64,000 bases of DNA from NCBI GenBank assembly GCA_014138095.1, contig JACGXE010000004.1:124001-188000 (forward strand), read 5' to 3'. Positions 1 to 64,000 of the stretch are shown here, one piece after another. Positions within the stretch are counted from its first letter, which is position 1. The number at the start of each line of letters is the position of its first letter. This DNA is from Ochrobactrum sp. RH2CCR150 (GTDB taxonomy: Bacteria > Pseudomonadota > Alphaproteobacteria > Rhizobiales > Rhizobiaceae). Under the pieces are notes generated by a model. The model had not been told where the DNA came from. It saw nothing but the letters and a program-made list of their open reading frames with translations, and made no database searches. A program made the translations under genes and the position numbers.

Positions 1-1531
1 TCTTGGCTGAATCAATGAAATAAATTTCTCCATCTTCGCCCGTCTGTGCAATCACCTCCTGTGTTGCTTTATCTGGAGAGAAAGACGCCGCAAAACACAA
101 ATATGACTTCGGTTGATAGATTAACTCAACTGGAGAACCGTCAGGCTTGAATATCACATGAGACATATAATTTCCGCCATTCTGTTCGCTCTCGACCAAT
201 CGAACGAAGACAAAAGCTCGTGGTTCTTCCAGTCGTACACTGTCACAAACTGGTTGAATGCAAACTAAATATTGATTAAGATTAACGTCATATACAATAC
301 TACCAAGCTTCAAAGACCGTTGAGTAGCGCCGTAGAACGTTCGGCTCGCCATCAAATGTGAGAAGCGATGATTGGCATCTGAACCCTCAGTAGGCAGTAG
401 AACTTTCGCAGCCTTCCTCGTATTCTTTACTTCACTAAGTTTTGGTATAACACTGTTCTTCTCTCTAGCTTTCTTAAAACCTAAGGTGCAAATATCCTCG
501 GCAATTTCCCTATAATTTAGACCCTCTTGGTTTAGAACAGAACCAAGATGCTCCCCTGGCGTCCATACGTTCTGGCACCAATCTCTGAAGATATTTTCAC
601 GTATCAAAGGCTTAGGTAAAGCATCTTCTAGAACGGCTTCAATCTCGGAGACTAGAAGCGGAATAACGTGCGAGGAAGCGTCTTCTCCAGGCAATGACAT
701 TGCCAAATGGGTCAAAAATGCAGGATCAAGATCCCTATTAAATTTAGAAAGGATTTTGCGGCTGTTCTTCCGGATTTCTGCAAGGCCAAGAAGCGCTGTG
801 GCATGCATTATGCCCGACGCTAGTTTCGCAAACTCACGTACCGCGACGTCGGCGAGATGTATCTCATTCACTACATGACGAGGATCAATATCGACCCTTT
901 CCCGCCCCGGCTTTCCAAGAACCGCGACCCGACTGTTGTCTGTATGAAACGCAAGGCCTTCCTCTTCTTGTAGTGGTCGAAAACTATCGCCAATTGAAGG
1001 GTGAACCTTTTGATATATTTCATTTGCCACCCCAAACAAATTTGGCTCTTGGGTGTAGACTAGGATCAAACGTAACTGTTCAGGAACATCCTTCAGTGCC
1101 TGAACTATTAAACCATCAATCAATTCGAGCGCACGCTGACCCTTGTCTCCGAAAAGATCCCAATCAACGATCACTACGTCTGCCGCCCTACAAAGAGGAA
1201 ATATGTCTGACGCGGGACCAAAACTTGCTGGTTTCTTTGGCTGGTACAACGAACAGACAATTTGTTTCTTCGCAAAGCTATTAACGATATCATACGAATC
1301 TGGAGCCGGGTCTTCTTCTGGAACGGCTTCGGGGGCCACTTGGCTCTGATCGCCCTCTGTAGAGAGTCGTCTCGACGCCATTTTTCGCAATTTCGGAGCC
1401 AAAACCTGTTTCGGTGCGCCACCGCTAGCTGGAGCACTCTGGTAAATTCTATCATCTACAAAAACTGCAGTCTGAATAAAAGACTGCGCTGCTTGCGTCG
1501 AATAGTCTTGTACAGTTTCAGTCAGCACCAT
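1..1531 (-). CDS. Receiver-like domain protein, partial (runs off left edge)
   Basis: Translating the minus strand from ATG at 1531 gives 510 codons with no stop to the window edge, so the C-terminus is missing. Residues 20-215 read as a response-regulator receiver fold: acidic pair D26-D27 after a hydrophobic strand (AVFVDD), phospho-acceptor D123 in VIVDWDLFGDKG, the switch threonine T160 in LILVYTQEP, and the lysine-proline K207-P208 in VAVLGKP. The first loop carries an insertion of roughly 50 residues, so this is a divergent receiver. The remaining 295 residues are not recognised; they include a CIQPVCDSVR motif (C424, C429). The ATG has a GGGGA ribosome site and overlaps the end of the ATPase gene by 14 bases, implying translational coupling. 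Its inferred job is to accept phosphate or a conformational signal from that ATPase. Confidence 0.8.
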   Translation of the reverse strand, partial: MVLTETVQDYSTQAAQSFIQTAVFVDDRIYQSAPASGGAPKQVLAPKLRKMASRRLSTEGDQSQVAPEAVPEEDPAPDSYDIVNSFAKKQIVCSLYQPKKPASFGPASDIFPLCRAADVVIVDWDLFGDKGQRALELIDGLIVQALKDVPEQLRLILVYTQEPNLFGVANEIYQKVHPSIGDSFRPLQEEEGLAFHTDNSRVAVLGKPGRERVDIDPRHVVNEIHLADVAVREFAKLASGIMHATALLGLAEIRKNSRKILSKFNRDLDPAFLTHLAMSLPGEDASSHVIPLLVSEIEAVLEDALPKPLIRENIFRDWCQNVWTPGEHLGSVLNQEGLNYREIAEDICTLGFKKAREKNSVIPKLSEVKNTRKAAKVLLPTEGSDANHRFSHLMASRTFYGATQRSLKLGSIVYDVNLNQYLVCIQPVCDSVRLEEPRAFVFVRLVESEQNGGNYMSHVIFKPDGSPVELIYQPKSYLCFAASFSPDKATQEVIAQTGEDGEIYFIDSAK

Positions 1532-4487
1532 CGTTCCCCGGCCAGCTAATTACCATCGTTACGCCACGTTTTTCAGAGTTGGGCAAAATATCAATTTCCA
1601 TGCCCTCCTTTTGAAGAGCTTTTCTCGAAATATAAAGTCCGAGTCCTCTGCCGCCCGGTTTTCTAGTAAATCCCTGATCGAATATTGCGGATGAATCCCT
1701 TTGATTAATAGAAGGCCCGTTGTTTGAGATACGAAAACTTTTCTCGTCCGCATCAAGAATAATTTCCTTCTTACCGTCAATATTCTCAAGCCAAAATACG
1801 GCATTATCGATTATGTTTACAAAAACGGGATAAATTGTAGATGGAAATACTGTAATTTGCGATTGAAGGAAGGCATCACTTGCTGAAAGAACGACGTTAT
1901 GCCGTTTCATACGAACTTCAAATAGCGTATGAAGGTAATGATTTATCTCTGATCCTTTGATCGGGATCGCTTTTCGATAAAGCCTTCGTTGCAGCGGTGT
2001 AAAAAGATTAAGATGACCATCGAGATGGTCAAAGTTATTACGAATATCCCTATACAAAATAGAAAGTTCGTCATTTGAACTTGCCCATGGCCGAAGTTCT
2101 CGAAGAGATCTTCGGACGCCCTTTATCGCAGCCTCAAATTCATGATTGATAACTGCAACCGCTAATCCCAGCTGCACCATCTCGGCATCGGTATCAGCTT
2201 GCTCTCTGAGATCCTGAAGTTCCTGATCTAAAGCTTCAACGATATCGGAGTCCGATATATCGAAGCCTTGGTCGATATTGGCAGATATTGCCGTCAGCAT
2301 ATCTCTGACTTTGGAAAGAGTTTCTCGGTTCTTCTTACCTACTGATTCAATTCGTCCTTCGTATGTGTCGCGTAACCGTTCGATCTGATCTTCAGAAAGG
2401 TCGACAAGATCTTTTTGTGCAAACTCCACTTCGACTGCAGAAATTGTTTCCTGCATTTCCCGAATTGCGTCACGCGCGAACTTAAGTGCAGAAGACCTTG
2501 TCTCGTTAGCTAAACTTCTGACTTGCCCTGCTTCTTGGGTAACAGCCTTCCTTCGACTATCCGCACTTTGACGGATAAGTTCACCCAAGCGCTTCCTTTG
2601 ATCGACATAGAGCTTTGCTTCCTTAGCAACCGCGCCAAGTGTCGTAGCCACCTCTGTAACGAAGGGATCAAAGAGTTCTTTATCCAATCGCTCAATCTCT
2701 GCTGTATAAGCGTTCCAATCGCGTTGAAGGGGTTTAGACAAGCCAACACCTCGCGGCTTTGACAAGCGATAGCTCTCACGGATTTCGTCAAGTCGGCGAC
2801 CTGCTTCCCTTTCAGCGTCTAGCAAAGCAGATGAAGCTTCGTCCGGGTCTTTCAGCCTTGCCGCTGTTTCCATACGAGCTGAAATGTTGGCACGGAGATT
2901 ACTTAGTTCCGTCTCAGGAAGACCTGAGCTTACTCGGTCAAAAAAACCTTCAAGTGACGCCGCTATACTTCTCCGCTTAGTCGAAACTTGCTTTTCTCTG
3001 CGACGCCGGGCCAGCTCGAGGCGTTCCAACTCCGAGCGTTGTTCGGTATAGATTTCTGAATAGTCGCCAGAATCTCTGAAGAAGTCAGCAGCAAGTTGCA
3101 GAAAAAGATTCTCAAGGATGTTTCTAAGTTGCCGATAAGCTTTATCTTGCTGAAACCCTTCTCTCCCCGCTTTTTCATGCAAAAAGCCGTTGTCCTGCCG
3201 CGTCAGCTTGACAGCACCAAAAACTCGCCGATGAGAGAAGAAATAATACGAAGCAGATTTAGTTCGCCGTTCCTCGATATTGAGCCAATCAACATCCGAA
3301 TTTCCATAAGGTAAAACTCTAATCCTATCCCGATAAACGTAAATACCCCCAATTTGGTTTAGCTTCTCGCTAATGCGTTTCCACTCATCTGGAGGTAGAG
3401 TAGATTCTCTTTGCGCACCGTTTACGTAGCCAAACTCGATCTCAAACGGGCCACACTTGGTGGGCTGTCCCTGTCCGTCCAGCCATGCAACCGCATGATT
3501 GCGTACATCTTCACCATATATCTTAATGTCACCGAGGAATTGGCCGAATTCGTCAAATCGGCCGCTAATTCTGTGATCGGCGGCTTCCAATTCTTGCTGA
3601 GTAAAGAATTCGCCCTCGCCTATCAAATCCTCACTTGCTGAGTCCGTGGGCCAGTAACGAAATGCAGTCTCTATTGGCGATGGTGGGGATTCTCTGAATA
3701 CGGAATTTGAAAATCCGAGAAGAAACTTAGTAAAATCTTTAGTATTATCCCGGCGCTCTCGGTCAATTTCGTGCGCAATACCATCGTCAGCTGGTGCAAT
3801 GTAAAAATGTGTTCCTGACTCACCGTCCTTGAGGCTAATCCCGCCCAAGAATTCGTCCAAGTTCTGAGGGTCTACTTGAAAATCGGATATATCGTTCAAT
3901 ATTCTCTTATATGAGACGTCATCCGCGTTTCCTGACAGCCCCTTAATGCAGTCAGTCATTCCTCCAAGCAATTCTTCGACATCATCCGATGTAGGGAGCC
4001 GCCCTCCTGTAATGTGCTTAATCGGAATCTCAATATCTTCTAAATTGATTCCCGAAATTTCAAATAAACCCCAATGAATGAAACACATAACAAGATCTTG
4101 TGCTTCTCCGTTGCGTATAGCGCGCGTGAGAATAAGTACCTGTCGCCCAAGCAACGCTATTGCGAGACGCCCAATACCCTTCTCTCCCATGATCGCGCGC
4201 TCTGGCTTATCGGCGGGCCGATAAGCATCCGGTTTCTGACCGGGAGCGGCATATTTACTCTCCGTCCCCAAAACGAGCCAACGGTTCTCGAACTCTTCTG
4301 GTGTCATACCGACGCCGTTGTCACGTATAACTAGAAGATTATCCGAACGAAAATAGTCGACTTCAGCATGATCAGCATAGGCATCGTGAGCGTTCTTAAA
4401 CAATTCACTGATAGCAGTTGATATATTGGCAATCTGCTGGCGACCCAGCATATCGACAGTTCGTGCTCTAGTACGAAATTTCGCCAT
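1518..4487 (-). CDS. Dual GHKL ATPase: MORC/Hsp90-like N-terminus, histidine-kinase-like C-terminus
   Basis: A protein of 989 residues. The N-terminal GHKL module shows the N-box (ELFKNAHDAY, about residues 28-37), G1 box DNGVGM (56-61) and a GEKGIGRLA box near residue 100, the pattern of Hsp90/MutL/MORC ATPases. A long charged, coiled-coil-like middle (about 480-720) follows. The C-terminus resembles a histidine kinase: INHEF with H782 as possible phospho-acceptor, a second N-box (NIIDNAVFW, N895), a degenerate G1 (NNGPS) and G2 GGRGLGL (945-951). I chose ATG at 4487, two bases after the methyltransferase stop and with AGG upstream; a TTG at 4502 is also open. GHKL ATPases beside cytosine methylases are known from restriction-like islands; pairing with a receiver protein suggests a phosphorelay. 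Function is inferred, not known. Confidence 0.82.
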   Translation of the reverse strand: MAKFRTRARTVDMLGRQQIANISTAISELFKNAHDAYADHAEVDYFRSDNLLVIRDNGVGMTPEEFENRWLVLGTESKYAAPGQKPDAYRPADKPERAIMGEKGIGRLAIALLGRQVLILTRAIRNGEAQDLVMCFIHWGLFEISGINLEDIEIPIKHITGGRLPTSDDVEELLGGMTDCIKGLSGNADDVSYKRILNDISDFQVDPQNLDEFLGGISLKDGESGTHFYIAPADDGIAHEIDRERRDNTKDFTKFLLGFSNSVFRESPPSPIETAFRYWPTDSASEDLIGEGEFFTQQELEAADHRISGRFDEFGQFLGDIKIYGEDVRNHAVAWLDGQGQPTKCGPFEIEFGYVNGAQRESTLPPDEWKRISEKLNQIGGIYVYRDRIRVLPYGNSDVDWLNIEERRTKSASYYFFSHRRVFGAVKLTRQDNGFLHEKAGREGFQQDKAYRQLRNILENLFLQLAADFFRDSGDYSEIYTEQRSELERLELARRRREKQVSTKRRSIAASLEGFFDRVSSGLPETELSNLRANISARMETAARLKDPDEASSALLDAEREAGRRLDEIRESYRLSKPRGVGLSKPLQRDWNAYTAEIERLDKELFDPFVTEVATTLGAVAKEAKLYVDQRKRLGELIRQSADSRRKAVTQEAGQVRSLANETRSSALKFARDAIREMQETISAVEVEFAQKDLVDLSEDQIERLRDTYEGRIESVGKKNRETLSKVRDMLTAISANIDQGFDISDSDIVEALDQELQDLREQADTDAEMVQLGLAVAVINHEFEAAIKGVRRSLRELRPWASSNDELSILYRDIRNNFDHLDGHLNLFTPLQRRLYRKAIPIKGSEINHYLHTLFEVRMKRHNVVLSASDAFLQSQITVFPSTIYPVFVNIIDNAVFWLENIDGKKEIILDADEKSFRISNNGPSINQRDSSAIFDQGFTRKPGGRGLGLYISRKALQKEGMEIDILPNSEKRGVTMVISWPGNDGAD

Positions 4488-4489
4488 AT

Positions 4490-5539
4490 CTAACCTGCGC
4501 AATGCTTTGCATGGGAGACAATATGAGCACCAAAAGCCTGCGCCAACACAACCGGCACGGCATTACCAATTTGCTTAGCCTGAGAATTCAGAGAACCCAA
4601 AAACTCGAACGTATCTGGAAAGGTTTGAAGCGATGCAGCCTCTCGCACGCTGATTGCGCGATCTTGCTCAGGATGTCCATAACGTCCGTTAGAAAGGCTT
4701 ATGCATCGTGTCGTCAATCCAGTAGCTGGACCATCCCACCTCATACGTCCATAGACATCAGTATGCCCTGAATAACCCGTCTTGGTGTGGCAATGTAGCC
4801 GCAATTCGGTTGGCCAATCTGCACGCGTTCCTTCTATAGGAGTAGCTCTTATTCTCTTTAGGTTGATTTCGGATAGACTCGCCGCTCGGTGATTTAGAAT
4901 TACTGGATGTGTTTCTCCGGCTCTAATGGCCGGAAGATGAGCAATCCAATCCCTCACTGTGCTATACCCCGTTCCAGCCTGAGGACCGTGCGTTTCATCT
5001 GGCAGATTAATTTCACCATGTTTAGACGCGAGCAACACTAGCCGCCTTCGTCGCTGAGGAACGCCATATCTTTGAGCTTCAATAATTCCAACAGCAGTCT
5101 TATAGCCCAAGGCTTCTAAACGCTTAATGAAACGGGTAAGTGTGCTATTGCCTGCCACCTTCTGTATGCCTGGAACATTTTCAACGAATATGTAATCTGG
5201 AAGAAATCGCTCTACCTGCAACCCGAAATATGAAAGCAAGGATCTTCGAAGGTCAGTTTTTTTATCCGGCTTTTGTGTATTTTGCCTTGTGAAGGGTTGG
5301 CACGGCGCGCAACCACAGAAGAGTTTGATGTCGTATGACTTAACCAAATCTTCGATTTCTTCTGGATTAAACCGCGTTATATCGGTTGAACTAAATACAG
5401 TTTGCGGAAAATTTTTTTGAAAAGTAGCTCCAGCATCTTTATCAAAGTCAAGTGCAAACGCAGGAACCAGTCCTGCTGCTTGAAAACCTTTACTGGTCCC
5501 CCCACACCCTGAAAAGAAATCAAACACACCTATATTCAT
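4490..5539 (-). CDS. dcm: DNA (cytosine-5-)-methyltransferase
   Basis: A 349-residue C5-cytosine methyltransferase. Motif I is FDFFSGCGG (residues 6-14), the catalytic cysteine is C80 in GCAPCQPFT, motif VI is ENVPGI (120-125), motif VIII is QRRRRLVLL (162-170), and the C-terminal motifs AASLQTFPD and QIGNAVP are present, so the enzyme should be active. The recognition sequence cannot be read from the sequence. It is first in a tightly packed leftward operon with the GHKL ATPase and the receiver-like protein. No restriction endonuclease is visible in the window, although one could lie further left. The symbol is a family label and does not imply CCWGG specificity. The region is richer in AT than the core chromosome to the right, consistent with horizontal acquisition. 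Confidence 0.93.
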   Translation of the reverse strand: MNIGVFDFFSGCGGTSKGFQAAGLVPAFALDFDKDAGATFQKNFPQTVFSSTDITRFNPEEIEDLVKSYDIKLFCGCAPCQPFTRQNTQKPDKKTDLRRSLLSYFGLQVERFLPDYIFVENVPGIQKVAGNSTLTRFIKRLEALGYKTAVGIIEAQRYGVPQRRRRLVLLASKHGEINLPDETHGPQAGTGYSTVRDWIAHLPAIRAGETHPVILNHRAASLSEINLKRIRATPIEGTRADWPTELRLHCHTKTGYSGHTDVYGRMRWDGPATGLTTRCISLSNGRYGHPEQDRAISVREAASLQTFPDTFEFLGSLNSQAKQIGNAVPVVLAQAFGAHIVSHAKHCAG

Positions 5540-5714
5540 TTTTATTTATCTTTTAACGTGCTTTATTGAAGCTCCAGAAAGGTTATTATTTACGCTCGAT
5601 ACAGCAGCTTTCGTTAAGCGATTCCCAACACGTATACGATCATATGTTACCGAACCGCTTGCGGCAATCAATAAGGATCGCCGAAAGCGCGCATAAAACG
5701 TTTCTCACAGGAGC

Positions 5715-6224
5715 TTACAGCTTGGCTCCCCGATTTTCGGCTGCCGCGCTGCGTCTTGGACGCCCGATATGCTTGCCTTTGCGGCGCGCGGCTTCCATAC
5801 CCGCTTTTGTGCGCTCACTTATCAAAGATCGCTCAAATTCTGACAATGCAGCCAATAGATGGAAAACCAGCCTCCCTCCAGATGAAGAAGTATCTATGTT
5901 CTCTGTCATAGATTTGAATTCGACGCCGTCCCTTCCCAATGAATTGACCAGATCGACCAGATGAATGAGCGACCTACCCAGTCTGTCCAACCGCCATACA
6001 ACCAAGGTATCGCCCTTTTTGAGCCTTTTCAGTACTTTCTGGAGGCCTGGTCGCTCGGTCGAAGCGCCAGAAACGCCTTGATCAATAAAGATCGGATCGC
6101 AACCCGCTTTCTTCAGGGCGTCAAGTTGCAGATCCAGCTTTTGCCCGTCAGTGGATACCCTTGCGTAACCGATTTTCAATGTATTTTCTCTTGGTCTTTT
6201 CCTAATAATTTTACCGTTATCCAT
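5715..6224 (-). CDS. Serine recombinase (resolvase/invertase), lacking the C-terminal HTH
   Basis: A small serine recombinase of 169 residues. The catalytic serine is S24 in YARVSTDGQ, and the catalytic arginines sit in WRLDRLGRSL; the long helix E ends with MEAARRKGKHIGRP. In Tn3/Pin-type enzymes GRP is followed by about 40 residues of helix-turn-helix that bind the recombination site. Here only RRSAAAENRGAKL follows before the stop, and the sequence beyond the stop shows no continuation in another frame that I can recognise. I chose the internal ATG at 6224 because an upstream start at 6275 would add a tail absent from the family and would run into the inverted repeat. It may be a decayed resolvase or one needing a partner to bind DNA. 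Confidence 0.85.
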   Translation of the reverse strand: MDNGKIIRKRPRENTLKIGYARVSTDGQKLDLQLDALKKAGCDPIFIDQGVSGASTERPGLQKVLKRLKKGDTLVVWRLDRLGRSLIHLVDLVNSLGRDGVEFKSMTENIDTSSSGGRLVFHLLAALSEFERSLISERTKAGMEAARRKGKHIGRPRRSAAAENRGAKL

Positions 6225-6251
6225 GAATTTCAAGTCCCAATTCTGTTGACG

Positions 6252-6402
6252 AAAGGGAACGGTTTGAAAACTCAAGGCTGGTCAACGATTTTTCTGGTAA
6301 TTTTATCCAAAAATACTTTTGGTCGGCGGTTTCACTCTCACTTCACAAGAATATCTTCAAGCTGATAATCTTTCGCCGAAATCCTCTGAAACCGTTCCCT
6401 TT
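6252..6402. repeat. 14-bp perfect inverted repeat upstream of the resolvase
   Basis: AAAGGGAACGGTTT at 6252-6265 is matched exactly in inverted orientation by AAACCGTTCCCTTT at 6389-6402, with 123 bases between. It lies just upstream of the recombinase start and could be a recombination site pair, operator or element end; none of these is demonstrated. Confidence 0.6.
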
Positions 6403-6542
6403 ATCATCTCATCAGTTACAACCGTCAGGGCATAAACCATCATGCCTGCCGAATTGTCGGGGGATTTTATGGAAACAGAAAAAGCAGATTCTAAATACAT
6501 TACAATAATAACGCCAACTGTAATTAGTATTGGTTAGTTATC

Positions 6543-6770
6543 ATGAATTACAAAACTGCTACTCGAAATCTCTTATGGCGTTTTATTTTTGTATTGATCT
6601 GGAACGCGATCCCATACTCGGTTTTTCTGACAAGTCGCAACCCAAGTAGCAGCGGGAATCTTCCGTTCGCGCTGATGGCGTTTTCGGGATTGTTCTTCGC
6701 TGTTGCGCTGCTCGGGAAATCAGTTGGGGACTTCATCGCTGCATCGGTGAATAAGAGCAGCCAGCATTGA
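6543..6770 (+). CDS. Small two-helix membrane protein, unknown
   Basis: A 75-residue reading frame with two hydrophobic stretches (about residues 12-29 and 42-58), a basic N-terminus and a polar C-terminal tail, as expected of a small inner-membrane protein. It ends three bases before the next start, so the two are probably co-transcribed. The ribosome site is weak. I do not recognise the family. It sits inside the mobile element between the resolvase and the replication module, so it is accessory cargo. Confidence 0.5.
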   Translation: MNYKTATRNLLWRFIFVLIWNAIPYSVFLTSRNPSSSGNLPFALMAFSGLFFAVALLGKSVGDFIAASVNKSSQH

Positions 6771-6773
6771 GCA

Positions 6774-7250
6774 ATGAAAATGATAAATCAGAATGCTGCG
6801 TTGGTGATGAACAGCGTGCGACAAAGGCAGCGCATTAGCAAAAGTCTGTTTCTAAAAGCCCTGACTGCTGCAGCTTTTGGCGCGTCCTTCACAACGGCCA
6901 GCGCCGCCCCCGACCCTTATGTAGGCGATTACGTCAAGGCTTGCCCCAAAGCGCAATGCACAATTGAAATCACAAAGGAAAAGGACAAAACCTACAATCT
7001 ACGTTTCACCGCAGCCGACACAATGGATGCAGATAAAGTGCTATGTCGCGCTGATATTCCGATGAGGCGCGACAGACTGGAATTCACAGTAAACGAAAAT
7101 TACGACGATGCTTTATCGGGCACATACAAGTCTGATCCACTTATCTGGTTGCTAGCCTTCGATGACGGCAGCATACATTTCTACATCGAGAATGCACCTT
7201 GTGGACGCTTCAATATGGCAGGCGAATATGTTGCATTCGGAGATGAGTGA
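6774..7250 (+). CDS. Predicted secreted protein, unknown
   Basis: A 158-residue protein with a signal peptide: basic residues (RQRQRISK) then a hydrophobic alanine-rich stretch ending near ASAA, so the mature part should start near APDPYVG. The mature domain has four cysteines (in the ACPKAQC stretch, LCRAD and APCGRF) that could form two disulphides in the periplasm. Starts at 6774, 6780 and 6807 are all possible; 6807 gives a more ordinary signal peptide. No family is recognised. It follows the small membrane protein at three bases and is accessory cargo of the element. Confidence 0.6.
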   Translation: MKMINQNAALVMNSVRQRQRISKSLFLKALTAAAFGASFTTASAAPDPYVGDYVKACPKAQCTIEITKEKDKTYNLRFTAADTMDADKVLCRADIPMRRDRLEFTVNENYDDALSGTYKSDPLIWLLAFDDGSIHFYIENAPCGRFNMAGEYVAFGDE

Positions 7251-7258
7251 CAGAAAAA

Positions 7259-7287
7259 AAGCGGCGCACTGAAACAGTAGGCCGCTT
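7259..7287 (-). terminator. Rho-independent terminator, leftward
   Basis: AAGCGGC at 7259-7265 pairs with GCCGCTT at 7281-7287. Read on the minus strand the stem is followed by a run of seven T, whereas the plus-strand side has none, so it terminates leftward transcription although no leftward gene lies immediately to its right. Confidence 0.55.
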
Positions 7288-7460
7288 GCGGCATCCTGTT
7301 GGGTGGGGAGTGGAGATGGATGCCACCCTTAGATATTCATTTCAAATAGGCGTCGGCGCAAGCTGATTTCACCAGCAGATTATTATTTCGGATGCGGAAT
7401 GACATAACCGCCTGCTTGACCCGATCAGCGCCGACGACAATCCTTGATAAAGGATAATAA

Positions 7461-7500
7461 AAAACCGCCTCAACGGCTGGCAGGCCTCGGCGGTTTTTCA
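7461..7500. terminator. Rho-independent terminator, stronger leftward
   Basis: AAAACCGCC at 7461-7469 pairs with GGCGGTTTT at about 7489-7497 around a 19-base loop. The T-run is longer on the minus strand (TTTTTTATTATCC) but one is also present on the plus strand. Confidence 0.6.
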
Positions 7501-7574
7501 AGGTGAATGGAAATAGAGTGAAATCACTCCCGTATACAGTCAAGAGCCGAAAGGCGCTTAAGCGTTGAGTGAGC

Positions 7575-7594
7575 GGCTGGGATATAACCCAGCC
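7575..7594. repeat. Perfect palindrome upstream of the replicase
   Basis: GGCTGGG (7575-7581), a 6-base ATATAA spacer, then CCCAGCC (7588-7594). The AT-rich centre and position 110 bases before the replicase start are compatible with an operator or part of a replication origin. Confidence 0.45.
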
Positions 7595-7704
7595 CAAAAG
7601 ACAGCCTCACACGCCTGCTCCCGTCAACAAAATTTGCCTTCCCGCGCAGTTCCAAGTTCGGAACAAGATCGCCAGCAGCATATAAGGATTTTGCCCCGGC
7701 GTTC

Positions 7705-9090
7705 ATGACCCGTTTCGGAGAGGATGCGCTACGCTCCGGTGCTCCCCGAGATGCGAAGACCGAAGCAGCGCTTGAGGCGCGCGGCGGCAAAAAGCAGACG
7801 TCAAAGGATCACGACGCAGAATTCTTCATCCAGCGTCACAAAGACCAGAAGGCACTGGTGAAAGAGCGTCTTGAAATCGGCTATCGTCGCAATGGCTATA
7901 AGGAATTGTCCGGCCATCAGGTAGGCCCGGTCCGTGAAGATGGTCTGCGTTCCGAAACATTGAAATCCAAAGCAGGCCAGATATTCGTCGCGTCCGTCCC
8001 GCGAGCACGAGATTTGCGAAGCAACTGGGGCAAAGCCACGCTTGAAAAGCTTCACCAAAAGCTGTTGGCATTGGATGAGCCGTATGTAGAAGGAAATCGA
8101 AAGTTCCTTGGTTTCATTCGCATAGACACAGATCGGGTCTGGAATTCGGTTGAAGAATGCCGTTCGTTTTATCGGCTGCTTGCCCGCGATGGAAAGATAG
8201 CCTGTGAACCGCATTTCCTCGTCGGCCTGAAACTGCGCGACGGACGTTTCATCCGCCCCCATGCAATATGGCTGTTACCCCATGGTTCCGCTATCTGGAA
8301 CGAACCCGGCAAGACAGGTTGGAGGCGTGGCCCTGTCGATCTGTTCCGTGCGGTCTATTTCGGTTTGTGCCATGCCCTGCTTGAAGCCGGGGCAGACAGC
8401 GGTGCACCTGCGACGTCGCAACAGGTCAAATGCCCGCTTTCGCCGGAGTGGCATACCATTTGCCCGCAAGAAACCAGCTTTCCAGACCTATCGGAACATG
8501 CCGAATATCTCGAACTCAATCACACGCGAGAAACGCTTCTACGCCGTGCTGCTTCGGTGCAGTCCGGCATGGGAGTTGTCCAGAGCAACGAGATTTTCAA
8601 CGCACTCCAGAAGTGGGCCTATGCCGTTCTGACAAACTGGCATTTTTCTGGTGAAGCTGAATTCATAGCTGCGCAGAAAAACGGACGCCTGGGAGCAATT
8701 GTCGACAGGCTGCATGTTCAACTGGAACATTTCGTTGCACCCAGCGAGTTGAAGCTGAAAAAGAAGCAGCGCGACAAGCTTCCCCTCCTGATTGCGAAGG
8801 TTGCCGCATATGCCGTGGCAGCCTGGTCGCCGGAGAAGGCGCAACAGTCGAGAAAGAACCGTGGCGCAGCCATCCACATGGTGCAAGGGCTAGAAAGCCT
8901 GAAAGAACGTCAATCTGTCGGCGGACGATATGCGGCTCATAAAAACGCAGAACGCGCACAAAATGCCATTGAGAGCGCGATAAAACGCCTGTCTGGCAAT
9001 GGCACTGCCATCACCAAGGGCAATGTTGCACGTGAAAGCGGCATCAGCCGCCCCACCATCAATAAATACTGGCAGACATTGGCGAAGTGA
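7705..9090 (+). CDS. Primase-like (AEP-fold) plasmid replicase / RepA-like protein
   Basis: A 461-residue protein. The central part shows features of archaeo-eukaryotic primase-type plasmid replicases: an acidic DxD motif, D141/D143, in FIRIDTDRVW, and a histidine motif at H186 in RPHAIWLLP, spaced about 45 residues apart. The C-terminus (about 405-461) has a helix-turn-helix-like end, ITKGNVARESGISRPTINKY, likely to bind DNA. This is the usual layout of a replicase that starts synthesis at its own origin. It follows a hairpin-rich leader and precedes the mobilisation genes, implying that the element replicates at least transiently after excision or during transfer. Family assignment rests on motifs only; the start at 7705 has no strong ribosome site. 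Confidence 0.65.
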   Translation: MTRFGEDALRSGAPRDAKTEAALEARGGKKQTSKDHDAEFFIQRHKDQKALVKERLEIGYRRNGYKELSGHQVGPVREDGLRSETLKSKAGQIFVASVPRARDLRSNWGKATLEKLHQKLLALDEPYVEGNRKFLGFIRIDTDRVWNSVEECRSFYRLLARDGKIACEPHFLVGLKLRDGRFIRPHAIWLLPHGSAIWNEPGKTGWRRGPVDLFRAVYFGLCHALLEAGADSGAPATSQQVKCPLSPEWHTICPQETSFPDLSEHAEYLELNHTRETLLRRAASVQSGMGVVQSNEIFNALQKWAYAVLTNWHFSGEAEFIAAQKNGRLGAIVDRLHVQLEHFVAPSELKLKKKQRDKLPLLIAKVAAYAVAAWSPEKAQQSRKNRGAAIHMVQGLESLKERQSVGGRYAAHKNAERAQNAIESAIKRLSGNGTAITKGNVARESGISRPTINKYWQTLAK

Positions 9091-9450
9091 GGGACGACCA
9101 TGCATCATGTAAAAAACGGTGTATAGATAAAAAGCACCGAGCGCAGCGGCTGTACCTCTCTCGTCAGTTAGAACAGGAAGCCTTAGCACCGCTTGATCGG
9201 CACTCGGTCTTCGGTTGTTTGGGTCACGGGATATGGCGTTCGTCCTGACAAATCGACAACGACTACGCCCCCCTTCGCCACCGGCGAAAGTGGTCCGTTT
9301 GATTTCTGCGGTGTTACACCCAATCATTGATATCGAAGAGGAGCCAGCAGCGGGCGGTACTCCGCCCGACTGACTGGCCAAGGGTTGGGACTAGCCCTCC
9401 CCTGTGGAACCCCTCCCAGCCCCTGTCGGGGCCAAAGATTGGAGATCGTG
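9091..9450. other. Candidate origin of transfer (hairpin cluster before mob genes)
   Basis: This stretch of 360 bases between the replicase and mobilisation genes has no convincing gene. It holds three hairpins: TTCGCC-ACC-GGCGAA at 9274-9288 beside the C-rich TACGCCCCCC, CGGGCGG-TACT-CCGCCCG at 9351-9368, and GCCCC-TGTC-GGGGC at 9419-9432. Mobilisation origins usually lie immediately upstream of mobC/relaxase genes and combine inverted repeats with a nick site, so this is the best oriT candidate. The nick position is not assigned. Confidence 0.5.
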
Positions 9451-9642
9451 ATGGACAGTTTTTATGAAGATTTGATCGAGGCAAATTTCGTAGCTTGGCA
9501 GCATGAGATCAATGCGCTTGAGCATGATCCTTCCCGCCGTGCCGACTATGAAAAAGCCCTGCGCGAGCGGAACGCAGGACGCGAAGAGTTCGAACGCGTG
9601 AAACGTGAAAAGCGGGAGGCACGATTGAATGTCCGCCTCTAA
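9451..9642 (+). CDS. Small charged helical protein in mobilisation operon
   Basis: A 63-residue, highly charged, probably all-helical protein, rich in Glu, Arg and Lys (REEFERVKREKREAR near the end). ATG 9451 is chosen because GGAG lies seven bases upstream; the frame opens earlier but without a ribosome site. Its end overlaps the start of the MobC-like gene by 14 bases, so it belongs to the same transcript. Function unknown; an accessory role in mobilisation is inferred from position only. Confidence 0.6.
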   Translation: MDSFYEDLIEANFVAWQHEINALEHDPSRRADYEKALRERNAGREEFERVKREKREARLNVRL

Positions 9643-9991
9643 TTCTCGCAAAGCTACTCAGGTTCTTACATTCAGGATGACGCCGGATGAGGGCGACGCC
9701 TTGCGTGCAGCGGCCAAGGCAAACGGCATTGGTCCCGCCACCTTTGCCCGTCGCGCTGCGTTCAAAGCGGCCAGCCTCCCTTTGCCGGGGTACGAGGCAA
9801 AAGCACCTGATCCTGACAAGATCGACAAAGCCCGGTTGATCGGTGAGATTAATCGGATCGGCTCGAACCTCAACCAGATCGCGAAGATCACCAACCTCAC
9901 CAAACGGGCTCCATCCTCGAAAGAGGTAAAAGTGCTTTTTGCCGAGGTCCGCGCTCTTCGTATCGATATTCTGAAAGCACTGGAAACATGA
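9629..9991 (+). CDS. mobC: MobC-like relaxosome accessory protein
   Basis: A 120-residue protein. Residues 10-45 (VLTFRMTPDEGDALRAAAKA) resemble the ribbon-helix-helix opening of plasmid MobC proteins, and the later INRIGSNLNQIAKITN stretch matches the conserved MobC C-terminal motif (G-N-x-N-Q-I-A). MobC proteins bind near oriT and help the relaxase open the nick region. It overlaps the relaxase start by four bases (ATGA), a common coupling arrangement. Confident at family level. Confidence 0.8.
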   Translation: MSASNSRKATQVLTFRMTPDEGDALRAAAKANGIGPATFARRAAFKAASLPLPGYEAKAPDPDKIDKARLIGEINRIGSNLNQIAKITNLTKRAPSSKEVKVLFAEVRALRIDILKALET

Positions 9992-11409
9992 TCGGGCAAG
10001 CTGTCAGACATGGTCGAAGCGCAAAGGATGCAGAGAATTTGCATGCTCATTTGATGAATGATCGGCGCGTGCGTGTCGAGATTATCAATAGCGCTGCACC
10101 CAATCTGCAATCCGCTATGGATGACATGCTGCTTGCATGCGACGCCTCAAAGGCCGACGCCGCATTTCTTCATCTGTCATTGTCACCAAGCCGCGATATG
10201 ACCGATGGCGAACTGCGGCAGGTTGCGCAGATCGTAATGAAACATTTTTCGGCGGAGGAACACCCGGCCGCATTCGTGCTTCACGACAAGAAACGTTCCA
10301 ACGACAGGGGTAACACCCATGGTCATCTGGTGCTCGGTCGGATCGGCTTCGACGGCCAGGTCATTCCCTCTGGATTTGAGAAAATCAAATTGGAAACGGC
10401 CATGAGGATAGCTGAATTTGAAATGGGCGAGACTGCTACACTTGGTCGTCACCATAAAAGTGCGGTGAAGTGGCTCCGTGCCAACGGCAGAGAAGATGTT
10501 GCTCAATGGCTCGACACAGCCCACCACCCGAATCTGGAAAAGCCTCAATCACCCGTCTCACCTGCCAAGCGCCAGATGATCCAGAGGAAGATCAGCACCG
10601 ACCTGGCTATTGTCACAAGGACTGTTCGCAGCGCTTGGGAAAGGTCGGACGACGTCCAGTCGTTTACCGCAGCACTTTCTGAATCTGATTTTGACGTCGC
10701 ACCGGGAGAAAAGGCTGGCGTCTATGTCGTCTTGAAAGATGGGATCGTTCTTGGCTCCCTTGATCGACTATTAAAAATCAAACGTCGGGAAGTTTCCGAC
10801 CGAATGACGGAAGCGAGCGATATGAAGGGTAAAAATCATGAACCAAAACCAGCCACGAAAACCAGAATCACCAGCAACGATGGGGCAGGCAAAAGCAATC
10901 TACGATCAAGTCGTGGAGCTTCATCCTCTGCTGGACCTGTTGAACGAGCCCGAGCCAGCGGAAGGCGGACCAATCGATCAGCTACTGCAATCACTGGAGT
11001 CGGTACTGGTGGGGCAGCGCCATCTTCTTATGATGATGGAAGATCTGCAAAAGGACGTCAGCGAATTAAAGCGCAGCAGGCGCTGACGTCACTTGATCAG
11101 AGTCGCCTGACAAACAGCACTGTTTTCGCGGCTCAGAGTGTCAGGACGCATAAGCTACTTACGATACGCCACCAGATAAACGACGCTATTCGTAAGATTG
11201 AAGCACACAAATCAGGCTGGAGCTGGATCGAAGAATTCCGGAACGACCTGTTGGAAAAAATCAGAGAAACTCGGCAATACCTTTTTGGCGTCGATGTGCA
11301 GCTATCACCCAGAACCGCCTCAAAACCGTTGAAACGAATAGACGTCAGTCATTCTGACGTCTGGAATGAGGTTCCTGATCCGACATACCAGCCTATGCGG
11401 TTCGGGTAG
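9988..11409 (+). CDS. Relaxase / mobilisation nuclease without N-terminal tyrosine
   Basis: A 473-residue relaxase. The nuclease part is residues 1-190, with a metal-binding histidine motif: H99 in FVLHDKK, then H111 and H113 in THGHLVLGRI. The N-terminus (RHGRSAKDAENLHAHLMND) resembles the opening of relaxases common on rhizobial plasmids. There is no tyrosine before about residue 240, so cleavage cannot use the usual Tyr; H8, H19 or H21 are candidates by analogy with MobV enzymes that use histidine. Residues 275-365 are low-complexity (Ser, Gly, Arg, Thr), and another gene is read there in a second frame. It would nick oriT so the element can be mobilised by a helper system; no type IV secretion genes are in the window. 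Confidence 0.8.
   Translation: MIGQAVRHGRSAKDAENLHAHLMNDRRVRVEIINSAAPNLQSAMDDMLLACDASKADAAFLHLSLSPSRDMTDGELRQVAQIVMKHFSAEEHPAAFVLHDKKRSNDRGNTHGHLVLGRIGFDGQVIPSGFEKIKLETAMRIAEFEMGETATLGRHHKSAVKWLRANGREDVAQWLDTAHHPNLEKPQSPVSPAKRQMIQRKISTDLAIVTRTVRSAWERSDDVQSFTAALSESDFDVAPGEKAGVYVVLKDGIVLGSLDRLLKIKRREVSDRMTEASDMKGKNHEPKPATKTRITSNDGAGKSNLRSSRGASSSAGPVERARASGRRTNRSATAITGVGTGGAAPSSYDDGRSAKGRQRIKAQQALTSLDQSRLTNSTVFAAQSVRTHKLLTIRHQINDAIRKIEAHKSGWSWIEEFRNDLLEKIRETRQYLFGVDVQLSPRTASKPLKRIDVSHSDVWNEVPDPTYQPMRFG
10838..11086 (+). CDS. Small protein nested inside the relaxase gene (MobB-like position)
   Basis: An 82-residue frame lying wholly within the relaxase gene in another frame. It has ATG at 10838 with AAGGG about nine bases upstream. 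The product looks like a real helical protein (IYDQVVELHPLLDLL, then LLMMMEDLQKDVSELKRS), while the relaxase frame over the same bases is low-complexity Ser/Arg/Gly, suggesting that selection acts mainly on the nested frame. Overlapping small mob genes inside relaxase genes are known from ColE1- and RSF1010-type plasmids. It may be an accessory mobilisation protein; no direct homology recognised. Confidence 0.55.
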   Translation: MNQNQPRKPESPATMGQAKAIYDQVVELHPLLDLLNEPEPAEGGPIDQLLQSLESVLVGQRHLLMMMEDLQKDVSELKRSRR

Positions 11410-12056
11410 ACTAGCCCCTTTCCAATTCGATTTTTCATTACCCTTCGACCAGAGCCTCTTGTCTCTAGTCGATTCTGTTGCACAAAACTGGATCAAAAAT
11501 AGAAATTGGAACCTTGGAGCTTCGTGACATTGATGACGTCCCCTGTGTTGCGCTACGCGCACGGCCATGTCCCCTGGACAGGCCTGACCCAGTCTAGGGC
11601 AACGTACCAATATCAACCCGCAACCGGGCTTTCGGCGTCGAAATGTCTAGTTCGTCAACATTCTAACGCACAGAAACCCCTCAAATTTGAGCAAGATTCA
11701 TGTCTGCTGTGCCTTAACCCACCCGAAGTTCGCAGTTATTCTGGAAATCAGGCGATTGAACTCATCATGGCCATAGTCGGTTTGGGTTTGCAGTTGCAGT
11801 TATACAAAGATCGACGCACTACTGCTCAGGCCCAGAGCACGGTGGGATAAACACTTTAATTAATTTAGCGCGATGTCTTCATTTGAATGAAATTTTGCTG
11901 GGCTCATTACGTTAAGGTGATCGCCACCCCAAAACCCACTCATGCAACAAAAAAATTGTTGCGTCATTGTTGCAGATGTAAACAAATTTGTTGCAGGTCG
12001 ATCCTGATAAGCTCGTTTTCTGTCAACTAAATTTGCATAATGATTTTAGTAAGTTA
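11410..12056. other. Element end: non-coding, candidate attachment region
   Basis: This stretch of 647 bases between the relaxase stop and the tRNA has no gene that I trust. A 114-codon frame at 11506-11850 has no ribosome site and a composition unlike a protein. The last part, next to the tRNA, contains phased TTGTTGC repeats listed separately. No integrase gene is found, so it probably lies beyond the left edge or has been lost. Confidence 0.45.
11944..11994. repeat. Phased TTGTTGC repeats beside the tRNA
   Basis: TTGTTGC occurs at 11956-11962, 11967-11973 and 11988-11994, i.e. offsets of 11 and 21 bases (one and two helical turns), plus an inverted copy GCAACAA at 11944-11950. The position about 60-110 bases from the tRNA 3' end suits arm-type binding sites for an integrase or excisionase. 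Confidence 0.5.
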
Positions 12057-12146
12057 TGGCGGAGGGGGTGGGATTCGAACCCACGGTACAGTCTCCTGCA
12101 CGCCGGTTTTCAAGACCGGTGCCTTAAACCGCTCGGCCACCCCTCC
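12057..12146 (-). tRNA. tRNA-Ser (anticodon UGA)
   Basis: The minus strand folds as a class II tRNA: acceptor GGAGGGG pairing with CCCCTCC, D-loop GCCGAGCGGTT, anticodon arm CCGGT-CTTGAAA-ACCGG with anticodon TGA, a long variable arm, T-loop GGTTCGAATCC, discriminator G and an encoded CCA (12057-12059). It reads UCA serine codons. The mobile element abuts its 3' end, a common target for integration. Confidence 0.97.
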
Positions 12147-12532
12147 AAGTGATTGTTATGATTTCTTTTCCCTGAGACAGGAAAAGCCGCAAATCAGTGA
12201 TTTGCCCAGCAGTCACTCAATGGGTGACTTCTTAGCAGTTTTTATCGCCGCGTCAACTTGATCGAAGCGGTTCTGTATGAACTCTCAGGAGGACAGTTCT
12301 GCACCCGGATAACAAAAAAGGCCGGGGCGAAAACGCACCGACCTTCCTGATCCATCGCTTTCCTACCAGTGCCAGTACATCCGTGGTCAAAAGCATCAAA
12401 CGATGGCGGCAATAGCGAGCAACAGACGCGTCCAGCGCTCTTAAGCTATGCCGTTGAGTGCGATATAGGTGGCCAATGTGTTCAAAACAAGTCCACAGTG
12501 TAAAATTATGCCGATGCCAGCACTGAACACCA
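12147..12532. other. Intergenic, terminator only
   Basis: No convincing gene in this stretch upstream of the tRNA. A frame at 12253-12642 (minus) overlaps the terminator and the DUF2809-like gene and is judged spurious. The tRNA promoter must lie in its left part, but I could not single out a -35/-10 pair. Confidence 0.4.
12311..12345 (-). terminator. Rho-independent terminator, leftward
   Basis: AAGGCCGGGGCG (12318-12329) pairs with CGCACCGACCTT (12334-12345) with two mismatches; on the minus strand it is followed by TTTTTTG. It probably ends the transcript of the DUF2809-like gene at 12533-12925. Confidence 0.6.
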
Positions 12533-12925
12533 TCACGGCTCGGTCCCCGCACCGTAGAAGCGGCGCAATTCCAGATAGGCCACAACGATAAGAGCGCCAA
12601 TCCCATAAGCAAGAACATCGAGCCAGTCAGGTGTAGCACCAAGAATTATGCGCAAAGCGCGGTTTGCAATTTGAACATTGTAGAGCTTGGCCAGAAATTG
12701 CCCGAACTCAACGAAGGCGCCAACGAGAAATGCTACGGTAGCCAACATGAACCGGTTGCCGTCAATACCAATGCGAAGAACCGCATAGACGAAAATGACA
12801 GCGACCAGATCCCCCGCGAAGCTTCTTATCCAGCCCAGTCCAGCGCCAAGCGTTGCCAACGCAGACAACGATATAAAAATAATGAACGCCGCGATGAGCG
12901 CACCAAGTGAAAATCTGAAATGCAA
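12533..12925 (-). CDS. DUF2809-like integral membrane protein
   Basis: A 130-residue protein with four hydrophobic segments (about 7-27, 35-50, 60-78 and 102-120). The pattern of helix boundaries, LGWIRSFAGDLVAV and then GATPDWLDVLAYGIGAL, matches the small DUF2809 membrane family of unknown function. The listed start is TTG at 12925, with GGGG only two bases upstream, so the true start is uncertain. It is outside the mobile element, followed by a leftward terminator. Function unknown. Confidence 0.65.
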   Translation of the reverse strand: MHFRFSLGALIAAFIIFISLSALATLGAGLGWIRSFAGDLVAVIFVYAVLRIGIDGNRFMLATVAFLVGAFVEFGQFLAKLYNVQIANRALRIILGATPDWLDVLAYGIGALIVVAYLELRRFYGAGTEP

Positions 12926-13151
12926 TTCCCCATCCCATCGCTTTTCTATGAAGATATCGACAAAATAAATTGGCGATATATGCCGGATTCATTTACACAT
13001 ATTTCCTTAATCAGAACATTCGCCTGATTTCTTAGATCATATTATTTTCTTTTATTTCACCATTACAGAAACATTCCGTTACATTATGGTCCAAAACTGG
13101 CCTTTCTATTGCTCTATCCAAACCCCGCTAAGATCAACGAGGATATCAGAT

Positions 13152-13340
13152 ATGAAGCAATTCATTGCAGCAGCCATCGCCTTTTCTTTTCTCGGCTCAC
13201 CGGCAGCTTTTGCCGCGCAGGGCGTCCTGCCGCTGAAGCAGGAACAGAAGGGAAAGGACAAGAAGCCCGCAGCAACCAAGAAGGCCGCCCCCAAGGCCCA
13301 GAACAAGGGCACTGACAAAAAGAACGTTCCGCACAAATAA
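13152..13340 (+). CDS. Small lysine-rich secreted protein
   Basis: A 62-residue protein with a clean signal peptide (KQFIAAAIAFSFLGSPAAFA, cleavage expected after AFA) and a mature part of about 40 residues rich in Lys, Ala and Pro, with no hydrophobic core. I chose ATG 13152, preceded by GAGG at a suitable distance, over an earlier in-frame start that would bury the signal peptide. It is likely periplasmic and disordered; function unknown. Confidence 0.6.
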   Translation: MKQFIAAAIAFSFLGSPAAFAAQGVLPLKQEQKGKDKKPAATKKAAPKAQNKGTDKKNVPHK

Positions 13341-13681
13341 TCGCGCGCATAGGGCAAGCGCAATCAGGATTTACAAGGATTGTCGCAGCCCTGCACAATT
13401 TCCTACCTCCGCCAGAGTGGATAACACTCGGCGCACTCAATAAAACAGCGGCCGGCGACAAATCGCCGGCTGAAAGCAATTCAGTCCCTTTCAACCTGCC
13501 TGTTATGTCTAAGGCCCCGCGTAAGTCGGCTCAAAACTCACCCCTGCAGCCATCAGAAATGCGTGACAACTGCATTTTCACGGCATTTGGCCAATTCCAT
13601 CAAAATTATAACTGTTCTAGGGTTGCTCTCATCGTTAATGAGACGTAAACTTGAGTTAAGTTGTCACCTAAAAGGGAAGCT
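13341..13681. other. Intergenic region with one hairpin
   Basis: No gene seen. GCCGGCG (13451-13457) and CGCCGGC (13464-13470) form a strong hairpin; on the minus strand it is followed after a few bases by TGTTTTATT, so it could be a weak leftward terminator. The promoter of the deacylase-type gene should lie in the right part. Confidence 0.4.
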
Positions 13682-14140
13682 ATGAGTCTGGAATCCGTAA
13701 AGGCGTTTTTCGCTGACAAGGCACCCGAAGTCGAAGTCATCGAATTGCCAACCAGCACCGCCACTGTAGCCCTGGCTGCAGAAGCGCATGGTGTGGAGCC
13801 GGGCCAGATCGCGAAGACGCTTTCTTTCTCGACCAAAGACCAGACAATTCTCATTGTCACACGCGGTGACGCGCGCATCGACAATCGGAAATTCAAGGAT
13901 CGCTTCGGCACCAAGCCGCGCATGCTGGATGCCGAAACCGTTCTCGCCGAGACCAGCCACCCGGTTGGCGGTGTATGCCCCTTCGGCTTGCCGAGCGCGC
14001 TTCCAGTCTATTGCGATGTCTCGCTGAAGGCTTACGAGGAAGTGGTTCCAGCAGCCGGTGCAACCAACAGCGCGGTTCGTATCGCGCCAGACAGAATGGC
14101 AACTTTGGTCACTGCGGAATGGATCGATGTCTGCCAGTAA
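13682..14140 (+). CDS. YbaK/EbsC-family aminoacyl-tRNA deacylase
   Basis: A 152-residue YbaK/ProX-type editing domain. These proteins hydrolyse mischarged tRNAs such as Cys-tRNA(Pro) in trans in the cytoplasm. Family features: HGVEPGQIAKTLSF, the lysine of the active site (IAKTL), DNRKFKDRFG, and the GGVCPFGLP motif. ATG 13682 is preceded by AGGGAAG, better than the in-frame start at 13661. It stands alone between the small secreted protein and the iron regulator. The exact tRNA substrate cannot be told. Confidence 0.85.
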   Translation: MSLESVKAFFADKAPEVEVIELPTSTATVALAAEAHGVEPGQIAKTLSFSTKDQTILIVTRGDARIDNRKFKDRFGTKPRMLDAETVLAETSHPVGGVCPFGLPSALPVYCDVSLKAYEEVVPAAGATNSAVRIAPDRMATLVTAEWIDVCQ

Positions 14141-14228
14141 AACTCAAACCGGGCACGGGAGGGCTCGCTATGGGAAAAAATACGACTCGTTTTTTCCACT
14201 TTAAATATGGGAAAAGACTTTCTATATA
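14141..14228 (+). terminator. Possible terminator after the YbaK-type gene
   Basis: GGAAAAAA and TTTTTTCC (within about 14174-14198, separated by TACGACTCG) form an A/T-rich hairpin that could end the upstream transcript. It lacks a GC core, so this is tentative. Confidence 0.35.
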
Positions 14229-14245
14229 TTAAGAACGATTCTAAA
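14229..14245. promoter_or_regulatory. Irr-type (ICE) box upstream of rirA
   Basis: TTAAGAACGATTCTAAA reads on the other strand as TTTAGAATCGTTCTTAA, one base away from the perfect palindrome TTTAGAA-N3-TTCTAAA bound by Irr in rhizobia and relatives. Irr control of rirA is reported in Agrobacterium; here it is inferred from the motif. Confidence 0.65.
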
Positions 14246-14371
14246 CTGGATCATCACGGAAATCCGGCTTCCATCAAAACGCCATGAGCGGAGAGTTTTC
14301 TCAACATGGCCGATTTGGAACTGAAACCGGAACTTCAGACCAGATCATAGAGCCGGAATATAAGAGCGAGG

Positions 14372-14408
14372 GCATTTTCCGACCTGACTTGGTCGGGTTT
14401 GAAAATGC
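14372..14408 (+). promoter_or_regulatory. Large hairpin in the rirA leader
   Basis: GCATTTTC (14372-14379) pairs with GAAAATGC (14401-14408), and inside it CGACC (14380-14384) pairs with GGTCG (14391-14395), leaving a GGTTT bulge. It lies 26 bases before the rirA start with no T-run, so it is a leader structure and not a terminator. Confidence 0.5.
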
Positions 14409-14434
14409 TCTGGGACGTGCTGAAAGGAACTCTC

Positions 14435-14896
14435 ATGCGCCTTACTCGCCAGACGAATTATGCCGTTCGGATACTCATGTATTGTGCCGCGAATGAAGGC
14501 AAGCTGAGCCGCATTCCGGAAATCGCACGCGCTTATAGCGTTTCGGAGCTGTTTCTTTTCAAGATTTTGCAGCCGCTCGTGGAAAACGGGCTGGTTGAAA
14601 CCGTGCGTGGCCGCAATGGCGGTGTGCGTCTCGGCCGTGCAGCCAACGATATCAGCCTGTTCGATGTCGTGCGCGTCACTGAAGAAAACTTCGCCATGGC
14701 GGAATGCTTCGAAAACGATGCAACCGAGTGCCCGCTGGTTGACAGTTGCGCCCTGAACTCAGCCCTGCGTGAAGCGCTGAACGCGTTCTTCGGTGTGTTG
14801 ATGAAGTACAGCATTTCAGACCTCGTAAAGGCCCGTCCGAATGTGCGCGCACTGCTGGGTCTAGATGAAATGGAAGAACAGCGCGTCGCGAGCTAA
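14435..14896 (+). CDS. rirA: Rrf2-family iron-responsive regulator RirA
   Basis: A 153-residue Rrf2-type regulator. The N-terminal winged helix (MRLTRQTNYAVRIL, then PEIARAYSVSELFLFKIL) binds DNA. C91, C99 and C105 in ECFENDATECPLVDSC are the iron-sulphur cluster ligands of RirA. RirA represses iron uptake genes when iron is sufficient, via the iron-responsive operator TGA-N9-TCA, one copy of which occurs at 19293-19307. I chose ATG 14435, which gives the canonical N-terminus; an upstream in-frame start at 14399 is unlikely. The gene is preceded by an Irr-type box and followed by a bidirectional terminator shared with hmuV. Confidence 0.92.
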   Translation: MRLTRQTNYAVRILMYCAANEGKLSRIPEIARAYSVSELFLFKILQPLVENGLVETVRGRNGGVRLGRAANDISLFDVVRVTEENFAMAECFENDATECPLVDSCALNSALREALNAFFGVLMKYSISDLVKARPNVRALLGLDEMEEQRVAS

Positions 14897-14917
14897 GCTC
14901 ATCAGATAGCGCAAATC

Positions 14918-14946
14918 AAAAGGTCCGGTGAAAACCGGACCTTTTT
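14918..14946. terminator. Bidirectional rho-independent terminator (rirA / hmuV)
   Basis: AAAAGGTCCGGT (14918-14929), GAAA loop, ACCGGACCTTTT (14934-14945), with T-runs on both strands. It ends both the rightward rirA and the leftward haem-transport transcripts. Confidence 0.85.
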
Positions 14947-14960
14947 TAGTGTGTCTGCTT

Positions 14961-15764
14961 TTATTCGGCAGCGGCGCGATAAGCCGATTGCGGCAACACG
15001 AAGGGCACGCCGCGAGCGGGAGGCACCCCTACCCGCAATGCGCATTCATACACCCGCTCCAGCCGTTCATCGGTCAGCGCTTCTTGCGGCGTGCCGATAG
15101 TATCGAGCCTGCCCTGACACATGACCGCAATCCGGTCGGCAAACATGGCAGTCAGATTGAGATCATGCAGAATGGCGATCACGCCGCCGCCTTCGGCGGC
15201 AAAATCCCGCGCGATTTCCATCACGACAATCTGGTGTCTGATATCGAGGCTTGAAATCGGCTCATCGAGAAAGAGATAGCGCGCGGAGCCGTCAACGACC
15301 GGCTTCCAGACCTGGCACAGCACGCGGGCAAGTTGCACCCGTTGCTGTTCGCCGCCGGAAAGCTCCTGATAAAGCCTGCCGCCGAAGCCGCCAAGGTCCA
15401 CCCGCTGCAAGGCGAGATCGGGCAAGCCGCCCTCAAAATCGCGTGGCAAACCGCTGTAACCGCCGGTCAAACCGATACCGACGATCTCACGCACAGTGAA
15501 AGGAAAGGACAAAGCGCTGGCCTGCGGAAGCACCGCGCGGCGGGCGGCCATTTCCCATGGCTTGAAATCCGCGAACGACCGCCCGTCCAGAAGTGCCTCA
15601 CCCGTAAAAGGTACATCACCCGACAATGCCCGTAAGAGCGTCGTCTTGCCCGATCCGTTCGGGCCGACGATTGCGGTGATTTCACCGGCGCGCGCCGTGA
15701 AATCGATATTCTCGATGATCGACTTGCCTGAAAGACGAACGCTGAGTGACTTGGTTTCAATCAT
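14961..15764 (-). CDS. hmuV: Haem ABC transporter ATP-binding protein
   Basis: A 267-residue ABC ATPase that drives haem import with HmuU and HmuT. Walker A is GPNGSGKTT (near residue 35), the signature LSGGEQQRVQLARVL (near 145), and Walker B with YLFLDEPISSLD follows. The frame stays open upstream, but ATG 15764, seven bases after the hmuU stop, gives the normal N-terminus (MIETKSLSVRL). It is the last gene of the leftward hmuP-S-T-U-V cluster. Orthologues in Brucella are called BhuV. Confidence 0.93.
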   Translation of the reverse strand: MIETKSLSVRLSGKSIIENIDFTARAGEITAIVGPNGSGKTTLLRALSGDVPFTGEALLDGRSFADFKPWEMAARRAVLPQASALSFPFTVREIVGIGLTGGYSGLPRDFEGGLPDLALQRVDLGGFGGRLYQELSGGEQQRVQLARVLCQVWKPVVDGSARYLFLDEPISSLDIRHQIVVMEIARDFAAEGGGVIAILHDLNLTAMFADRIAVMCQGRLDTIGTPQEALTDERLERVYECALRVGVPPARGVPFVLPQSAYRAAAE

Positions 15765-15771
15765 GACGCCC

Positions 15772-16908
15772 TCACAGATCAAGAAGGCCGCGCTGACGCA
15801 GCAATATCCAGAGGAAGAATGGCGCGCCGCAGATGGCGGTGATAATGCCGATGGGCAGTTCCGCCGGTGCAACGATGGTGCGGCTGACCGCATCGGCGAG
15901 CAGAAGCAGAACAGCGCCCAGCAGTGCTGACGCGGGCAGAAGATAGCGATGATCCGGGCCGATGCTGAGACGCAGCATATGCGGCACCACGATACCGATA
16001 AAGCCAATACCGCCTGCGACAGCCACCGTCGCACCGGTGGCCGCAGCTACGGTCACGATGGCGACATTCTTGATGCGCTGCACCTGAATGCCGAGATGCC
16101 CGGCGGCGGCTTCGCCCAATGCAAGCGCGTTGAGACCACGCGCCAGAATCGGCGCTGCAATCAGCACCACGGCGATGATCGGCCCGGCTGCCACGATCTT
16201 GCTCCAGGTCGCACCTGCAAGCGAGCCAAGCCCCCAGAAAGTGAGATCCCGCAACTGGCGGTCATCGGCCATATAGACAAGAACGCCGGTTGCAGCTCCC
16301 GCCAGCGCGCCAAGTGCTATACCTGCCAAAAGCATGGTGGCAACTGAGGTGCGCCCGCGCCGGGTTGCGACCCGGTAGAGCAACAAGGTCGTGGCAAGGC
16401 CGCCGAAGAAGGCCGCCAAAGGTAGCGCATAGATGCCCAGAACTGCGATAACCGGCGCCAGAACGGTGCCACCCAGCACAATCATCGACACGGCACCAAG
16501 ACTTGCACCCGACGCGACGCCCACAAGACCGGGATCGGCCAGCGGATTGCGGAACAACCCCTGCATGACGGCACCGGACACGGCAAGCCCCGCACCGATC
16601 AGCATACCGAGGATGATACGCGGCAGGCGGATTTCCATGATGATCAGGTGATCCCGCTGGAACGTCTCCGCCCCCTCGCCGCTCACAAATCCACGCAGCA
16701 GCGTGAGAATGGATGCATCCGAAGCACCAGCCGTGAGGCTGAACAGAGCTGTTAGGCACAGCGCGACGCCGAGTGCGGCCAGAACGATGCGGGCGCGTTG
16801 CGTGCGATCTCCGGCCTTCTCGGTTGCGCCCGTGTTTTTCCGACTGTCTCCGGCTCGATGACGCATGGTGAAGGGCTCTCCGCCTGCCATACGACCTTGG
16901 CTGGTCAT
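15772..16908 (-). CDS. hmuU: Haem ABC transporter permease
   Basis: A FecCD-type permease of about 378 residues with roughly ten membrane helices; family motifs include GLFRNPLADPGLVGVASGA and VVPHMLRL. It forms the inner-membrane channel for haem delivered by HmuT. Several in-frame starts exist; ATG 16908 has GAGGA eight bases upstream, while 16923 and 16866 are alternatives. The first 40 residues are polar and arginine-rich before the first membrane helix. It lies 33 bases after hmuT. Confidence 0.9.
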   Translation of the reverse strand: MTSQGRMAGGEPFTMRHRAGDSRKNTGATEKAGDRTQRARIVLAALGVALCLTALFSLTAGASDASILTLLRGFVSGEGAETFQRDHLIIMEIRLPRIILGMLIGAGLAVSGAVMQGLFRNPLADPGLVGVASGASLGAVSMIVLGGTVLAPVIAVLGIYALPLAAFFGGLATTLLLYRVATRRGRTSVATMLLAGIALGALAGAATGVLVYMADDRQLRDLTFWGLGSLAGATWSKIVAAGPIIAVVLIAAPILARGLNALALGEAAAGHLGIQVQRIKNVAIVTVAAATGATVAVAGGIGFIGIVVPHMLRLSIGPDHRYLLPASALLGAVLLLLADAVSRTIVAPAELPIGIITAICGAPFFLWILLRQRGLLDL

Positions 16909-16940
16909 TTGCTTATTCCTCATTCGGATGCCTGATCCGA

Positions 16941-17831
16941 TTATTGTCCTGCTGGCGTATCGTAGAGTTTCGCCGACAGTTCACGAATGGCAGCGCCGGT
17001 ACGCGGGCCAAAGCCCAGCAGATAAAGCGCGTCCATGGCGACAACATTTTTGGAGCGTCCGGCAGGCGTACTGGCAATCGCTGGATTCTTCAGAAGGTCA
17101 GCCGGGCCGATGCCGTCGCCGCCGGTGTTCATCATCAAAATCATATCCGGAGCGGCTTTGCCGATGGCTTCATCGGTGAGCTGCTTGTAACCCGGATATT
17201 CGGTGATGACGTTCACACCGCCAGCAAGCTTGATCATGCCGTCAGCCGCCGTGCCGGTTCCAGACGCCATCAGGCGTCCGCCAGCCCCATTCAACACAAA
17301 CAACACGCGCTTGCGCTGTTCGTGCGCAGCAGCAGCCTTTTCGGCAGCCTGAAGATCACTGGCGATGCTATCCGCCAGCACCTTGGCTTTGTCTTCAAGA
17401 CCGAGCGCCTTGCCGACAGCCTCGATCTTCGCGATGACGCTTTCACCGGTGTAGTTTTCCGGCACGATAACCATCGGCACGGAGGCTTTCTTCAAAACCT
17501 CCAGCGTGTCCTGCGGACCGCTGCCCTGAATGAGCAGAATGCCCGTCGGATTGACCGACAGCACTCCCTCCGGTGCAAGCTGGCGCATGTAACCGACATC
17601 CGGCAAGGCTTCCGCAGCCGCCGGATAGGTGCTGGTCTGGTCGCGAGCAACGAGCATCTTTTCCGCGCCGAGCGCATAGACGATCTCCGTCAACGGTCCG
17701 CCGACAGAGACGATGCGTGACGTATCGGCAAACCGTTCAACGGTATCGGCACCGGCAATGCCGGCACCCAGTGACCAAGCCATAGCGGCGACAGCGACAA
17801 CGCGCGTGAAACGTGCTGAAATGACAGACAT
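16941..17831 (-). CDS. hmuT: Periplasmic haem-binding protein
   Basis: A 296-residue class III binding protein with a signal peptide (basic SARFTRVVAVAAMAW, cleavage near AGADT). TSRIVSVGGPLTEIVYALGA and the AAEALPDVGYMRQLAPEG stretch are typical of HmuT/BhuT proteins, which carry haem from the TonB-dependent receptor to HmuUV. ATG 17831 is preceded by AGGA and gives a normal signal peptide. The preceding hmuS stop is ten bases away, so they are co-transcribed. Confidence 0.92.
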   Translation of the reverse strand: MSVISARFTRVVAVAAMAWSLGAGIAGADTVERFADTSRIVSVGGPLTEIVYALGAEKMLVARDQTSTYPAAAEALPDVGYMRQLAPEGVLSVNPTGILLIQGSGPQDTLEVLKKASVPMVIVPENYTGESVIAKIEAVGKALGLEDKAKVLADSIASDLQAAEKAAAAHEQRKRVLFVLNGAGGRLMASGTGTAADGMIKLAGGVNVITEYPGYKQLTDEAIGKAAPDMILMMNTGGDGIGPADLLKNPAIASTPAGRSKNVVAMDALYLLGFGPRTGAAIRELSAKLYDTPAGQ

Positions 17832-17841
17832 GATGCGCGTC

Positions 17842-18918
17842 CTATGCAGCGGTCGACCGGGGAAGACGCGGCAGATTTTCGGCAATCATGCGCCAGTCGG
17901 CCAGTTCTGCCTCGCCTTCATGGCGCTCACCGAAGAACTGAACGATCAGTTCGCCATTGGCGTCATAAGCTTCCAGCGAGGTGACGTGACCGTCCTTGGT
18001 CGGCTTGCGCACAACCCACGCATCGGCAATATGATCGATACGAAGATGCATGTGGAACGTCGGATCGAGAACATTGAGCCATGGGCCCATCATCTTGATC
18101 TCATGGATCGGCCCGGTGTGGATCTGGATACAACCGCGATTGCCGACAAAGCACATGATCGGCAACTGCTGCTGTACGGCGTGATTCATCATTGCTTCCA
18201 CGGATGAAAGATCAACGCGCCACGCGAAATCCTGTCCGGCAAGATGCACGGCCTGATGGCGGTCCACGCCAAAATCCTTCAACAACCCCATGAACTGGTG
18301 CACATCGGTCAAGGCGCTCCAGCGCTCGCGGAAAGCATCGGTATCGACAAGCGCGACATTGGCCTTTGCACCTTTCGGCGCAATCGCAGTCGTTTCGATA
18401 GAACCCGACTGATCATCGAGCAGAAGTTCGGTGACGAGCGCTTCATATGCCTCAACATCGGATGCCGGACGCAGGTGAATCTTATGCACCGCTTCACCGG
18501 ATGCATCGAAGAACTGAAGGCTGCGACGCACTTCTTCGCCATCCTTCTTGCGAACGGCGAAACCGTGCACCCAATGCTTTGGGAAAATACGCAGGTCGAT
18601 CTGCTTTCCAAGCACGATCGAAGCATGAGGACCCCAAACGGCCTTTTCAAATGGTCCGATCTTTTCGTGCACGACGCTTTCATTGCGCGTCAGCGCCATA
18701 ACTTCGCCTAGGGTCGAAGCGCGGCTGAGCAAGGTCTCGACGTCCGCGCGAATGCGGCGGGCCGAAATGGCGGCATCGTCGCCGAGGCCACAATGGGCAG
18801 CAACGAAATCAGCTTCAGAAATACCGAGGCTTTGTGCGAAATCGCGTTCGCGCGCCTTCGGGTTGTCCGCCCGTGCCTGGAGAATCTGCTCTGGGGAGGG
18901 CTTGGAATGTTGCGTCAT
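17842..18918 (-). CDS. hmuS: Haemin-degrading / haem-trafficking protein
   Basis: A 358-residue protein of the HemS/ChuS/HmuS family with two repeated halves (about 10-180 and 190-350). Members bind haem in the cytoplasm and store, pass on or degrade it. Recognisable stretches are VMALTRNESVVHEKIGPFE and, in the second half, MCFVGNRGCIQIHTGPI with LDPTFHMHLR. It sits between hmuP and hmuT in the leftward operon, the usual position. BhuQ, encoded at 21809, is a separate haem oxygenase, so the cell may have two routes for handling haem. Confidence 0.93.
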   Translation of the reverse strand: MTQHSKPSPEQILQARADNPKARERDFAQSLGISEADFVAAHCGLGDDAAISARRIRADVETLLSRASTLGEVMALTRNESVVHEKIGPFEKAVWGPHASIVLGKQIDLRIFPKHWVHGFAVRKKDGEEVRRSLQFFDASGEAVHKIHLRPASDVEAYEALVTELLLDDQSGSIETTAIAPKGAKANVALVDTDAFRERWSALTDVHQFMGLLKDFGVDRHQAVHLAGQDFAWRVDLSSVEAMMNHAVQQQLPIMCFVGNRGCIQIHTGPIHEIKMMGPWLNVLDPTFHMHLRIDHIADAWVVRKPTKDGHVTSLEAYDANGELIVQFFGERHEGEAELADWRMIAENLPRLPRSTAA

Positions 18919-18929
18919 GAGAGTCGTGC

Positions 18930-19202
18930 CTACTTGTTCAAAATGAGCTTGCCTTGGCGGGTAATCTTGAGGCGATAAAGCGATCCGCCATGCTCTATCC
19001 CTACCTCGCGGGAGCCGTCGAAAAGTTCGCGGCTGCCATAAGTCTTGATCTGCGCTTCTTTCAGGGTTGCGCGAATCGTGGGCGCGGTGCGCTCACCGGT
19101 GTTTTCGATCGCCGGACCGTCGATCATGCGGTTGGCAGAACGGTCGGCGGCGTGCCCGCGGGGCAAACGCACTTGCATGTCTATATGAATACGCCTGTTC
19201 AT
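18930..19202 (-). CDS. hmuP: HemP/HmuP family haem uptake protein
   Basis: A 90-residue protein whose C-terminal 40 residues (GSREVGIEHGGSLYRLKI, then TRQGKLILNK) are the HemP/HmuP domain. In Bradyrhizobium, HmuP is a co-activator needed with Irr for haem receptor transcription. The N-terminal 45 residues are arginine-rich and longer than in many HemP proteins. ATG 19202 has AGGCAGGAAA directly upstream. It is the first gene of the leftward haem operon and faces bhuA across the intergenic region. Confidence 0.88.
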   Translation of the reverse strand: MNRRIHIDMQVRLPRGHAADRSANRMIDGPAIENTGERTAPTIRATLKEAQIKTYGSRELFDGSREVGIEHGGSLYRLKITRQGKLILNK

Positions 19203-19292
19203 TTTCCTGCCTGCCTTTGACTTAAAAGCTTCGCTGGGAAGCCACGTTTTTCACAAAACGATATCCGTCTGTTAGTGACGAAATTGATTTGT

Positions 19293-19307
19293 TGACATCG
19301 TTAGTCA
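19293..19307. promoter_or_regulatory. RirA-type iron-responsive operator (IRO)
   Basis: TGACATCGTTAGTCA matches TGA-N9-TCA exactly. It overlaps a TTGACA -35-like hexamer (19292-19297), so RirA bound here could block transcription. Confidence 0.65.
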
Positions 19308-19417
19308 TGTTTACTAATCACTGCATTACTGGATTAATCGAGTCAAGTTTAAATCTCGCCCTTCCAGCGCAAGCCACGAAGAATTTGTCTTCGCCAGCCA
19401 GCCCAGCCGCTTCCATG

Positions 19418-19434
19418 TTGGAAGCATTCTAAAC
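19418..19434. promoter_or_regulatory. Irr-type box upstream of bhuA
   Basis: TTGGAAGCATTCTAAAC keeps the second half of the Irr box (TTCTAAA) intact, with two changes in the first half. It lies about 75 bases before the bhuA start. Irr is required for normal bhuA expression in Brucella abortus, which fits this site. Confidence 0.55.
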
Positions 19435-19505
19435 AATTGAATTCTTAGGCTTTCCTGCCGGGACTCAGGCCGGTGGGGGCACACTTGCGCAGAGGAAATA
19501 CAGCA

Positions 19506-21563
19506 ATGCGGGCGACTGGTGGGGTACACAAGCGTTCATTCCTGGCGAGCAGCGGGCTCGCCGTCATTCTTGTCGCGATGGCATCGCAGTCACTCGCGCA
19601 GGAGCAGAAAGCAGCCGAGAGCGAAAACGACGTCAAGCTGAAGACGATCACCATCAAGAGCGATGGTGCAAAAGGCGATGCGACCTACAATACGCCCGCC
19701 GCAGTCAGCACCGTTTCCAGCGAAGAGCTTCGCCGCAACGGCGATGTGAAGCTGGACGATGTGCTGCGCGACAAGCCGGGCGTCTTCACTCGCATGAATG
19801 GCTCCCAGCCGGGTGTTGCCGTCAATATTCGTGGCTTTGAAGGTTCCGGACGCGTCAACATGATGGTCGACGGTGTTCGCCAGAACTTCCGCTTCACCGG
19901 CCATGAAGCGCAGGGCTTCACCTATGTCGATCCGAACCTTCTCGCCGATATCGACATTTCGCGCGGCGCAGTAACCGGCACGGGTGGCGGCGCGCTTGCG
20001 GGCAGCGTCAATTTCCGCACGCTCGGCGTGGATGACATCGTCCGTCAGGGCCAGCAATATGGTGTGCTCGGGCGCGCTTCCTGGGGCAGCAATGGCGTCG
20101 GTTTCTCTGAAATGCTGGCTGCCGGTGCACGCGTCAATTCTATGGGCGTTGCCGCAGCCATCAGCCGCCGCGATTCCAAGAACTACAAGGATGGCGATGG
20201 TGTCGAGCAGCCGGACACCGGACAGGAACTGACCTCCGGTCTCGTCAAGACCGAGTTTGGTTTCGGCGAAGATCACAAGCTGTCGCTTGGCGGTGTTTTC
20301 TACAACAACGACTTTGGCGCCAATTCCTACGATCAGAACGTCAAGAACAAGACGTTCACGGCGAATTACAGCTATAATCCGTCGGATAACGACCTGATCG
20401 ACCTGCATGTCAACGCTTACTACAACCGCCTCGACATGACCTATTACAACAGCCTGTCCACGGGCCTTCCGGGCAGCGCGACAGGCCGTAGCATCACCGA
20501 CAAGGGCTATGGTTTCGACATTTCGAACACATCGCGCTTCAATGTCGGCGAAGTCGGCGTCAAGTGGAACTACGGTGTCGAATATTTCCGCGACAATATT
20601 TCGGGCGACAATTCCGGCGTCAATCCAGTCGATGGACGCAGCAGCAACGGCGCAGTCTTCTCTGAAACCACCTTCAGCTATGGCATTGTCGACCTGATCG
20701 CCGGCCTGCGCTACGACTTCTTCAAAACGTCGGGCAGCGCCGACACCGGACTGGCTGGCTTTGGCGAAAATGGCGTCTATGACGTCGATATTTCCAAGCA
20801 ACGTCTTGATCCGAAAATCACGCTGGCGATCAACGCGACCGACTGGTTGCAGCCATATGTGACCTATTCCCAGAGCATGCGTTCGCCAACGCTGCAGGAA
20901 ACCATGCTGGGCGGCAACCATCCCGGCTCGACAAGCGTCAGCTTCCTGCCGAACCCTACCCTTTCGCCTGAAACCCAGAAGGGTTGGGAAATCGGCGTTA
21001 ACGTCAAGAAGGACGATCTGTTCCTTGCCGGAGATTCGCTGCGCCTGAAGGCCGATTATTACGACATGGACGTCGAAGACTACATCACGTCCACGTTCAA
21101 CCCGACTTATCGCAAGTACCAGTTCGTCAATGTCGACGGCACCTCGCAGGTACGCGGCTTCGAACTGGAAGCAATGTATGATGCGGGCATGGCCTTCGGC
21201 GGCATCGCCTACACCCACTCCAAGTCGGATCTGCCAGCGCAGACCCCGGGTCTCGGTGCCGGGCAGTATATGCCCGACGACGTATTTTCGGTTAGCGGCG
21301 GTGCGCGCTTCCTTGAGCGCAAGCTGACGGTTGGCGGTCGCTACTCCTATGTTTCGGGCGGCGATACGGTCGGTTACACCGGCGTTACCCAGTCCGACAG
21401 CTATGGTCTCGTGGACGTGTTCGCCAATTACAAGTTCACCGACAACGTGGATCTGACGCTGAAGGTCAACAACCTGTTTGACAAGAGCTACACGCCATTC
21501 CTGAGCACGTCGGGTTCTGGTCAGGGACGTACGTTCCTCGTGGCGACACAGTTCCAGTTCTGA
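19506..21563 (+). CDS. bhuA: TonB-dependent haem receptor BhuA
   Basis: A 685-residue outer-membrane haem receptor. After a long signal peptide (ending near QSLAQ) there is a TonB-box-like stretch (KTITIKS), a plug domain (about 45-165, with NIRGFEGSGRVNMMVDGVRQ) and a beta-barrel ending in phenylalanine (VATQFQF). RSPTLQE and PNPTLSPETQKGWEIG correspond to the FRAP/NPNL haem-receptor motifs in the barrel. ATG 19506 has GAGGAA upstream; an earlier in-frame start at 19473 does not. It works with HmuTUV, transcribed divergently, and sits behind RirA and Irr sites. Confidence 0.93.
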   Translation: MRATGGVHKRSFLASSGLAVILVAMASQSLAQEQKAAESENDVKLKTITIKSDGAKGDATYNTPAAVSTVSSEELRRNGDVKLDDVLRDKPGVFTRMNGSQPGVAVNIRGFEGSGRVNMMVDGVRQNFRFTGHEAQGFTYVDPNLLADIDISRGAVTGTGGGALAGSVNFRTLGVDDIVRQGQQYGVLGRASWGSNGVGFSEMLAAGARVNSMGVAAAISRRDSKNYKDGDGVEQPDTGQELTSGLVKTEFGFGEDHKLSLGGVFYNNDFGANSYDQNVKNKTFTANYSYNPSDNDLIDLHVNAYYNRLDMTYYNSLSTGLPGSATGRSITDKGYGFDISNTSRFNVGEVGVKWNYGVEYFRDNISGDNSGVNPVDGRSSNGAVFSETTFSYGIVDLIAGLRYDFFKTSGSADTGLAGFGENGVYDVDISKQRLDPKITLAINATDWLQPYVTYSQSMRSPTLQETMLGGNHPGSTSVSFLPNPTLSPETQKGWEIGVNVKKDDLFLAGDSLRLKADYYDMDVEDYITSTFNPTYRKYQFVNVDGTSQVRGFELEAMYDAGMAFGGIAYTHSKSDLPAQTPGLGAGQYMPDDVFSVSGGARFLERKLTVGGRYSYVSGGDTVGYTGVTQSDSYGLVDVFANYKFTDNVDLTLKVNNLFDKSYTPFLSTSGSGQGRTFLVATQFQF

Positions 21564-21808
21564 TCCGAGACAATCGCCCGGACGCACCCTTCTCGTGTGC
21601 CCGGGACATGATCTAACCGTCGCATCTTTGAAGGCTGGCCAACCTCTGACCGCGGCTGCGGCCTTCTGATCCCGAGATGTGACGCGGCGCGTGCGGCCCT
21701 ACCACCGCACGCGCCGGAAATTCGAATTCAGGTTTCTGGCCATGCAAACCAGAAAAACCGCTATAGTCGATCGAAAGCCAGTCCAAACCCAATGGAAAAG
21801 GATGAGCC

Positions 21809-22123
21809 ATGTTCATAGCCATGAATCGCTTCAAGGTACGCGTCGGCAGCGAAGCCGATTTCGAAGCCGTCTGGAAAAACCGCGATTCCACGCTTTCCGA
21901 GCTTCCGGGCTTCGAAACGTTCCACCTGCTGCGCGGCACGACCAATGAAGAGGAAGGTTATACGCTGTATGCTTCCCATACGGTCTGGCGCAGCCGTGAC
22001 GATTTCACCTTCTGGACCAAGTCTGAACAGTTCCGTGATGCGCATCGCAATGCCGGAACCAACAAGCCGCTTTATCTCGGACCGCCGCAGTTTGAAGGCT
22101 TCAACGCCGTCGAAGGCGCATAA
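21809..22123 (+). CDS. bhuQ: Haem oxygenase, BhuQ/HmuQ (ABM fold)
   Basis: A 104-residue single-domain protein of the antibiotic-biosynthesis-monooxygenase fold (MFIAMNRFKVRVGSEADFEAVW, then LPGFETFHLLRG). This pattern matches the HmuQ/BhuQ haem oxygenases of Bradyrhizobium and Brucella, which open the porphyrin ring and release iron in the cytoplasm. Candidate haem ligand is the histidine in GFETFHLLRG or the later SHTVWRS. ATG 21809 has AAGGA upstream. It lies about 245 bases after bhuA and probably has its own promoter. Confidence 0.88.
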   Translation: MFIAMNRFKVRVGSEADFEAVWKNRDSTLSELPGFETFHLLRGTTNEEEGYTLYASHTVWRSRDDFTFWTKSEQFRDAHRNAGTNKPLYLGPPQFEGFNAVEGA

Positions 22124-22255
22124 GTCACTGTCTCGCCCACCTTTTCCACAAGGTGCGGCGAAATGGCACATCTTCTGTCGGTGACGCTTTCACATCGTTG
22201 CCGACAGAGCATTTAATTAGCCAATTCATGTTTAAACATGGGTAGTTAACTCATA

Positions 22256-22272
22256 TTTAGAATAATTCTAAG
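22256..22272. promoter_or_regulatory. Irr-type box, near-perfect, upstream of bfd-bfr
   Basis: TTTAGAATAATTCTAAG agrees with TTTAGAA-N3-TTCTAAA except for the last base. Irr represses iron-storage genes when iron is low, which fits a bacterioferritin operon. Confidence 0.72.
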
Positions 22273-22281
22273 TTATTGTTT

Positions 22282-22298
22282 TTTAGAACATTTCAAAA
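22282..22298. promoter_or_regulatory. Second, weaker Irr-type box
   Basis: TTTAGAACATTTCAAAA keeps the first half-site and two-thirds of the second. Its centre is 26 bases from that of the stronger box, so the two could bind Irr in tandem. Confidence 0.4.
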
Positions 22299-22581
22299 AC
22301 ATAGAAATTGACAGATACCCTGCTTCCCAGCCATAACCTGACCTAGTTTGGTGAGTTTAATAGACCACCTAAATAGACCTTTAATGTTCGGGCCTTTAAC
22401 CCTTGCAATTGGAGGAACCATTGTCCGGTTCATCTTGGCCTTGCGCCACCAGTAAAATAACGCTGCGCGTTTCCAGCAGCCATCTCGAAGTAGAAGTACC
22501 GGGCAATCAGGTAGACTTCCTCCATTTTTCGCATTCCGCGTCAGGTTTTTACTGCTGTAACGGCATGGGAGTATCCGTCTC

Positions 22582-22893
22582 ATGCTAGTTTGCAGCTGTA
22601 ACGTCATTACAGATAAGGATATCGAAGCAGTTGTGATCGAACTTCTTGATCAGGACTGCTGGCAGCTTATCGTTCCCGGCACCGTCTATAATGCCATGTC
22701 CAAGCGCGGCCGCTGCTGCGGCTGCTTCCCAAACGTCGTAGAAACGATCATAAGGGTGACTGAAGAGTATCATCTTCGTCACAACCAAATGGACGAAAAC
22801 GTCATCCAGTTCATGGATCGTGTACGTTCTCTACGCGACAAATTCGGGAGTTCATGGAATGAAAGGCGAACCAAAGGTCATCGAGCGGCTTAA
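22582..22893 (+). CDS. bfd: Bacterioferritin-associated ferredoxin
   Basis: A 103-residue (2Fe-2S) Bfd-type protein. Cluster ligands are C4 and C6 (LVCSCNVIT) and C45 and C48 (RCCGCFP), matching the CxC...CxxC pattern. Bfd reduces the haem of bacterioferritin and so releases stored iron. The C-terminal 50 residues exceed the 64-residue E. coli protein and are polar. The gene overlaps bfr by 35 bases, which couples storage and release. Confidence 0.88.
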
Positions 22894-23344
22894 CGAGGCT
22901 CTGTTTCTTGAGCTCGGTGCCGTCAACCAGTATTGGCTGCACTACCGCCTGCTGAACGACTGGGGTTTCACGCGTCTTGCCAAGAAAGAGCGTGAAGAAT
23001 CCATCGAAGAGATGCATCACGCTGACAAGATCATCGACCGCATCATCTTCCTCGAAGGTCACCCAAACCTGCAGACTCTCGCACCACTGCGCATCGGCCA
23101 GAACGTCAAGGAAGTTCTGGAAGCCGATCTTGCTGGCGAGTATGACGCCCGCGCTTCCTACAAGAAGTCGCGCGAAATCTGCGACGAGCTCGGCGATTAC
23201 GTTTCCAAGCAGCTTTTTGACGAGCTTCTGGCAGACGAAGAAGGCCACATCGACTTCCTCGAAACCCAGCTCGACCTGCTGGCGAAAATCGGTGAAGAGC
23301 GCTACGGCCAGCTGAACGCAGCTCCTGCGGACGCAGCCGAATAA
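22859..23344 (+). CDS. bfr: Bacterioferritin
   Basis: A 161-residue bacterioferritin that stores iron in a 24-subunit haem-containing shell. All ferroxidase residues are at their canonical positions: E18, E51, H54, E94, E127 and H130; M52 is the haem ligand. I chose ATG 22859 ([15 protein letters not shown]), with GGGAG eight bases upstream, over an in-frame start at 22820. It overlaps bfd and is followed by a strong terminator. Confidence 0.97.
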
Positions 23345-23366
23345 GCCTGTTTTTCCAGGTACTCCG

Positions 23367-23396
23367 AAGCCGGGACCTCCAGTCCCGGCTTTTTTA
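23367..23396 (+). terminator. Rho-independent terminator after bfr
   Basis: AAGCCGGGAC (23367-23376) pairs with GTCCCGGCTT (23382-23391), followed by TTTTTATT. Confidence 0.85.
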
Positions 23397-23496
23397 TTGC
23401 CGCCATGCGGCAACCACGCCCGGCATCCAAGCTTTACCTTGGCCCCTTTCTCGTGGTATTGCGCGCGCAATTTCCGAAATTTGCAAGGTTCCCCCA

Positions 23497-24810
23497 ATGA
23501 GCGCACCGCGCGTCAGTTTCGTTTCACTTGGCTGCCCGAAGGCGCTGGTCGATTCCGAACGCATCATCACCAGCCTCCGCTCGGAAGGCTATGAAATCTC
23601 CCGCAAGCATGACGGCGCCGATCTGGTGATCGTCAATACATGCGGCTTTCTCGATTCCGCACGCGACGAGTCGCTTGATGCCATCGGCCTCGCACTCAAC
23701 GAAAATGGCAAGGTGATCGTCACCGGTTGCCTCGGCGCGGAACCGGACGTCATTCGCGAACGTCACCCGAACGTGCTCGCCATCACCGGCCCTCAGGCCT
23801 ATGAAAGCGTGATGAGCGCCGTGCACGAAGCCGCCCCGCCAGCCCATGATCCGTTCGTGGATCTGGTGCCGCCGCAGGGCGTGAAGCTCACGCCGCGCCA
23901 CTACGCCTATCTGAAAATTTCCGAGGGCTGCTCCAACCGCTGCTCTTTCTGCATCATTCCGGCGCTGCGTGGCGATCTCGTCTCGCGCCCGATCGATCAG
24001 GTGCTGCGCGAAGCCGAAAAGCTGGTAACAGCCGGTGTCAAGGAAATCCTCGTCATTTCGCAGGATACAAGCGCTTACGGCCTCGATATCAAATATCAGG
24101 AAGCCATGTGGCAGGATCGCACGGTCCGCACCAAGTTCCTCGATCTGTCACGCGAACTGGGCGACATGGGCGTCTGGGTGCGCATGCATTATGTCTATCC
24201 CTACCCGCATGTCGATGAAGTCATTCCGTTGATGGCGGAAGGCAAAATCCTGCCTTACCTCGATATTCCGTTCCAGCATGCTTCGCCTGCCGTTCTGAAA
24301 AACATGCGTCGCCCGGCCCATCAGGAAAAGACCTCGCGCCGCATTCAGGCCTGGCGCGAAACCTGCCCGGATCTGGCCGTCCGTTCGACTTTCATCGTCG
24401 GCTATCCCGGTGAAACCGAAGAGGATTTCCAGCTGCTGCTCGACTGGCTCGATGAAGCCAAGATTGAACGCGCTGGCTGCTTCAAATATGAGCCAGTCAA
24501 GGGCGCAAAGGCCAATGATCTCGGCCTCGAACAGGTGCCGGAAGAAATCAAGGAATCGCGCTGGCACCGTTTCATGGCCAAGCAGCAGCAGATTTCCACC
24601 AATCTTCTCAAGAAAAAGGTCGGCAAGCGCCTGCCCGTCATTATCGACGAGGCGAACGGCACTATCGCCAAGGGCCGCACCCGCTATGACGCGCCGGAAA
24701 TCGACGGCAGCGTGCATATCCAGTCACGTCGTCCGCTGCGCGTCGGCGACATTGTTACCGTGAAAGTCGAGGCAAGCGACGCCTACGATCTGCACGGCAT
24801 CGCGGTCTGA
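23497..24810 (+). CDS. rimO: Ribosomal protein S12 methylthiotransferase RimO
   Basis: A 437-residue radical SAM enzyme that methylthiolates an aspartate of ribosomal protein S12. The N-terminal domain supplies three cluster cysteines ([30 protein letters not shown]), the radical SAM motif is [11 protein letters not shown] (about residues 143-153), and a TRAM domain closes the C-terminus ([21 protein letters not shown]). Length and motifs are typical. Its stop overlaps the next start by one base. Confidence 0.95.
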
Positions 24811-25277
24811 TGGCTGCATCGGCAGTCATTGCCATCAGAAAAGCAACATCGGCAGATGTGGCGGCTATCGTCGCCATGCTTGCCGATGATGCGCTTGGCG
24901 CAAAGCGCGAAGACGCCAGCCTGCCACTGCGCGACGAATACACGAACGCCTTTGCTGCCATCGATGCGGACCCTAACCAGTTTCTGGCAGTCGTTGAGCA
25001 TGACGGGCGCATTATCGGCTGCATGCAACTGAGCTTTATTCCGGGCCTCTCACGCATGGGCCAATGGCGCGGCCAGATTGAAAGCGTGCGCATCGCCAGC
25101 GATATTCGCGGCGGCGGTATCGGTCGTCAGATGATCGAATTGGCCATCGCGAAATGCCGCGAACGGGGCTGCGGGCTGGTCCAGCTTACGACTGACAAAT
25201 CCCGCTCCGATGCCCTGCGTTTTTATCAGTCGCTCGGTTTCACCGACAGCCATGAAGGCCTTAAACTGTCGCTTTAA
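24810..25277 (+). CDS. GNAT-family N-acetyltransferase
   Basis: A 155-residue Gcn5-type acetyltransferase. The acetyl-CoA loop is visible as SVRIASDIRGGGIGRQMIELAI (R-G-x-G-I-G), and the C-terminal strand has GLVQLTTDKSRSDALRFYQSLGF. The substrate cannot be told. Its ATG shares a base with the rimO stop (TGATG), so the two are translationally coupled; a ribosomal or small-molecule substrate is possible but unsupported. A strong terminator follows. Confidence 0.85.
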   Translation: MAASAVIAIRKATSADVAAIVAMLADDALGAKREDASLPLRDEYTNAFAAIDADPNQFLAVVEHDGRIIGCMQLSFIPGLSRMGQWRGQIESVRIASDIRGGGIGRQMIELAIAKCRERGCGLVQLTTDKSRSDALRFYQSLGFTDSHEGLKLSL

Positions 25278-25310
25278 GAAAGCTGCACAGTCATAATTAT
25301 TTAAAAGAAA

Positions 25311-25337
25311 AAGGGCGCCCAACGCGCCCTTCTTTTT
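25311..25337. terminator. Bidirectional rho-independent terminator
   Basis: AAGGGCGC (25311-25318), CCAAC loop, GCGCCCTT (25324-25331), with T-runs on both strands. It separates the rightward acetyltransferase from the leftward transporter operon. Confidence 0.85.
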
Positions 25338-25353
25338 TGCCTGTTTACAAGTC

Positions 25354-26421
25354 TTATTGCGGTAGCTTGTCGTCCACGCCTGCGACATAGAAGTTCATGC
25401 CGAGCAAGGTCTTGTCGTCAGCATGTTCGCCAGCCTTGAGCCATTCCGAACCGTCTTGCTTCTTGATCGGTCCCGTGAACGGCTTCAACTCACCGGACTT
25501 GATCTTGGCCACGGTTTCCTCGGCCATTTTCTTCACGTCGTCCGGCATGTTGGTGAACGGAGCCATCTTGACGAGGCCTTCATGCATGCCCCACCAGATA
25601 TCCTGGCTCTTCCAGCTACCGTCGAGAACAGCCTTGGCGCGGTCGATATAATATGGACCCCATTCGTCAATGGTGGCGCTCAGCTGCGTCTTTGGCGCAA
25701 ACTTGATCATGTCCGAAGCCTGACCAAAAGCCTTGATACCGCGTTCGGCTGCAACCTGAATGGCGGCAGTGGAATCGGTGTGCTGGGTCAGAATATCGAC
25801 GCCCTGATCGATCAGGGCCTTGGCGGCATCGGCTTCCTTACCCGGATCGAACCACGAGTTCGCCCAGATGACCTTGACCTTGAAATCCGGATTGATCGAC
25901 TGCGCACCCAGCATGAAAGCGTTGATGCCCTGCACCACTTCCGGCACCGGGACGGAGGCGATATAGCCTGCTACGCCCTTCGTGGAGAGCTTTGCAGCGA
26001 TCTGCCCCTGAACATACCGGCCTTCATAGAAACGCGCATTATAGACCGAGACGTTGTCGGCGGTCTTATAACCGGTGGCGTGCTCGAACTTCACCTTGGG
26101 GAACTTCTTGGCAACCTTGATCGTCGGGTCCATGTAACCGAACGAGGTCGTGAAGATCAGCGTGTTGCCAGCGCGTGCCAGACGTTCAATGGAGCGCTCA
26201 GCGTCAGCACCTTCCGGCACGTTTTCGAGATAGGTGGTTTCAACCTTGTCGCCCAGTGCCTCAATCAGTTCCTTGCGCGCCTGATCGTGCTGATAGGTCC
26301 AGCCGAAATCGCCCGGAGGTCCGATATAGACAAAGCCGATTTTCAGTTTTTCTTCCGCATGCGCCGCGCCGCCGAGCATAAAGCTCGCAGCTGTAGCGAA
26401 GGCCATAAGCGTCTTTTTCAT
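25354..26421 (-). CDS. BMP-family ABC transporter substrate-binding protein
   Basis: A 355-residue periplasmic protein of the basic membrane protein/PnrA family, which binds purine nucleosides in characterised members. There is a signal peptide ending near GGAAHAEE, then KIGFVYIGPPGDFGWTY, the family's first strand with aromatic ligand residues; HATGYKTADNVSVYNARFYEGRY is also family-typical. ATG 26421 has AAGGAG upstream. It is the last gene of a leftward ATPase-permease-permease-binding protein operon. Confidence 0.9.
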   Translation of the reverse strand: MKKTLMAFATAASFMLGGAAHAEEKLKIGFVYIGPPGDFGWTYQHDQARKELIEALGDKVETTYLENVPEGADAERSIERLARAGNTLIFTTSFGYMDPTIKVAKKFPKVKFEHATGYKTADNVSVYNARFYEGRYVQGQIAAKLSTKGVAGYIASVPVPEVVQGINAFMLGAQSINPDFKVKVIWANSWFDPGKEADAAKALIDQGVDILTQHTDSTAAIQVAAERGIKAFGQASDMIKFAPKTQLSATIDEWGPYYIDRAKAVLDGSWKSQDIWWGMHEGLVKMAPFTNMPDDVKKMAEETVAKIKSGELKPFTGPIKKQDGSEWLKAGEHADDKTLLGMNFYVAGVDDKLPQ

Positions 26422-26491
26422 GTTCCCTGCACTCCTTGTTAACACCCAATAACCAAAACAAAAACTGTTGGGAGCAGTTTTCGTTTATCCC

Positions 26492-27412
26492 CTACCTGTC
26501 CGGTACGAACGGCTTGCCGAGCGACGCGGGCGTATTCATCATTGTCAGGCGCTTGTTGCGCGAGATGATCACCAGCACCACGATGGTCGCGATATAAGGC
26601 AAGGCCGACAGCAACTGCGACGGCATGCCAAATCCAAGCGCTTGCGCATGCAGCTGGCCGATTGTGACCGCTCCAAAAAGATAAGCCCCGATCAGCACCC
26701 GCCATGGCCGCCACGAGGCGAAAACCACGAGCGCAAGTGCGATCCAGCCGCGACCGGCCGTCATGTTTTCCACCCATTGCGGCACATAGACGAGCGAGAG
26801 CTGCGCGCCTGCGAGGCCAGCGCAGGCCCCGCCAAACAGAACCGCCAGATAGCGTGTGCGCACCACATGCACGCCAAGCGCATGGGCGGAGCCGTGGCTA
26901 TCGCCTATCGCGCGCAAGGTGAGACCCGCGCGTGTGCGGAACAAGAACCATGTCACGCCAGCAACCAGAAGAAGCGAGAAATAGAAGATCGGGTCCTGCC
27001 CGAACAGGAACCGTCCGACCAGAGGAATTTCCGTGAGATATGGAATATAGATAGCGTCGAGCCGCACACCCGGAATGCCGACAAAACTCTCGCCCAGCAT
27101 GGCCGAAGCACCAATACCCAGAATGGTCAGTGCAAGACCGGTCGCCACCTGATTGGTGACAAGTGTGAGTGTCAGGAAGCCGAAAATGGCCGAAAACAAG
27201 GTTCCAACGGCAATACCCGCCAGGAGGCCGAGCCATGCCGAGCCGGTAAGCTGCGCTGCGGCAAAGCCGGAAACAGCACCCATCAGCATCATGCCTTCAA
27301 CGCCGAGATTGAGTACGCCGGAACGCTCCACCACCAGTTCGCCTATGGCTGCGATGAGCAACGGCGTTGCGGCGGTGGCAATTGTCAGAAGAATGGCCTG
27401 GGTCAGTTCCAT
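26492..27412 (-). CDS. Nucleoside-type ABC transporter permease (second subunit)
   Basis: A 306-residue permease of the branched-chain amino acid/nucleoside family with eight or nine membrane helices and the conserved ERSGVLNLGVEGMMLMGA and GLTLRAIGDSHGSAHALG cytoplasmic motifs. It partners the larger permease encoded just upstream. ATG 27412 is four bases after that gene's stop; an in-frame start at 27478 would overlap it. The start reads MELTQAILL. Confidence 0.9.
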   Translation of the reverse strand: MELTQAILLTIATAATPLLIAAIGELVVERSGVLNLGVEGMMLMGAVSGFAAAQLTGSAWLGLLAGIAVGTLFSAIFGFLTLTLVTNQVATGLALTILGIGASAMLGESFVGIPGVRLDAIYIPYLTEIPLVGRFLFGQDPIFYFSLLLVAGVTWFLFRTRAGLTLRAIGDSHGSAHALGVHVVRTRYLAVLFGGACAGLAGAQLSLVYVPQWVENMTAGRGWIALALVVFASWRPWRVLIGAYLFGAVTIGQLHAQALGFGMPSQLLSALPYIATIVVLVIISRNKRLTMMNTPASLGKPFVPDR

Positions 27413-27416
27413 CGGA

Positions 27417-28499
27417 TCAGGCCTTTCCTGCTTTGCGCGTGCTGACAAAGCGAATGCGGTAGAGAATGAGCGTATCACAGGCGAGCACGAAGAACAGGAT
27501 CATCCCCTGAAACACGCGCGCCGATTTTTCTGAAATGCCAATGGCGACCTGCGCCGCCTCGCCGCCGAGATAGGACAGCGCCAGCACAAGCCCCGCCGCG
27601 ATGGCACCGAGTGGATTGAGACGCCCCAGAAACGCGACGATGATCGCGGTGAAACCATAACCCGGTGAAATGACCGGACGAAGCTGCCCGATAGCACCGG
27701 ATGTTTCCGCAATACCGGCAAGCCCGGCCAGCGCGCCCGAAACCGCAAAGACAAAGAAGACCAACTTGCCCGAGCTGAAACCCGCAAAGCGCCCGGCGCG
27801 TGGGCTCTGGCCAATAACCTTGACCTCGAAGCCTTTCAGCGTGTGCTTGAGCATAAACCAGACCAGCACCGCTGCAATCAACGCCAGAACGAAACCCCAA
27901 TGTGCACGGCCCGATTCACTCCAGATTTCCGGCAGGATGGCGCTTTCGTTGAACTGGCGCGTTTCCGGGAAGTTGTAACCTTCCGGGTTACGCCATGGTC
28001 CGCGCACCAGCCAGTCGAGAAAGAGCTGCGCCACATAGACCAGCATCAGGCTGGTGAGAATCTCGTTCGTGTTGAAGCGCACTTTGAGGAAGGCCGGAAC
28101 CGACGCATAGGCCGCGCCGCCCACCATGCCCATCAACATCATCAGCGGTAGAACAATCCATGACTGGAAGTCGGGAAACAGCACTGGCAAAATGGAACCG
28201 GCGACGGCGCCCATGATGAACTGGCCTTCAGCACCGATATTCCAGTTGTTCGACAGGAAGCAGACACACAGGCCCACCGCGATCAGGATCAACGGCGCGG
28301 CCTTGACCAGCAATTCATGCCACGACCAGATATCGAACAAAGGCTCGACGAAGAACACATACAGCGCGTTGAAAGGGTCTTTGCCCATCAGGGCGAAGGC
28401 GAGCCCGCCGAAAATGAAAGTAAGCGCCAAAGCCAGCAAGGGCGACAAGGCACTGAAAAGTCTCGACGGCTGGGGGCGTTTGACGAGTTCGATCCGCAT
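27417..28499 (-). CDS. Nucleoside-type ABC transporter permease (first subunit)
   Basis: A 360-residue permease with about ten membrane helices; NNWNIGAEGQFIMGAVAG and KVIGQSPRAGRFAGFS are the family's conserved motifs. It pairs with the smaller permease encoded downstream to form the channel. Its start overlaps the ATPase stop by one base and the next start is four bases after its stop, so all are translated from one message. Confidence 0.9.
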   Translation of the reverse strand: MRIELVKRPQPSRLFSALSPLLALALTFIFGGLAFALMGKDPFNALYVFFVEPLFDIWSWHELLVKAAPLILIAVGLCVCFLSNNWNIGAEGQFIMGAVAGSILPVLFPDFQSWIVLPLMMLMGMVGGAAYASVPAFLKVRFNTNEILTSLMLVYVAQLFLDWLVRGPWRNPEGYNFPETRQFNESAILPEIWSESGRAHWGFVLALIAAVLVWFMLKHTLKGFEVKVIGQSPRAGRFAGFSSGKLVFFVFAVSGALAGLAGIAETSGAIGQLRPVISPGYGFTAIIVAFLGRLNPLGAIAAGLVLALSYLGGEAAQVAIGISEKSARVFQGMILFFVLACDTLILYRIRFVSTRKAGKA

Positions 28500-30064
28500 C
28501 AGGCTGCCCCCGCCTCTGCTTCACCGGAAATACCGCCCATCAACAGGCCAATCTTTTCAAGGGTCACCTCAGCAACAGGCATAGGCTCGGAAAGCTGACC
28601 GTGATTCATAACCGCGATCCGGTCACTGATTTCAAAGAGTTCATCGAGATCCTGGCTGATGACGAGAACGGCGGAACCGGAACGCGCCAGATCCACAAGA
28701 GCCTGTCTTATGTGAGCTGCGGCGCCCGCATCGACGCCCCATGTCGGCTGGTTGACCACCATGACCGATGGAGACCGGTCGAGTTCACGACCGATGATAA
28801 ATTTCTGCAAATTGCCGCCGGATAGCGCTGAAGCTGGCGGATTTTCTGCGCTTTTGCGCACATCCATGCGCTCAATGATACGCCGGGCGGCGGAATGCAG
28901 CGCGCTTTCAGCTATCAATTTCAGCGCACCGCCGCGCAAGAAGGCTTTCGCATCGGTCTTGTATCGCGACAGGAACAGATTATCGGTCAGCGGCAGTGAA
29001 GGCACTGCACCATGGCCGAGCCGCTCTTCCGGCACGAAGGCGGCACCCATCATGCGGCGTTCGCTGATGCCGAGCCTGCCCGCATCCTTGCCGCGAATGC
29101 GCACGATCGACGCCGCCGATTGCAGCACCTCTCCAGAGATGGCTTCGAAGAATTCACCCTGCCCGTTGCCTGCAACGCCAGCAATGCCGACGACCTCGCC
29201 TGCCGCCACCGAAAGCGAGATATTCTTCAGCGCCGTGGAAAACGGTCCGCGTGGCGGCTGCGACAGTGATTTGATTTCAAACAGCGCCTCGGCCCGTGTC
29301 GCAGGAGCATCCATCGGGCTGCGCGCCACGACTTTGATGTCATTGCCAACCATCATGCGGGCAAGCGATGCCGCCGTTTCCTTGCGCGGATCGCAATGAC
29401 CGACCACCTTGCCGTGGCGCAACACAGTTGCGCGGTCGCAGAGGCGCTTCACCTCTTCCAGACGGTGGCTGATATAGAGAATGGATTTGCCTTCAGCCTT
29501 CAGCCGCTCCAGCGTTTCAAACAGGCGGTCGGCTTCCTGCGGTGTCAGAACCGAGGTCGGTTCATCCAGAATGATCAGGTCCGGTTCCTGCAGCAGACAA
29601 CGTACGATTTCGATGCGCTGGCGCTCACCGACCGAAAGGTCGCCGACATGGGCCTGCGGATCGACCGGCAGACCATAGGTCTTGCCGACTTGGCCGGCGC
29701 GCTTCGCCACATCCGACAAGGATAGCGAATGATCCAGCGACAGGGCGATATTTTCTGCGGCAGTCAGCGAGTCGAACAGCGAAAAATGTTGAAAAACCAT
29801 GCCGATGCCGAGTTTTCTTGCGGCGGCAGGTTCACCAATGACAACGCTCTCGCCCTTCCAGACGATTTCGCCTTCGAGCGGCTGCAAAGCACCGAACAGC
29901 ATCTTGACGAAAGTGGATTTTCCGGCGCCGTTTTCGCCCAGCAGCGCGTGAATTTCACCCTTGGCAATGGTGAGATCAACCCCATCGCAAGCTCTGAGCT
30001 GCCCAAATACTTTCGTGAGCCGGCGGACATCCAGAAGAGGCCGGTCGGATAAAGTGGCTGACAT
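28499..30064 (-). CDS. Nucleoside-type ABC transporter ATP-binding protein (two NBDs)
   Basis: A 521-residue protein with two fused ATPase domains, as in sugar/nucleoside importers. The first has Walker A GENGAGKSTF, signature LSVGERQRIEI and Walker B LIILDEPTSVLT; the second has a degenerate Walker A (GVAGNGQGEFFE) and signature ALSGGNLQKFIIGREL. ATG 30064 gives a normal N-terminus (MSATLSDRPLLDVRRL). It is the first gene of the operon. With a BMP-type binding protein the likely substrate is a nucleoside, but that is inference. Confidence 0.92.
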   Translation of the reverse strand: MSATLSDRPLLDVRRLTKVFGQLRACDGVDLTIAKGEIHALLGENGAGKSTFVKMLFGALQPLEGEIVWKGESVVIGEPAAARKLGIGMVFQHFSLFDSLTAAENIALSLDHSLSLSDVAKRAGQVGKTYGLPVDPQAHVGDLSVGERQRIEIVRCLLQEPDLIILDEPTSVLTPQEADRLFETLERLKAEGKSILYISHRLEEVKRLCDRATVLRHGKVVGHCDPRKETAASLARMMVGNDIKVVARSPMDAPATRAEALFEIKSLSQPPRGPFSTALKNISLSVAAGEVVGIAGVAGNGQGEFFEAISGEVLQSAASIVRIRGKDAGRLGISERRMMGAAFVPEERLGHGAVPSLPLTDNLFLSRYKTDAKAFLRGGALKLIAESALHSAARRIIERMDVRKSAENPPASALSGGNLQKFIIGRELDRSPSVMVVNQPTWGVDAGAAAHIRQALVDLARSGSAVLVISQDLDELFEISDRIAVMNHGQLSEPMPVAEVTLEKIGLLMGGISGEAEAGAA

Positions 30065-30206
30065 TATTCCCCAAATGTATTTTTGATCGACCTTATCCAG
30101 CAATTTTGCACTTGAAAAGAGCAAAAGCAGGCTCTGCCTAACATATGCACACCGGCGATAGTTTACCGTTCAGTCACATTGCAAAACCAAGGTCAATCGG
30201 AGGTCA

Positions 30207-31184
30207 TTACGGGAGTAAAATGCTGGTTCCTGTGGTCTTGCGCGCTTCCAGTTCCTCATGCGCCTTGCGGGCATCCTTCAGGGCATAAGTCTGGTTGATT
30301 TCGATCTTCACTGCACCGCTGCCCACAACGTCGAAAAGCTCGGCGGCGGTCTTTTCAAGATCGGAACGCTTCGCGACATAATTGAACAGCGTTGGGCGGG
30401 TTGCAAAAAGCGAACCCTTCTGCGCCAGAAGTCCGAGATCGAACGGCGGAATAACACCCGACGACTGGCCAAAGCAGGCAAACATACCAAGCGGTTTCAG
30501 GACATCCAGCGAGCCCATATAAGTATCGCGGCCGACGGAGTCGTAGACGACGTCCACGCCTTCGCCATTGGTCAGTTCGCGCACCTTTTCGGCAAAGTTT
30601 TCCGTGCGGTAATTGATGACATGGTCATAGCCATGCTTTTTCGCGAGCGCGATCTTTTCTGCCGATCCGGCAGTGCCAATAACCGTTGCGCCAAGATGCT
30701 TGGCCCACTGCCCTGCGATCAGGCCAACACCGCCAGCTGCAGCATGGAAAAGGATCGTCTGCCCGGTTTCAACGCGGAAGGTGCGGCGCAGCAAATATTG
30801 CGCGGTCATGCCCTTCAGCATCATGGAAGCGGCAGTCTTGAGATCGATACTGTCCGGCACGACCACCAGACGGTCGGCAGGCAGAATGCGCTCGTCGGCA
30901 TAGGAGCCAGGCGTCGCCACATAGGCAACGCGGTCGCCGATTTTCACATTTTCAACACCGGCACCAATGGCAATAACCGTGCCTGCGCCTTCATTGCCGG
31001 GCGTAAACGGCATTTGTGCCGCCTTGTAGAGACCAGTGCGGAAATAAACGTCGATGAAATTAAGCCCAACAGCCTCGTGACGAACCTTCGCTTCGCCAGG
31101 CCCCGGCTCACCAATTTCAATCTGCTCATAGTTCAGAACTTCAGGCCCGCCGGTCTGATGAACGCGAATGGCATTGATCATCAT
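30207..31184 (-). CDS. qor: NADPH:quinone oxidoreductase (zeta-crystallin type)
   Basis: A 325-residue medium-chain reductase. It has GLNFIDVYFRTGLY and AAAGGVGLIAGQWAKHLGA (nucleotide-binding) and lacks the structural-zinc cysteines, as expected for quinone reductases. Its start overlaps the pcs stop by four bases (ATGA), so it is translated with phosphatidylcholine synthase, although no metabolic link is obvious. Confidence 0.88.
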   Translation of the reverse strand: MMINAIRVHQTGGPEVLNYEQIEIGEPGPGEAKVRHEAVGLNFIDVYFRTGLYKAAQMPFTPGNEGAGTVIAIGAGVENVKIGDRVAYVATPGSYADERILPADRLVVVPDSIDLKTAASMMLKGMTAQYLLRRTFRVETGQTILFHAAAGGVGLIAGQWAKHLGATVIGTAGSAEKIALAKKHGYDHVINYRTENFAEKVRELTNGEGVDVVYDSVGRDTYMGSLDVLKPLGMFACFGQSSGVIPPFDLGLLAQKGSLFATRPTLFNYVAKRSDLEKTAAELFDVVGSGAVKIEINQTYALKDARKAHEELEARKTTGTSILLP

Positions 31185-31987
31185 ACGTCTCCGCTCTTTT
31201 TTGCAGCTGCAGCTTTCTCGGCCTCAATAATGGCGGCTGTGCGCCCAAGACCCGGGAAGAACTGCATGATTGCGCCTATGAAATAGATATAGAGCCCGGT
31301 GACGGAAATGCCCACGCGGACCCACAGCGGCGCATCCAGCGTGTAATAAAGCGCGATAGCACCGAAGGCGCACCAGAGCAGAAACACCGTCAGATTGATG
31401 GGACGCAACCGCACAACGCGCACCGGATGCAGGAAGTTGATCGGCAGGAAGGACAGGATTGCCGATGCGACCACTGTGCCAAACGCCACCCACTCACCCG
31501 GCCTGACGATGAACAAGGTGAAGACCACCATGTTCCACACCACCGGGAAGCCCTTGAAGAAGTTCTCCTTCGTCTTCATGCCTGTATCGGCGTAATAGAT
31601 CGCGCTCGATACGACGATGATCGCGCCGGATATGAATGAGAGGTTCGTTCCCATGAAACCGCTTTGATAAAGCGCAAAGGCGGGGATCAGAACATAGGTG
31701 ACGTAGTCGATGATATTGTCGAGCAGTTCACCCGACCAGTTGGGCAGAACATATTTGACTTCGAGCTTGCGCGCGATGGGACCATCGATACCATCCACGA
31801 ACAGCGCCAGGCCAAGCCACCACCACATCGCGGTATATCGGCCGTCACTTGCGGCGACGATCGACAGAAATGCCAGAAAAGACCCGGATGCCGTCAACAA
31901 ATGGACGGAAAACGCCTTGGCTTGCGGCGCGGTGACTTTCTTGGCTTTGAGTTTTCCGGTCAGTCTGGTTTTCACGCTGTCCGCCAT
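31181..31987 (-). CDS. pcs: Phosphatidylcholine synthase
   Basis: A 268-residue inner-membrane CDP-alcohol phosphatidyltransferase that makes phosphatidylcholine from CDP-diacylglycerol and choline. The active-site motif is DGIDGPIARKLEVKY followed by SGELLDNIIDY, the Pcs variant of DG-x2-AR-x(n)-G-x3-D-x3-D. About eight membrane helices. Phosphatidylcholine in the envelope is a known feature of Brucella and its host interaction. It is first in a two-gene leftward operon with qor. Confidence 0.95.
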   Translation of the reverse strand: MADSVKTRLTGKLKAKKVTAPQAKAFSVHLLTASGSFLAFLSIVAASDGRYTAMWWWLGLALFVDGIDGPIARKLEVKYVLPNWSGELLDNIIDYVTYVLIPAFALYQSGFMGTNLSFISGAIIVVSSAIYYADTGMKTKENFFKGFPVVWNMVVFTLFIVRPGEWVAFGTVVASAILSFLPINFLHPVRVVRLRPINLTVFLLWCAFGAIALYYTLDAPLWVRVGISVTGLYIYFIGAIMQFFPGLGRTAAIIEAEKAAAAKKSGDV

Positions 31988-32325
31988 TCCGTTTTGTCGC
32001 CGCGCAATTTCCGCAGAAGATACAGCGATATTATTTCAATCTCATCCGGGGCGTGTACACCAAACAAACTGACACCCCAACCGTTCTGTTGGATCGCAAA
32101 GCGATCTATCCCAGAAAAGCCGTGTTCTTGCTGGAAGCTTTCCCCGAATAAGCGCCAAAGAGCAAGTAAGGCATGAGGCAAATCAGCCTTAATTCCACGG
32201 AAGAATGGCCTTTGCCGGCATTTCGGTCTAAGTGCTGCTTAAGAACGGCACGGAAGAATCATCTTCATAGCTGCATTTCCGGCCTGCACTTCTGGTCGAC
32301 ACGTCCCGACGAAGGATGAAGCGAA
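31988..32325. other. Intergenic region, nothing recognised
   Basis: This 338-base divergent region between pcs and the monooxygenase gene must hold both promoters. CACGGAAGAAT occurs twice (near 32198 and 32251), without a known meaning. Confidence 0.35.
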
Positions 32326-33570
32326 ATGAACGATCTGGTTGCGAACAAGCCGATGACTGACATCGTGATCAGCGGCGGCGGCCCTGCCGGCATGATGGCG
32401 GCGCTGGCGCTTGGCGCGAAAGGCTATCGCACCGTTCTTCTCGGCCCAGAAACAGACAAGGGCGACCGCCGCACCACCGCGCTGATGATGCCCGCCATCC
32501 GTTTTCTTGAACAGATTGGCGTCTGGCCGTCCATCGAGCCTGAAGCAGCCCCCCTTGCCTCCATGCGCATTGTCGATGCGACGCAGCGCCTTGTCCGCAG
32601 CCCCACTGTCACATTCCGTGCCGGTGAAATCGACGAGGACGCCTTCGGCCATAATATTCCAAACGCTGTGCTGAACGCGAAGCTGGCGGAAGCCGTTGCC
32701 GGAAGCGCCAATATCGAGCGCAATACGGCTTCGGCTATCGAATATCGTCCCAATGGCGATCATGTAACGGTGACATTGACAGGCGGCGATACGCTTCATG
32801 TCCGCCTGCTGGTTGCCGCAGACGGACGCAATTCCGGCGCACGGGAAGCCGCAGGCATTCGTGCACGGCGCTGGAACTACCCGCAGACAGCCGTTGTCTT
32901 GTCCTTCGCCCATACGATCGGCCACGAAAACATTTCTACAGAATTCCATACCGAGCATGGCCCGTTCACGCAGGTTCCGCTGAAAGGCAAGCGTTCGAGC
33001 CTTGTCTGGGTGGTGAACCCGGAACGCGCCGAAACCCTCCTCGCGCTGGACGATCAGGCTCTTGCCGCGCAGGTCGAAGAAATGATGCAGTCGATGCTCG
33101 GCCAGATCGAAATCGATGTGCGCCCGCAGGCTTGGCCGCTGTCCGGTCTGGTGCCACATGCATTTGCAGCGAAGCGGACCATCCTGATCGGTGAAGCGGC
33201 CCATGTTTTCCCACCCATCGGGGCTCAGGGGCTTAATCTCGGTACGCGGGACGTCGAAACACTGGTCAAAGCGATTGAGAGTGATCCCGTCGATCCGGGT
33301 TCGGATCGCGTGATCCGTGCCTACGACCGGGCGCGCCGTCCAGACATTCTCGCGCGCACCGGATCAGTTGACGCGCTCAACCGCTCGCTACTTTCGCCCA
33401 TGCTGCCCGCGCAGATTGCGCGCGGCGTCGGGCTGGAAATGCTGCGCTCCTTTGCGCCATTGCGCTCGTTCTTCATGCGGGAAGGCCTGCGTCCGGGCAG
33501 TGGTTTCACCCATTTTCTCCCAAAACTCCCCAAGCTGGCAGACCGTCAAAGCGACACGGCCCGCAAATAA
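32326..33570 (+). CDS. UbiH/UbiF-family FAD-dependent monooxygenase
   Basis: A 414-residue flavoprotein hydroxylase. The FAD dinucleotide motif is VISGGGPAGMMAALALG (about 14-30), the DG motif is LLVAADGRNSGAREAAGI, and the second FAD motif is RTILIGEAAHVFPPIGAQGLNLG. Such enzymes hydroxylate the ubiquinone ring; which position is unclear, so no symbol is given. A start at the second methionine (residue 10) would also work. Transcribed alone. Confidence 0.85.
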   Translation: MNDLVANKPMTDIVISGGGPAGMMAALALGAKGYRTVLLGPETDKGDRRTTALMMPAIRFLEQIGVWPSIEPEAAPLASMRIVDATQRLVRSPTVTFRAGEIDEDAFGHNIPNAVLNAKLAEAVAGSANIERNTASAIEYRPNGDHVTVTLTGGDTLHVRLLVAADGRNSGAREAAGIRARRWNYPQTAVVLSFAHTIGHENISTEFHTEHGPFTQVPLKGKRSSLVWVVNPERAETLLALDDQALAAQVEEMMQSMLGQIEIDVRPQAWPLSGLVPHAFAAKRTILIGEAAHVFPPIGAQGLNLGTRDVETLVKAIESDPVDPGSDRVIRAYDRARRPDILARTGSVDALNRSLLSPMLPAQIARGVGLEMLRSFAPLRSFFMREGLRPGSGFTHFLPKLPKLADRQSDTARK

Positions 33571-33641
33571 CAGCTTTCTTTCAAAAACTTCATGTTTCAC
33601 ACCCGCTTTAATTTGGCGGGCGGTGAACTACATAACGTCTC

Positions 33642-33980
33642 ATGGGTATGACACAGATAAAACACGCGAAGTTCCAAATCGGTCAGGTTGTGAAACACCG
33701 GCTGTTCCCGTTCAGGGGCGTTATCTTCGACGTGGATCCTGAATTTGCAAATACGGAAGAATGGTATGAGTCGATACCTGAAGATGCACGTCCTCAGCGC
33801 GACCAGCCCTTCTATCATCTCTTCGCGGAAAACGCGGAATCGGAATATGTAGCCTATGTGTCAGAGCAGAATCTGCTGCCCGATATCAGCGGCGAACCTT
33901 TGCGTCATCCGCAGATCGACGAGATTTTCGACAGGCTAGACAATGGCACCTACCGCGTGAAATCGCAGCATTCCAATTGA
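33642..33980 (+). CDS. hspQ: Heat shock protein HspQ
   Basis: A 112-residue HspQ/YccV-type protein with the typical KFQIGQVVKHRLFPFRGVIFDVDPEF and QPFYHLFAE stretches. In enterobacteria HspQ binds hemimethylated DNA and acts as an enhancer of the Lon protease. Length is normal for the family. It stands alone and is followed by a bidirectional terminator. A start two codons later is also possible. Confidence 0.9.
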   Translation: MGMTQIKHAKFQIGQVVKHRLFPFRGVIFDVDPEFANTEEWYESIPEDARPQRDQPFYHLFAENAESEYVAYVSEQNLLPDISGEPLRHPQIDEIFDRLDNGTYRVKSQHSN

Positions 33981-34013
33981 ACTCGCTTCGCTTCTTAAAG
34001 TGATGGTTCAAAG

Positions 34014-34040
34014 AAAAAGGGCGCTGAAAGCGCCCTTTTT
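34014..34040. terminator. Bidirectional rho-independent terminator (hspQ / ialB-like)
   Basis: AAAAAGGGCGC (34014-34024), TGAAA loop, GCGCCCTTTTT (34030-34040); it has T-runs in both directions and ends two convergent genes. Confidence 0.9.
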
Positions 34041-34062
34041 GTCATTACCACGGTTCTACCAA

Positions 34063-34680
34063 TTAGTTGGCAGCGCCCTTGGCCTTGTCCTGCTCAGCCT
34101 TCATCTTGGCTTCGAAATCTTTTTGCTTCTTCTGGACTGCGTCCTGAAGTTCCTTCTGGCGGTCTTCCAGTTCCGACTGCTTCAAGGCCGGGCCGGTAAG
34201 AGCCTGCGAGAAGCCCGTGAGAGCGACCGGGATCGGGTTCGGCTTGTTCTGATAGTTGACCGAGGTCAGTGTCAGCTTACCGCCCTTCTGAAGAGCCTTG
34301 ATCAGATCGTCGTTCAGCGGCGCTTCCGCAATGCAGCGATCCGGGAAGCAGATGCCGTAGTCAAGCTTGACCGCTTTGTTGTTGTCGATCTGCATGCCAA
34401 CGCCAGCCGGAATGAGGCGGCCAATCGGCACGGTGACCTGGAAGATCTTGCGATTGATCTTGCCCTTGATTTCGATGAGGTTAACGGCGGTCAGCAACTG
34501 GCCGGAATCCGCAGTGACAATGTTCTGCGTGTTGCAGATGTCGTTGTCTTCCTGCTTCGAGCAGACCTTGAACCAACCCTGCGGCGGCTGCTGGGCCGAT
34601 GCAGGCATCGTTGCGGAGGCAAGCAAGGCGAACGCGCCAGCGATGGCCGATGTGGCAGCGATTGTCTTCGTGCTGGACAT
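34063..34680 (-). CDS. Invasion-associated locus B (IalB) family protein
   Basis: A protein of about 205 residues with a signal peptide (basic STKTIAA, hydrophobic core, cleavage near ASAQ). The mature part has the IalB pattern: WFKVCSKQEDNDICNTQN, then FPVTIGR-like TVPIGRLIPAG and KLDYGICFPDRCIAEA with paired cysteines. The last 45 residues form a charged coiled coil (QKELQDAVQKKQKDFEAK). Homologues in Bartonella are linked to red-cell invasion; the role here is unknown. ATG 34680 is used; a TTG two codons upstream is possible. Confidence 0.88.
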   Translation of the reverse strand: MSSTKTIAATSAIAGAFALLASATMPASAQQPPQGWFKVCSKQEDNDICNTQNIVTADSGQLLTAVNLIEIKGKINRKIFQVTVPIGRLIPAGVGMQIDNNKAVKLDYGICFPDRCIAEAPLNDDLIKALQKGGKLTLTSVNYQNKPNPIPVALTGFSQALTGPALKQSELEDRQKELQDAVQKKQKDFEAKMKAEQDKAKGAAN

Positions 34681-35021
34681 GATCAACAGGTTCCTTTCAA
34701 CGCTCTGATCTTTAGTTCCCGTATTCTGGCTTAGTCAGCGATAGACCGTCACTGGTTTGAAAATGCGGCAACAGCGTGACCTTAAGGACTCTCCATCCTA
34801 TTCCGGGGCGGTGTTACAACGACTACGAACACGAATCCAGACCAGTTTCCATTCGGAAGGCTCCGAATCTCGCAAAATCACCATTTTCATTGGTACTGTC
34901 ACGTTGGGAACACGCCCAAAATGCCCATATATTGTACGATCATGGTAATTTCGCCCAACGAATCAATGCTATTTCGTATTTCCTTAAAAACAAGCGCATC
35001 ACGCTTACTTACAACGGACGA
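34681..35021. other. Divergent intergenic region
   Basis: This 341-base region between the ialB-like gene and the binding-protein gene has no trusted gene. An open frame continues upstream of 35022 but encodes no signal peptide or recognisable domain. Both promoters should lie here. Confidence 0.35.
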
Positions 35022-36914
35022 ATGAAGTTGAACGGATTGATCGCTCATTTGCGCAGAAAATTCCTGCCGACAATTTCTCAGGGGCTCAAATTGGGGCTCC
35101 TGGCGGCTCTCGCCGTCTCGACGACGGGAATCGCCCTGCGCACGGCACAGGCCGAAACAGCAACGACGCCAGATTATGCACTTTCCATGCACGGGGACGT
35201 GGCGCTTCCTGCCGACTTTACGCATTTTCCCTATACCAATCCCGATGCGCCGAAGGGTGGCAAGCTCACCATGGGCGTTGTCGGCACTTTCGACAGCCTC
35301 AATCCCTTTGTGCTCAAAAGCATGCGCACCACTGCGCGCGGGCTGTTCATCGATGGAGACTTCGGCAGCCTGGTCTACGAGCCCCTGATGCAGCGTTCGC
35401 GTGATGAACCGTTTACGCTTTATCCCCTGCTTGCGGAGAAAGTCGCGATTGATCCGGCGCGAACATGGGTGGAGTTCACCCTTGATCCCCGGGCGAAATG
35501 GTCGGACGGACAACCGGTAACGGTGGATGATATTATCTTCACCTACGAGATTCTCACCGAAAAGGGCCGCCCTCCTTTCAACAACCGCATGAGTCGGATC
35601 GACAAAATCGAGAAGACTGGTGAACGTTCGGTACGCTTCAACTTCAACGACAAGTCGGATCGCGAGTTTCCGATGCTGATCGCATCGCTGATGCCGGTTC
35701 TTCCAAAACACGCAATCGACCCTGCGACATTCGGCAATTCCACACTCAAGCCGCCGGTCGGCAGCGGACCCTATCTGGTTTCCGGCGTACAACCCGGCCA
35801 GCGCATTATCTACAAGCGCAATCCGGACTATTGGGGCAAGGATATTCCATCGAAGCGCGGTACCGACAATGTCGACACGCTGACCATCGAATATTATCGC
35901 AACGAAACCTCGCTGTTCGAATCCTTCAAAAAGGGGCTGCTCGACGTTTTCATCGAGGGTAATCCGACGCGCTGGGAACGGTCCTATGATTTTCCGGCTG
36001 TACAGCAAGGACGTGTCATCAAGGAGAGTTTCGAAAAGGGCACACCAGCAAACATGCTGGGTTTCGTGTTCAACACGCGTCGTCCGATCTTCGCCGATCG
36101 CCGTGTGCGTCAGGCGCTCGGTTTGCTTTTCGACTTCGAATGGGCGAACCGCAATCTTTTCGCCAGCCAGTACAAACGTACCCAGAGCTTCTGGGAAGGT
36201 TCGGAACTATCCTCCGTTGGCAAGCCCGCCGATGCGCGGGAAAAGGAGCTTCTGGCCCCTTATCCGGATGCGGTGCGTGAAGACGTAATGAACGGCACGT
36301 GGCATGTGCCCGTCACCGACGGTAGCGGCCATGACCGTGCGCCCGCCAAACAGGCTTATGATCTTCTGATGGAAGCTGGCTTTCAGTTTCACAACGGTCT
36401 GGCCGTCGATTCCACAGGGAAACCGCTGCAATTCGAAATCATGACGCGCTCTGCGGATGAAGAAAAGATCGGCCTAGCCTACAAGCGTAATCTCGCCCGT
36501 CTTGGTATCACCGTGGAAATCCGCACCGCCGACGATGCTCAGTATCAGCAGCGGCTACAAACCTTCGATTATGACATGATCCTCGGCGCTCTTTCCAGCT
36601 CGTTGTCGCCCGGCAACGAGCAATGGATGCGCTGGGGTGCCGCGTCACGCGATGCGCAGGGCAGCTTCAACTATCCCGGCGTGGCTGATCCCGCAGTCGA
36701 TGCGATGATCGATGCGCTGCTGGCGGCGCGCACCCGTGCCGATTTTGTCAGCGCGGTCCGTGCACTCGACCGGATACTGCTATCGGGCGATTATTACATT
36801 CCTCTCTACCATCTGCCTTACCAGTGGGTGGCGCGGTGGGACCGGATCGGCCATCCGGAGAAAACTTCGCTTTACGGCTATCAGCTGCCGACCTGGTGGC
36901 GTGCCCAGCCTTAA
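35022..36914 (+). CDS. Family 5 extracellular solute-binding protein, YejA-like
   Basis: A 630-residue peptide/oligopeptide-type periplasmic binding protein. ATG 35022 (GGACGA upstream) gives a signal peptide with core LKLGLLAALAVSTTGIAL cleaved near AQAETA. Typical features are YALSMHGDVALPADFTHFPY, PKGGKLTMGVVGTFDSLNPF, KWSDGQPVTVDDIIFTYE and GTPANMLGFVFNTRRPIFADRR, the pattern of YejA proteins, which serve the YejABEF peptide importer. No permease or ATPase gene is adjacent, so it is an orphan binding protein in this window. Confidence 0.87.
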   Translation: MKLNGLIAHLRRKFLPTISQGLKLGLLAALAVSTTGIALRTAQAETATTPDYALSMHGDVALPADFTHFPYTNPDAPKGGKLTMGVVGTFDSLNPFVLKSMRTTARGLFIDGDFGSLVYEPLMQRSRDEPFTLYPLLAEKVAIDPARTWVEFTLDPRAKWSDGQPVTVDDIIFTYEILTEKGRPPFNNRMSRIDKIEKTGERSVRFNFNDKSDREFPMLIASLMPVLPKHAIDPATFGNSTLKPPVGSGPYLVSGVQPGQRIIYKRNPDYWGKDIPSKRGTDNVDTLTIEYYRNETSLFESFKKGLLDVFIEGNPTRWERSYDFPAVQQGRVIKESFEKGTPANMLGFVFNTRRPIFADRRVRQALGLLFDFEWANRNLFASQYKRTQSFWEGSELSSVGKPADAREKELLAPYPDAVREDVMNGTWHVPVTDGSGHDRAPAKQAYDLLMEAGFQFHNGLAVDSTGKPLQFEIMTRSADEEKIGLAYKRNLARLGITVEIRTADDAQYQQRLQTFDYDMILGALSSSLSPGNEQWMRWGAASRDAQGSFNYPGVADPAVDAMIDALLAARTRADFVSAVRALDRILLSGDYYIPLYHLPYQWVARWDRIGHPEKTSLYGYQLPTWWRAQP

Positions 36915-36975
36915 CTTCTCTTTGATAAGACCGTAATTCGCCCTAAATCCACTTCCAATATTATGCGATATCGAT

Positions 36976-36996
36976 GCGGGAGGCACAGCCTCCCGC
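36976..36996 (+). promoter_or_regulatory. Perfect hairpin in the leader of the FrnE-like gene
   Basis: GCGGGAGGC-ACA-GCCTCCCGC, a nine-pair stem with a three-base loop ending 19 bases before the ATG. There is no T-run, so it is not a standard terminator; it may be a leader structure or the weak end of the preceding transcript. Confidence 0.45.
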
Positions 36997-37015
36997 AACC
37001 ACACGGAGCATCCCC

Positions 37016-37702
37016 ATGAGCGAAAACACGAGTGAAAAGAAAATCACCATCGACGTTGTGTCCGATGTTGTCTGCCCATGGTGCTTTCTCGGGCGCAAGC
37101 GGCTTGAAAATGCACTCGCCATGCTACCCGAAGTGGAAGCGGAAATTCGCTGGCGTCCGTTTCAGCTCGACCCGACGCTGCCGCCACAAGGCAAGGACCG
37201 TGGCGTCTATATGCGTGAGAAATTCGGCAACGGTTCGAAGATCGACGATATTCACAAGCAACTGACCGAGTTGGGCGACGAAAACGGAATTGTGTTCGAT
37301 TTCGAAGCTATCACCCGTGCACCCAACACGCTCGATGCGCATCGTGTTATCCACTGGGCGGCCCAGGCCGCGCCAGACACGCAGAACAAGCTCGTCGGCT
37401 CACTGTTCTCGCTCTATTTCGAGCAGGGACAGGACATTGGCGACCATGAAGTGCTGGTCGATGCTGCGGCAAGCGTCGGCATGGATGCAGCCGTTGTCGC
37501 CCGTCTGCTGGAAAGCGACGCCGACAAGGCGACAATTCGCGAGGAAATCGACACCGCCAACCGCATCGGCGTACGCGGCGTTCCCTGCTTCATCATCGAT
37601 CAGAAATATGCCGTCATGGGCGCACAGACAGCCGATGTTCTTGCTGACGCCATCCGCCAGACAGCGGAAGGCTTCGAGCCGGGGATTGCCGAAGATCGTT
37701 AA
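37016..37702 (+). CDS. DsbA-family oxidoreductase, FrnE-like
   Basis: A 228-residue thioredoxin-fold protein without signal peptide, so cytoplasmic. The redox pair is C20-P-W-C23 in SDVVCPWCFLGRKRLENAL, followed by EIRWRPFQLDPTLPPQGKDR and a conserved GVRGVPCFII cis-proline loop. FrnE-type proteins act as disulphide isomerases in the cytoplasm and have been linked to oxidative stress tolerance. ATG 37016 follows CACGGAG; an earlier start at 36974 would include the hairpin region. Confidence 0.88.
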   Translation: MSENTSEKKITIDVVSDVVCPWCFLGRKRLENALAMLPEVEAEIRWRPFQLDPTLPPQGKDRGVYMREKFGNGSKIDDIHKQLTELGDENGIVFDFEAITRAPNTLDAHRVIHWAAQAAPDTQNKLVGSLFSLYFEQGQDIGDHEVLVDAAASVGMDAAVVARLLESDADKATIREEIDTANRIGVRGVPCFIIDQKYAVMGAQTADVLADAIRQTAEGFEPGIAEDR

Positions 37703-37709
37703 TCTGATT

Positions 37710-37739
37710 ATCGCGGCGGGTTAACCCGCCGCGATTTTT
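37710..37739. terminator. Bidirectional terminator (FrnE-like gene / mfd)
   Basis: ATCGCGGCGGG (37710-37720), TTAA, CCCGCCGCGAT (37725-37735), then TTTT. The stem overlaps the mfd stop codon. Confidence 0.8.
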
Positions 37740-40700
37740 GCCAGCTGTGTCATGATGACAGCCGAGCCGTTGAGGCGTTTTTCCGGCGTCGCCCAGTCGC
37801 GGATGAACACGATGCTCTGATCCGGCCTGATCTTGGCCATAGAACCCTGCTCGCCAATCATCTTCACCAGACCGACCGGGTTGTTGAACGTCGCATGACG
37901 GAACTGGATGACGACGCCCTTCGGGCCGGCATCCAGCTTTTCGACATTGGCGCGACGGCAGAGCGCCTTGATATAAACGATCTTGAGCAGGTGCTGCACT
38001 TCCTCCGGCATCGGGCCGAATCGATCGATAAGTTCTGCGCCAAATGCATCGATATCCTGTGGTTCTTCCAGATCGGCAAGGCGGCGATAAAGGCCGAGGC
38101 GCAATTGCAGGTCCGGCACATAGGCTTCGGGGATCATAACCGCCGTGCCAATGGCGATCTGCGGCGACCACTGGCTATCTTCCACTTCGCCGGAACCCTT
38201 GAGCGTCGCAACGGCTTCTTCCAGCATCTGCTGGTAAAGCTCGAAACCGACTTCCTTGATATGGCCAGACTGTTCCTCGCCCAACAGGTTGCCCGCGCCG
38301 CGAATATCCATATCGTGGCTGGCAAGCTGGAAGCCAGCGCCAAGCGTATCCAGCGATTGCAGCACTTTCAGGCGACGTTCCGCCATCTGCGTCAGCATCT
38401 TGCCCGCTGGGAGCGTGAAGAGCGCGAATGCGCGCTGCTTGGAGCGCCCGACACGACCCCGCAACTGATAGAGCTGCGCCAGACCAAACATATCCGCACG
38501 ATGCACGATCATCGTATTCGCGGTCGGAATATCGAGGCCGGATTCCACAATGGTCGTGGAAAGCAACACATCGTACTGACCGTCATAGAAGGCGTTCATG
38601 ATGTCGTCGAGCACGCCCGGCGCCATCTGACCATGCGCGACGGCGACTTTAAGTTCCGGCACATGCTCTTTCAGGAATTCTTCGATGTCACCCAGATCGG
38701 AAATACGTGGGCAGACATAGAAGCTCTGACCACCGCGATAGCGTTCGCGCAGCAGCGTTTCTCGAATGACGAGCGGGTCGAATGGCGAAACGAAGGTGCG
38801 CACCGCCATGCGATCCACCGGCGGCGTGGTAATAAGCGAGAGTTCGCGCACGCCCGTGAGCGCAAGCTGCAAGGTACGCGGGATTGGCGTTGCCGACAGG
38901 GTCAGCACATGCACATCGGATTTCAGATCCTTGAGCCTTTCCTTGTGCTTGACGCCGAAATGCTGCTCCTCATCGATGATGAGCAGGCCGAGATTCTTGA
39001 ACTTGATCGAGTTGCCGAGCAGCGCGTGGGTGCCGACGACGATATCAACCGTGCCCTCTTCCAGACCTTTTTTGGTCGCAGCCAGCTCCTTCGCGCCAAC
39101 CAGCCGCGAGGCATGAGCGACGGTAATCGGCAGGCCATGAAAGCGCTTGGAGAAGGTTTTGAAATGCTGGCGTGACAACAGCGTCGTCGGTACCACGACC
39201 GCGACCTGAACGCCGTTGAGCGCCGCGATGAAGGCAGCGCGCAGTGCAACTTCCGTCTTGCCAAAACCGACATCGCCGCAGATCAGTCGATCCATCGGCT
39301 TGCCCGCGGCAAGATCGTCAGCCACCGCCTCGATGGCGGTCATCTGGTCTTCGGTCTCGTCATAGGGGAAGCGGGCAGAGAATTCCGCATAAAGCCCATC
39401 CGGCGGCGTCATCACCGGCGCGCCGCGCATCTGGCGCTCGGCTGCGATCTGGATCAGATGGCCCGCAATCTCAAGCAGTCGTTTCTTGAGCTTGGCCTTG
39501 CGCATCTGCCATGCGCCACCGCCAAGCTTGTCGAGAACCGCATCGGACCCTTCCGACCCGTAGCGCGAGAGAAGTTCGATATTTTCGACCGGCAGAAATA
39601 GCCGGTCATCGCCTGCATAGTGAAGTTCAAGGCAATCATGCGGCGCGCCCGCAGCCGTGATCGTCTTAAGGCCAATGAACCGACCGATACCGTGATCGAC
39701 ATGGACGACAATATCGCCAGCCGTCAGCGAAGCCACTTCCGAGATGAAATCCTGATCGCGCTTGCGGCGCTTGGACCGGCGGATGAGGCGGTCGCCCAGA
39801 ATATCCTGTTCGGCAACGACGGCGAGATCACCGGCATCGAAGCCGCTTTCGACGGCAAGAACCGCTGCGGTGATCTTATCACGAGACAGCGCCTTGACCG
39901 TTGAGAGCCGGTCAACCGTCTCGATCTTTTCCAGCCCGTGCTCGTCGAGAACCTGCAACAGTCGGTCGAGCGAGCCTTCGGTCCAGGCGGCAACCAGAAC
40001 CTTCTTGCCCGATGCGCGCAGATCCGCAATGTGCTTAACCGCCGCCTCAAACAGGTTCACATCAGTTGCAGCGCGCTCCTCGGCAAAGTTGCGGCCCTTA
40101 TGCGCATCGGCATGGACAATGGTGCGGTTCGATACGTCCGGCGCGCCAAAAGGCGTAAGGTCGATGCGCAACCCGCTCGCCTGCACCGCATCCTCGACCG
40201 CCTGCGGTGTGAGATAGAGCGTTTCCGGCTTGACCGGCTTATAGGGCACGGCATCACTACCGGCTTCCTTGCCTTCAGCCTGACGCAGCCGGGCCTCGTA
40301 ATGATCCACCACCATGGTGTGGCGCTCGGTCAGCGCTTCATGCACGAGATGGTCGAACACCACCGGCATGCCGCCCGCATGATCGAAAACTGTTTCCAGA
40401 TGATCGTAGAACAGTGGCAGCCAGTGTTCCATACCGGCAAAACGGCGGCCTTCGCTGATCGCCTGATAGAGCGCATCGTCGCGCTGCGGTGCGCCGAACA
40501 TCGCCACGTAGTTCTTGCGGAAACGGCTGATCATGTCGGCTGAGAGCGTGATTTCGCTCATCGGCTGCAGCACGAATTCCTTGCGCGTGCCCGTCGTGCG
40601 CTGCGAAGCAGGATCGAAAGCGCGGATCGTTTCCAGTGTATCGCCGAAGAAATCGAGGCGCAGAGGTTCTTCTGCACCCGGCGCATAAAGATCGAGGATA

Positions 40701-41233
40701 CCGCCGCGCACGGCAAATTCGCCGATGTCGCGCACGGTCGACACACGCTCGAAGCCATTGCGCTCCAGCCGTGAAGCCAGATCGTTCATGTCGAGCTGAT
40801 TACCGGGGCGAGCTGAAATTACCTGCTCGGCAATTGCCGCCTGTGGAGGCAGTTTTTGCAGCACGGCATTGGCCGTAGTCAGCACGATGGCCGGATGCGG
40901 TGTCTTCTTGAGCGCCGCCAGCGCGCCAAGCGCGGTCAGCCTGCGCGCCGATGCGTCGGCCCCGGGCGATACGCGATCATAGGGCAAGCAGTCCCACGCT
41001 GGCAGATGCAGCACCGGCAGATCCGGCGCAACAAAGCCCAACACCTGCTCCAGATCGGCAATGCGCTGGCCGTCGCGCACGATATACATGATGGGCCCGC
41101 GTTCGCCGATCTCATCCACCAGACGCGCGAGACAGAACGCCTCGAAGCCATCGGCAACACCATCAATGACGATGTGGCGTCCAGCTTTCGTATCCGTATT
41201 GGGCTTGAGACCAAATTTGCTGAAAACGGGCAT
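37721..41233 (-). CDS. mfd: Transcription-repair coupling factor Mfd
   Basis: A 1170-residue translocase that removes RNA polymerase stalled at DNA damage and recruits UvrA. Order of parts: UvrB-like N-terminus (about 20-330), RNA-polymerase interaction domain (about 495-560, VHVDHGIGRFIGL), RecG-like helicase with Walker A GDVGFGKTEVALRAAF and DEEQHFG (about 640-980), the TRG motif region, and a C-terminal UvrA-masking domain. Length is typical. Its stop is inside a terminator, and sdhE starts its reading just upstream at 41528, so the two form an operon with sdhE first. Confidence 0.97.
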   Translation of the reverse strand: MPVFSKFGLKPNTDTKAGRHIVIDGVADGFEAFCLARLVDEIGERGPIMYIVRDGQRIADLEQVLGFVAPDLPVLHLPAWDCLPYDRVSPGADASARRLTALGALAALKKTPHPAIVLTTANAVLQKLPPQAAIAEQVISARPGNQLDMNDLASRLERNGFERVSTVRDIGEFAVRGGILDLYAPGAEEPLRLDFFGDTLETIRAFDPASQRTTGTRKEFVLQPMSEITLSADMISRFRKNYVAMFGAPQRDDALYQAISEGRRFAGMEHWLPLFYDHLETVFDHAGGMPVVFDHLVHEALTERHTMVVDHYEARLRQAEGKEAGSDAVPYKPVKPETLYLTPQAVEDAVQASGLRIDLTPFGAPDVSNRTIVHADAHKGRNFAEERAATDVNLFEAAVKHIADLRASGKKVLVAAWTEGSLDRLLQVLDEHGLEKIETVDRLSTVKALSRDKITAAVLAVESGFDAGDLAVVAEQDILGDRLIRRSKRRKRDQDFISEVASLTAGDIVVHVDHGIGRFIGLKTITAAGAPHDCLELHYAGDDRLFLPVENIELLSRYGSEGSDAVLDKLGGGAWQMRKAKLKKRLLEIAGHLIQIAAERQMRGAPVMTPPDGLYAEFSARFPYDETEDQMTAIEAVADDLAAGKPMDRLICGDVGFGKTEVALRAAFIAALNGVQVAVVVPTTLLSRQHFKTFSKRFHGLPITVAHASRLVGAKELAATKKGLEEGTVDIVVGTHALLGNSIKFKNLGLLIIDEEQHFGVKHKERLKDLKSDVHVLTLSATPIPRTLQLALTGVRELSLITTPPVDRMAVRTFVSPFDPLVIRETLLRERYRGGQSFYVCPRISDLGDIEEFLKEHVPELKVAVAHGQMAPGVLDDIMNAFYDGQYDVLLSTTIVESGLDIPTANTMIVHRADMFGLAQLYQLRGRVGRSKQRAFALFTLPAGKMLTQMAERRLKVLQSLDTLGAGFQLASHDMDIRGAGNLLGEEQSGHIKEVGFELYQQMLEEAVATLKGSGEVEDSQWSPQIAIGTAVMIPEAYVPDLQLRLGLYRRLADLEEPQDIDAFGAELIDRFGPMPEEVQHLLKIVYIKALCRRANVEKLDAGPKGVVIQFRHATFNNPVGLVKMIGEQGSMAKIRPDQSIVFIRDWATPEKRLNGSAVIMTQLAKIAAG

Positions 41234-41240
41234 GGATTTT

Positions 41241-41528
41241 TTAAAACTCTATGCGGTCACGGAAAGCGACGATATCGCGGAAAAGCGGTGTGTCATGTTC
41301 TGCCGGAATTGGGCTTTCACCCGTCACCCATTTAAGAAGATCACGGTCCAGCACTTCAAGAATCTGTTCGAACTCATCAAGCTGGGGATCGGTAAAGCCA
41401 ACCATATACTCATCCGCATATTGGCCCAGAATCAAATCCATCTCGCGCATGCCGCGATGCCAGGCGCGAAACAAAAGCTTGCGACGCCGTACATCCAGAT
41501 TTCCCGCCGCAAGTGTGCTGCCAGTCAT
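41241..41528 (-). CDS. sdhE: FAD assembly factor SdhE
   Basis: A 95-residue protein that helps attach FAD to succinate dehydrogenase. The family motif RRKLLFRAWHRGMREMDLILG contains the conserved RG-x-x-E/D, and EFEQILEVLDRDLLKWVTG follows. ATG 41528 (GGAG ten bases upstream) gives the usual length; an earlier in-frame ATG at 41573 is possible. It ends seven bases before mfd and is divergent from recG, an arrangement common in rhizobiales. Confidence 0.9.
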   Translation of the reverse strand: MTGSTLAAGNLDVRRRKLLFRAWHRGMREMDLILGQYADEYMVGFTDPQLDEFEQILEVLDRDLLKWVTGESPIPAEHDTPLFRDIVAFRDRIEF

Positions 41529-41678
41529 GTCGGAACTGCTCCATTTATCAAAATCGCTGCCGGTATATAGCATCTGGGACCGAACAGGGAACCTGTTTAT
41601 GAGACAAGAACAAAAAGAGCACGAAAAGATGATGGCACAGGCTTGCACCTGACAGCGAAGCAGTTAATGCTCGCCGCC

Positions 41679-43787
41679 ATGCGTCCATCCATGCTCGATC
41701 CGTTTTTCGCTTCCGTCCGTTCGCTTTCCGGCATTGGCCCGAAAGTTGCGGTTTTGCTTGGTAAACTTCTGGGCACAGATGTGCCCGGCGCGGAACCGAA
41801 AGTCGGCCAACTCCTTTTCCTGCCGCCAAACAGCGTCATAGACCGGCGCAACCGTCCCGGCATTGCGCTTGCGCAGGAAGGCGCAATTGTCACGCTGGAA
41901 GTGGTGGTCGATCAGCACCAGCCAGCGCCGCCCGGCAGAGGAAATGTCCCGCATCGCGTCTTCGCCCACGACGACACCGGCGAGATTGCGCTGACTTTCT
42001 TCCATGCGCAATTGCCATGGCTGCACAAGATGCTGCCCGAAGGCGAAACCGTCATCGTGTCCGGCAAGGTGGAATGGTTCAACGGGCGCGCCTCCATGGT
42101 GCATCCGGATTATATTGCGAGCCTCGAAGACGCCGCCAATCTGCCGATGGTCGAGCCGGTCTATCCGCTGACAGCTGGGCTTTCGCCGAAAACACTGGGG
42201 CGAGCCGTCAAGGAAGCGCTGACGCGTGTTCCACTGCTGCCCGAATGGATAGACGGCCCCTTGCTGGCGCGCGAGCGTTTTCCGGGCTTCCAGGATGCAC
42301 TCAACACTTTGCACCAGCCGGAAGACCCTTCCGACATTGCGCTTGAAGGCATCACGCGGCGCAGGCTGGCTTATGATGAATTTCTGGCCGGTCAGCTTGC
42401 CCTTGCCCTCGTGCGTGCCAAGACACGCCGATTGTCGGGCCGTCCGCTGGAAGGCACGGGCCGTATCGTAACCGAGATCATGCACCACCTGCCCTATAGC
42501 TTGACCAAGGGACAGGATCAGGCCGTTCGCGAAATCATCGCGGACCTCAAATCACCCGAGCGCATGTTGCGGCTTTTGCAGGGTGATGTTGGCTCCGGCA
42601 AAACGGTGGTGGGTCTGCTGTCCATGGCGCATGCTGCGGAATCCGGCGGTCAATCCGCCCTGATGGCCCCGACCGAGGTGCTCGCCCGCCAGCATTTTGC
42701 GACCATTGCGCCGCTCGCCGAAAAAGCCGGGCTGAAAGCTGCCCTGCTGACGGGCCGCGAGAAGGGCCGCGACCGGAACGCCGTGCTGGAAGGCTTGAAG
42801 AGCGGCGAGGTCAATATCGTCATCGGCACGCATGCGCTGTTTCAGGAGAAGGTCGAGTATCACGACCTCGTTTTGGTCATCATCGACGAGCAGCACCGTT
42901 TCGGTGTGCATCAGCGTCTGATGCTGACGGCAAAGGGCTCAGCCCCCGATATGCTGGTGATGACGGCAACGCCGATCCCGCGCACGCTGGTTCTGACCGC
43001 TTTCGGCGATATGGACGTATCCAAGCTGACCGAAAAGCCCGCCGGACGTCAACCCATCACCACGGCAATCCTGCCGATGGAGCGCATGGGCGAACTGGTG
43101 GAGCGTATCCGCAAAGCGGTGCAGGAAGGGCAGAAAATCTACTGGATCTGCCCGCTGGTGGAGGAATCCGAGGTCGTTGAACTAACTTCCGCGGAAGAGC
43201 GTTTCGAAAGCCTCAAATCCGTCTTTGGCGACCGGATTGGCCTTATTCATGGCCGCATGAATGGCACCGAAAAAGACGAAGCCATGCGCGCCTTTAAGCA
43301 GGGCGAAACGCGGCTTTTGGTTGCCACCACCGTCATTGAAGTTGGTGTGGACGTGCCCGACGCAACCATCATCGTGATCGAACACGCCGAACGGTTTGGC
43401 CTGTCGCAGTTGCACCAGTTGCGCGGGCGCGTGGGGCGCGGCGACAAACCGTCGACCTGCCTCCTGCTCTACAAGGGACCGCTGGGCGAAATCGGTCAGG
43501 CGCGACTGAAGGTCATGCGCGAGACAGAAGACGGTTTCCGCATTGCCGAAGAAGATCTGAAACTGCGCGGCGAAGGTGAGTTGCTTGGCACCCGCCAGTC
43601 CGGCACGCCGGGTTTCCGTCTGGCATCCATCGAAGCGCATGGCGATCTGCTGGAAATCGCCCGCAAGGACGCCCGGTATGTTTTGACCAGCGATCCCGAT
43701 CTGGAATCCGACCGCGGACAGGCACTGCGCGTGCTTCTCTATCTCTTCGGACGCGATGAGGCGATAAGGCTGCTGAGAGCTGGATAG
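41679..43787 (+). CDS. recG: ATP-dependent DNA helicase RecG
   Basis: A 702-residue helicase that remodels stalled forks. The wedge (OB-fold) domain covers about 45-170 and the helicase core follows, with Walker A GDVGSGKTVVGLLSMAHA, DEQHRFGVHQR, and motifs VATTVIEVGVDVP and QLRGRVGRG. ATG 41679 (MRPSMLDPFF) matches the usual N-terminus of alphaproteobacterial RecG; 41691 is an alternative. It is convergent with glmS. Confidence 0.95.
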   Translation: MRPSMLDPFFASVRSLSGIGPKVAVLLGKLLGTDVPGAEPKVGQLLFLPPNSVIDRRNRPGIALAQEGAIVTLEVVVDQHQPAPPGRGNVPHRVFAHDDTGEIALTFFHAQLPWLHKMLPEGETVIVSGKVEWFNGRASMVHPDYIASLEDAANLPMVEPVYPLTAGLSPKTLGRAVKEALTRVPLLPEWIDGPLLARERFPGFQDALNTLHQPEDPSDIALEGITRRRLAYDEFLAGQLALALVRAKTRRLSGRPLEGTGRIVTEIMHHLPYSLTKGQDQAVREIIADLKSPERMLRLLQGDVGSGKTVVGLLSMAHAAESGGQSALMAPTEVLARQHFATIAPLAEKAGLKAALLTGREKGRDRNAVLEGLKSGEVNIVIGTHALFQEKVEYHDLVLVIIDEQHRFGVHQRLMLTAKGSAPDMLVMTATPIPRTLVLTAFGDMDVSKLTEKPAGRQPITTAILPMERMGELVERIRKAVQEGQKIYWICPLVEESEVVELTSAEERFESLKSVFGDRIGLIHGRMNGTEKDEAMRAFKQGETRLLVATTVIEVGVDVPDATIIVIEHAERFGLSQLHQLRGRVGRGDKPSTCLLLYKGPLGEIGQARLKVMRETEDGFRIAEEDLKLRGEGELLGTRQSGTPGFRLASIEAHGDLLEIARKDARYVLTSDPDLESDRGQALRVLLYLFGRDEAIRLLRAG

Positions 43788-43792
43788 CAAAA

Positions 43793-43810
43793 TGGCCGCT
43801 CGCGCGGCCA
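43793..43810. terminator. Weak hairpin between recG and glmS
   Basis: TGGCCGC (43793-43799), TCGC, GCGGCCA (43804-43810). There is no adjacent T-run, but it is the only structure between two convergent genes. Confidence 0.4.
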
Positions 43811-43851
43811 CTTCAATCATTTTATAAAGATAGCCCTATAATAGACTGATT

Positions 43852-45675
43852 TCATTCAACCGTGACCGACTTCGCCAGATTGCGCGGCTGATCCACGTCG
43901 GTGCCCATCAGGACAGCGGTGTGGTAGGCCAGCATCTGGATTGGCAGCGCATAGACCAGCGGCGTGATGAATTCCGGCACGTCCGGCAGAACAATGGTCG
44001 CCATCGTATCAACACTGGCGCTTTCCGCGCCCTTCTTGTCGGTGATCAGGATGATACGACCGCCACGAGCGGCCACTTCCTGCATGTTGGAGACTGTCTT
44101 TTCATAAAGACGGTCGGACGGTGCAATGACGATGACCGGCATGGCTTCGTCGATCAGCGCGATAGGTCCATGCTTCAACTCGCCAGCGGCATAGCCTTCG
44201 GCGTGAATATAGGAGATTTCCTTGAGCTTCAGCGCGCCTTCCATGGCAAGCGGGAAGGATGTGCCACGACCGAGATAGAGGACGTGATTGACCTTGGCGA
44301 GCTCTGTACAAACTGCAGCGATCTCGTCTTCAAGTTTCAGCACCTGATTGAGGAAACGCGGCGCTTCGGAAAGCTGGCGCACCAGTTCCTGTTCGCGCGC
44401 ATCGTCAATCGCGCCACGCGCCTTGGCAGCAGCAATGGCGAGCGATGCCATGGCCGAAAGCTGGCAGGTGAAGGCTTTGGTAGAGGCAACGCCAATTTCC
44501 GGACCTGCAAGCGTCGGGAACACGGCGTCGGATTCACGCGCGATGGTCGAGCCGGTGACATTGACGACGGCAGCAATCTTCAAGCCTTGCGACTTGCAAT
44601 AACGTAGCGATGCCAGCGTATCCGCCGTTTCGCCGGACTGCGAAACAAACATCGCCAGCGAATCCTTCGACAGCGGCATTTCGCGATAGCGGAATTCCGA
44701 TGCGATATCGCTATCGACAGGCAGACGGGCAATCTGTTCGAACCAGTATTTGCCAACCGATGCGGCATAGAATGCCGTACCGCAAGCCGAGATCGTCAGA
44801 CGATCCACCTTGCTGAAATCAACGCCAACAGCTTCCTGGCGCACCTTGCCGGTGGTGAAATCCAGATAATTGGCAAGCGTGTGCGAGATCACTTCCGGCT
44901 GTTCAAACATCTCCTTCTGCATGAAGTGACGATGATTGCCCTTGGAAACCAGCATATTGGCAGTCTGCGTCTTCTGGATCGTGCGCTCGACCTGATTGTT
45001 GCTTTCGTCATAGATGGTGACGCCCTTGCGGGTAAGCACAGCCCAGTCACCATCTTCCAGATAGGCAATTGTGTCGGTGAAGGGCGACAGCGCAATCGCG
45101 TCTGAACCGAGGAACATTTCACCATCGCCATAGCCGACGGCGAGCGGCGGTCCCTGACGGGCGCCGATGAGCAGTTCTTCCTCGCCTTCAAACAGGAATG
45201 CGAGTGCGAAAGCACCATGAAGCAACGGCAGGCAATCGCGGACGGCCTCAACCGGCGATTTGCCCTTATCCAGCTCACGCGTCACAAGATGTGCAACGGC
45301 TTCCGTATCGGTTTCGGTCTGGAATTTGCGGCCTTCAGCTTCGAGCATGGCGCGCAATTCGGCAAAATTCTCGATAATGCCGTTATGAACTACTGCAAGG
45401 CGCTCGGTGATATGCGGGTGCGCATTACGCTCCACCGGCTTGCCATGCGTTGCCCAGCGTGTATGACCGATGCCGATCACACCGGGAAGCGGTTCACCGG
45501 CCAGACGCTTTTCCAGATTGACCAGCTTGCCTTCGGCACGGCGACGGTCGAGCCTGCCGCCTCGCAAAGTGGCGATACCGGCGGAATCGTAACCCCGATA
45601 TTCCAGTCGTTTCAGAGCATCGACCAGAAGCGGCGCGACTTCATCCTTGCCGATAATACCGATAATTCCACACAT
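43852..45675 (-). CDS. glmS: Glutamine-fructose-6-phosphate aminotransferase
   Basis: A 607-residue enzyme that makes glucosamine-6-phosphate, the first step to UDP-GlcNAc. The N-terminal glutaminase begins with C2 (MCGIIGIIGKD) and has GHTRWATHGKP; two SIS domains follow (ISACGTAFYAA and GRGTSFPLAMEGALKLKE), and it ends in the family's AKSVTVE. Length is normal. It lies 105 bases downstream of glmU in the same direction, so UDP-GlcNAc synthesis is clustered. No glmS ribozyme is expected or seen. Confidence 0.97.
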   Translation of the reverse strand: MCGIIGIIGKDEVAPLLVDALKRLEYRGYDSAGIATLRGGRLDRRRAEGKLVNLEKRLAGEPLPGVIGIGHTRWATHGKPVERNAHPHITERLAVVHNGIIENFAELRAMLEAEGRKFQTETDTEAVAHLVTRELDKGKSPVEAVRDCLPLLHGAFALAFLFEGEEELLIGARQGPPLAVGYGDGEMFLGSDAIALSPFTDTIAYLEDGDWAVLTRKGVTIYDESNNQVERTIQKTQTANMLVSKGNHRHFMQKEMFEQPEVISHTLANYLDFTTGKVRQEAVGVDFSKVDRLTISACGTAFYAASVGKYWFEQIARLPVDSDIASEFRYREMPLSKDSLAMFVSQSGETADTLASLRYCKSQGLKIAAVVNVTGSTIARESDAVFPTLAGPEIGVASTKAFTCQLSAMASLAIAAAKARGAIDDAREQELVRQLSEAPRFLNQVLKLEDEIAAVCTELAKVNHVLYLGRGTSFPLAMEGALKLKEISYIHAEGYAAGELKHGPIALIDEAMPVIVIAPSDRLYEKTVSNMQEVAARGGRIILITDKKGAESASVDTMATIVLPDVPEFITPLVYALPIQMLAYHTAVLMGTDVDQPRNLAKSVTVE

Positions 45676-45780
45676 GCATCTGCTCCAGATCTGGGTCGCT
45701 TGCTTTTGCCAGCCGGTTTAAAGAGTCTAGAGCGGAACGGCAAGTCACGCCATCCTCGCTCGGGTCGTCAGATAGTTGAT

Positions 45781-47145
45781 TTACTTCGATGAGGTTTTAG
45801 CCGCTTTGATGGCGGCATACTTCTCCCGCAGGATCTTTCCCCGACCTTCCTTGGTTTCCTGCCGTGCGCGACCGAATGCCAGTGCGTCAGCGGGAACATT
45901 GTCGGTGATTGTGCTGCCGGATGCGATATAGGCGTTGTCGCCGATTTCCACCGGGGCCACCAAAGAAGAATTGGAGCCGATAAAGGCGTTTTCGCCAATG
46001 ATCGTCTTATATTTATTGTAGCCGTCGTAATTGCAGGTGATCGTCCCAGCCCCGATATTGCTGGATGCGCCGACTGTCGCATCACCGATATAGGTCAGGT
46101 GATTGATCTTGGCGCCCTTTCGCACATCGGCATTCTTCACTTCGCAGAAATTGCCGACCTTGGTTTTCTCGCCGAGCTTGGCACCCGGACGCAGACGCGC
46201 GAAAGGCCCGATTTCGGCATTGGGACCAACATTCGCGCCTTCCATATGCGAGAAGGAGTGAATGAGCGCACCCGACGCAATATGCACGCCAGGACCAAAG
46301 AACACGTTGGGCTCAATAATCACATCGGCTTCCACCAGCGTGTCATGGCTGAAGAACACCGTTTCGGGCGCAATCAGCGTTACGCCGGCCAGCATCATCT
46401 CGCGGCGCTTGCGGTTCTGCCAGATGGCTTCGGCTTCGGCGAGTTCTGCACGATTGTTGATGCCGATGACATTATCAACCGGCACTTCGATCGCCGTTAC
46501 GTTCAAGCCCTTGTCATGTGCAATGGCCACGATATCAGTGAGGTAATATTCGCCCTTGGCATTGTCATTGCCGACTGCATCCAGCAGGGCCAATGCCTCG
46601 CTTCCGCGCACCGCCATCAAGCCGCCATTGCAGAAGCCGATGTGCTTCTGGGTGTCAGTCGCTTCTTTTTCCTCAACAATGGCGATCAGCTGGTCGCCTT
46701 CTTCGATCAGGCGGCCATAGCCATGCGGGCTTGCCGGGCGGAAGCCGATCACCACAATATCCGCACCATCGGCCAGACGCGCACGCGCCGCTTGCAGGGA
46801 CTGCGCTTCAATCAGCGGCGTATCGCCAAACACGATCAGCAGATCGTCATAGCCATTGGCAATCGCTTCACGCGCGGCAAGCACGGCATGGGCCGTACCG
46901 AGACGTTCCGTCTGTTCGAATGCCGAAACCGGGCCTGCGATTTTCTCGACCGCGCCGCGCACATCTTCCGCACCGCGTCCGACGACCAGCGCGACATCGC
47001 TTTTGCCTGTCCCCTGCACCGCTTTGACAACATGACAGACCAACGGCAACCCCGCGACCGCATGCAATACTTTCGGCAAGCTGGATTTCATGCGCGTGCC
47101 TTCGCCGGCAGCAAGCACGATGGAAAGGCAAGTACGATCTGTCAT
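45781..47145 (-). CDS. glmU: Bifunctional GlmU (GlcN-1-P acetyltransferase / uridylyltransferase)
   Basis: A 454-residue enzyme completing UDP-GlcNAc synthesis. The N-terminal uridylyltransferase has [18 protein letters not shown]; the C-terminal left-handed beta-helix (about 255-435) has hexapeptide repeats and the acetyltransferase motif [20 protein letters not shown] with [13 protein letters not shown] 47145 ([16 protein letters not shown]) is chosen over an upstream in-frame start at 47220, which would overlap ccdA. It precedes glmS. Confidence 0.96.
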
Positions 47146-47212
47146 GACATTATCCAGAAATACGTGGTGTTCATCCGCTTTATCACGAAAGCGTATAAGG
47201 AAGCTTACGGAT

Positions 47213-47962
47213 TTAGCCAAGCCGCCCGAGGACCGGGAACGTCTCCAGTAGCCAGAATGAGAAGGATTGCATACCGCCTGTCAAAAACAGAACGCCTGCA
47301 ACAACCAGCAGCGCGCCCATTGCCTTTTCCACCTTGCCGAGATGCACGCGGAAGCGAGACAGGAAGCGCATGAAGGCGCCGGAAAAGAGTGCTGCGATCA
47401 AGAACGGAATGCCAAGCCCCAGCGAATAGACTGCAAGCAGAAGCGCGCCCTCGCCAACGGTGCTGCTGCCGCCAGCCAGTGTCAGGATTGGGCCGAGAAC
47501 CGGGCCGATACACGGTGTCCAGCCAAAGGCGAAGGCCAGCCCCATGACATAGGCGCCAAGCGGCGACGCCGGGGCATTGCGCGCCTGAAAGCGCGCCTCG
47601 CGTGACAGGAACGACAGGCGCAGCAGCCCCAGAAAATTGAGGCCCATCAGTATAATCACGAGACCGGCGACAATGGCGATCTCCTGCTGCCATGCGCGCA
47701 GGAATGCGCCGATGGACGATGCACCAGCGCCAAGCGCTACAAAAACAGTGGTAAAACCGAGCACGAAGCAGATTGCAGCAAAGGCGAGCGAGCGGCGCGC
47801 GGAAGGCTCGGCGGCGACACGCGCGGCCTTGTCGGCGCGAAAATCCTCGACGCTCACGCCAGCCATGTAACAAAGATAAGGGGGCACCAGCGGAAGAACG
47901 CAGGGCGATAAAAAGGACAGGGCACCCGCACCAGCCGCCGTCATATAGGAAACATCGAGCAC
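47213..47962 (-). CDS. ccdA: Cytochrome c biogenesis protein CcdA
   Basis: A 249-residue inner-membrane protein with six helices that passes electrons from cytoplasmic thioredoxin to periplasmic thiol proteins. Redox cysteines lie in the two matching motifs [14 protein letters not shown] and [13 protein letters not shown]. The start is GTG 47962 with GAGG six bases upstream; an ATG six codons on is possible. It precedes glmU, 67 bases away. Confidence 0.93.
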
Positions 47963-48148
47963 GATAACCTCATTCGTTCGTCAAATTGCTTGCTGCCCCG
48001 GCTATCCGAAGGCTTATATAGACCAAGTTGTGATTACCATTGAATATTTTCAATGGAACATCTCGTTAGATCACAAGTTTGCCCTAAATCAGGATCATTC
48101 CGCGCCTTAATATAAATTATTTAATTGCTCCAACGGAACAATGCACCG

Positions 48149-50767
48149 ATGAGCTTGATTGATGATGATGCACCTTCCATCCAGACAACAGTATCGCCCA
48201 GACCTTTTGGCTGGCTGAGACGATACCAGCATTTTCTGTTTCCGGTAGCGGGCATCGCCATCGCGCTGCTGGCGATTTATGTTCTGGAGACAATGCTCCA
48301 GCACACGTCGCGGTCGGAAACGCTTGCGGCGCTGCATAGCATTTCCTGGACGACACTCGCGCTCGCGATTTTCTTTACGGTGCTGAGCTATGCGGCTGTC
48401 GCCCTTTACGACGTCGTCGCGGTCGATACCATCGCGCCAAACCAGATACCGCGTCGCATTGCTGCCGTCGCCGGTGCTGCGGGCTATGCGATTTCCAATG
48501 CGCTCGGCTTTTCGCTTCTGACCGGCGGTGCGCTGCGATATCGCATCTATGCCGCCGAAGGCGTCAGCCTTGCGGATATCGGCAAGATCGTCGGCACATC
48601 ATGGTTTGCGATCTGGTTTGCCCTGATTATCATGGTCGGGGCTGCACTCCTCATCGATCCGCAGGACGTGCCGTGGCTATCCACCATCGATTCGCGCATC
48701 GATATCGTGGCCGGTATCGTTATCCTCGGAGGTATTGGCTGGCTCATCTACTGGCTGTCGCATGGTGAGCGCAGCGTCAGAATCGGGTCTTTCAGCCTGC
48801 GCCTTCCCAATTCCAAAGGCGCGCTGATCCAGATCTTTGCTGGGCTGGTCGATGTGGGTGCCGCCGCCGCAACCCTATATGTCTTGATGCCATCCGGCGC
48901 TGTGCCAAGCTTCGCCGTATTCGCGCTTGTCTATGTCATCGCAATTGTTCTCGGCATCGCCAGCCATGCGCCCGGTGGTCTCGGAGCCTTTGAGGCAACC
49001 ATCATCGCGGGGCTTGGCCTTGGCGGAAAACCGGATGCCATTGCCGCCCTGCTCGCTTATCGTATCATCTACACGGTCATGCCGCTGGTCGTTGCAACGG
49101 CTGGCATTCTCGTCTGGGAAGCCATGCGGCGGCGGCATATGCTCGGTAAACAGGCGGCCTTCGCCAAACGGCTGTTCGAGCCGCTGGTGCCGAGCCTCTC
49201 CGCCGGTATCATCTTTCTGGGCGGCATCATCCTGCTCATTTCGGGTGCAACACCCAATTTGCGCTATCGCGTCGAACTTTTGTCCGACATCGTGCCGGAA
49301 TTCCTGATGGAAATGTCGCATCTGGCGGCAAGCCTTGTCGGCGTCGCGCTGCTTATCGTTGCGCGCGGCCTTTCCAAGCGGCTGGAGCGGGCATGGGTGG
49401 CTGCCATGGCGCTTCTGCTCAGCGGCGCTGTATTTTCGCTCGCCAAGGGCCTCGATTGGGAAGAAGCCGTCATTCTCTGCATCTTCGCCGCGACTCTCTG
49501 GAGCTTCCGTGATTCCTTCTATCGCCGCCCCATATCCGGACCGTTCGAGCTAAGCTGGAACTGGATCACCACGGTCGGCACGACCGTGCTCGTTTCCACA
49601 TGGCTGGGCTTCTTCGTCTATCGCCATGTCGAATATTCAAGCGATCTGTGGTGGGATTTTGCGTGGAGCGGCAATGCGCCCCGCTTCCTGCGTGCAACCG
49701 TGTTGGTCTTTGCACTGGTCGCAGCTGTCGGCCTGCATTCGATCATCAACCGCAACAGCCACCGCAGGCGTAAAGTTGATTATTCCATTCCGGAAGCCGT
49801 GCCAAATCTGGTTGCGGAATGCCCGCACACAGATGCCGCACTGGCCATGCTGGGCGACAAGCAGTTCCTGATGGCACCGGATAACAGCGCATTTATCATG
49901 TATGCGCAGTCCGGCGGCAGCCTGATCGCGCTCGGCGAGCCAATCGGCAATCCTGAAACCGGCAAGGAAGCGGCATGGTCGTTTCACGCACTTGCCGACA
50001 AATTGGCCGTTCGCACGGTTTTCTACGGCGTTGGCCCGCAAAGCCTGCCACTATTTCTGGATATGGGACTGGTCGCGCTGAAACTCGGCGAAGTCGCCCG
50101 CGTCAACCTCACGGACTTTTCGCTCGACGGGCCACGCCGCCAGCCATTCCGCTATGCCGATCGCAAGATCGACAAGGACGGTTTCACCTTCGAAATCATC
50201 CCGGCTGCCGAAGTTGCACCGCTTATTCCGCGTCTGCGTGAAATTTCCGATGTCTGGCTCGACTTCAAGTCCGGCAGCGAAAAAGGATTTTCGCTCGGTT
50301 ACTTCGACGACGACTATATGAAGCGCTTCGACGTCGCCGTGCTGAAACATGAAGGCGAAATCGTTGCTTTCGCCAATTTGTGGCGTGGCGCTGACAAGCA
50401 TGAAATCACCGTGGACCTGATGCGTTATATGCCCAATGTGCATAAACTGCTGATGGACGCGCTGTTCGCCAAGCTTTTGATGACCAGCAAGGCCGAAGGC
50501 TACAAATGGTTCAATCTCGGTGCGGCCCCGCTTTCCGGCTTGAGCGGAAGCAGGCTCGCCTCGCGCTGGAACCGGCTCGGCTCTTTCATCTACAAGCGCG
50601 GTGCCGATCTCTATCATTTCGACGGGTTGAAAGCCTTCAAGGAAAAATTCGATCCTGTCTGGACTCCGCATTATATGGTCTGCCCCGGCGGACTGGAAAC
50701 ACCACGCGCCCTACTCGATGCGACAACCCTGATTAATGGCAGCCCATTGGAGTTCATCCGTAAATGA
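48149..50767 (+). CDS. mprF: Lysyl-phosphatidylglycerol synthase/flippase MprF (LpiA)
   Basis: An 872-residue protein with an N-terminal flippase of about 14 membrane helices (residues 25-520) and a C-terminal DUF2156 aminoacyl-transferase (about 540-870) that moves lysine from Lys-tRNA to phosphatidylglycerol; [39 protein letters not shown] and [11 protein letters not shown] lie in this part. Positively charged lipids protect against cationic peptides and acid. ATG 48149 is used; TTG at 48125 is unlikely. Its stop overlaps the acvB start by four bases, the same order as lpiA-atvA in Rhizobium tropici. Confidence 0.92.
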
Positions 50768-52176
50768 AGAAAGAACGCGTTCTCTTTACCGTGGTCGGGC
50801 TCGTGCTGCTTGGAGCGGCGGGCGTTTACGGATCGCTGCACACCGGCAAGATCGCCCGCATGTGGACCAAACTCACGGGTTCTGAAGAACCGGTCATTCA
50901 TGCAAGCGCCGAACGGCTGTCGAACATCCCGGTCTATATGCCGAACGGCGACCCGGTCGGGCTTACGATCCTGCTCAGCGACGAGGCAGGCATCGGCGAG
51001 AAGGAGCGTGCCTATACGGATGCGCTGCTGGCCAGGAACATGATCGTTCTGCCGGTTGAACTCGGCCCATGGCGCGCTTCGCTCGATAAGGAAGATGGAG
51101 AGTGCAACTATCTCGACTCCGATTTCGAGGCCATTGCCAAGGAAGCGCTGCGCGGACTTGATCTCGATGTCTATTTCCATCCGGTGCTGACCGGCATCGG
51201 CCAGGGCGCAACCATCGCCTATGCCGCCGCCTCTGATTCACCCGATGCAACCATTGCGGGTGCCGTCTCGCTCGACCCGGCTCCCGCCAAGACGCGCCTG
51301 CCCTCCTGCACAGAAAAGGCAGCCTCGACGAAGGCACCGGATGGCGGTTTCACTTACGCCTATGATGCCCAGATACCTGCGCCTGCGCTGGTGATGAGCC
51401 CTCCCGGTGGCGAAACCAACAACCCGGTCGACGCCCGGCAAAAGAACATTGCCGTTCTCCAGAGCGGGAAGGATTTCCCGACACGCATGAAAATGGCGGT
51501 GGATAATATCGTCGCCATGGCCGATCAGGACGCCAAGAACGAAGCTCTGCCTATCGTCGATCTTCCCGCCAAGGGCGCCAATGCCGATATGGTCGCGGTG
51601 TTCTATTCCGGTGACGGGGGCTGGCGCGATCTCGACAAATCTATCGGCGAATGGCTGCAGGCCCATGGCGTGCATGTCATCGGCGTCGATTCGCTACGCT
51701 ATTTCTGGTCCGAACGCACACCGGAAGAAATCGCCAAGGACACGACGGCCATGATCAAAAAGGCCGACCCGACCGGCAAATTGCCGGTTGCCGTGCTTGG
51801 CTATTCCTTCGGAGCCGACACATTCCCCTTCGCGTGGAAATATCTCGATCCGTCCATTCAGGACCGCACCAGAATGATCGGCCTGCTCGGCGTCGAAACC
51901 ACGACGACCTTCCAGGTTTCCATCGAAGGCTGGCTTGGCATGGATGGTGACAAGGATGTCGTTCCAGCGATTTCCAGCATTCCGCTCGACCGCGTCGTCT
52001 GCGTCTATGGCGAAGAAGAAGAGGACACCGCCTGCACGGCAAAAGAGCTGAAGGGCATGGAAGTCATGAAACTGGCTGGCGGTCACCACTTCGACGAAAA
52101 TTACGAGCCGATTGCAGCAGCCCTGCTCGACAAGATGCGCGCTCGCGCCGGTTTGCCTCCGCGCCCGTCAAGCTGA
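50764..52176 (+). CDS. acvB: AcvB/VirJ-family protein (AtvA-like)
   Basis: A 470-residue protein exported by an N-terminal hydrophobic segment ([17 protein letters not shown]). The C-terminal half is an alpha/beta hydrolase fold: [16 protein letters not shown], the nucleophile elbow [11 protein letters not shown] and a C-terminal histidine in [10 protein letters not shown]. AcvB hydrolyses lysyl-phosphatidylglycerol in Agrobacterium and VirJ is a related plasmid copy used in virulence. The ATGA overlap with mprF means that the enzyme that makes the lipid and the one likely to break it down are co-expressed. Confidence 0.9.
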
Positions 52177-52197
52177 CGGGCCGGATCGTCAAAAGTG

Positions 52198-52830
52198 CTA
52201 ACCCTTTATCGCGCCTGACGGATTTTGTGCGCCAAGCGCGCGCTGAACCGCAACGCGGGCCGATGCCAGATCGGGCATGACCCAGTTTGGCTCGCCGCCC
52301 AGAAACTTGTCGAGGAATGCTATTGCATAGCCCGGCATGTCGGCCACGTTTTCCCGATAAGACCACCAGGTCCGCAGATCATCCGCGCAGGCGTCGATAT
52401 CCTGCGCCACGCCAAATTCCTGCTCCTGCACAGCGGCAATCGCGCAGATACAGTAGTTGGTATAGAGAAACCCTTCTGGCCAGAAGGCGATAATATCGTG
52501 TTGCGGCGTGCTCTCACCCTCGGTTGCCTTCGGGATCGATAGCGCTCTGGCAGGCGACAGGCGGATCAGCTCACGCAGAACAAGACCGGCGGCAAAGGTG
52601 ATGAAATCCTTGCGGTCCACCTTGGCATAACGTTTGTTTTGCTCGACCAGCTCAACCCAGTTCAGAAAAGCTTCCGTCAGTTTCTGCTCGTCGATGTCGT
52701 AATCAACGCCATAAACATCATGGAGAAGGCTGGCGTGTTTACGAAACGTCGCCCTGAACCAGCGCAACTGCCGCAAGCGACGTCGCAAGTCCGGCATCGA
52801 TGCCATCTGGTTCTTCAAAAGCAAATCCAT
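52198..52830 (-). CDS. Conserved hypothetical protein
   Basis: A protein of about 210 residues, soluble and mostly helical, with many Trp/Tyr/Arg residues and no motif that I recognise (LRRRLRQLRWFRATFRKH near the start, then AFWPEGFLYTNYCICAI). An alternative start at 52845 exists. It is convergent with acvB and divergent from the polyol PTS operon, so its context gives no clue. The family looks typical of rhizobiales conserved hypotheticals, but I cannot name it. Confidence 0.65.
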   Translation of the reverse strand: MDLLLKNQMASMPDLRRRLRQLRWFRATFRKHASLLHDVYGVDYDIDEQKLTEAFLNWVELVEQNKRYAKVDRKDFITFAAGLVLRELIRLSPARALSIPKATEGESTPQHDIIAFWPEGFLYTNYCICAIAAVQEQEFGVAQDIDACADDLRTWWSYRENVADMPGYAIAFLDKFLGGEPNWVMPDLASARVAVQRALGAQNPSGAIKG

Positions 52831-52935
52831 ATTCCACGCCTCCAACGCCGACAGACCATATGCGAAACCACTACTGTTGTCAGCTTATCCTTCCATCGAT
52901 ATTCACCTCATAATTATACATATTGACATTTAAGA

Positions 52936-52947
52936 AAACAAATGTTC
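52936..52947. promoter_or_regulatory. Candidate operator AAACAAATGTTC before the glucitol operon
   Basis: This 12-mer is identical to two copies at 62235-62246 and 62342-62353. It lies eight bases after a TTGACA hexamer (52923-52928), within or next to the core promoter of gutM-srlAEB. The nearest regulator gene is the SorC-family gene at 58748. Confidence 0.65.
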
Positions 52948-53010
52948 TGTGAAGAGACGGAGACTGGAGGCGCCCGAAGACGCATCAAGCCTCCGGTGGA
53001 GGAGGAGAAA

Positions 53011-53439
53011 ATGGCTATCTGGCAATGGGCTTTACTGGCTTTGGCTCTTTTATGGGGAATCCAGTCGCTGGGCGTCTGGTTTCAGATGCGCCATTACTCC
53101 GACGTGCTGAAAGGCGTCACATCTCGCTACTCTGACGGATTCGTCGGTGCCGGCCATGTGCGCGGGCGCTTCGGCAAAGGCGTCATTGTCATGATTGTGG
53201 TCGACCGCGACCTGAAAATCCGCCGTTTCCTGGAAATGAGCGGGCGAACCGTGTTTGCGAAATTCAAGCGGCAGGAAGCGTATGAGGGCATGTCGCTCAA
53301 CGCCTTGCGGCGCGAACAGGAAGCGCTCGAAAAATCGCCCGTCAACGCTGCTGCAAAGCAGGCGATGGACCAGATCGACCGCATCAGGGAACAATCCGAC
53401 GGCGCGTCTCTCGAAGGACTGAAACTGGCTCACGCCTGA
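53011..53439 (+). CDS. gutM: Glucitol operon activator-type protein GutM
   Basis: A 142-residue GutM/SrlM-type protein. An N-terminal membrane segment (AIWQWALLALALLWGIQSLGV) is followed by MRHYSDVLKGVTSRYSDGFVGAG, VRGRFGKGVIVMIVVDRDLKIRR and a helical end. In E. coli GutM activates the glucitol operon together with the GutR repressor. GGAGGAG precedes ATG 53011; the frame opens earlier at 52942 without a ribosome site. It is first in the glucitol PTS operon. Confidence 0.85.
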   Translation: MAIWQWALLALALLWGIQSLGVWFQMRHYSDVLKGVTSRYSDGFVGAGHVRGRFGKGVIVMIVVDRDLKIRRFLEMSGRTVFAKFKRQEAYEGMSLNALRREQEALEKSPVNAAAKQAMDQIDRIREQSDGASLEGLKLAHA

Positions 53440-53555
53440 GAGCGTGACCAATCTGGAAGTGATTAAAAACAAACACATAGAGCACTTCCAATGTCCTGGC
53501 GGGTGGAAATGCTTAAGGGGTATCGCCCGACGAGGACGGGCGTCGAGGAGGAGAA

Positions 53556-54332
53556 ATGTCTATAGCTGCAATGCTGGCGCAAGGCGCCGATACGACCTTA
53601 CAATCCTTGCATGTGGCCAGCCAGATGGCAGCCAATATGGCAACGGACGCGGTGTTTCACGGCAAGGTTGCCGTCGAACATGGCAGCCATAACCTTGTGC
53701 AGCTTGCACAGGCGACCGGCGCGGACAATCTGACTGTCGATCAGTTCAAGGAGCGTCTGCAACACGTCACGCAGGAAGAACAGCTGGGCTGGCTTGCCTC
53801 TATCGGCAAGCACTTCATCGGCATCTTCCAGAAGGGCGGCGAAGTGTTTTCCGGTTTCGTGACCGGTATCATTCCGACGCTGGTGGTTCTGATGACCGCC
53901 TTCTACGCAATCACCGAACTGGTTGGCGAAAAGCGCGTGCATGGTCTTGCACAGGGCGCAGGCCGTATCGCGCTGACCCGCTATACGGTTCTGCCGGTTC
54001 TGTCGGTGTTCTTCCTGACCAACCCGATGGCCTATACCTTCGGTTCGTTCCTTGAGGAAAAGCATAAGCCTGCCTTCTACGATGCGGCAGTGTCCTATGT
54101 GCATCCGCCGCTTGGCCTGTTCCCGCATATCAATCCCGGCGAATATTTCGTCTGGGGCGGCGTGCTCGTGGCTCTGCTTGAGCTGGAAAAGAAGGGTGCC
54201 GTGCCCAATGGATATCACATCAATGTGGCCATCTGGTACGCCCTCGTCGGCCTCGTCGTGATCCTGCTCAAGGGCATGCTCACCGAACGCATCACCGCCA
54301 TCATGGCGCGCCGTCAGGGCGTCGAGCTCTAA
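53556..54332 (+). CDS. srlA: Glucitol/sorbitol PTS permease IIC
   Basis: A 258-residue PTS EIIC of the glucitol class. The N-terminal 80 residues are soluble and not found in the E. coli protein; membrane helices then include the segments GFVTGIIPTLVVLMTAFYAI, RYTVLPVLSVFFLTNPMAY and INVAIWYALVGLVVILLKG, with the conserved FLTNPMAYTFGSFLEE. It brings sorbitol across the inner membrane with phosphorylation. A strong GGAGGAG ribosome site precedes the ATG, and srlE follows after 18 bases. Confidence 0.9.
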   Translation: MSIAAMLAQGADTTLQSLHVASQMAANMATDAVFHGKVAVEHGSHNLVQLAQATGADNLTVDQFKERLQHVTQEEQLGWLASIGKHFIGIFQKGGEVFSGFVTGIIPTLVVLMTAFYAITELVGEKRVHGLAQGAGRIALTRYTVLPVLSVFFLTNPMAYTFGSFLEEKHKPAFYDAAVSYVHPPLGLFPHINPGEYFVWGGVLVALLELEKKGAVPNGYHINVAIWYALVGLVVILLKGMLTERITAIMARRQGVEL

Positions 54333-54350
54333 GGCGCGCGGGAGGACATC

Positions 54351-55355
54351 ATGGCCAAGACCTATAAGTCAGTCAAAATTTCTCACGGCTCCGGTGGTTG
54401 GGGCGGCCCGCTCGTCATTCAGCCGACCGAGCAGCGCAACAAAATCGTATCCGTGACCGGCGGCGGCATTCATCCACTCGCCAAGCAGATCGCCGAAATG
54501 ACCGGTGGCGAAGCCGTAGACGGTTTCCGCGCGCCGCCCATTGAAAGCGAAATGGCCGTTGTGGTGGTCGATTGCGGCGGCACCGCACGTTGCGGCGTCT
54601 ATCCGCGCAAGCGCATCCCGACCGTCAATCTGACGCCCGTCGGCCAATCCGGCCCACTGGCGCAGTTCATCACCGAAGACATTTATGTCTCCGGCGTGAA
54701 ACCGGAAAATGTTGTTCCTGCCGATGGCTCCGTGGCTCCGGCCGCCGCTGCCTCCGTTGGAGCTGCCGCCGCCAAGGCCGAAGAAAAGCCGGCAGCGCCT
54801 GTTGATACGTCGAACGATGGTGGCCTTGTCGGCTTTATCAGCCGCATCGGGCGCGCCATGGGTCGCGTGGTCGGCATTTTCTTCAATGCTGGTCGCCGCA
54901 CCATCGATCAGGTGATCCGCAACGTTCTGCCATTCATGGCGTTCGTGACGATGCTAATCGGTCTCATCCTTTACACAGGCATCGGCGATATTCTTGCCCA
55001 GCCAATGGGACCGCTCGCCAACAATATCGTCGGCCTGCTCGTTCTGTCGGCCATCTGCGGCCTGCCATTCCTGTCTCCGATTCTCGGACCGGGCGCAGTC
55101 ATCGCGCAGGTGGTGGGTGTGGCAATCATCGGCCCGCAAATTGCCAATGGCACCATCGCTCCGGCAATGGCCCTGCCCGCGCTCTTCGCCTACAACACGC
55201 AAGTCGGTTGCGACTTCGTGCCGGTGGGTCTGGCGCTCGGTGAAGCCAAGCCGAAGACGATTGAAATCGGCGTGCCTGCGATCCTGATCAGCCGCCAGAT
55301 CATGGGCCCTGTTTCGGTGCTCATCGCCTGGCTCGTCAGCCTCGCCGTGCTTTGA
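54351..55355 (+). CDS. srlE: Glucitol/sorbitol PTS IIB-IIC2 component
   Basis: A 334-residue EIIBC-type component. The N-terminal IIB domain carries the phospho-cysteine C75 in VVVDCGGTARCGVYPRKRIP; an Ala/Pro linker (about 120-150) joins it to a C-terminal membrane part (NVLPFMAFVTMLIGLILYTG, LGPGAVIAQVVGVAIIGPQI). It takes the phosphate from SrlB (IIA) and gives it to the sugar bound by SrlA. It lies between them in the operon, the same order as in E. coli. Confidence 0.92.
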   Translation: MAKTYKSVKISHGSGGWGGPLVIQPTEQRNKIVSVTGGGIHPLAKQIAEMTGGEAVDGFRAPPIESEMAVVVVDCGGTARCGVYPRKRIPTVNLTPVGQSGPLAQFITEDIYVSGVKPENVVPADGSVAPAAAASVGAAAAKAEEKPAAPVDTSNDGGLVGFISRIGRAMGRVVGIFFNAGRRTIDQVIRNVLPFMAFVTMLIGLILYTGIGDILAQPMGPLANNIVGLLVLSAICGLPFLSPILGPGAVIAQVVGVAIIGPQIANGTIAPAMALPALFAYNTQVGCDFVPVGLALGEAKPKTIEIGVPAILISRQIMGPVSVLIAWLVSLAVL

Positions 55356-55483
55356 CGCAAACTGGCTCGTCGCATCAAAGCGGCGAGCCGTTCCTCCCAA
55401 TACCTACCTTTTATTATTCGACATCCTCATCTCCCCATTTATTGGAGGATGTCGGTTGAGTGAAATTGAAAAGGACTGCCGCC

Positions 55484-55864
55484 ATGGCGATACATCTCAA
55501 GACACGGATCACCGCAATCGGACCCGAAGTGGCTGATCTCGCCGAAGGCGGCGTTCTGATCCTGTTTGCCGAGGGCTCCCCGCCCGAGCTGGCGGAAGTT
55601 TCGGTGATGCACGCTGTCGAAGACGGCCCGCAGGAATCCGCACCGCCGGTTGGCGCGCTTATCGCCATTGGCGATCTGACGGCGCGCATCACGGCCGTCG
55701 GAACAAGCGCCTGGCAGAAAGTGCGTGACATCGGTCACGTGGTCATATCGTTTACCGGTGCCGACTCGACCGATCGCCCGGGCGAAATCTGTGCCAGCGA
55801 AGTTGATGGCGCCGCTCTGGTTGCCGTGCTGCGCGAAGGACATACGATCGTCATCAGCGACTGA
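55484..55864 (+). CDS. srlB: Glucitol/sorbitol PTS IIA
   Basis: A 126-residue EIIA of the glucitol family. The phospho-histidine is probably the one in EVSVMHAVEDG, which aligns with FIHCHGE of the E. coli protein; VRDIGHVVISFTG is the second conserved stretch. ATG 55484 has AAGGA eight bases upstream; an earlier TTG at 55460 is possible. About 130 bases separate it from srlE. It receives phosphate from the HPr domain of the fusion protein encoded next. Confidence 0.88.
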   Translation: MAIHLKTRITAIGPEVADLAEGGVLILFAEGSPPELAEVSVMHAVEDGPQESAPPVGALIAIGDLTARITAVGTSAWQKVRDIGHVVISFTGADSTDRPGEICASEVDGAALVAVLREGHTIVISD

Positions 55865-55897
55865 TCTCAAGAAGCATTCATGATCCAAGGCTCTCAA

Positions 55898-57883
55898 ATG
55901 GAACGCTCCACCATCGTCCGGGTGCATGAAGGGCTGCATGCGCGCCCCGCAACCCGTTTCGTCAAGCTCGCCAAGGGGTTCGAGTGTAATATCGAGATCG
56001 CAAAGAGCGGCAAAAGTGTGAGCGCGAAAAGCTCCGTCAAACTCATGCTGCTCGGCGTAAAGGAAAATGACGAAGTTACCGTACGCGCCGAAGGTGCCGA
56101 CGCTATCGAGGCGCTTGAAGCGCTGATCGGCTATCTCGAAAACCCGCGTGCCGGGCTTGAGGAAAGCGATGGCGCGGCTGTTGACGCGGCAACAGAAGCT
56201 GCTCCCGTCATTGTCGCGCCGGTTGCAAGTGTTGCGATTACATCGTTGCCGGAAGGGCAGATCAAGGGCGTTGCCGCCAGCGAAGGTCTTTCGCTTGGTG
56301 AGGCATTTCCATTTTTCCCTGCCGAAATCACGCCGGGAACCGGCAAGTTGGCAGCAGACGAAATCGGACCGGAAATCAGCCGCTATGAGGCCGCTGTCGC
56401 GACCGTTCAGGCGCGGATGGAACATTCGCTCGCGCGCGGTGATCTCGCCGAAAGTGATCGCGGCATCGTTGCCGCTTTGAAGGACATTGCCTCCGACGAC
56501 AGCCTGCGGGACGAAGCAATTGCACTCATTCGCGGCGGTATGGATGCCGTCTCCGCGACGCTCGGTGCCGCCTCGACGGTCGCCCAGCAGTTTGCAAGCC
56601 TCGACGATCCCTATCTGAATGCACGCGCTGATGACGTGCATGCGATCAGCCGCCAGATTTGCCTCGCCTTGCTCGGTCAGGAAGACCTCAACCTCGACGG
56701 ACTGCCGGATGGTGCGATTCTGATTGCCGAAGACATTGGCGCGTGGGATCTGGCGCGCGCACCGCTGAAGCGCATTCGCGGCGTGGTTTGCGGCCATGGC
56801 GGTGCGACCTCGCATGTCGCGATCATCGCGCGCACGCACGGAATCCCGGCAGTGCTGGGATTGGGAGACGCCGTTCATACGTTGAAGACGGCACGCAAGG
56901 TCGCGGTCGATGGCAGCGCCGGTATTGTTCATCACGACCCGGATACCACCGTACTGGCTGATATCGAAAGCCGCATTGCAAAGGCCACGGAAGAACAGCG
57001 TGCGCTGGACAAGTATCGTGATTACACCCCACGCCGCGCCGATGGCGTGACGATTGAGGTTGCGGCCAATCTTGGCGCTTTGGAGGAAATCGAAGCTGCC
57101 CAGACGGCGGGCGCGATGGGCGTCGGCCTTTTCCGCACCGAACTTCTGTTCATGAAGCATATCCATTTGCCGTCTGAAGACATGCAAATGGAAACCTATG
57201 CGGCACTTCTGCGGGCTTTCGCACCGCAGTCCGTGATTGTCCGCACGCTCGATATCGGCGGCGACAAGCCTGTCGCTGGCATCGAGTTTCCCGAAGAGGA
57301 AAACCCGTTTCTCGGCTGGCGCGGTATCCGCATGTGCCTTGACCGCCCGGAAGTGTTCAAGCCGCAATTACGCGCCCTGCTTCGCGCTGCCGTGCATGGC
57401 AATCTGAAAGTCATGTTGCCGATGGTGTCCGATATTGAGGAAATCCGGGCGACAAAGGTGTTGATTGCCGAATGCGAGCGCGAGTTGGCGGCGGAAGGCA
57501 AGTCGTATGGCATGTTTGAACTGGGCGTGATGATCGAAACACCGGCAGCGGTTTTTGCCGCCGATCAGCTGGCCAAGGAATCTGCTTTCTTCTCCATCGG
57601 CACCAACGATCTGACGCAATATGTGATGGCGGCAGACCGGCTAAACCCGACAGTTGCAAAACTCAATGACGTGCATCATCCAGCCGTGATGGCGGCCATC
57701 GAAATGACCGCAAAAGCAGCCACCTCGGCGGGCATCATGGTGGGCATGTGTGGTGAAGCGGCAGGCAAGCCGGATCTGATTCCGGAATTTATCCGCATGG
57801 GATTGACCGAGCTCAGCATGAGCCCGGCTTCCATTCCCCGCGCCAAGAAGATCATCGCCGACCTATTTGGCGACTTAAGGTAG
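55898..57883 (+). CDS. HPr-Enzyme I fusion of the sugar PTS
   Basis: A 661-residue fusion. HPr (about 1-90) has the phospho-histidine H14 in VHEGLHARPATRFVKLA and Ser45/Ser46 in AKSSVKLMLLGV. Enzyme I (about 110-661) has the phospho-histidine in CGHGGATSHVAIIART and the PEP-binding C-domain with MGVGLFRTELLFM, SIGTNDLTQYVMAADR and a late GMCGEAAGKP cysteine. It provides the first two phosphate transfers for SrlB and perhaps GatA, so this locus needs no other general PTS protein. ATG 55898 (AAGG upstream) gives a normal HPr start; 55880 is possible. Confidence 0.93.
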   Translation: MERSTIVRVHEGLHARPATRFVKLAKGFECNIEIAKSGKSVSAKSSVKLMLLGVKENDEVTVRAEGADAIEALEALIGYLENPRAGLEESDGAAVDAATEAAPVIVAPVASVAITSLPEGQIKGVAASEGLSLGEAFPFFPAEITPGTGKLAADEIGPEISRYEAAVATVQARMEHSLARGDLAESDRGIVAALKDIASDDSLRDEAIALIRGGMDAVSATLGAASTVAQQFASLDDPYLNARADDVHAISRQICLALLGQEDLNLDGLPDGAILIAEDIGAWDLARAPLKRIRGVVCGHGGATSHVAIIARTHGIPAVLGLGDAVHTLKTARKVAVDGSAGIVHHDPDTTVLADIESRIAKATEEQRALDKYRDYTPRRADGVTIEVAANLGALEEIEAAQTAGAMGVGLFRTELLFMKHIHLPSEDMQMETYAALLRAFAPQSVIVRTLDIGGDKPVAGIEFPEEENPFLGWRGIRMCLDRPEVFKPQLRALLRAAVHGNLKVMLPMVSDIEEIRATKVLIAECERELAAEGKSYGMFELGVMIETPAAVFAADQLAKESAFFSIGTNDLTQYVMAADRLNPTVAKLNDVHHPAVMAAIEMTAKAATSAGIMVGMCGEAAGKPDLIPEFIRMGLTELSMSPASIPRAKKIIADLFGDLR

Positions 57884-58612
57884 ATGAGCAATCAGCGTCG
57901 CGAAGAGGGTTTCGAGCTTCTTCGCGTCGCGGGTCTCCGCCGCAATCACCAGCCGCTCATACCGTGCTTCCAACACCATGAACACGCTGTCCAGCGGATC
58001 GATATCGGCGAGGTCCGCAGGCTTTACAGTCGCCAACCCGCAGGACAGACAAGCGGCGGCAAGACCGATCACTTCCGCCTTGCGCAGATTTTCAGGATCG
58101 CACGAGGCTTCCGACGACATCGAGCGAACAGGCTTTTCGTCCAGAGACTCCAGAAACAGCGCGGTCAGCGCCTGGGCAACCGTTTCTGTATCGCGCAGAA
58201 CGTCCGCATGTTTGCGCAGCAGACGCCCGTGGATCACGGAAAAAGCCGCTTCGTGGATGAGTGCGTTTTCGAGTCCGTAACGGCGCATCGTTCCCTTGAG
58301 GAAATAATACATATCGCTACGGAAACCGCGTGCGCCTTCCGCGCCGGTGCCAAAATAGAAGGAAAGGCTGCGCATCTGCGGCGCGCCATGATGTTTGGCC
58401 GGTTCGGACGAGATGAACGAAATCGAGATCGCTTCGGCGGCGGTCAGCGCCGTATCCATCACGCCTGCGGCATGGCCCAGAAGCGCTTCCGGTGCAGGCA
58501 GGTTGTTTTCGGGCGCACGCGCAGTTTGCCGGGCACGCCTTATCACATAGCGCACGTCGCGCAGACGGTCTTTCAGATTGACAGCGATTTCATCGGAAAG
58601 TGTGCGCAGCAT
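57875..58612 (-). CDS. Hypothetical protein in the PTS locus
   Basis: A 245-residue soluble, mainly helical protein without recognised motifs (DEIAVNLKDRLRDVRYVIRR, MRSLSFYFGTGAEGARGFRSDMYYFLKG, a late SCDPENLRK and ACLSCG). It converges with the HPr-Enzyme I gene and overlaps its last nine bases, an unusually tight arrangement suggesting that there is no terminator between them. It is divergent from the SorC-type regulator across 135 bases. A link to PTS control is conceivable but unsupported. Confidence 0.7.
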   Translation of the reverse strand: MLRTLSDEIAVNLKDRLRDVRYVIRRARQTARAPENNLPAPEALLGHAAGVMDTALTAAEAISISFISSEPAKHHGAPQMRSLSFYFGTGAEGARGFRSDMYYFLKGTMRRYGLENALIHEAAFSVIHGRLLRKHADVLRDTETVAQALTALFLESLDEKPVRSMSSEASCDPENLRKAEVIGLAAACLSCGLATVKPADLADIDPLDSVFMVLEARYERLVIAAETRDAKKLETLFATLIAHLP

Positions 58613-58747
58613 GCTGATCCGTCCCTCCTTGCGAGGTCAACAATCGTATCTTAACCGATACAAAAGAAGTATTGTTTTCCTCGTCCCGGAAAAGCAATAG
58701 GTTCCATATCACAAAGACGCAAACTGTAAGAATTTTGGGGAATCGAT

Positions 58748-59782
58748 TTGAAAAAGACCGCCAAGGGGAAACGCAGCGCAGCTGAAACCAACGACCTTCT
58801 GGTAGGATCCGAAGGCGTTGCAGCGGAAAACCGCACCAGCCGCCTGAGAACCCGTGCGGCGTGGATGTATTACGTCGAGCAGATGACCCAGAGCGATATT
58901 GCCGATGCGCTGGGTGTCGGTCGCGTAACCATCGTGCGTCTTCTCGCCGATGCCCGGGCCCGCAACGAGGTGAAGATCACCATCGAAGGCAAGCTCTCCG
59001 CATTGACTGCGCTGGAAGCCGCGCTTGAAAAGGCATTCGGACTGGAACAGGCCATTGTCGCGCCCCTGTCTTCTGCCGAGACCGACCCGATTCCCCCGAT
59101 CAGCGCTGCGACAGGCGCCTATCTGTCGGAAAAAATCCAGCATGGCATGCGCATTGGCGTCGGCTGGGGCCGCACCTTGTCCAGCACCTTGCAGCATATC
59201 GGCTCGCGCCCGGTCAATGATTTGAAGGTCATTTCCCTGCTGGGCGGCATTGTGCAGCCACGACGCTCCAACCCTCCGGAGTTTGCCTGGCAGTTCGCGC
59301 AGATGTTCCAGGGCGAAGGCTACCTTATCCCCGCGCCTGCCCTTGTGGACAGCAAAGAGACCCGCACCGCGCTTATCGAACGCTGTGGCCTCGATACGGT
59401 TCTGGACATGGCCGAAGATCTCGACATGGTGCTTCTCAGCATCGGCGGCATCGAAACAGCCAGCAGCACGTCCTACCGCGTGGGACTCGTGGATGACCAG
59501 CAAAAGCTGTCACTGCTCGCCAATGGCGCTGTCGGTGACGTTCTGTTCCACTTCTACGATGCCGATGGCCGTATCGTCGACGATCCTGTCCACGAACGCG
59601 TCATGTCCGCCAGTATCGAAAGCTTGCAGAATGCACAGCAACGCATCCTGACATCCGGCGGCAAAGAAAAGATTGAAGCGCTACTCGGCGCGATGAAGCT
59701 TCTGCGCCCAACAGTGTTCATCACCGACGAGGAAAGTGCTGCCGAAATGCTTCGTCGCATCGGTCATTCCGTTCAGAACTGA
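58748..59782 (+). CDS. SorC-family sugar-binding transcriptional regulator
   Basis: A 344-residue regulator. The helix-turn-helix is at about 35-65 (RTRAAWMYYVEQMTQSDIADALGVGRVTIVRLL; key residues are the TQSDIADALGV helix pair), and the SorC sugar-binding domain fills the rest, with IGVGWGRTLSSTLQHIG. Ligands are usually sugar phosphates. The start is TTG 58748 with GGGGAA five bases upstream. It lies between the two PTS clusters and is the best candidate for binding the shared 12-bp operator. Confidence 0.9.
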   Translation: MKKTAKGKRSAAETNDLLVGSEGVAAENRTSRLRTRAAWMYYVEQMTQSDIADALGVGRVTIVRLLADARARNEVKITIEGKLSALTALEAALEKAFGLEQAIVAPLSSAETDPIPPISAATGAYLSEKIQHGMRIGVGWGRTLSSTLQHIGSRPVNDLKVISLLGGIVQPRRSNPPEFAWQFAQMFQGEGYLIPAPALVDSKETRTALIERCGLDTVLDMAEDLDMVLLSIGGIETASSTSYRVGLVDDQQKLSLLANGAVGDVLFHFYDADGRIVDDPVHERVMSASIESLQNAQQRILTSGGKEKIEALLGAMKLLRPTVFITDEESAAEMLRRIGHSVQN

Positions 59783-59812
59783 AGCGCGAAATACAGATAA
59801 TTTAAACAGATG

Positions 59813-59844
59813 GAGCGCTTTCGTGATCTTACACGAAAGCGCTC
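59813..59844. terminator. Perfect hairpin terminator (regulator / gatB)
   Basis: GAGCGCTTTCGTG (59813-59825), ATCTTA, CACGAAAGCGCTC (59832-59844): a 13-pair stem between convergent genes. The T-run is weak on both sides, so termination is inferred from position. Confidence 0.6.
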
Positions 59845-59876
59845 TATCCAATTCAGCTAAGGCCTCTGCGGCGAAA

Positions 59877-60164
59877 TTACTTGCGCAGTTCGGCCTCGAT
59901 TTCGTCCAGAACCTTATCCTTGCCGATACCGGTCAGGAAAGCGAGACCCTTGATCACCCGCTTTTCAACTGAGGCGGAAATCGGCGTCGTCGAGACGATA
60001 AAATCGACATTGTCAGCCAGAGACGGCACTTCGGTAGCCTTTGCCTGCTGAGCGTTGAAGGTCAGCCCGCGCTTTTTCATTTCTTCGGTGACGGCAGCAT
60101 TCACAGCGGTGGATGTTGCCACGCCGGTGCCGCAGGCAAAGAGAATCGTTTTCATTTTGGCCAT
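59877..60164 (-). CDS. gatB: Galactitol-type PTS IIB
   Basis: A 95-residue EIIB of the galactitol class with the phospho-cysteine C11 in ILFACGTGVATSTAV and a C-terminal FLTGIGKDKVLDEIEAEL. It carries phosphate from GatA to GatC. It follows gatA by 14 bases and is last in the leftward operon, facing the terminator at 59813. Confidence 0.9.
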   Translation of the reverse strand: MAKMKTILFACGTGVATSTAVNAAVTEEMKKRGLTFNAQQAKATEVPSLADNVDFIVSTTPISASVEKRVIKGLAFLTGIGKDKVLDEIEAELRK

Positions 60165-60178
60165 TGTGTTTCCTCCGG

Positions 60179-60640
60179 TTAACCGAGCGCGGCTTCCACG
60201 TCGCCCAACGTGCGCGCTTTCTTCAAATTCTCGAGCGCGTCTTCATTTTGAATCGTCGCCATAACCTGTTGCAAGGTCTCGATCTGCTTGTCCTTGTCAT
60301 TGATGGCGAGCAGGAAAACAAACCCGACAGGCACTTCCTCTTCCGGATCTTCCATATTGGAAAAGATGACGGGAGATTTCAGCGTAGCGAAAGCGATGCC
60401 CGCTTTCAGGACATGCTCAGGATCGGTATGCGGAACGGCGACGTTTTCTTCGCGCTCCAGCGGCAGACCGGTTGGCATGGTCTGTTCCCGCTTCACGACC
60501 GCATCCGCATAGCTTGGCTTTACATAGCCGAGCCGTTCCAGCTTTGCTGCCAGAACACGGATGATCTCCTCATTGGTTTTGGCCTCGCTCTGCAGCTCTA
60601 TTGCTTCGGGGTCAAGAAAAGCCATCAGGCCGTTCGCCAT
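60179..60640 (-). CDS. gatA: Galactitol/fructose-type PTS IIA
   Basis: A 153-residue EIIA of the mannitol/fructose class with the phospho-histidine H71 in NVAVPHTDPEHVLKAGIAF. ATG 60640 has GGAGG seven bases upstream; an earlier in-frame start at 60667 lacks one. It receives phosphate from an HPr, probably the fusion at 55898. It lies between gatC and gatB. Confidence 0.9.
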   Translation of the reverse strand: MANGLMAFLDPEAIELQSEAKTNEEIIRVLAAKLERLGYVKPSYADAVVKREQTMPTGLPLEREENVAVPHTDPEHVLKAGIAFATLKSPVIFSNMEDPEEEVPVGFVFLLAINDKDKQIETLQQVMATIQNEDALENLKKARTLGDVEAALG

Positions 60641-60704
60641 TCCATCCTCCATTTCAGATAGCCGCATACCTTTTGCGGTATGCGGCCAGTATTGCTTTTA
60701 CGCC

Positions 60705-62114
60705 TTACCAGTTGTTCTGCTCGGCTGGCTCGTCTTCTGCACCGGCTGCCCGTTCCCAACCATCGGTGTTGCGACGATAGAGAATGAACAGCACTGCGAT
60801 GACGACTGCGAGAGCCGCAATGCCGACCACGCCCAACCACTGGATTGCGGCGATGATGACATAAGGCACCCACAGGAAGCCGTCGACAACAGAAGTGATC
60901 TGCAGCGCGTTTTCCGGCAGTTTGAAGCCGGACGCGACGGCAGCGCTCGTGAAGAGCGGAGCCAGCGCATTGGCCACATAGAAGCCGATGGCGAGCGTTA
61001 CCGTACCGACGACAACCATGCGGAACACATTGCCCTTCAACAGCGGCGCAGTCATGGCGACGATGAACGGGATAACCGCGAGATCGGCGAACAGGATGAC
61101 GCGGTTGCCCGGCAGAATCACCGACAGGATGATCGCAATCGGCACGAGGATCAGCGACGACGAGATTGCAGCCGGGTGGCCGATCAGGATTGCCGAATCG
61201 AGACCAACCAGCAGTTCGCGGTCGCCGGTGCGCTTGCGCACAAATTCCTGTGCGGCGTCAGAAACCGGCAGCAGGCCTTCCATCAGGATTTTGACCATGC
61301 GCGGCAGAAGCAGCATCACCGCGGCAAGCGTCATGCCGGTGCCGAGCACCTTGGCCAGCACATGGCCAAAATCGCCTGCATTGTAGAAAGCGATCAGACC
61401 GAGCACGAGACCGATGATCAGGCCCAGAACCACAGGCTCACCGAAGACACCGAAGCGGCGCTCGATGGTTTCGGTGCTGATGTGGATCTTGTTGATGCCA
61501 GGAATGCGATCCATGATCCAGTTGAGCACAATAGCGATCGGCAGAATCTGCGCCGATGCCAGATGTGGTACCGAAACGCCCGGAACGCCGTAGAACTGCT
61601 GCACGGCGCGTGCCGACCAGTCAGCGAACAGAAGCGACAGAGCGGCAACAAGAGCGGCAACGATAATGCCATAGGCCAGATTGTCCGTTGCGGCGACGAC
61701 GAGCGAACCGACAAAGGCAAAGTGCCAGAAGTTCCACACGTCGACATTGAGCGTGCGGGTCCAGCGCATCAAAAGCAGCACGATATTGACCAGTATGCCG
61801 ACCGGAATCACCCAGAGGCCCACGGACGAACCGAACGCGATGGCGGCAGCCGAAGGCCAGCCCACATCAACGATGTCGCGCTTGATGCCCGTATTGGTAA
61901 CGATGGCCTGAGCCACCTCGCCGATGGAAGTGAACATCAGCCCCAGCACGAGGTTGATACCGATAAAGGCGACGCCGATGGTGACGGCCGCACGGAAGGC
62001 TTTGCCCACCTTTGCGCCAAGAACCACGGCAATAATGAAAATGACGATGGGGAGCAGGACCGTCGCTCCCAACGTATCGATGGCAGATTTCAGGCCGCTT
62101 AGAAATGCGTCCAT
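60705..62114 (-). CDS. gatC: Galactitol-type PTS permease IIC
   Basis: A 469-residue EIIC of the galactitol class, with about eleven membrane helices (IDTLGATVLLPIVIFIIAVV first; later LVVAATDNLAYGIIVAALVA). Characterised members import galactitol or related polyols, so the true substrate is open. GGAGGAGA precedes the ATG at 62114. It is first in the leftward operon and shares a divergent control region with the oxidoreductase gene. Confidence 0.92.
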   Translation of the reverse strand: MDAFLSGLKSAIDTLGATVLLPIVIFIIAVVLGAKVGKAFRAAVTIGVAFIGINLVLGLMFTSIGEVAQAIVTNTGIKRDIVDVGWPSAAAIAFGSSVGLWVIPVGILVNIVLLLMRWTRTLNVDVWNFWHFAFVGSLVVAATDNLAYGIIVAALVAALSLLFADWSARAVQQFYGVPGVSVPHLASAQILPIAIVLNWIMDRIPGINKIHISTETIERRFGVFGEPVVLGLIIGLVLGLIAFYNAGDFGHVLAKVLGTGMTLAAVMLLLPRMVKILMEGLLPVSDAAQEFVRKRTGDRELLVGLDSAILIGHPAAISSSLILVPIAIILSVILPGNRVILFADLAVIPFIVAMTAPLLKGNVFRMVVVGTVTLAIGFYVANALAPLFTSAAVASGFKLPENALQITSVVDGFLWVPYVIIAAIQWLGVVGIAALAVVIAVLFILYRRNTDGWERAAGAEDEPAEQNNW

Positions 62115-62234
62115 AGTTTTCTCCTCCCCCCAGTCATTCCCAACGAATGCCAGGCCGTTCGAACGCTTGTATCAAGTTCCGCACCGCATGCCCCCACAAT
62201 GATTTTGTTGTGTTGCATTTTGAAACACCAGGCA

Positions 62235-62246
62235 GAACATTTGTTT
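62235..62246. promoter_or_regulatory. Candidate operator (inverted copy) before gatC
   Basis: GAACATTTGTTT, the reverse complement of AAACAAATGTTC. On the minus strand it lies directly after a TATAAA -10-like hexamer that has TTGTGA 16 bases upstream. A degenerate copy, ATGTTTGTTC at 62261-62270, lies between those two hexamers. Confidence 0.65.
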
Positions 62247-62341
62247 TTTATATCAGACCAATGTTTGTTCACAAGCGCTAAAGCACGGTAAGGAATAACA
62301 GGTCCGACGAGTGTGTTGAATGTACACTCGTATTGACTTGG

Positions 62342-62353
62342 AAACAAATGTTC
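62342..62353. promoter_or_regulatory. Candidate operator before the oxidoreductase operon
   Basis: AAACAAATGTTC lies between TTGACT (62334-62339) and TATCGG about 17 bases later, i.e. inside the probable rightward core promoter, the position expected for a repressor. Confidence 0.65.
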
Positions 62354-62411
62354 ATTATCGGGTATAGGAAGAGGGGCGCGAAGGCGCCTGGAGGAACATC
62401 AGGAGGAAAAG

Positions 62412-63731
62412 ATGGCGACGAATGTGGCGTTGACGGGCTTGGCACGTGATATGCAGGCGCGTGCGGACAGCGGGCGGCCGATCCGTATCGGGCTGATCGG
62501 CTCCGGCGAAATGGGCACCGATATTGTGACGCGCGTAGCTCATATGCCCGGCATCGAAATCGGCGCCATTTCCGAACTGCGCGTTCCAAACGCTTTAAAG
62601 GCAGTCGACATCGCCTATCAGGAAGAAGGTCACGGCAGGCAAGTTTCGAACGCCTCCGAACTGACCTCGGCGATGGAAGGCGGCAAAGTTGCCGTTACAG
62701 ACAATGCCAATCTGATCCTCGAAAATGACCTGATCGATGTCGTGATCGACGCCACCGGCGTTCCCGCTGTCGGCGCGGAAATCGGTTTACGCGCCATGGA
62801 ACATGGCAAGCATCTTGTCATGATGAATGTCGAAGCCGACGTCACCATCGGCGCTTACCTCAAGGCTGAGGCCGACCGTCTGGGCGTTACCTATTCGCTC
62901 GGCGCTGGCGACGAGCCGTCTTCCTGCATGGAACTGATCGAATTCGTTTCCGCCATGGGTCACCCCATCGTTGCCGCCGGCAAGGGCAAGAACAATCCGC
63001 TCAATATCGACGCCATTCCCGATGACTATCTGGAAGAAGCCAAGCGCCGCAACATGAATGTGCGTATGCTGGTTGAGTTCGTCGATGGCTCCAAGACCAT
63101 GGTTGAAATGGCTGCCATCGCCAATGCTACCGGTCTCGTGCCCGATAAGCCGGGCATGCATGGCCCTGCCGCAACGCTTGACCAGCTCAACAAAACGCTG
63201 ATTCCTGAAAAGGATGGCGGCGTGCTGTCGAAGGTCGGTGTGGTGGATTATTCCATCGGCAAGGGTGTTGCACCCGGCGTCTTCGTTGTCGCCGACATGT
63301 CGCATCCGCGCGTTTCCGAACGCATGGAAGACCTGAAAATGGGCAAGGGTCCATATTTCACCTTCCACCGCCCATATCACCTGACATCGCTTGAAGTTCC
63401 ACTGACCTGCGCCCGCGTCGTTCTTTACGGCAAGCCGGATATGGTGCCGCTGGCCAAGCCCGTTGCCGAAGTTTGCGCAGTCGCCAAGAAGGACATGCAG
63501 CCGGGCGAAAAGCTCGATGCCATCGGCGAATATTGCTACCGCGCCTGGATCATGACGTCTGGCGAAGCGCGTACTGCGCATGCCATCCCCTGCGGCCTCC
63601 TTCAGGGCGGCAGCGTGACGAAGCCGATCAAAAAGGGCGAACTCATCACCTATGATAATGCAGCCGTCGCGCCGGGTTCGAAGATTGCCGAACTGCGCGC
63701 CCGCCAGGACAAGCTCGTTTACGGAGCATAA
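62412..63731 (+). CDS. NAD(P)-dependent oxidoreductase with SAF-type C-terminus
   Basis: A 439-residue protein. The N-terminus (about 20-170) is a Rossmann fold like that of homoserine dehydrogenase (RIGLIGSGEMGTDIV, then VVIDATGVPAVGAEIG), and the C-terminus (about 355-430) is SAF-like (KKDMQPGEKLDAIGEY, KPIKKGELITYDNA). The substrate is unknown. GGAGGAAA precedes ATG 62412. It is divergent from the gatCAB operon and followed after 11 bases by a thiamine-diphosphate dehydrogenase subunit, so it is likely a catabolic step for the imported polyol. Confidence 0.82.
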   Translation: MATNVALTGLARDMQARADSGRPIRIGLIGSGEMGTDIVTRVAHMPGIEIGAISELRVPNALKAVDIAYQEEGHGRQVSNASELTSAMEGGKVAVTDNANLILENDLIDVVIDATGVPAVGAEIGLRAMEHGKHLVMMNVEADVTIGAYLKAEADRLGVTYSLGAGDEPSSCMELIEFVSAMGHPIVAAGKGKNNPLNIDAIPDDYLEEAKRRNMNVRMLVEFVDGSKTMVEMAAIANATGLVPDKPGMHGPAATLDQLNKTLIPEKDGGVLSKVGVVDYSIGKGVAPGVFVVADMSHPRVSERMEDLKMGKGPYFTFHRPYHLTSLEVPLTCARVVLYGKPDMVPLAKPVAEVCAVAKKDMQPGEKLDAIGEYCYRAWIMTSGEARTAHAIPCGLLQGGSVTKPIKKGELITYDNAAVAPGSKIAELRARQDKLVYGA

Positions 63732-63742
63732 GGAGCCGCACC

Positions 63743-64000
63743 ATGGTTCAAGCCAGAAAGATTGATGCGCAGGCCGCAGATCGCCACAACCTGCCCTTCG
63801 CTTTCCGCACCTATTCTCCGGAACAGCTGAAGGAAGCGCTGCACAAAATGTATCTCATCCGCCGCTTTGAAGAAGGCGCGGAAGAAAGTTACACGCGGGG
63901 GTTTATTCACGGGACGATGCACCTGTCGATTGGACAGGAAGCAAGCGCCATGGGTTCCTGCCTGCCGCTGACCGAAGATGACATGATCACCTCGACCCAT
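63743..64000 (+). CDS. Thiamine-diphosphate dehydrogenase E1 alpha subunit, partial
   Basis: The first 86 residues of a protein cut off by the window edge. ALHKMYLIRRFEEGAEESY and GTMHLSIGQEASAMG match the opening of pyruvate/acetoin dehydrogenase E1 alpha subunits. TAAGGAG lies upstream of ATG 63743. It follows the oxidoreductase gene closely in the same operon, and an E1 beta gene is expected to its right. The substrate is a 2-oxo acid or acetoin-like compound derived from the polyol; which one cannot be told. Confidence 0.85.
   Translation, partial: MVQARKIDAQAADRHNLPFAFRTYSPEQLKEALHKMYLIRRFEEGAEESYTRGFIHGTMHLSIGQEASAMGSCLPLTEDDMITSTH

What the first reader, a model, noticed from the sequence alone, without database searches (positions are those of the whole stretch)
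1..5539. Methyltransferase + dual GHKL ATPase + receiver protein: possible defence phosphorelay
Three tightly coupled genes combine a cytosine-5 DNA methyltransferase, an ATPase with both a MORC/Hsp90-like and a histidine-kinase-like module, and a receiver-domain protein, on a mobile element. GHKL ATPases next to DNA methylases are known in restriction-like islands, but a recognisable His (H782) plus receiver Asp (D123) pair suggests that signalling by phosphotransfer could be part of the mechanism. The system continues past the left edge.
Basis: partly seen in the sequence, partly recalled or inferred. Interest (0 to 1): 0.88.

Follow-up and report, generated by a model that had tools for sequence, protein, structure and literature searches.

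The report
Methylase operon with MORC-type histidine kinase
A small mobile DNA element carries three coupled genes - a DNA-marking enzyme, a kinase whose sensing half resembles a DNA-clamping MORC protein, and a matching signal receiver - that probably form a bacterial defence switch of a kind predicted in 2021 and, in the papers I could search, not yet tested by experiment.

Summary
Three minus-strand genes form one tight operon: a C5-cytosine methyltransferase (4490-5539), a 989-aa protein with two GHKL modules (1518-4487) and a 552-aa receiver protein (window 1-1531 plus 42 codons to the left). The next gene left is a convergent integrase, not more of the system.

It is not a new kind. The pair is Pfam HEF_HK + Response_reg_2, published in 2021 as a predicted two-component system tied to restriction-modification and paraMORC ATPases. 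Added here: fold support for a MORC module fused to a histidine kinase; a minimal copy whose 13.5-kb element shows no recognised restriction nuclease; and that carrier, a mobilizable element in tRNA-Ser with an empty site in a same-genus genome. Phosphotransfer, defence and the output domain's action remain inferred.

The parts
1..1531 (-). Response-regulator-like protein, 552 aa (510 aa in the window, last 42 aa at L002:17873-17998): Response_reg_2 receiver domain (residues 18-210; Asp pair D26/D27, acceptor D123, T160, K207) and a C-terminal output region (about 214-552) of unassigned fold with an invariant C429-D430 motif
1518..4487 (-). HK-like protein, 989 aa from the Met-Ala-Lys-Phe start (ORF tool lists 994 aa from an upstream TTG at 4502): N-terminal MORC/MutL/Hsp90-like GHKL + S5-like module (5-480), long helical stretch (about 477-739), HEF_HK dimerisation/phosphoacceptor domain with H782, C-terminal kinase ATP-binding domain (838-985)
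4490..5539 (-). C5-cytosine DNA methyltransferase, 349 aa; motifs FSGCGG (9), PCQ (79), ENV (120), QRRRR (162), GNAVP (325) present
   Evidence: which letters count as motifs is recalled knowledge
5715..6275 (-). serine resolvase of the carrier element
7705..9090 (+). 461-aa protein without a Pfam match over its cut-off; called replication-like by position only; a 34%-identical relative lies in L045
9629..9991 (+). NikA-like/MobC mobilisation protein
9988..11409 (+). MobA/VirD2-type relaxase
12056..12121 (.). right copy of the 66-bp direct repeat bounding the element, inside tRNA-Ser(TGA) at 12057-12146 (-); left copy at L002:16580-16645, outside the window

Best explanation
A cytoplasmic, DNA-linked two-component defence module carried by a mobilizable element. 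SHOWN by sequence or predicted structure: a C5 methyltransferase, a soluble HK-like protein whose sensor half is a MORC/MutL-type ATPase module with intact GHKL motifs, and a receiver protein with the full receiver residue set, coupled in one operon. INFERRED: the MORC-type half closes on DNA with ATP and reads its state (unmethylated, replicating or otherwise foreign); this drives autophosphorylation of H782 by the C-terminal ATP-binding domain; the phosphate passes to D123; phosphorylation releases the C-terminal output domain of the RR, which harms the invading DNA or the infected cell, alone or by recruiting a nuclease encoded elsewhere; the methyltransferase marks the host DNA so that the switch stays off.
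Against: No experiment. The model is weak (pLDDT under 50) at residues 759-788, so the dimerisation/His helix rests on Pfam and the profile alignment, not on the model. HK-RR covariation did not exceed within-clade shuffles. The output domain has no assigned fold. The fixed MTase beside the pair is equally expected if the pair only regulates modification. The C-terminal G1-box Asp is Asn (N922) in 15 of 29 wide homologues, this one included.
Confidence: 0.55

Rival explanations
1. A regulator, not a defence effector: the HK and RR control the level or timing of the methyltransferase (or of a separate restriction enzyme), as control proteins do in some R-M systems.
For: Most response regulators are transcription factors (recalled). 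The 2021 authors also offer control of R-M systems as their speculation. Partner nucleases vary between loci: HNH_2 in L005, Mrr in L042, HNH_4 in L007, Vsr in 11 of 31 loci.
Against: No DNA-binding family matched the output region in Pfam. A MORC-type ATPase is costly for a mere regulator. The MTase is the first gene of the same operon here.
Confidence: 0.2
2. A methylation-linked DNA-repair module: MTase plus MutL-like ATPase, working with Vsr to mend deamination mismatches at methylated cytosines.
For: Vsr lies near in 11 of 31 loci; MutL is among the structural matches. The host genome holds one Vsr gene, on another contig (C17:84979), which could act in trans.
Against: In this genome Vsr is not in the element, and 20 of 31 loci show none in the genes inspected. 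It gives no role to an invariant His-Asp pair.
Confidence: 0.1
3. A restriction system in which the MORC-type ATPase and RR act mechanically as a complex on DNA; the His and Asp are structural or regulatory leftovers and phosphate transfer is not needed.
For: VcSduA, a GHKL ATPase joined to a nuclease, defends without a phosphorelay (PMC12137116, passages). The 2021 study reports HK-like proteins lacking one ATPase domain.
Against: Acceptor and catalytic residues are invariant at 22-30% identity, which a leftover would not explain.
Confidence: 0.12

Closest known systems
HEF_HK / Response_reg_2 two-component-like pair with C5 MTase (Bellieny-Rabelo et al. 2021, PMC8011034; text parts 1-5 of 7 read)
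   Same: Same two Pfam families, same order, same HATPase_c_3 + HEF_HK + HATPase_c architecture (their group 1), MTase upstream, soluble proteins.
   Different: Here no Vsr or restriction nuclease was recognised in the carrier element; the carrier is defined (tRNA-Ser, 66-bp repeat, empty site); fold evidence added for the MORC module and receiver.
paraMORC GHKL ATPases of R-M operons (Iyer et al. 2008, PMC2292703; abstract and passages)
   Same: N-terminal GHKL + S5-type module, methylase and Vsr company in relatives, sporadic distribution.
   Different: Has a kinase half and a receiver partner; 'receiver', 'two-component' and 'phosphorelay' do not occur in that paper's text.
VcSduA / paraMORC3 Shedu system (PMC12137116, passages)
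   Same: GHKL ATPase as controller of anti-phage activity.
   Different: Its effector is a fused DUF4263 nuclease; ours has no recognised nuclease domain and a His-Asp pair instead.
CapK-CapS (PMC13373217, passages)
   Same: GHKL kinase, DNA-activated, wired to bacterial immunity.
   Different: CapK phosphorylates a serine of a STAS repressor and is activated by ssDNA through HTH/STAS parts; no MORC module, no receiver.
Detocs (recalled; the search did not bring up its paper)
   Same: A two-component phosphorelay used for anti-phage defence.
   Different: Sensor and effectors recalled as unrelated; not compared here.

Membership tests
HEF_HK / Response_reg_2 TCS-like system | PF19191 in a GHKL protein | tested here: met
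   E 3.1e-28, over the curated cut-off; the single copy in the genome
HEF_HK / Response_reg_2 TCS-like system | PF19192 in the adjacent protein | tested here: met
   E 2.3e-41; the single copy in the genome
HEF_HK / Response_reg_2 TCS-like system | Invariant active-site Asp and core His | tested here: met
HEF_HK / Response_reg_2 TCS-like system | His-to-Asp phosphotransfer | not testable with these tools
   needs purified proteins; covariation inconclusive
Canonical two-component system | Receiver fold with Asp pair, acceptor Asp, Thr, Lys | tested here: met
Canonical two-component system | Dimerisation/His domain plus kinase ATP-binding domain | tested here: met
   the His helix is poorly modelled
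MORC proper | Motif GhXhhpXXRhl in the S5 domain (as quoted from PMC2292703) | tested here: not met
   read by eye: from G381 the ninth residue is I389, with Arg one place later (R390); so not filed as MORC proper
paraMORC-like GHKL ATPase | GHKL ATP-binding motifs followed by an S5-type domain | tested here: met
   motif residues in 29 of 29; residues 5-480 align with Morc3 and MutL modules
Complete type II R-M system | Cognate restriction endonuclease | tested here: inconclusive
   no restriction nuclease among the element proteins scanned; the unassigned RR output domain could be one
A defence system modelled in PADLOC-DB 2.0.0 | Model matches to both HK and RR | tested here: not met
   RR no family at E up to 1; HK only partial matches (best 1.5e-8 over residues 14-117)
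Detocs | Its sensor, receiver and effector proteins | not tested
   recalled only

The most novel reading that the evidence does not exclude
A restriction-like immunity that needs no dedicated restriction enzyme: a MORC-type DNA clamp acts as the sensor of a histidine kinase, self is marked by cytosine methylation, and phosphorylation of the receiver switches on a private output domain (helical part plus beta domain with the invariant Cys-Asp pair) that is itself the killing or cutting part, all packed as cargo of a 13.5-kb mobilizable element.
Probability: 0.3. Interest if true: 0.85.

Novelty: new member of a known kind. Interest (0 to 1): 0.5.

Why it matters
If the inferred mechanism holds, self/non-self discrimination by DNA methylation would be read out through a His-Asp phosphorelay instead of direct cleavage, with a MORC module as the sensor. 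That would give a bacterial, biochemically tractable case of a MORC protein linked to a methylation signal, which bears on what eukaryotic MORC proteins sense. The minimal three-gene copy defined here, with its carrier limits, is a clean unit for such a test.

Tried and rejected
Output domain of the RR: no match in Pfam worth the name, none in NCBIfam or PADLOC, only weak ones in PHROGs, none in solved structures by sequence or by profile (best E 0.18 and 0.87). Foldseek with the whole RR gave nothing at E 0.001 in PDB or viral models; VIA rows covered residues 18-240 only, so the output fold is untested rather than absent. A weak Foldseek hint to a MazF toxin (9ikd, E 0.43) and a look-alike first strand were checked by profile comparison with five PemK-family proteins: probability 0.2%, no better than the controls. 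Rejected as unsupported.

Covariation between HK and RR (71 pairs, effective number about 34): His-domain/receiver column pairs were enriched 2.2-fold in the top 1000, but 12 within-clade shuffles gave 47-64 such pairs against 63 observed. Rejected as evidence. Distances of HK and RR correlate (r 0.97 over 26 loci), but shared descent explains that too.

Conservation counts are over chosen rows: 61 of the 120 listed RR hits (299 found), 43 of the 120 listed HK hits (3396 found), and 29 wide RR and 29 wide HK sequences. The wide RR set drops the truncated or broken RRs of L009, L011 and L015; the wide HK set drops the partial HKs of L004 and L006. The close and wide sets overlap. Four further loci (L048-L051) and the short loci L020-L033 were not used for context; L034-L047 replace the latter. 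Vsr was verified by Pfam in 3 of 13 cluster members; the others rest on clustering.

Full report
WHAT IS THERE. The window is contig 4, 124001-188000, of a 5.54-Mb genome. On the minus strand lie, in order of transcription, a C5-cytosine methyltransferase (4490-5539), an HK-like protein (1518-4487) and an RR-like protein (1531 to 127 bp beyond the left edge). The junctions are tight: 2 bp between the MTase stop and the HK ATG, and a 14-bp overlap of HK and RR. The RR is 552 aa; the next gene leftward is a convergent tyrosine integrase, followed by ordinary chromosomal genes, among them ABC-transporter and FecCD-type proteins by my reading of the translations.

DOMAINS. Pfam finds DNA_methylase in the first protein; HATPase_c_3, HEF_HK (PF19191) and HATPase_c in the second; Response_reg_2 (PF19192) in the third, leaving residues 211-552 unassigned. 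The five methyltransferase motifs I looked for are intact (motif knowledge recalled). The genome holds one PF19191 and one PF19192 match.

CONTEXT. HK is directly upstream of RR in 31 of 31 with upstream sequence. A C5 MTase is beside them in all 28 related loci that reach far enough, but downstream in L018 and L043. Vsr lies among the four genes before or three after the RR in 11 of 31. Other nuclease neighbours differ: HNH_2 (L005), Mrr (L042), HNH_4 (L007), and an EcoRII-type enzyme with its own MTase and Vsr near L003. So MTase-HK-RR is the constant core and nucleases are exchangeable or absent. In the window's element no restriction nuclease was recognised among the proteins scanned, but a Vsr exists elsewhere in the genome (C17) and could act in trans.

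CARRIER AND SPREAD. A 66-bp direct repeat, part of tRNA-Ser(TGA), bounds a stretch of 13,476 bp from C4:122580 to C4:136055 with integrase, the operon, a serine resolvase, a NikA/MobC protein and a relaxase. In same-genus genome G1050 the left and right flanks lie together with no element sequence between them. PF19192 occurs in 5 of 297 genomes of the family, 5 of 385 of the class and 11 of 398 of the phylum, own genome counted each time, so it is rare and patchy. In another genus of the same family (G491, L045) a distant copy of the system sits beside a related set of 461-aa protein, MobC and relaxase (34-37% identity), which hints at repeated carriage by one kind of mobilizable element; n is 2. 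Neighbour DNA resembles Sinorhizobium/Shinella records at about 77%, so the host is probably a member of the Rhizobiales; its genus was not identified.

HOW IT PROBABLY WORKS. Shown by sequence or model: genes, coupling, intact active sites, receiver and MORC-type folds. Inferred: MORC-type closure on DNA as the signal, autophosphorylation at H782, transfer to D123, release of the output domain, and self-protection by methylation. The output domain is private: 118 of the 120 listed hits (512 found) of its profile carry Response_reg_2, and G410, C429 and D430 are invariant in 29 of 29. Its fold and activity are the main unknown.

WHAT IS KNOWN. Bellieny-Rabelo et al. 2021 (PMC8011034; text parts 1-5 of 7 read) defined both domains, reported 91.6% linkage over 644 regions, a C5 MTase usually upstream, frequent Vsr, and a likely origin from paraMORCs, and proposed a novel two-component-like system. 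Iyer et al. 2008 (PMC2292703; abstract and passages) defined MORC/paraMORC ATPases of R-M operons. Searches for HEF_HK, Response_reg_2, PF19192, paraMORC and combinations with MORC, histidine kinase, receiver and phage defence showed me no experimental study of the pair; PMC10663231, which mentions HEF_HK once, was not opened. The library lacks most subscription papers and preprints, so an unseen study is possible. Related experimental precedents: VcSduA (PMC12137116, passages) and CapK/CapS (PMC13373217, passages).

VERDICT. A real, well-conserved system and a good reading by the first stage, but a new member of a published kind. Interest 0.5: its strength is that two sharp mutants and one purified transfer assay would decide whether methylation-linked immunity can run through a phosphorelay.

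Noticed in passing
L045 (G491), 4458-8915 and 10903-16818: A distant MTase-HK-RR system lies beside relatives of the window element's 461-aa protein, MobC and relaxase (34-37% identity): the same type of mobilizable backbone may carry this system repeatedly.
   Followed up: partly
L003, 825-5178: In a Roseovarius relative an EcoRII-type enzyme, a Vsr and a second C5 MTase lie just upstream of the MTase-HK-RR operon.
   Followed up: no
L009, 9998-11804: In a Nitrosomonas genome the RR gene is split into several frames while HK and MTase are intact: a broken copy, or a sequencing fault.
   Followed up: no
L013, 12372-15908: An 1178-aa protein combines type I restriction R-subunit regions (HSDR_N, SWI2/SNF2) with a C-terminal Peptidase_S24-like domain.
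   Followed up: no
window 6774-7250: A 158-aa protein of the element with a signal-peptide-like start (by eye) and no Pfam or PADLOC match.
   Followed up: no
phage records MT837790.1 and MT838277.1: Two short gut 'Bacteriophage sp.' records hold pieces similar to the HK; PHROGs 8137 and 7659 also match HK and relatives of the RR.
   Followed up: no
G000:C17:84979-85197: The host genome has one Vsr gene far from the operon.
   Followed up: no
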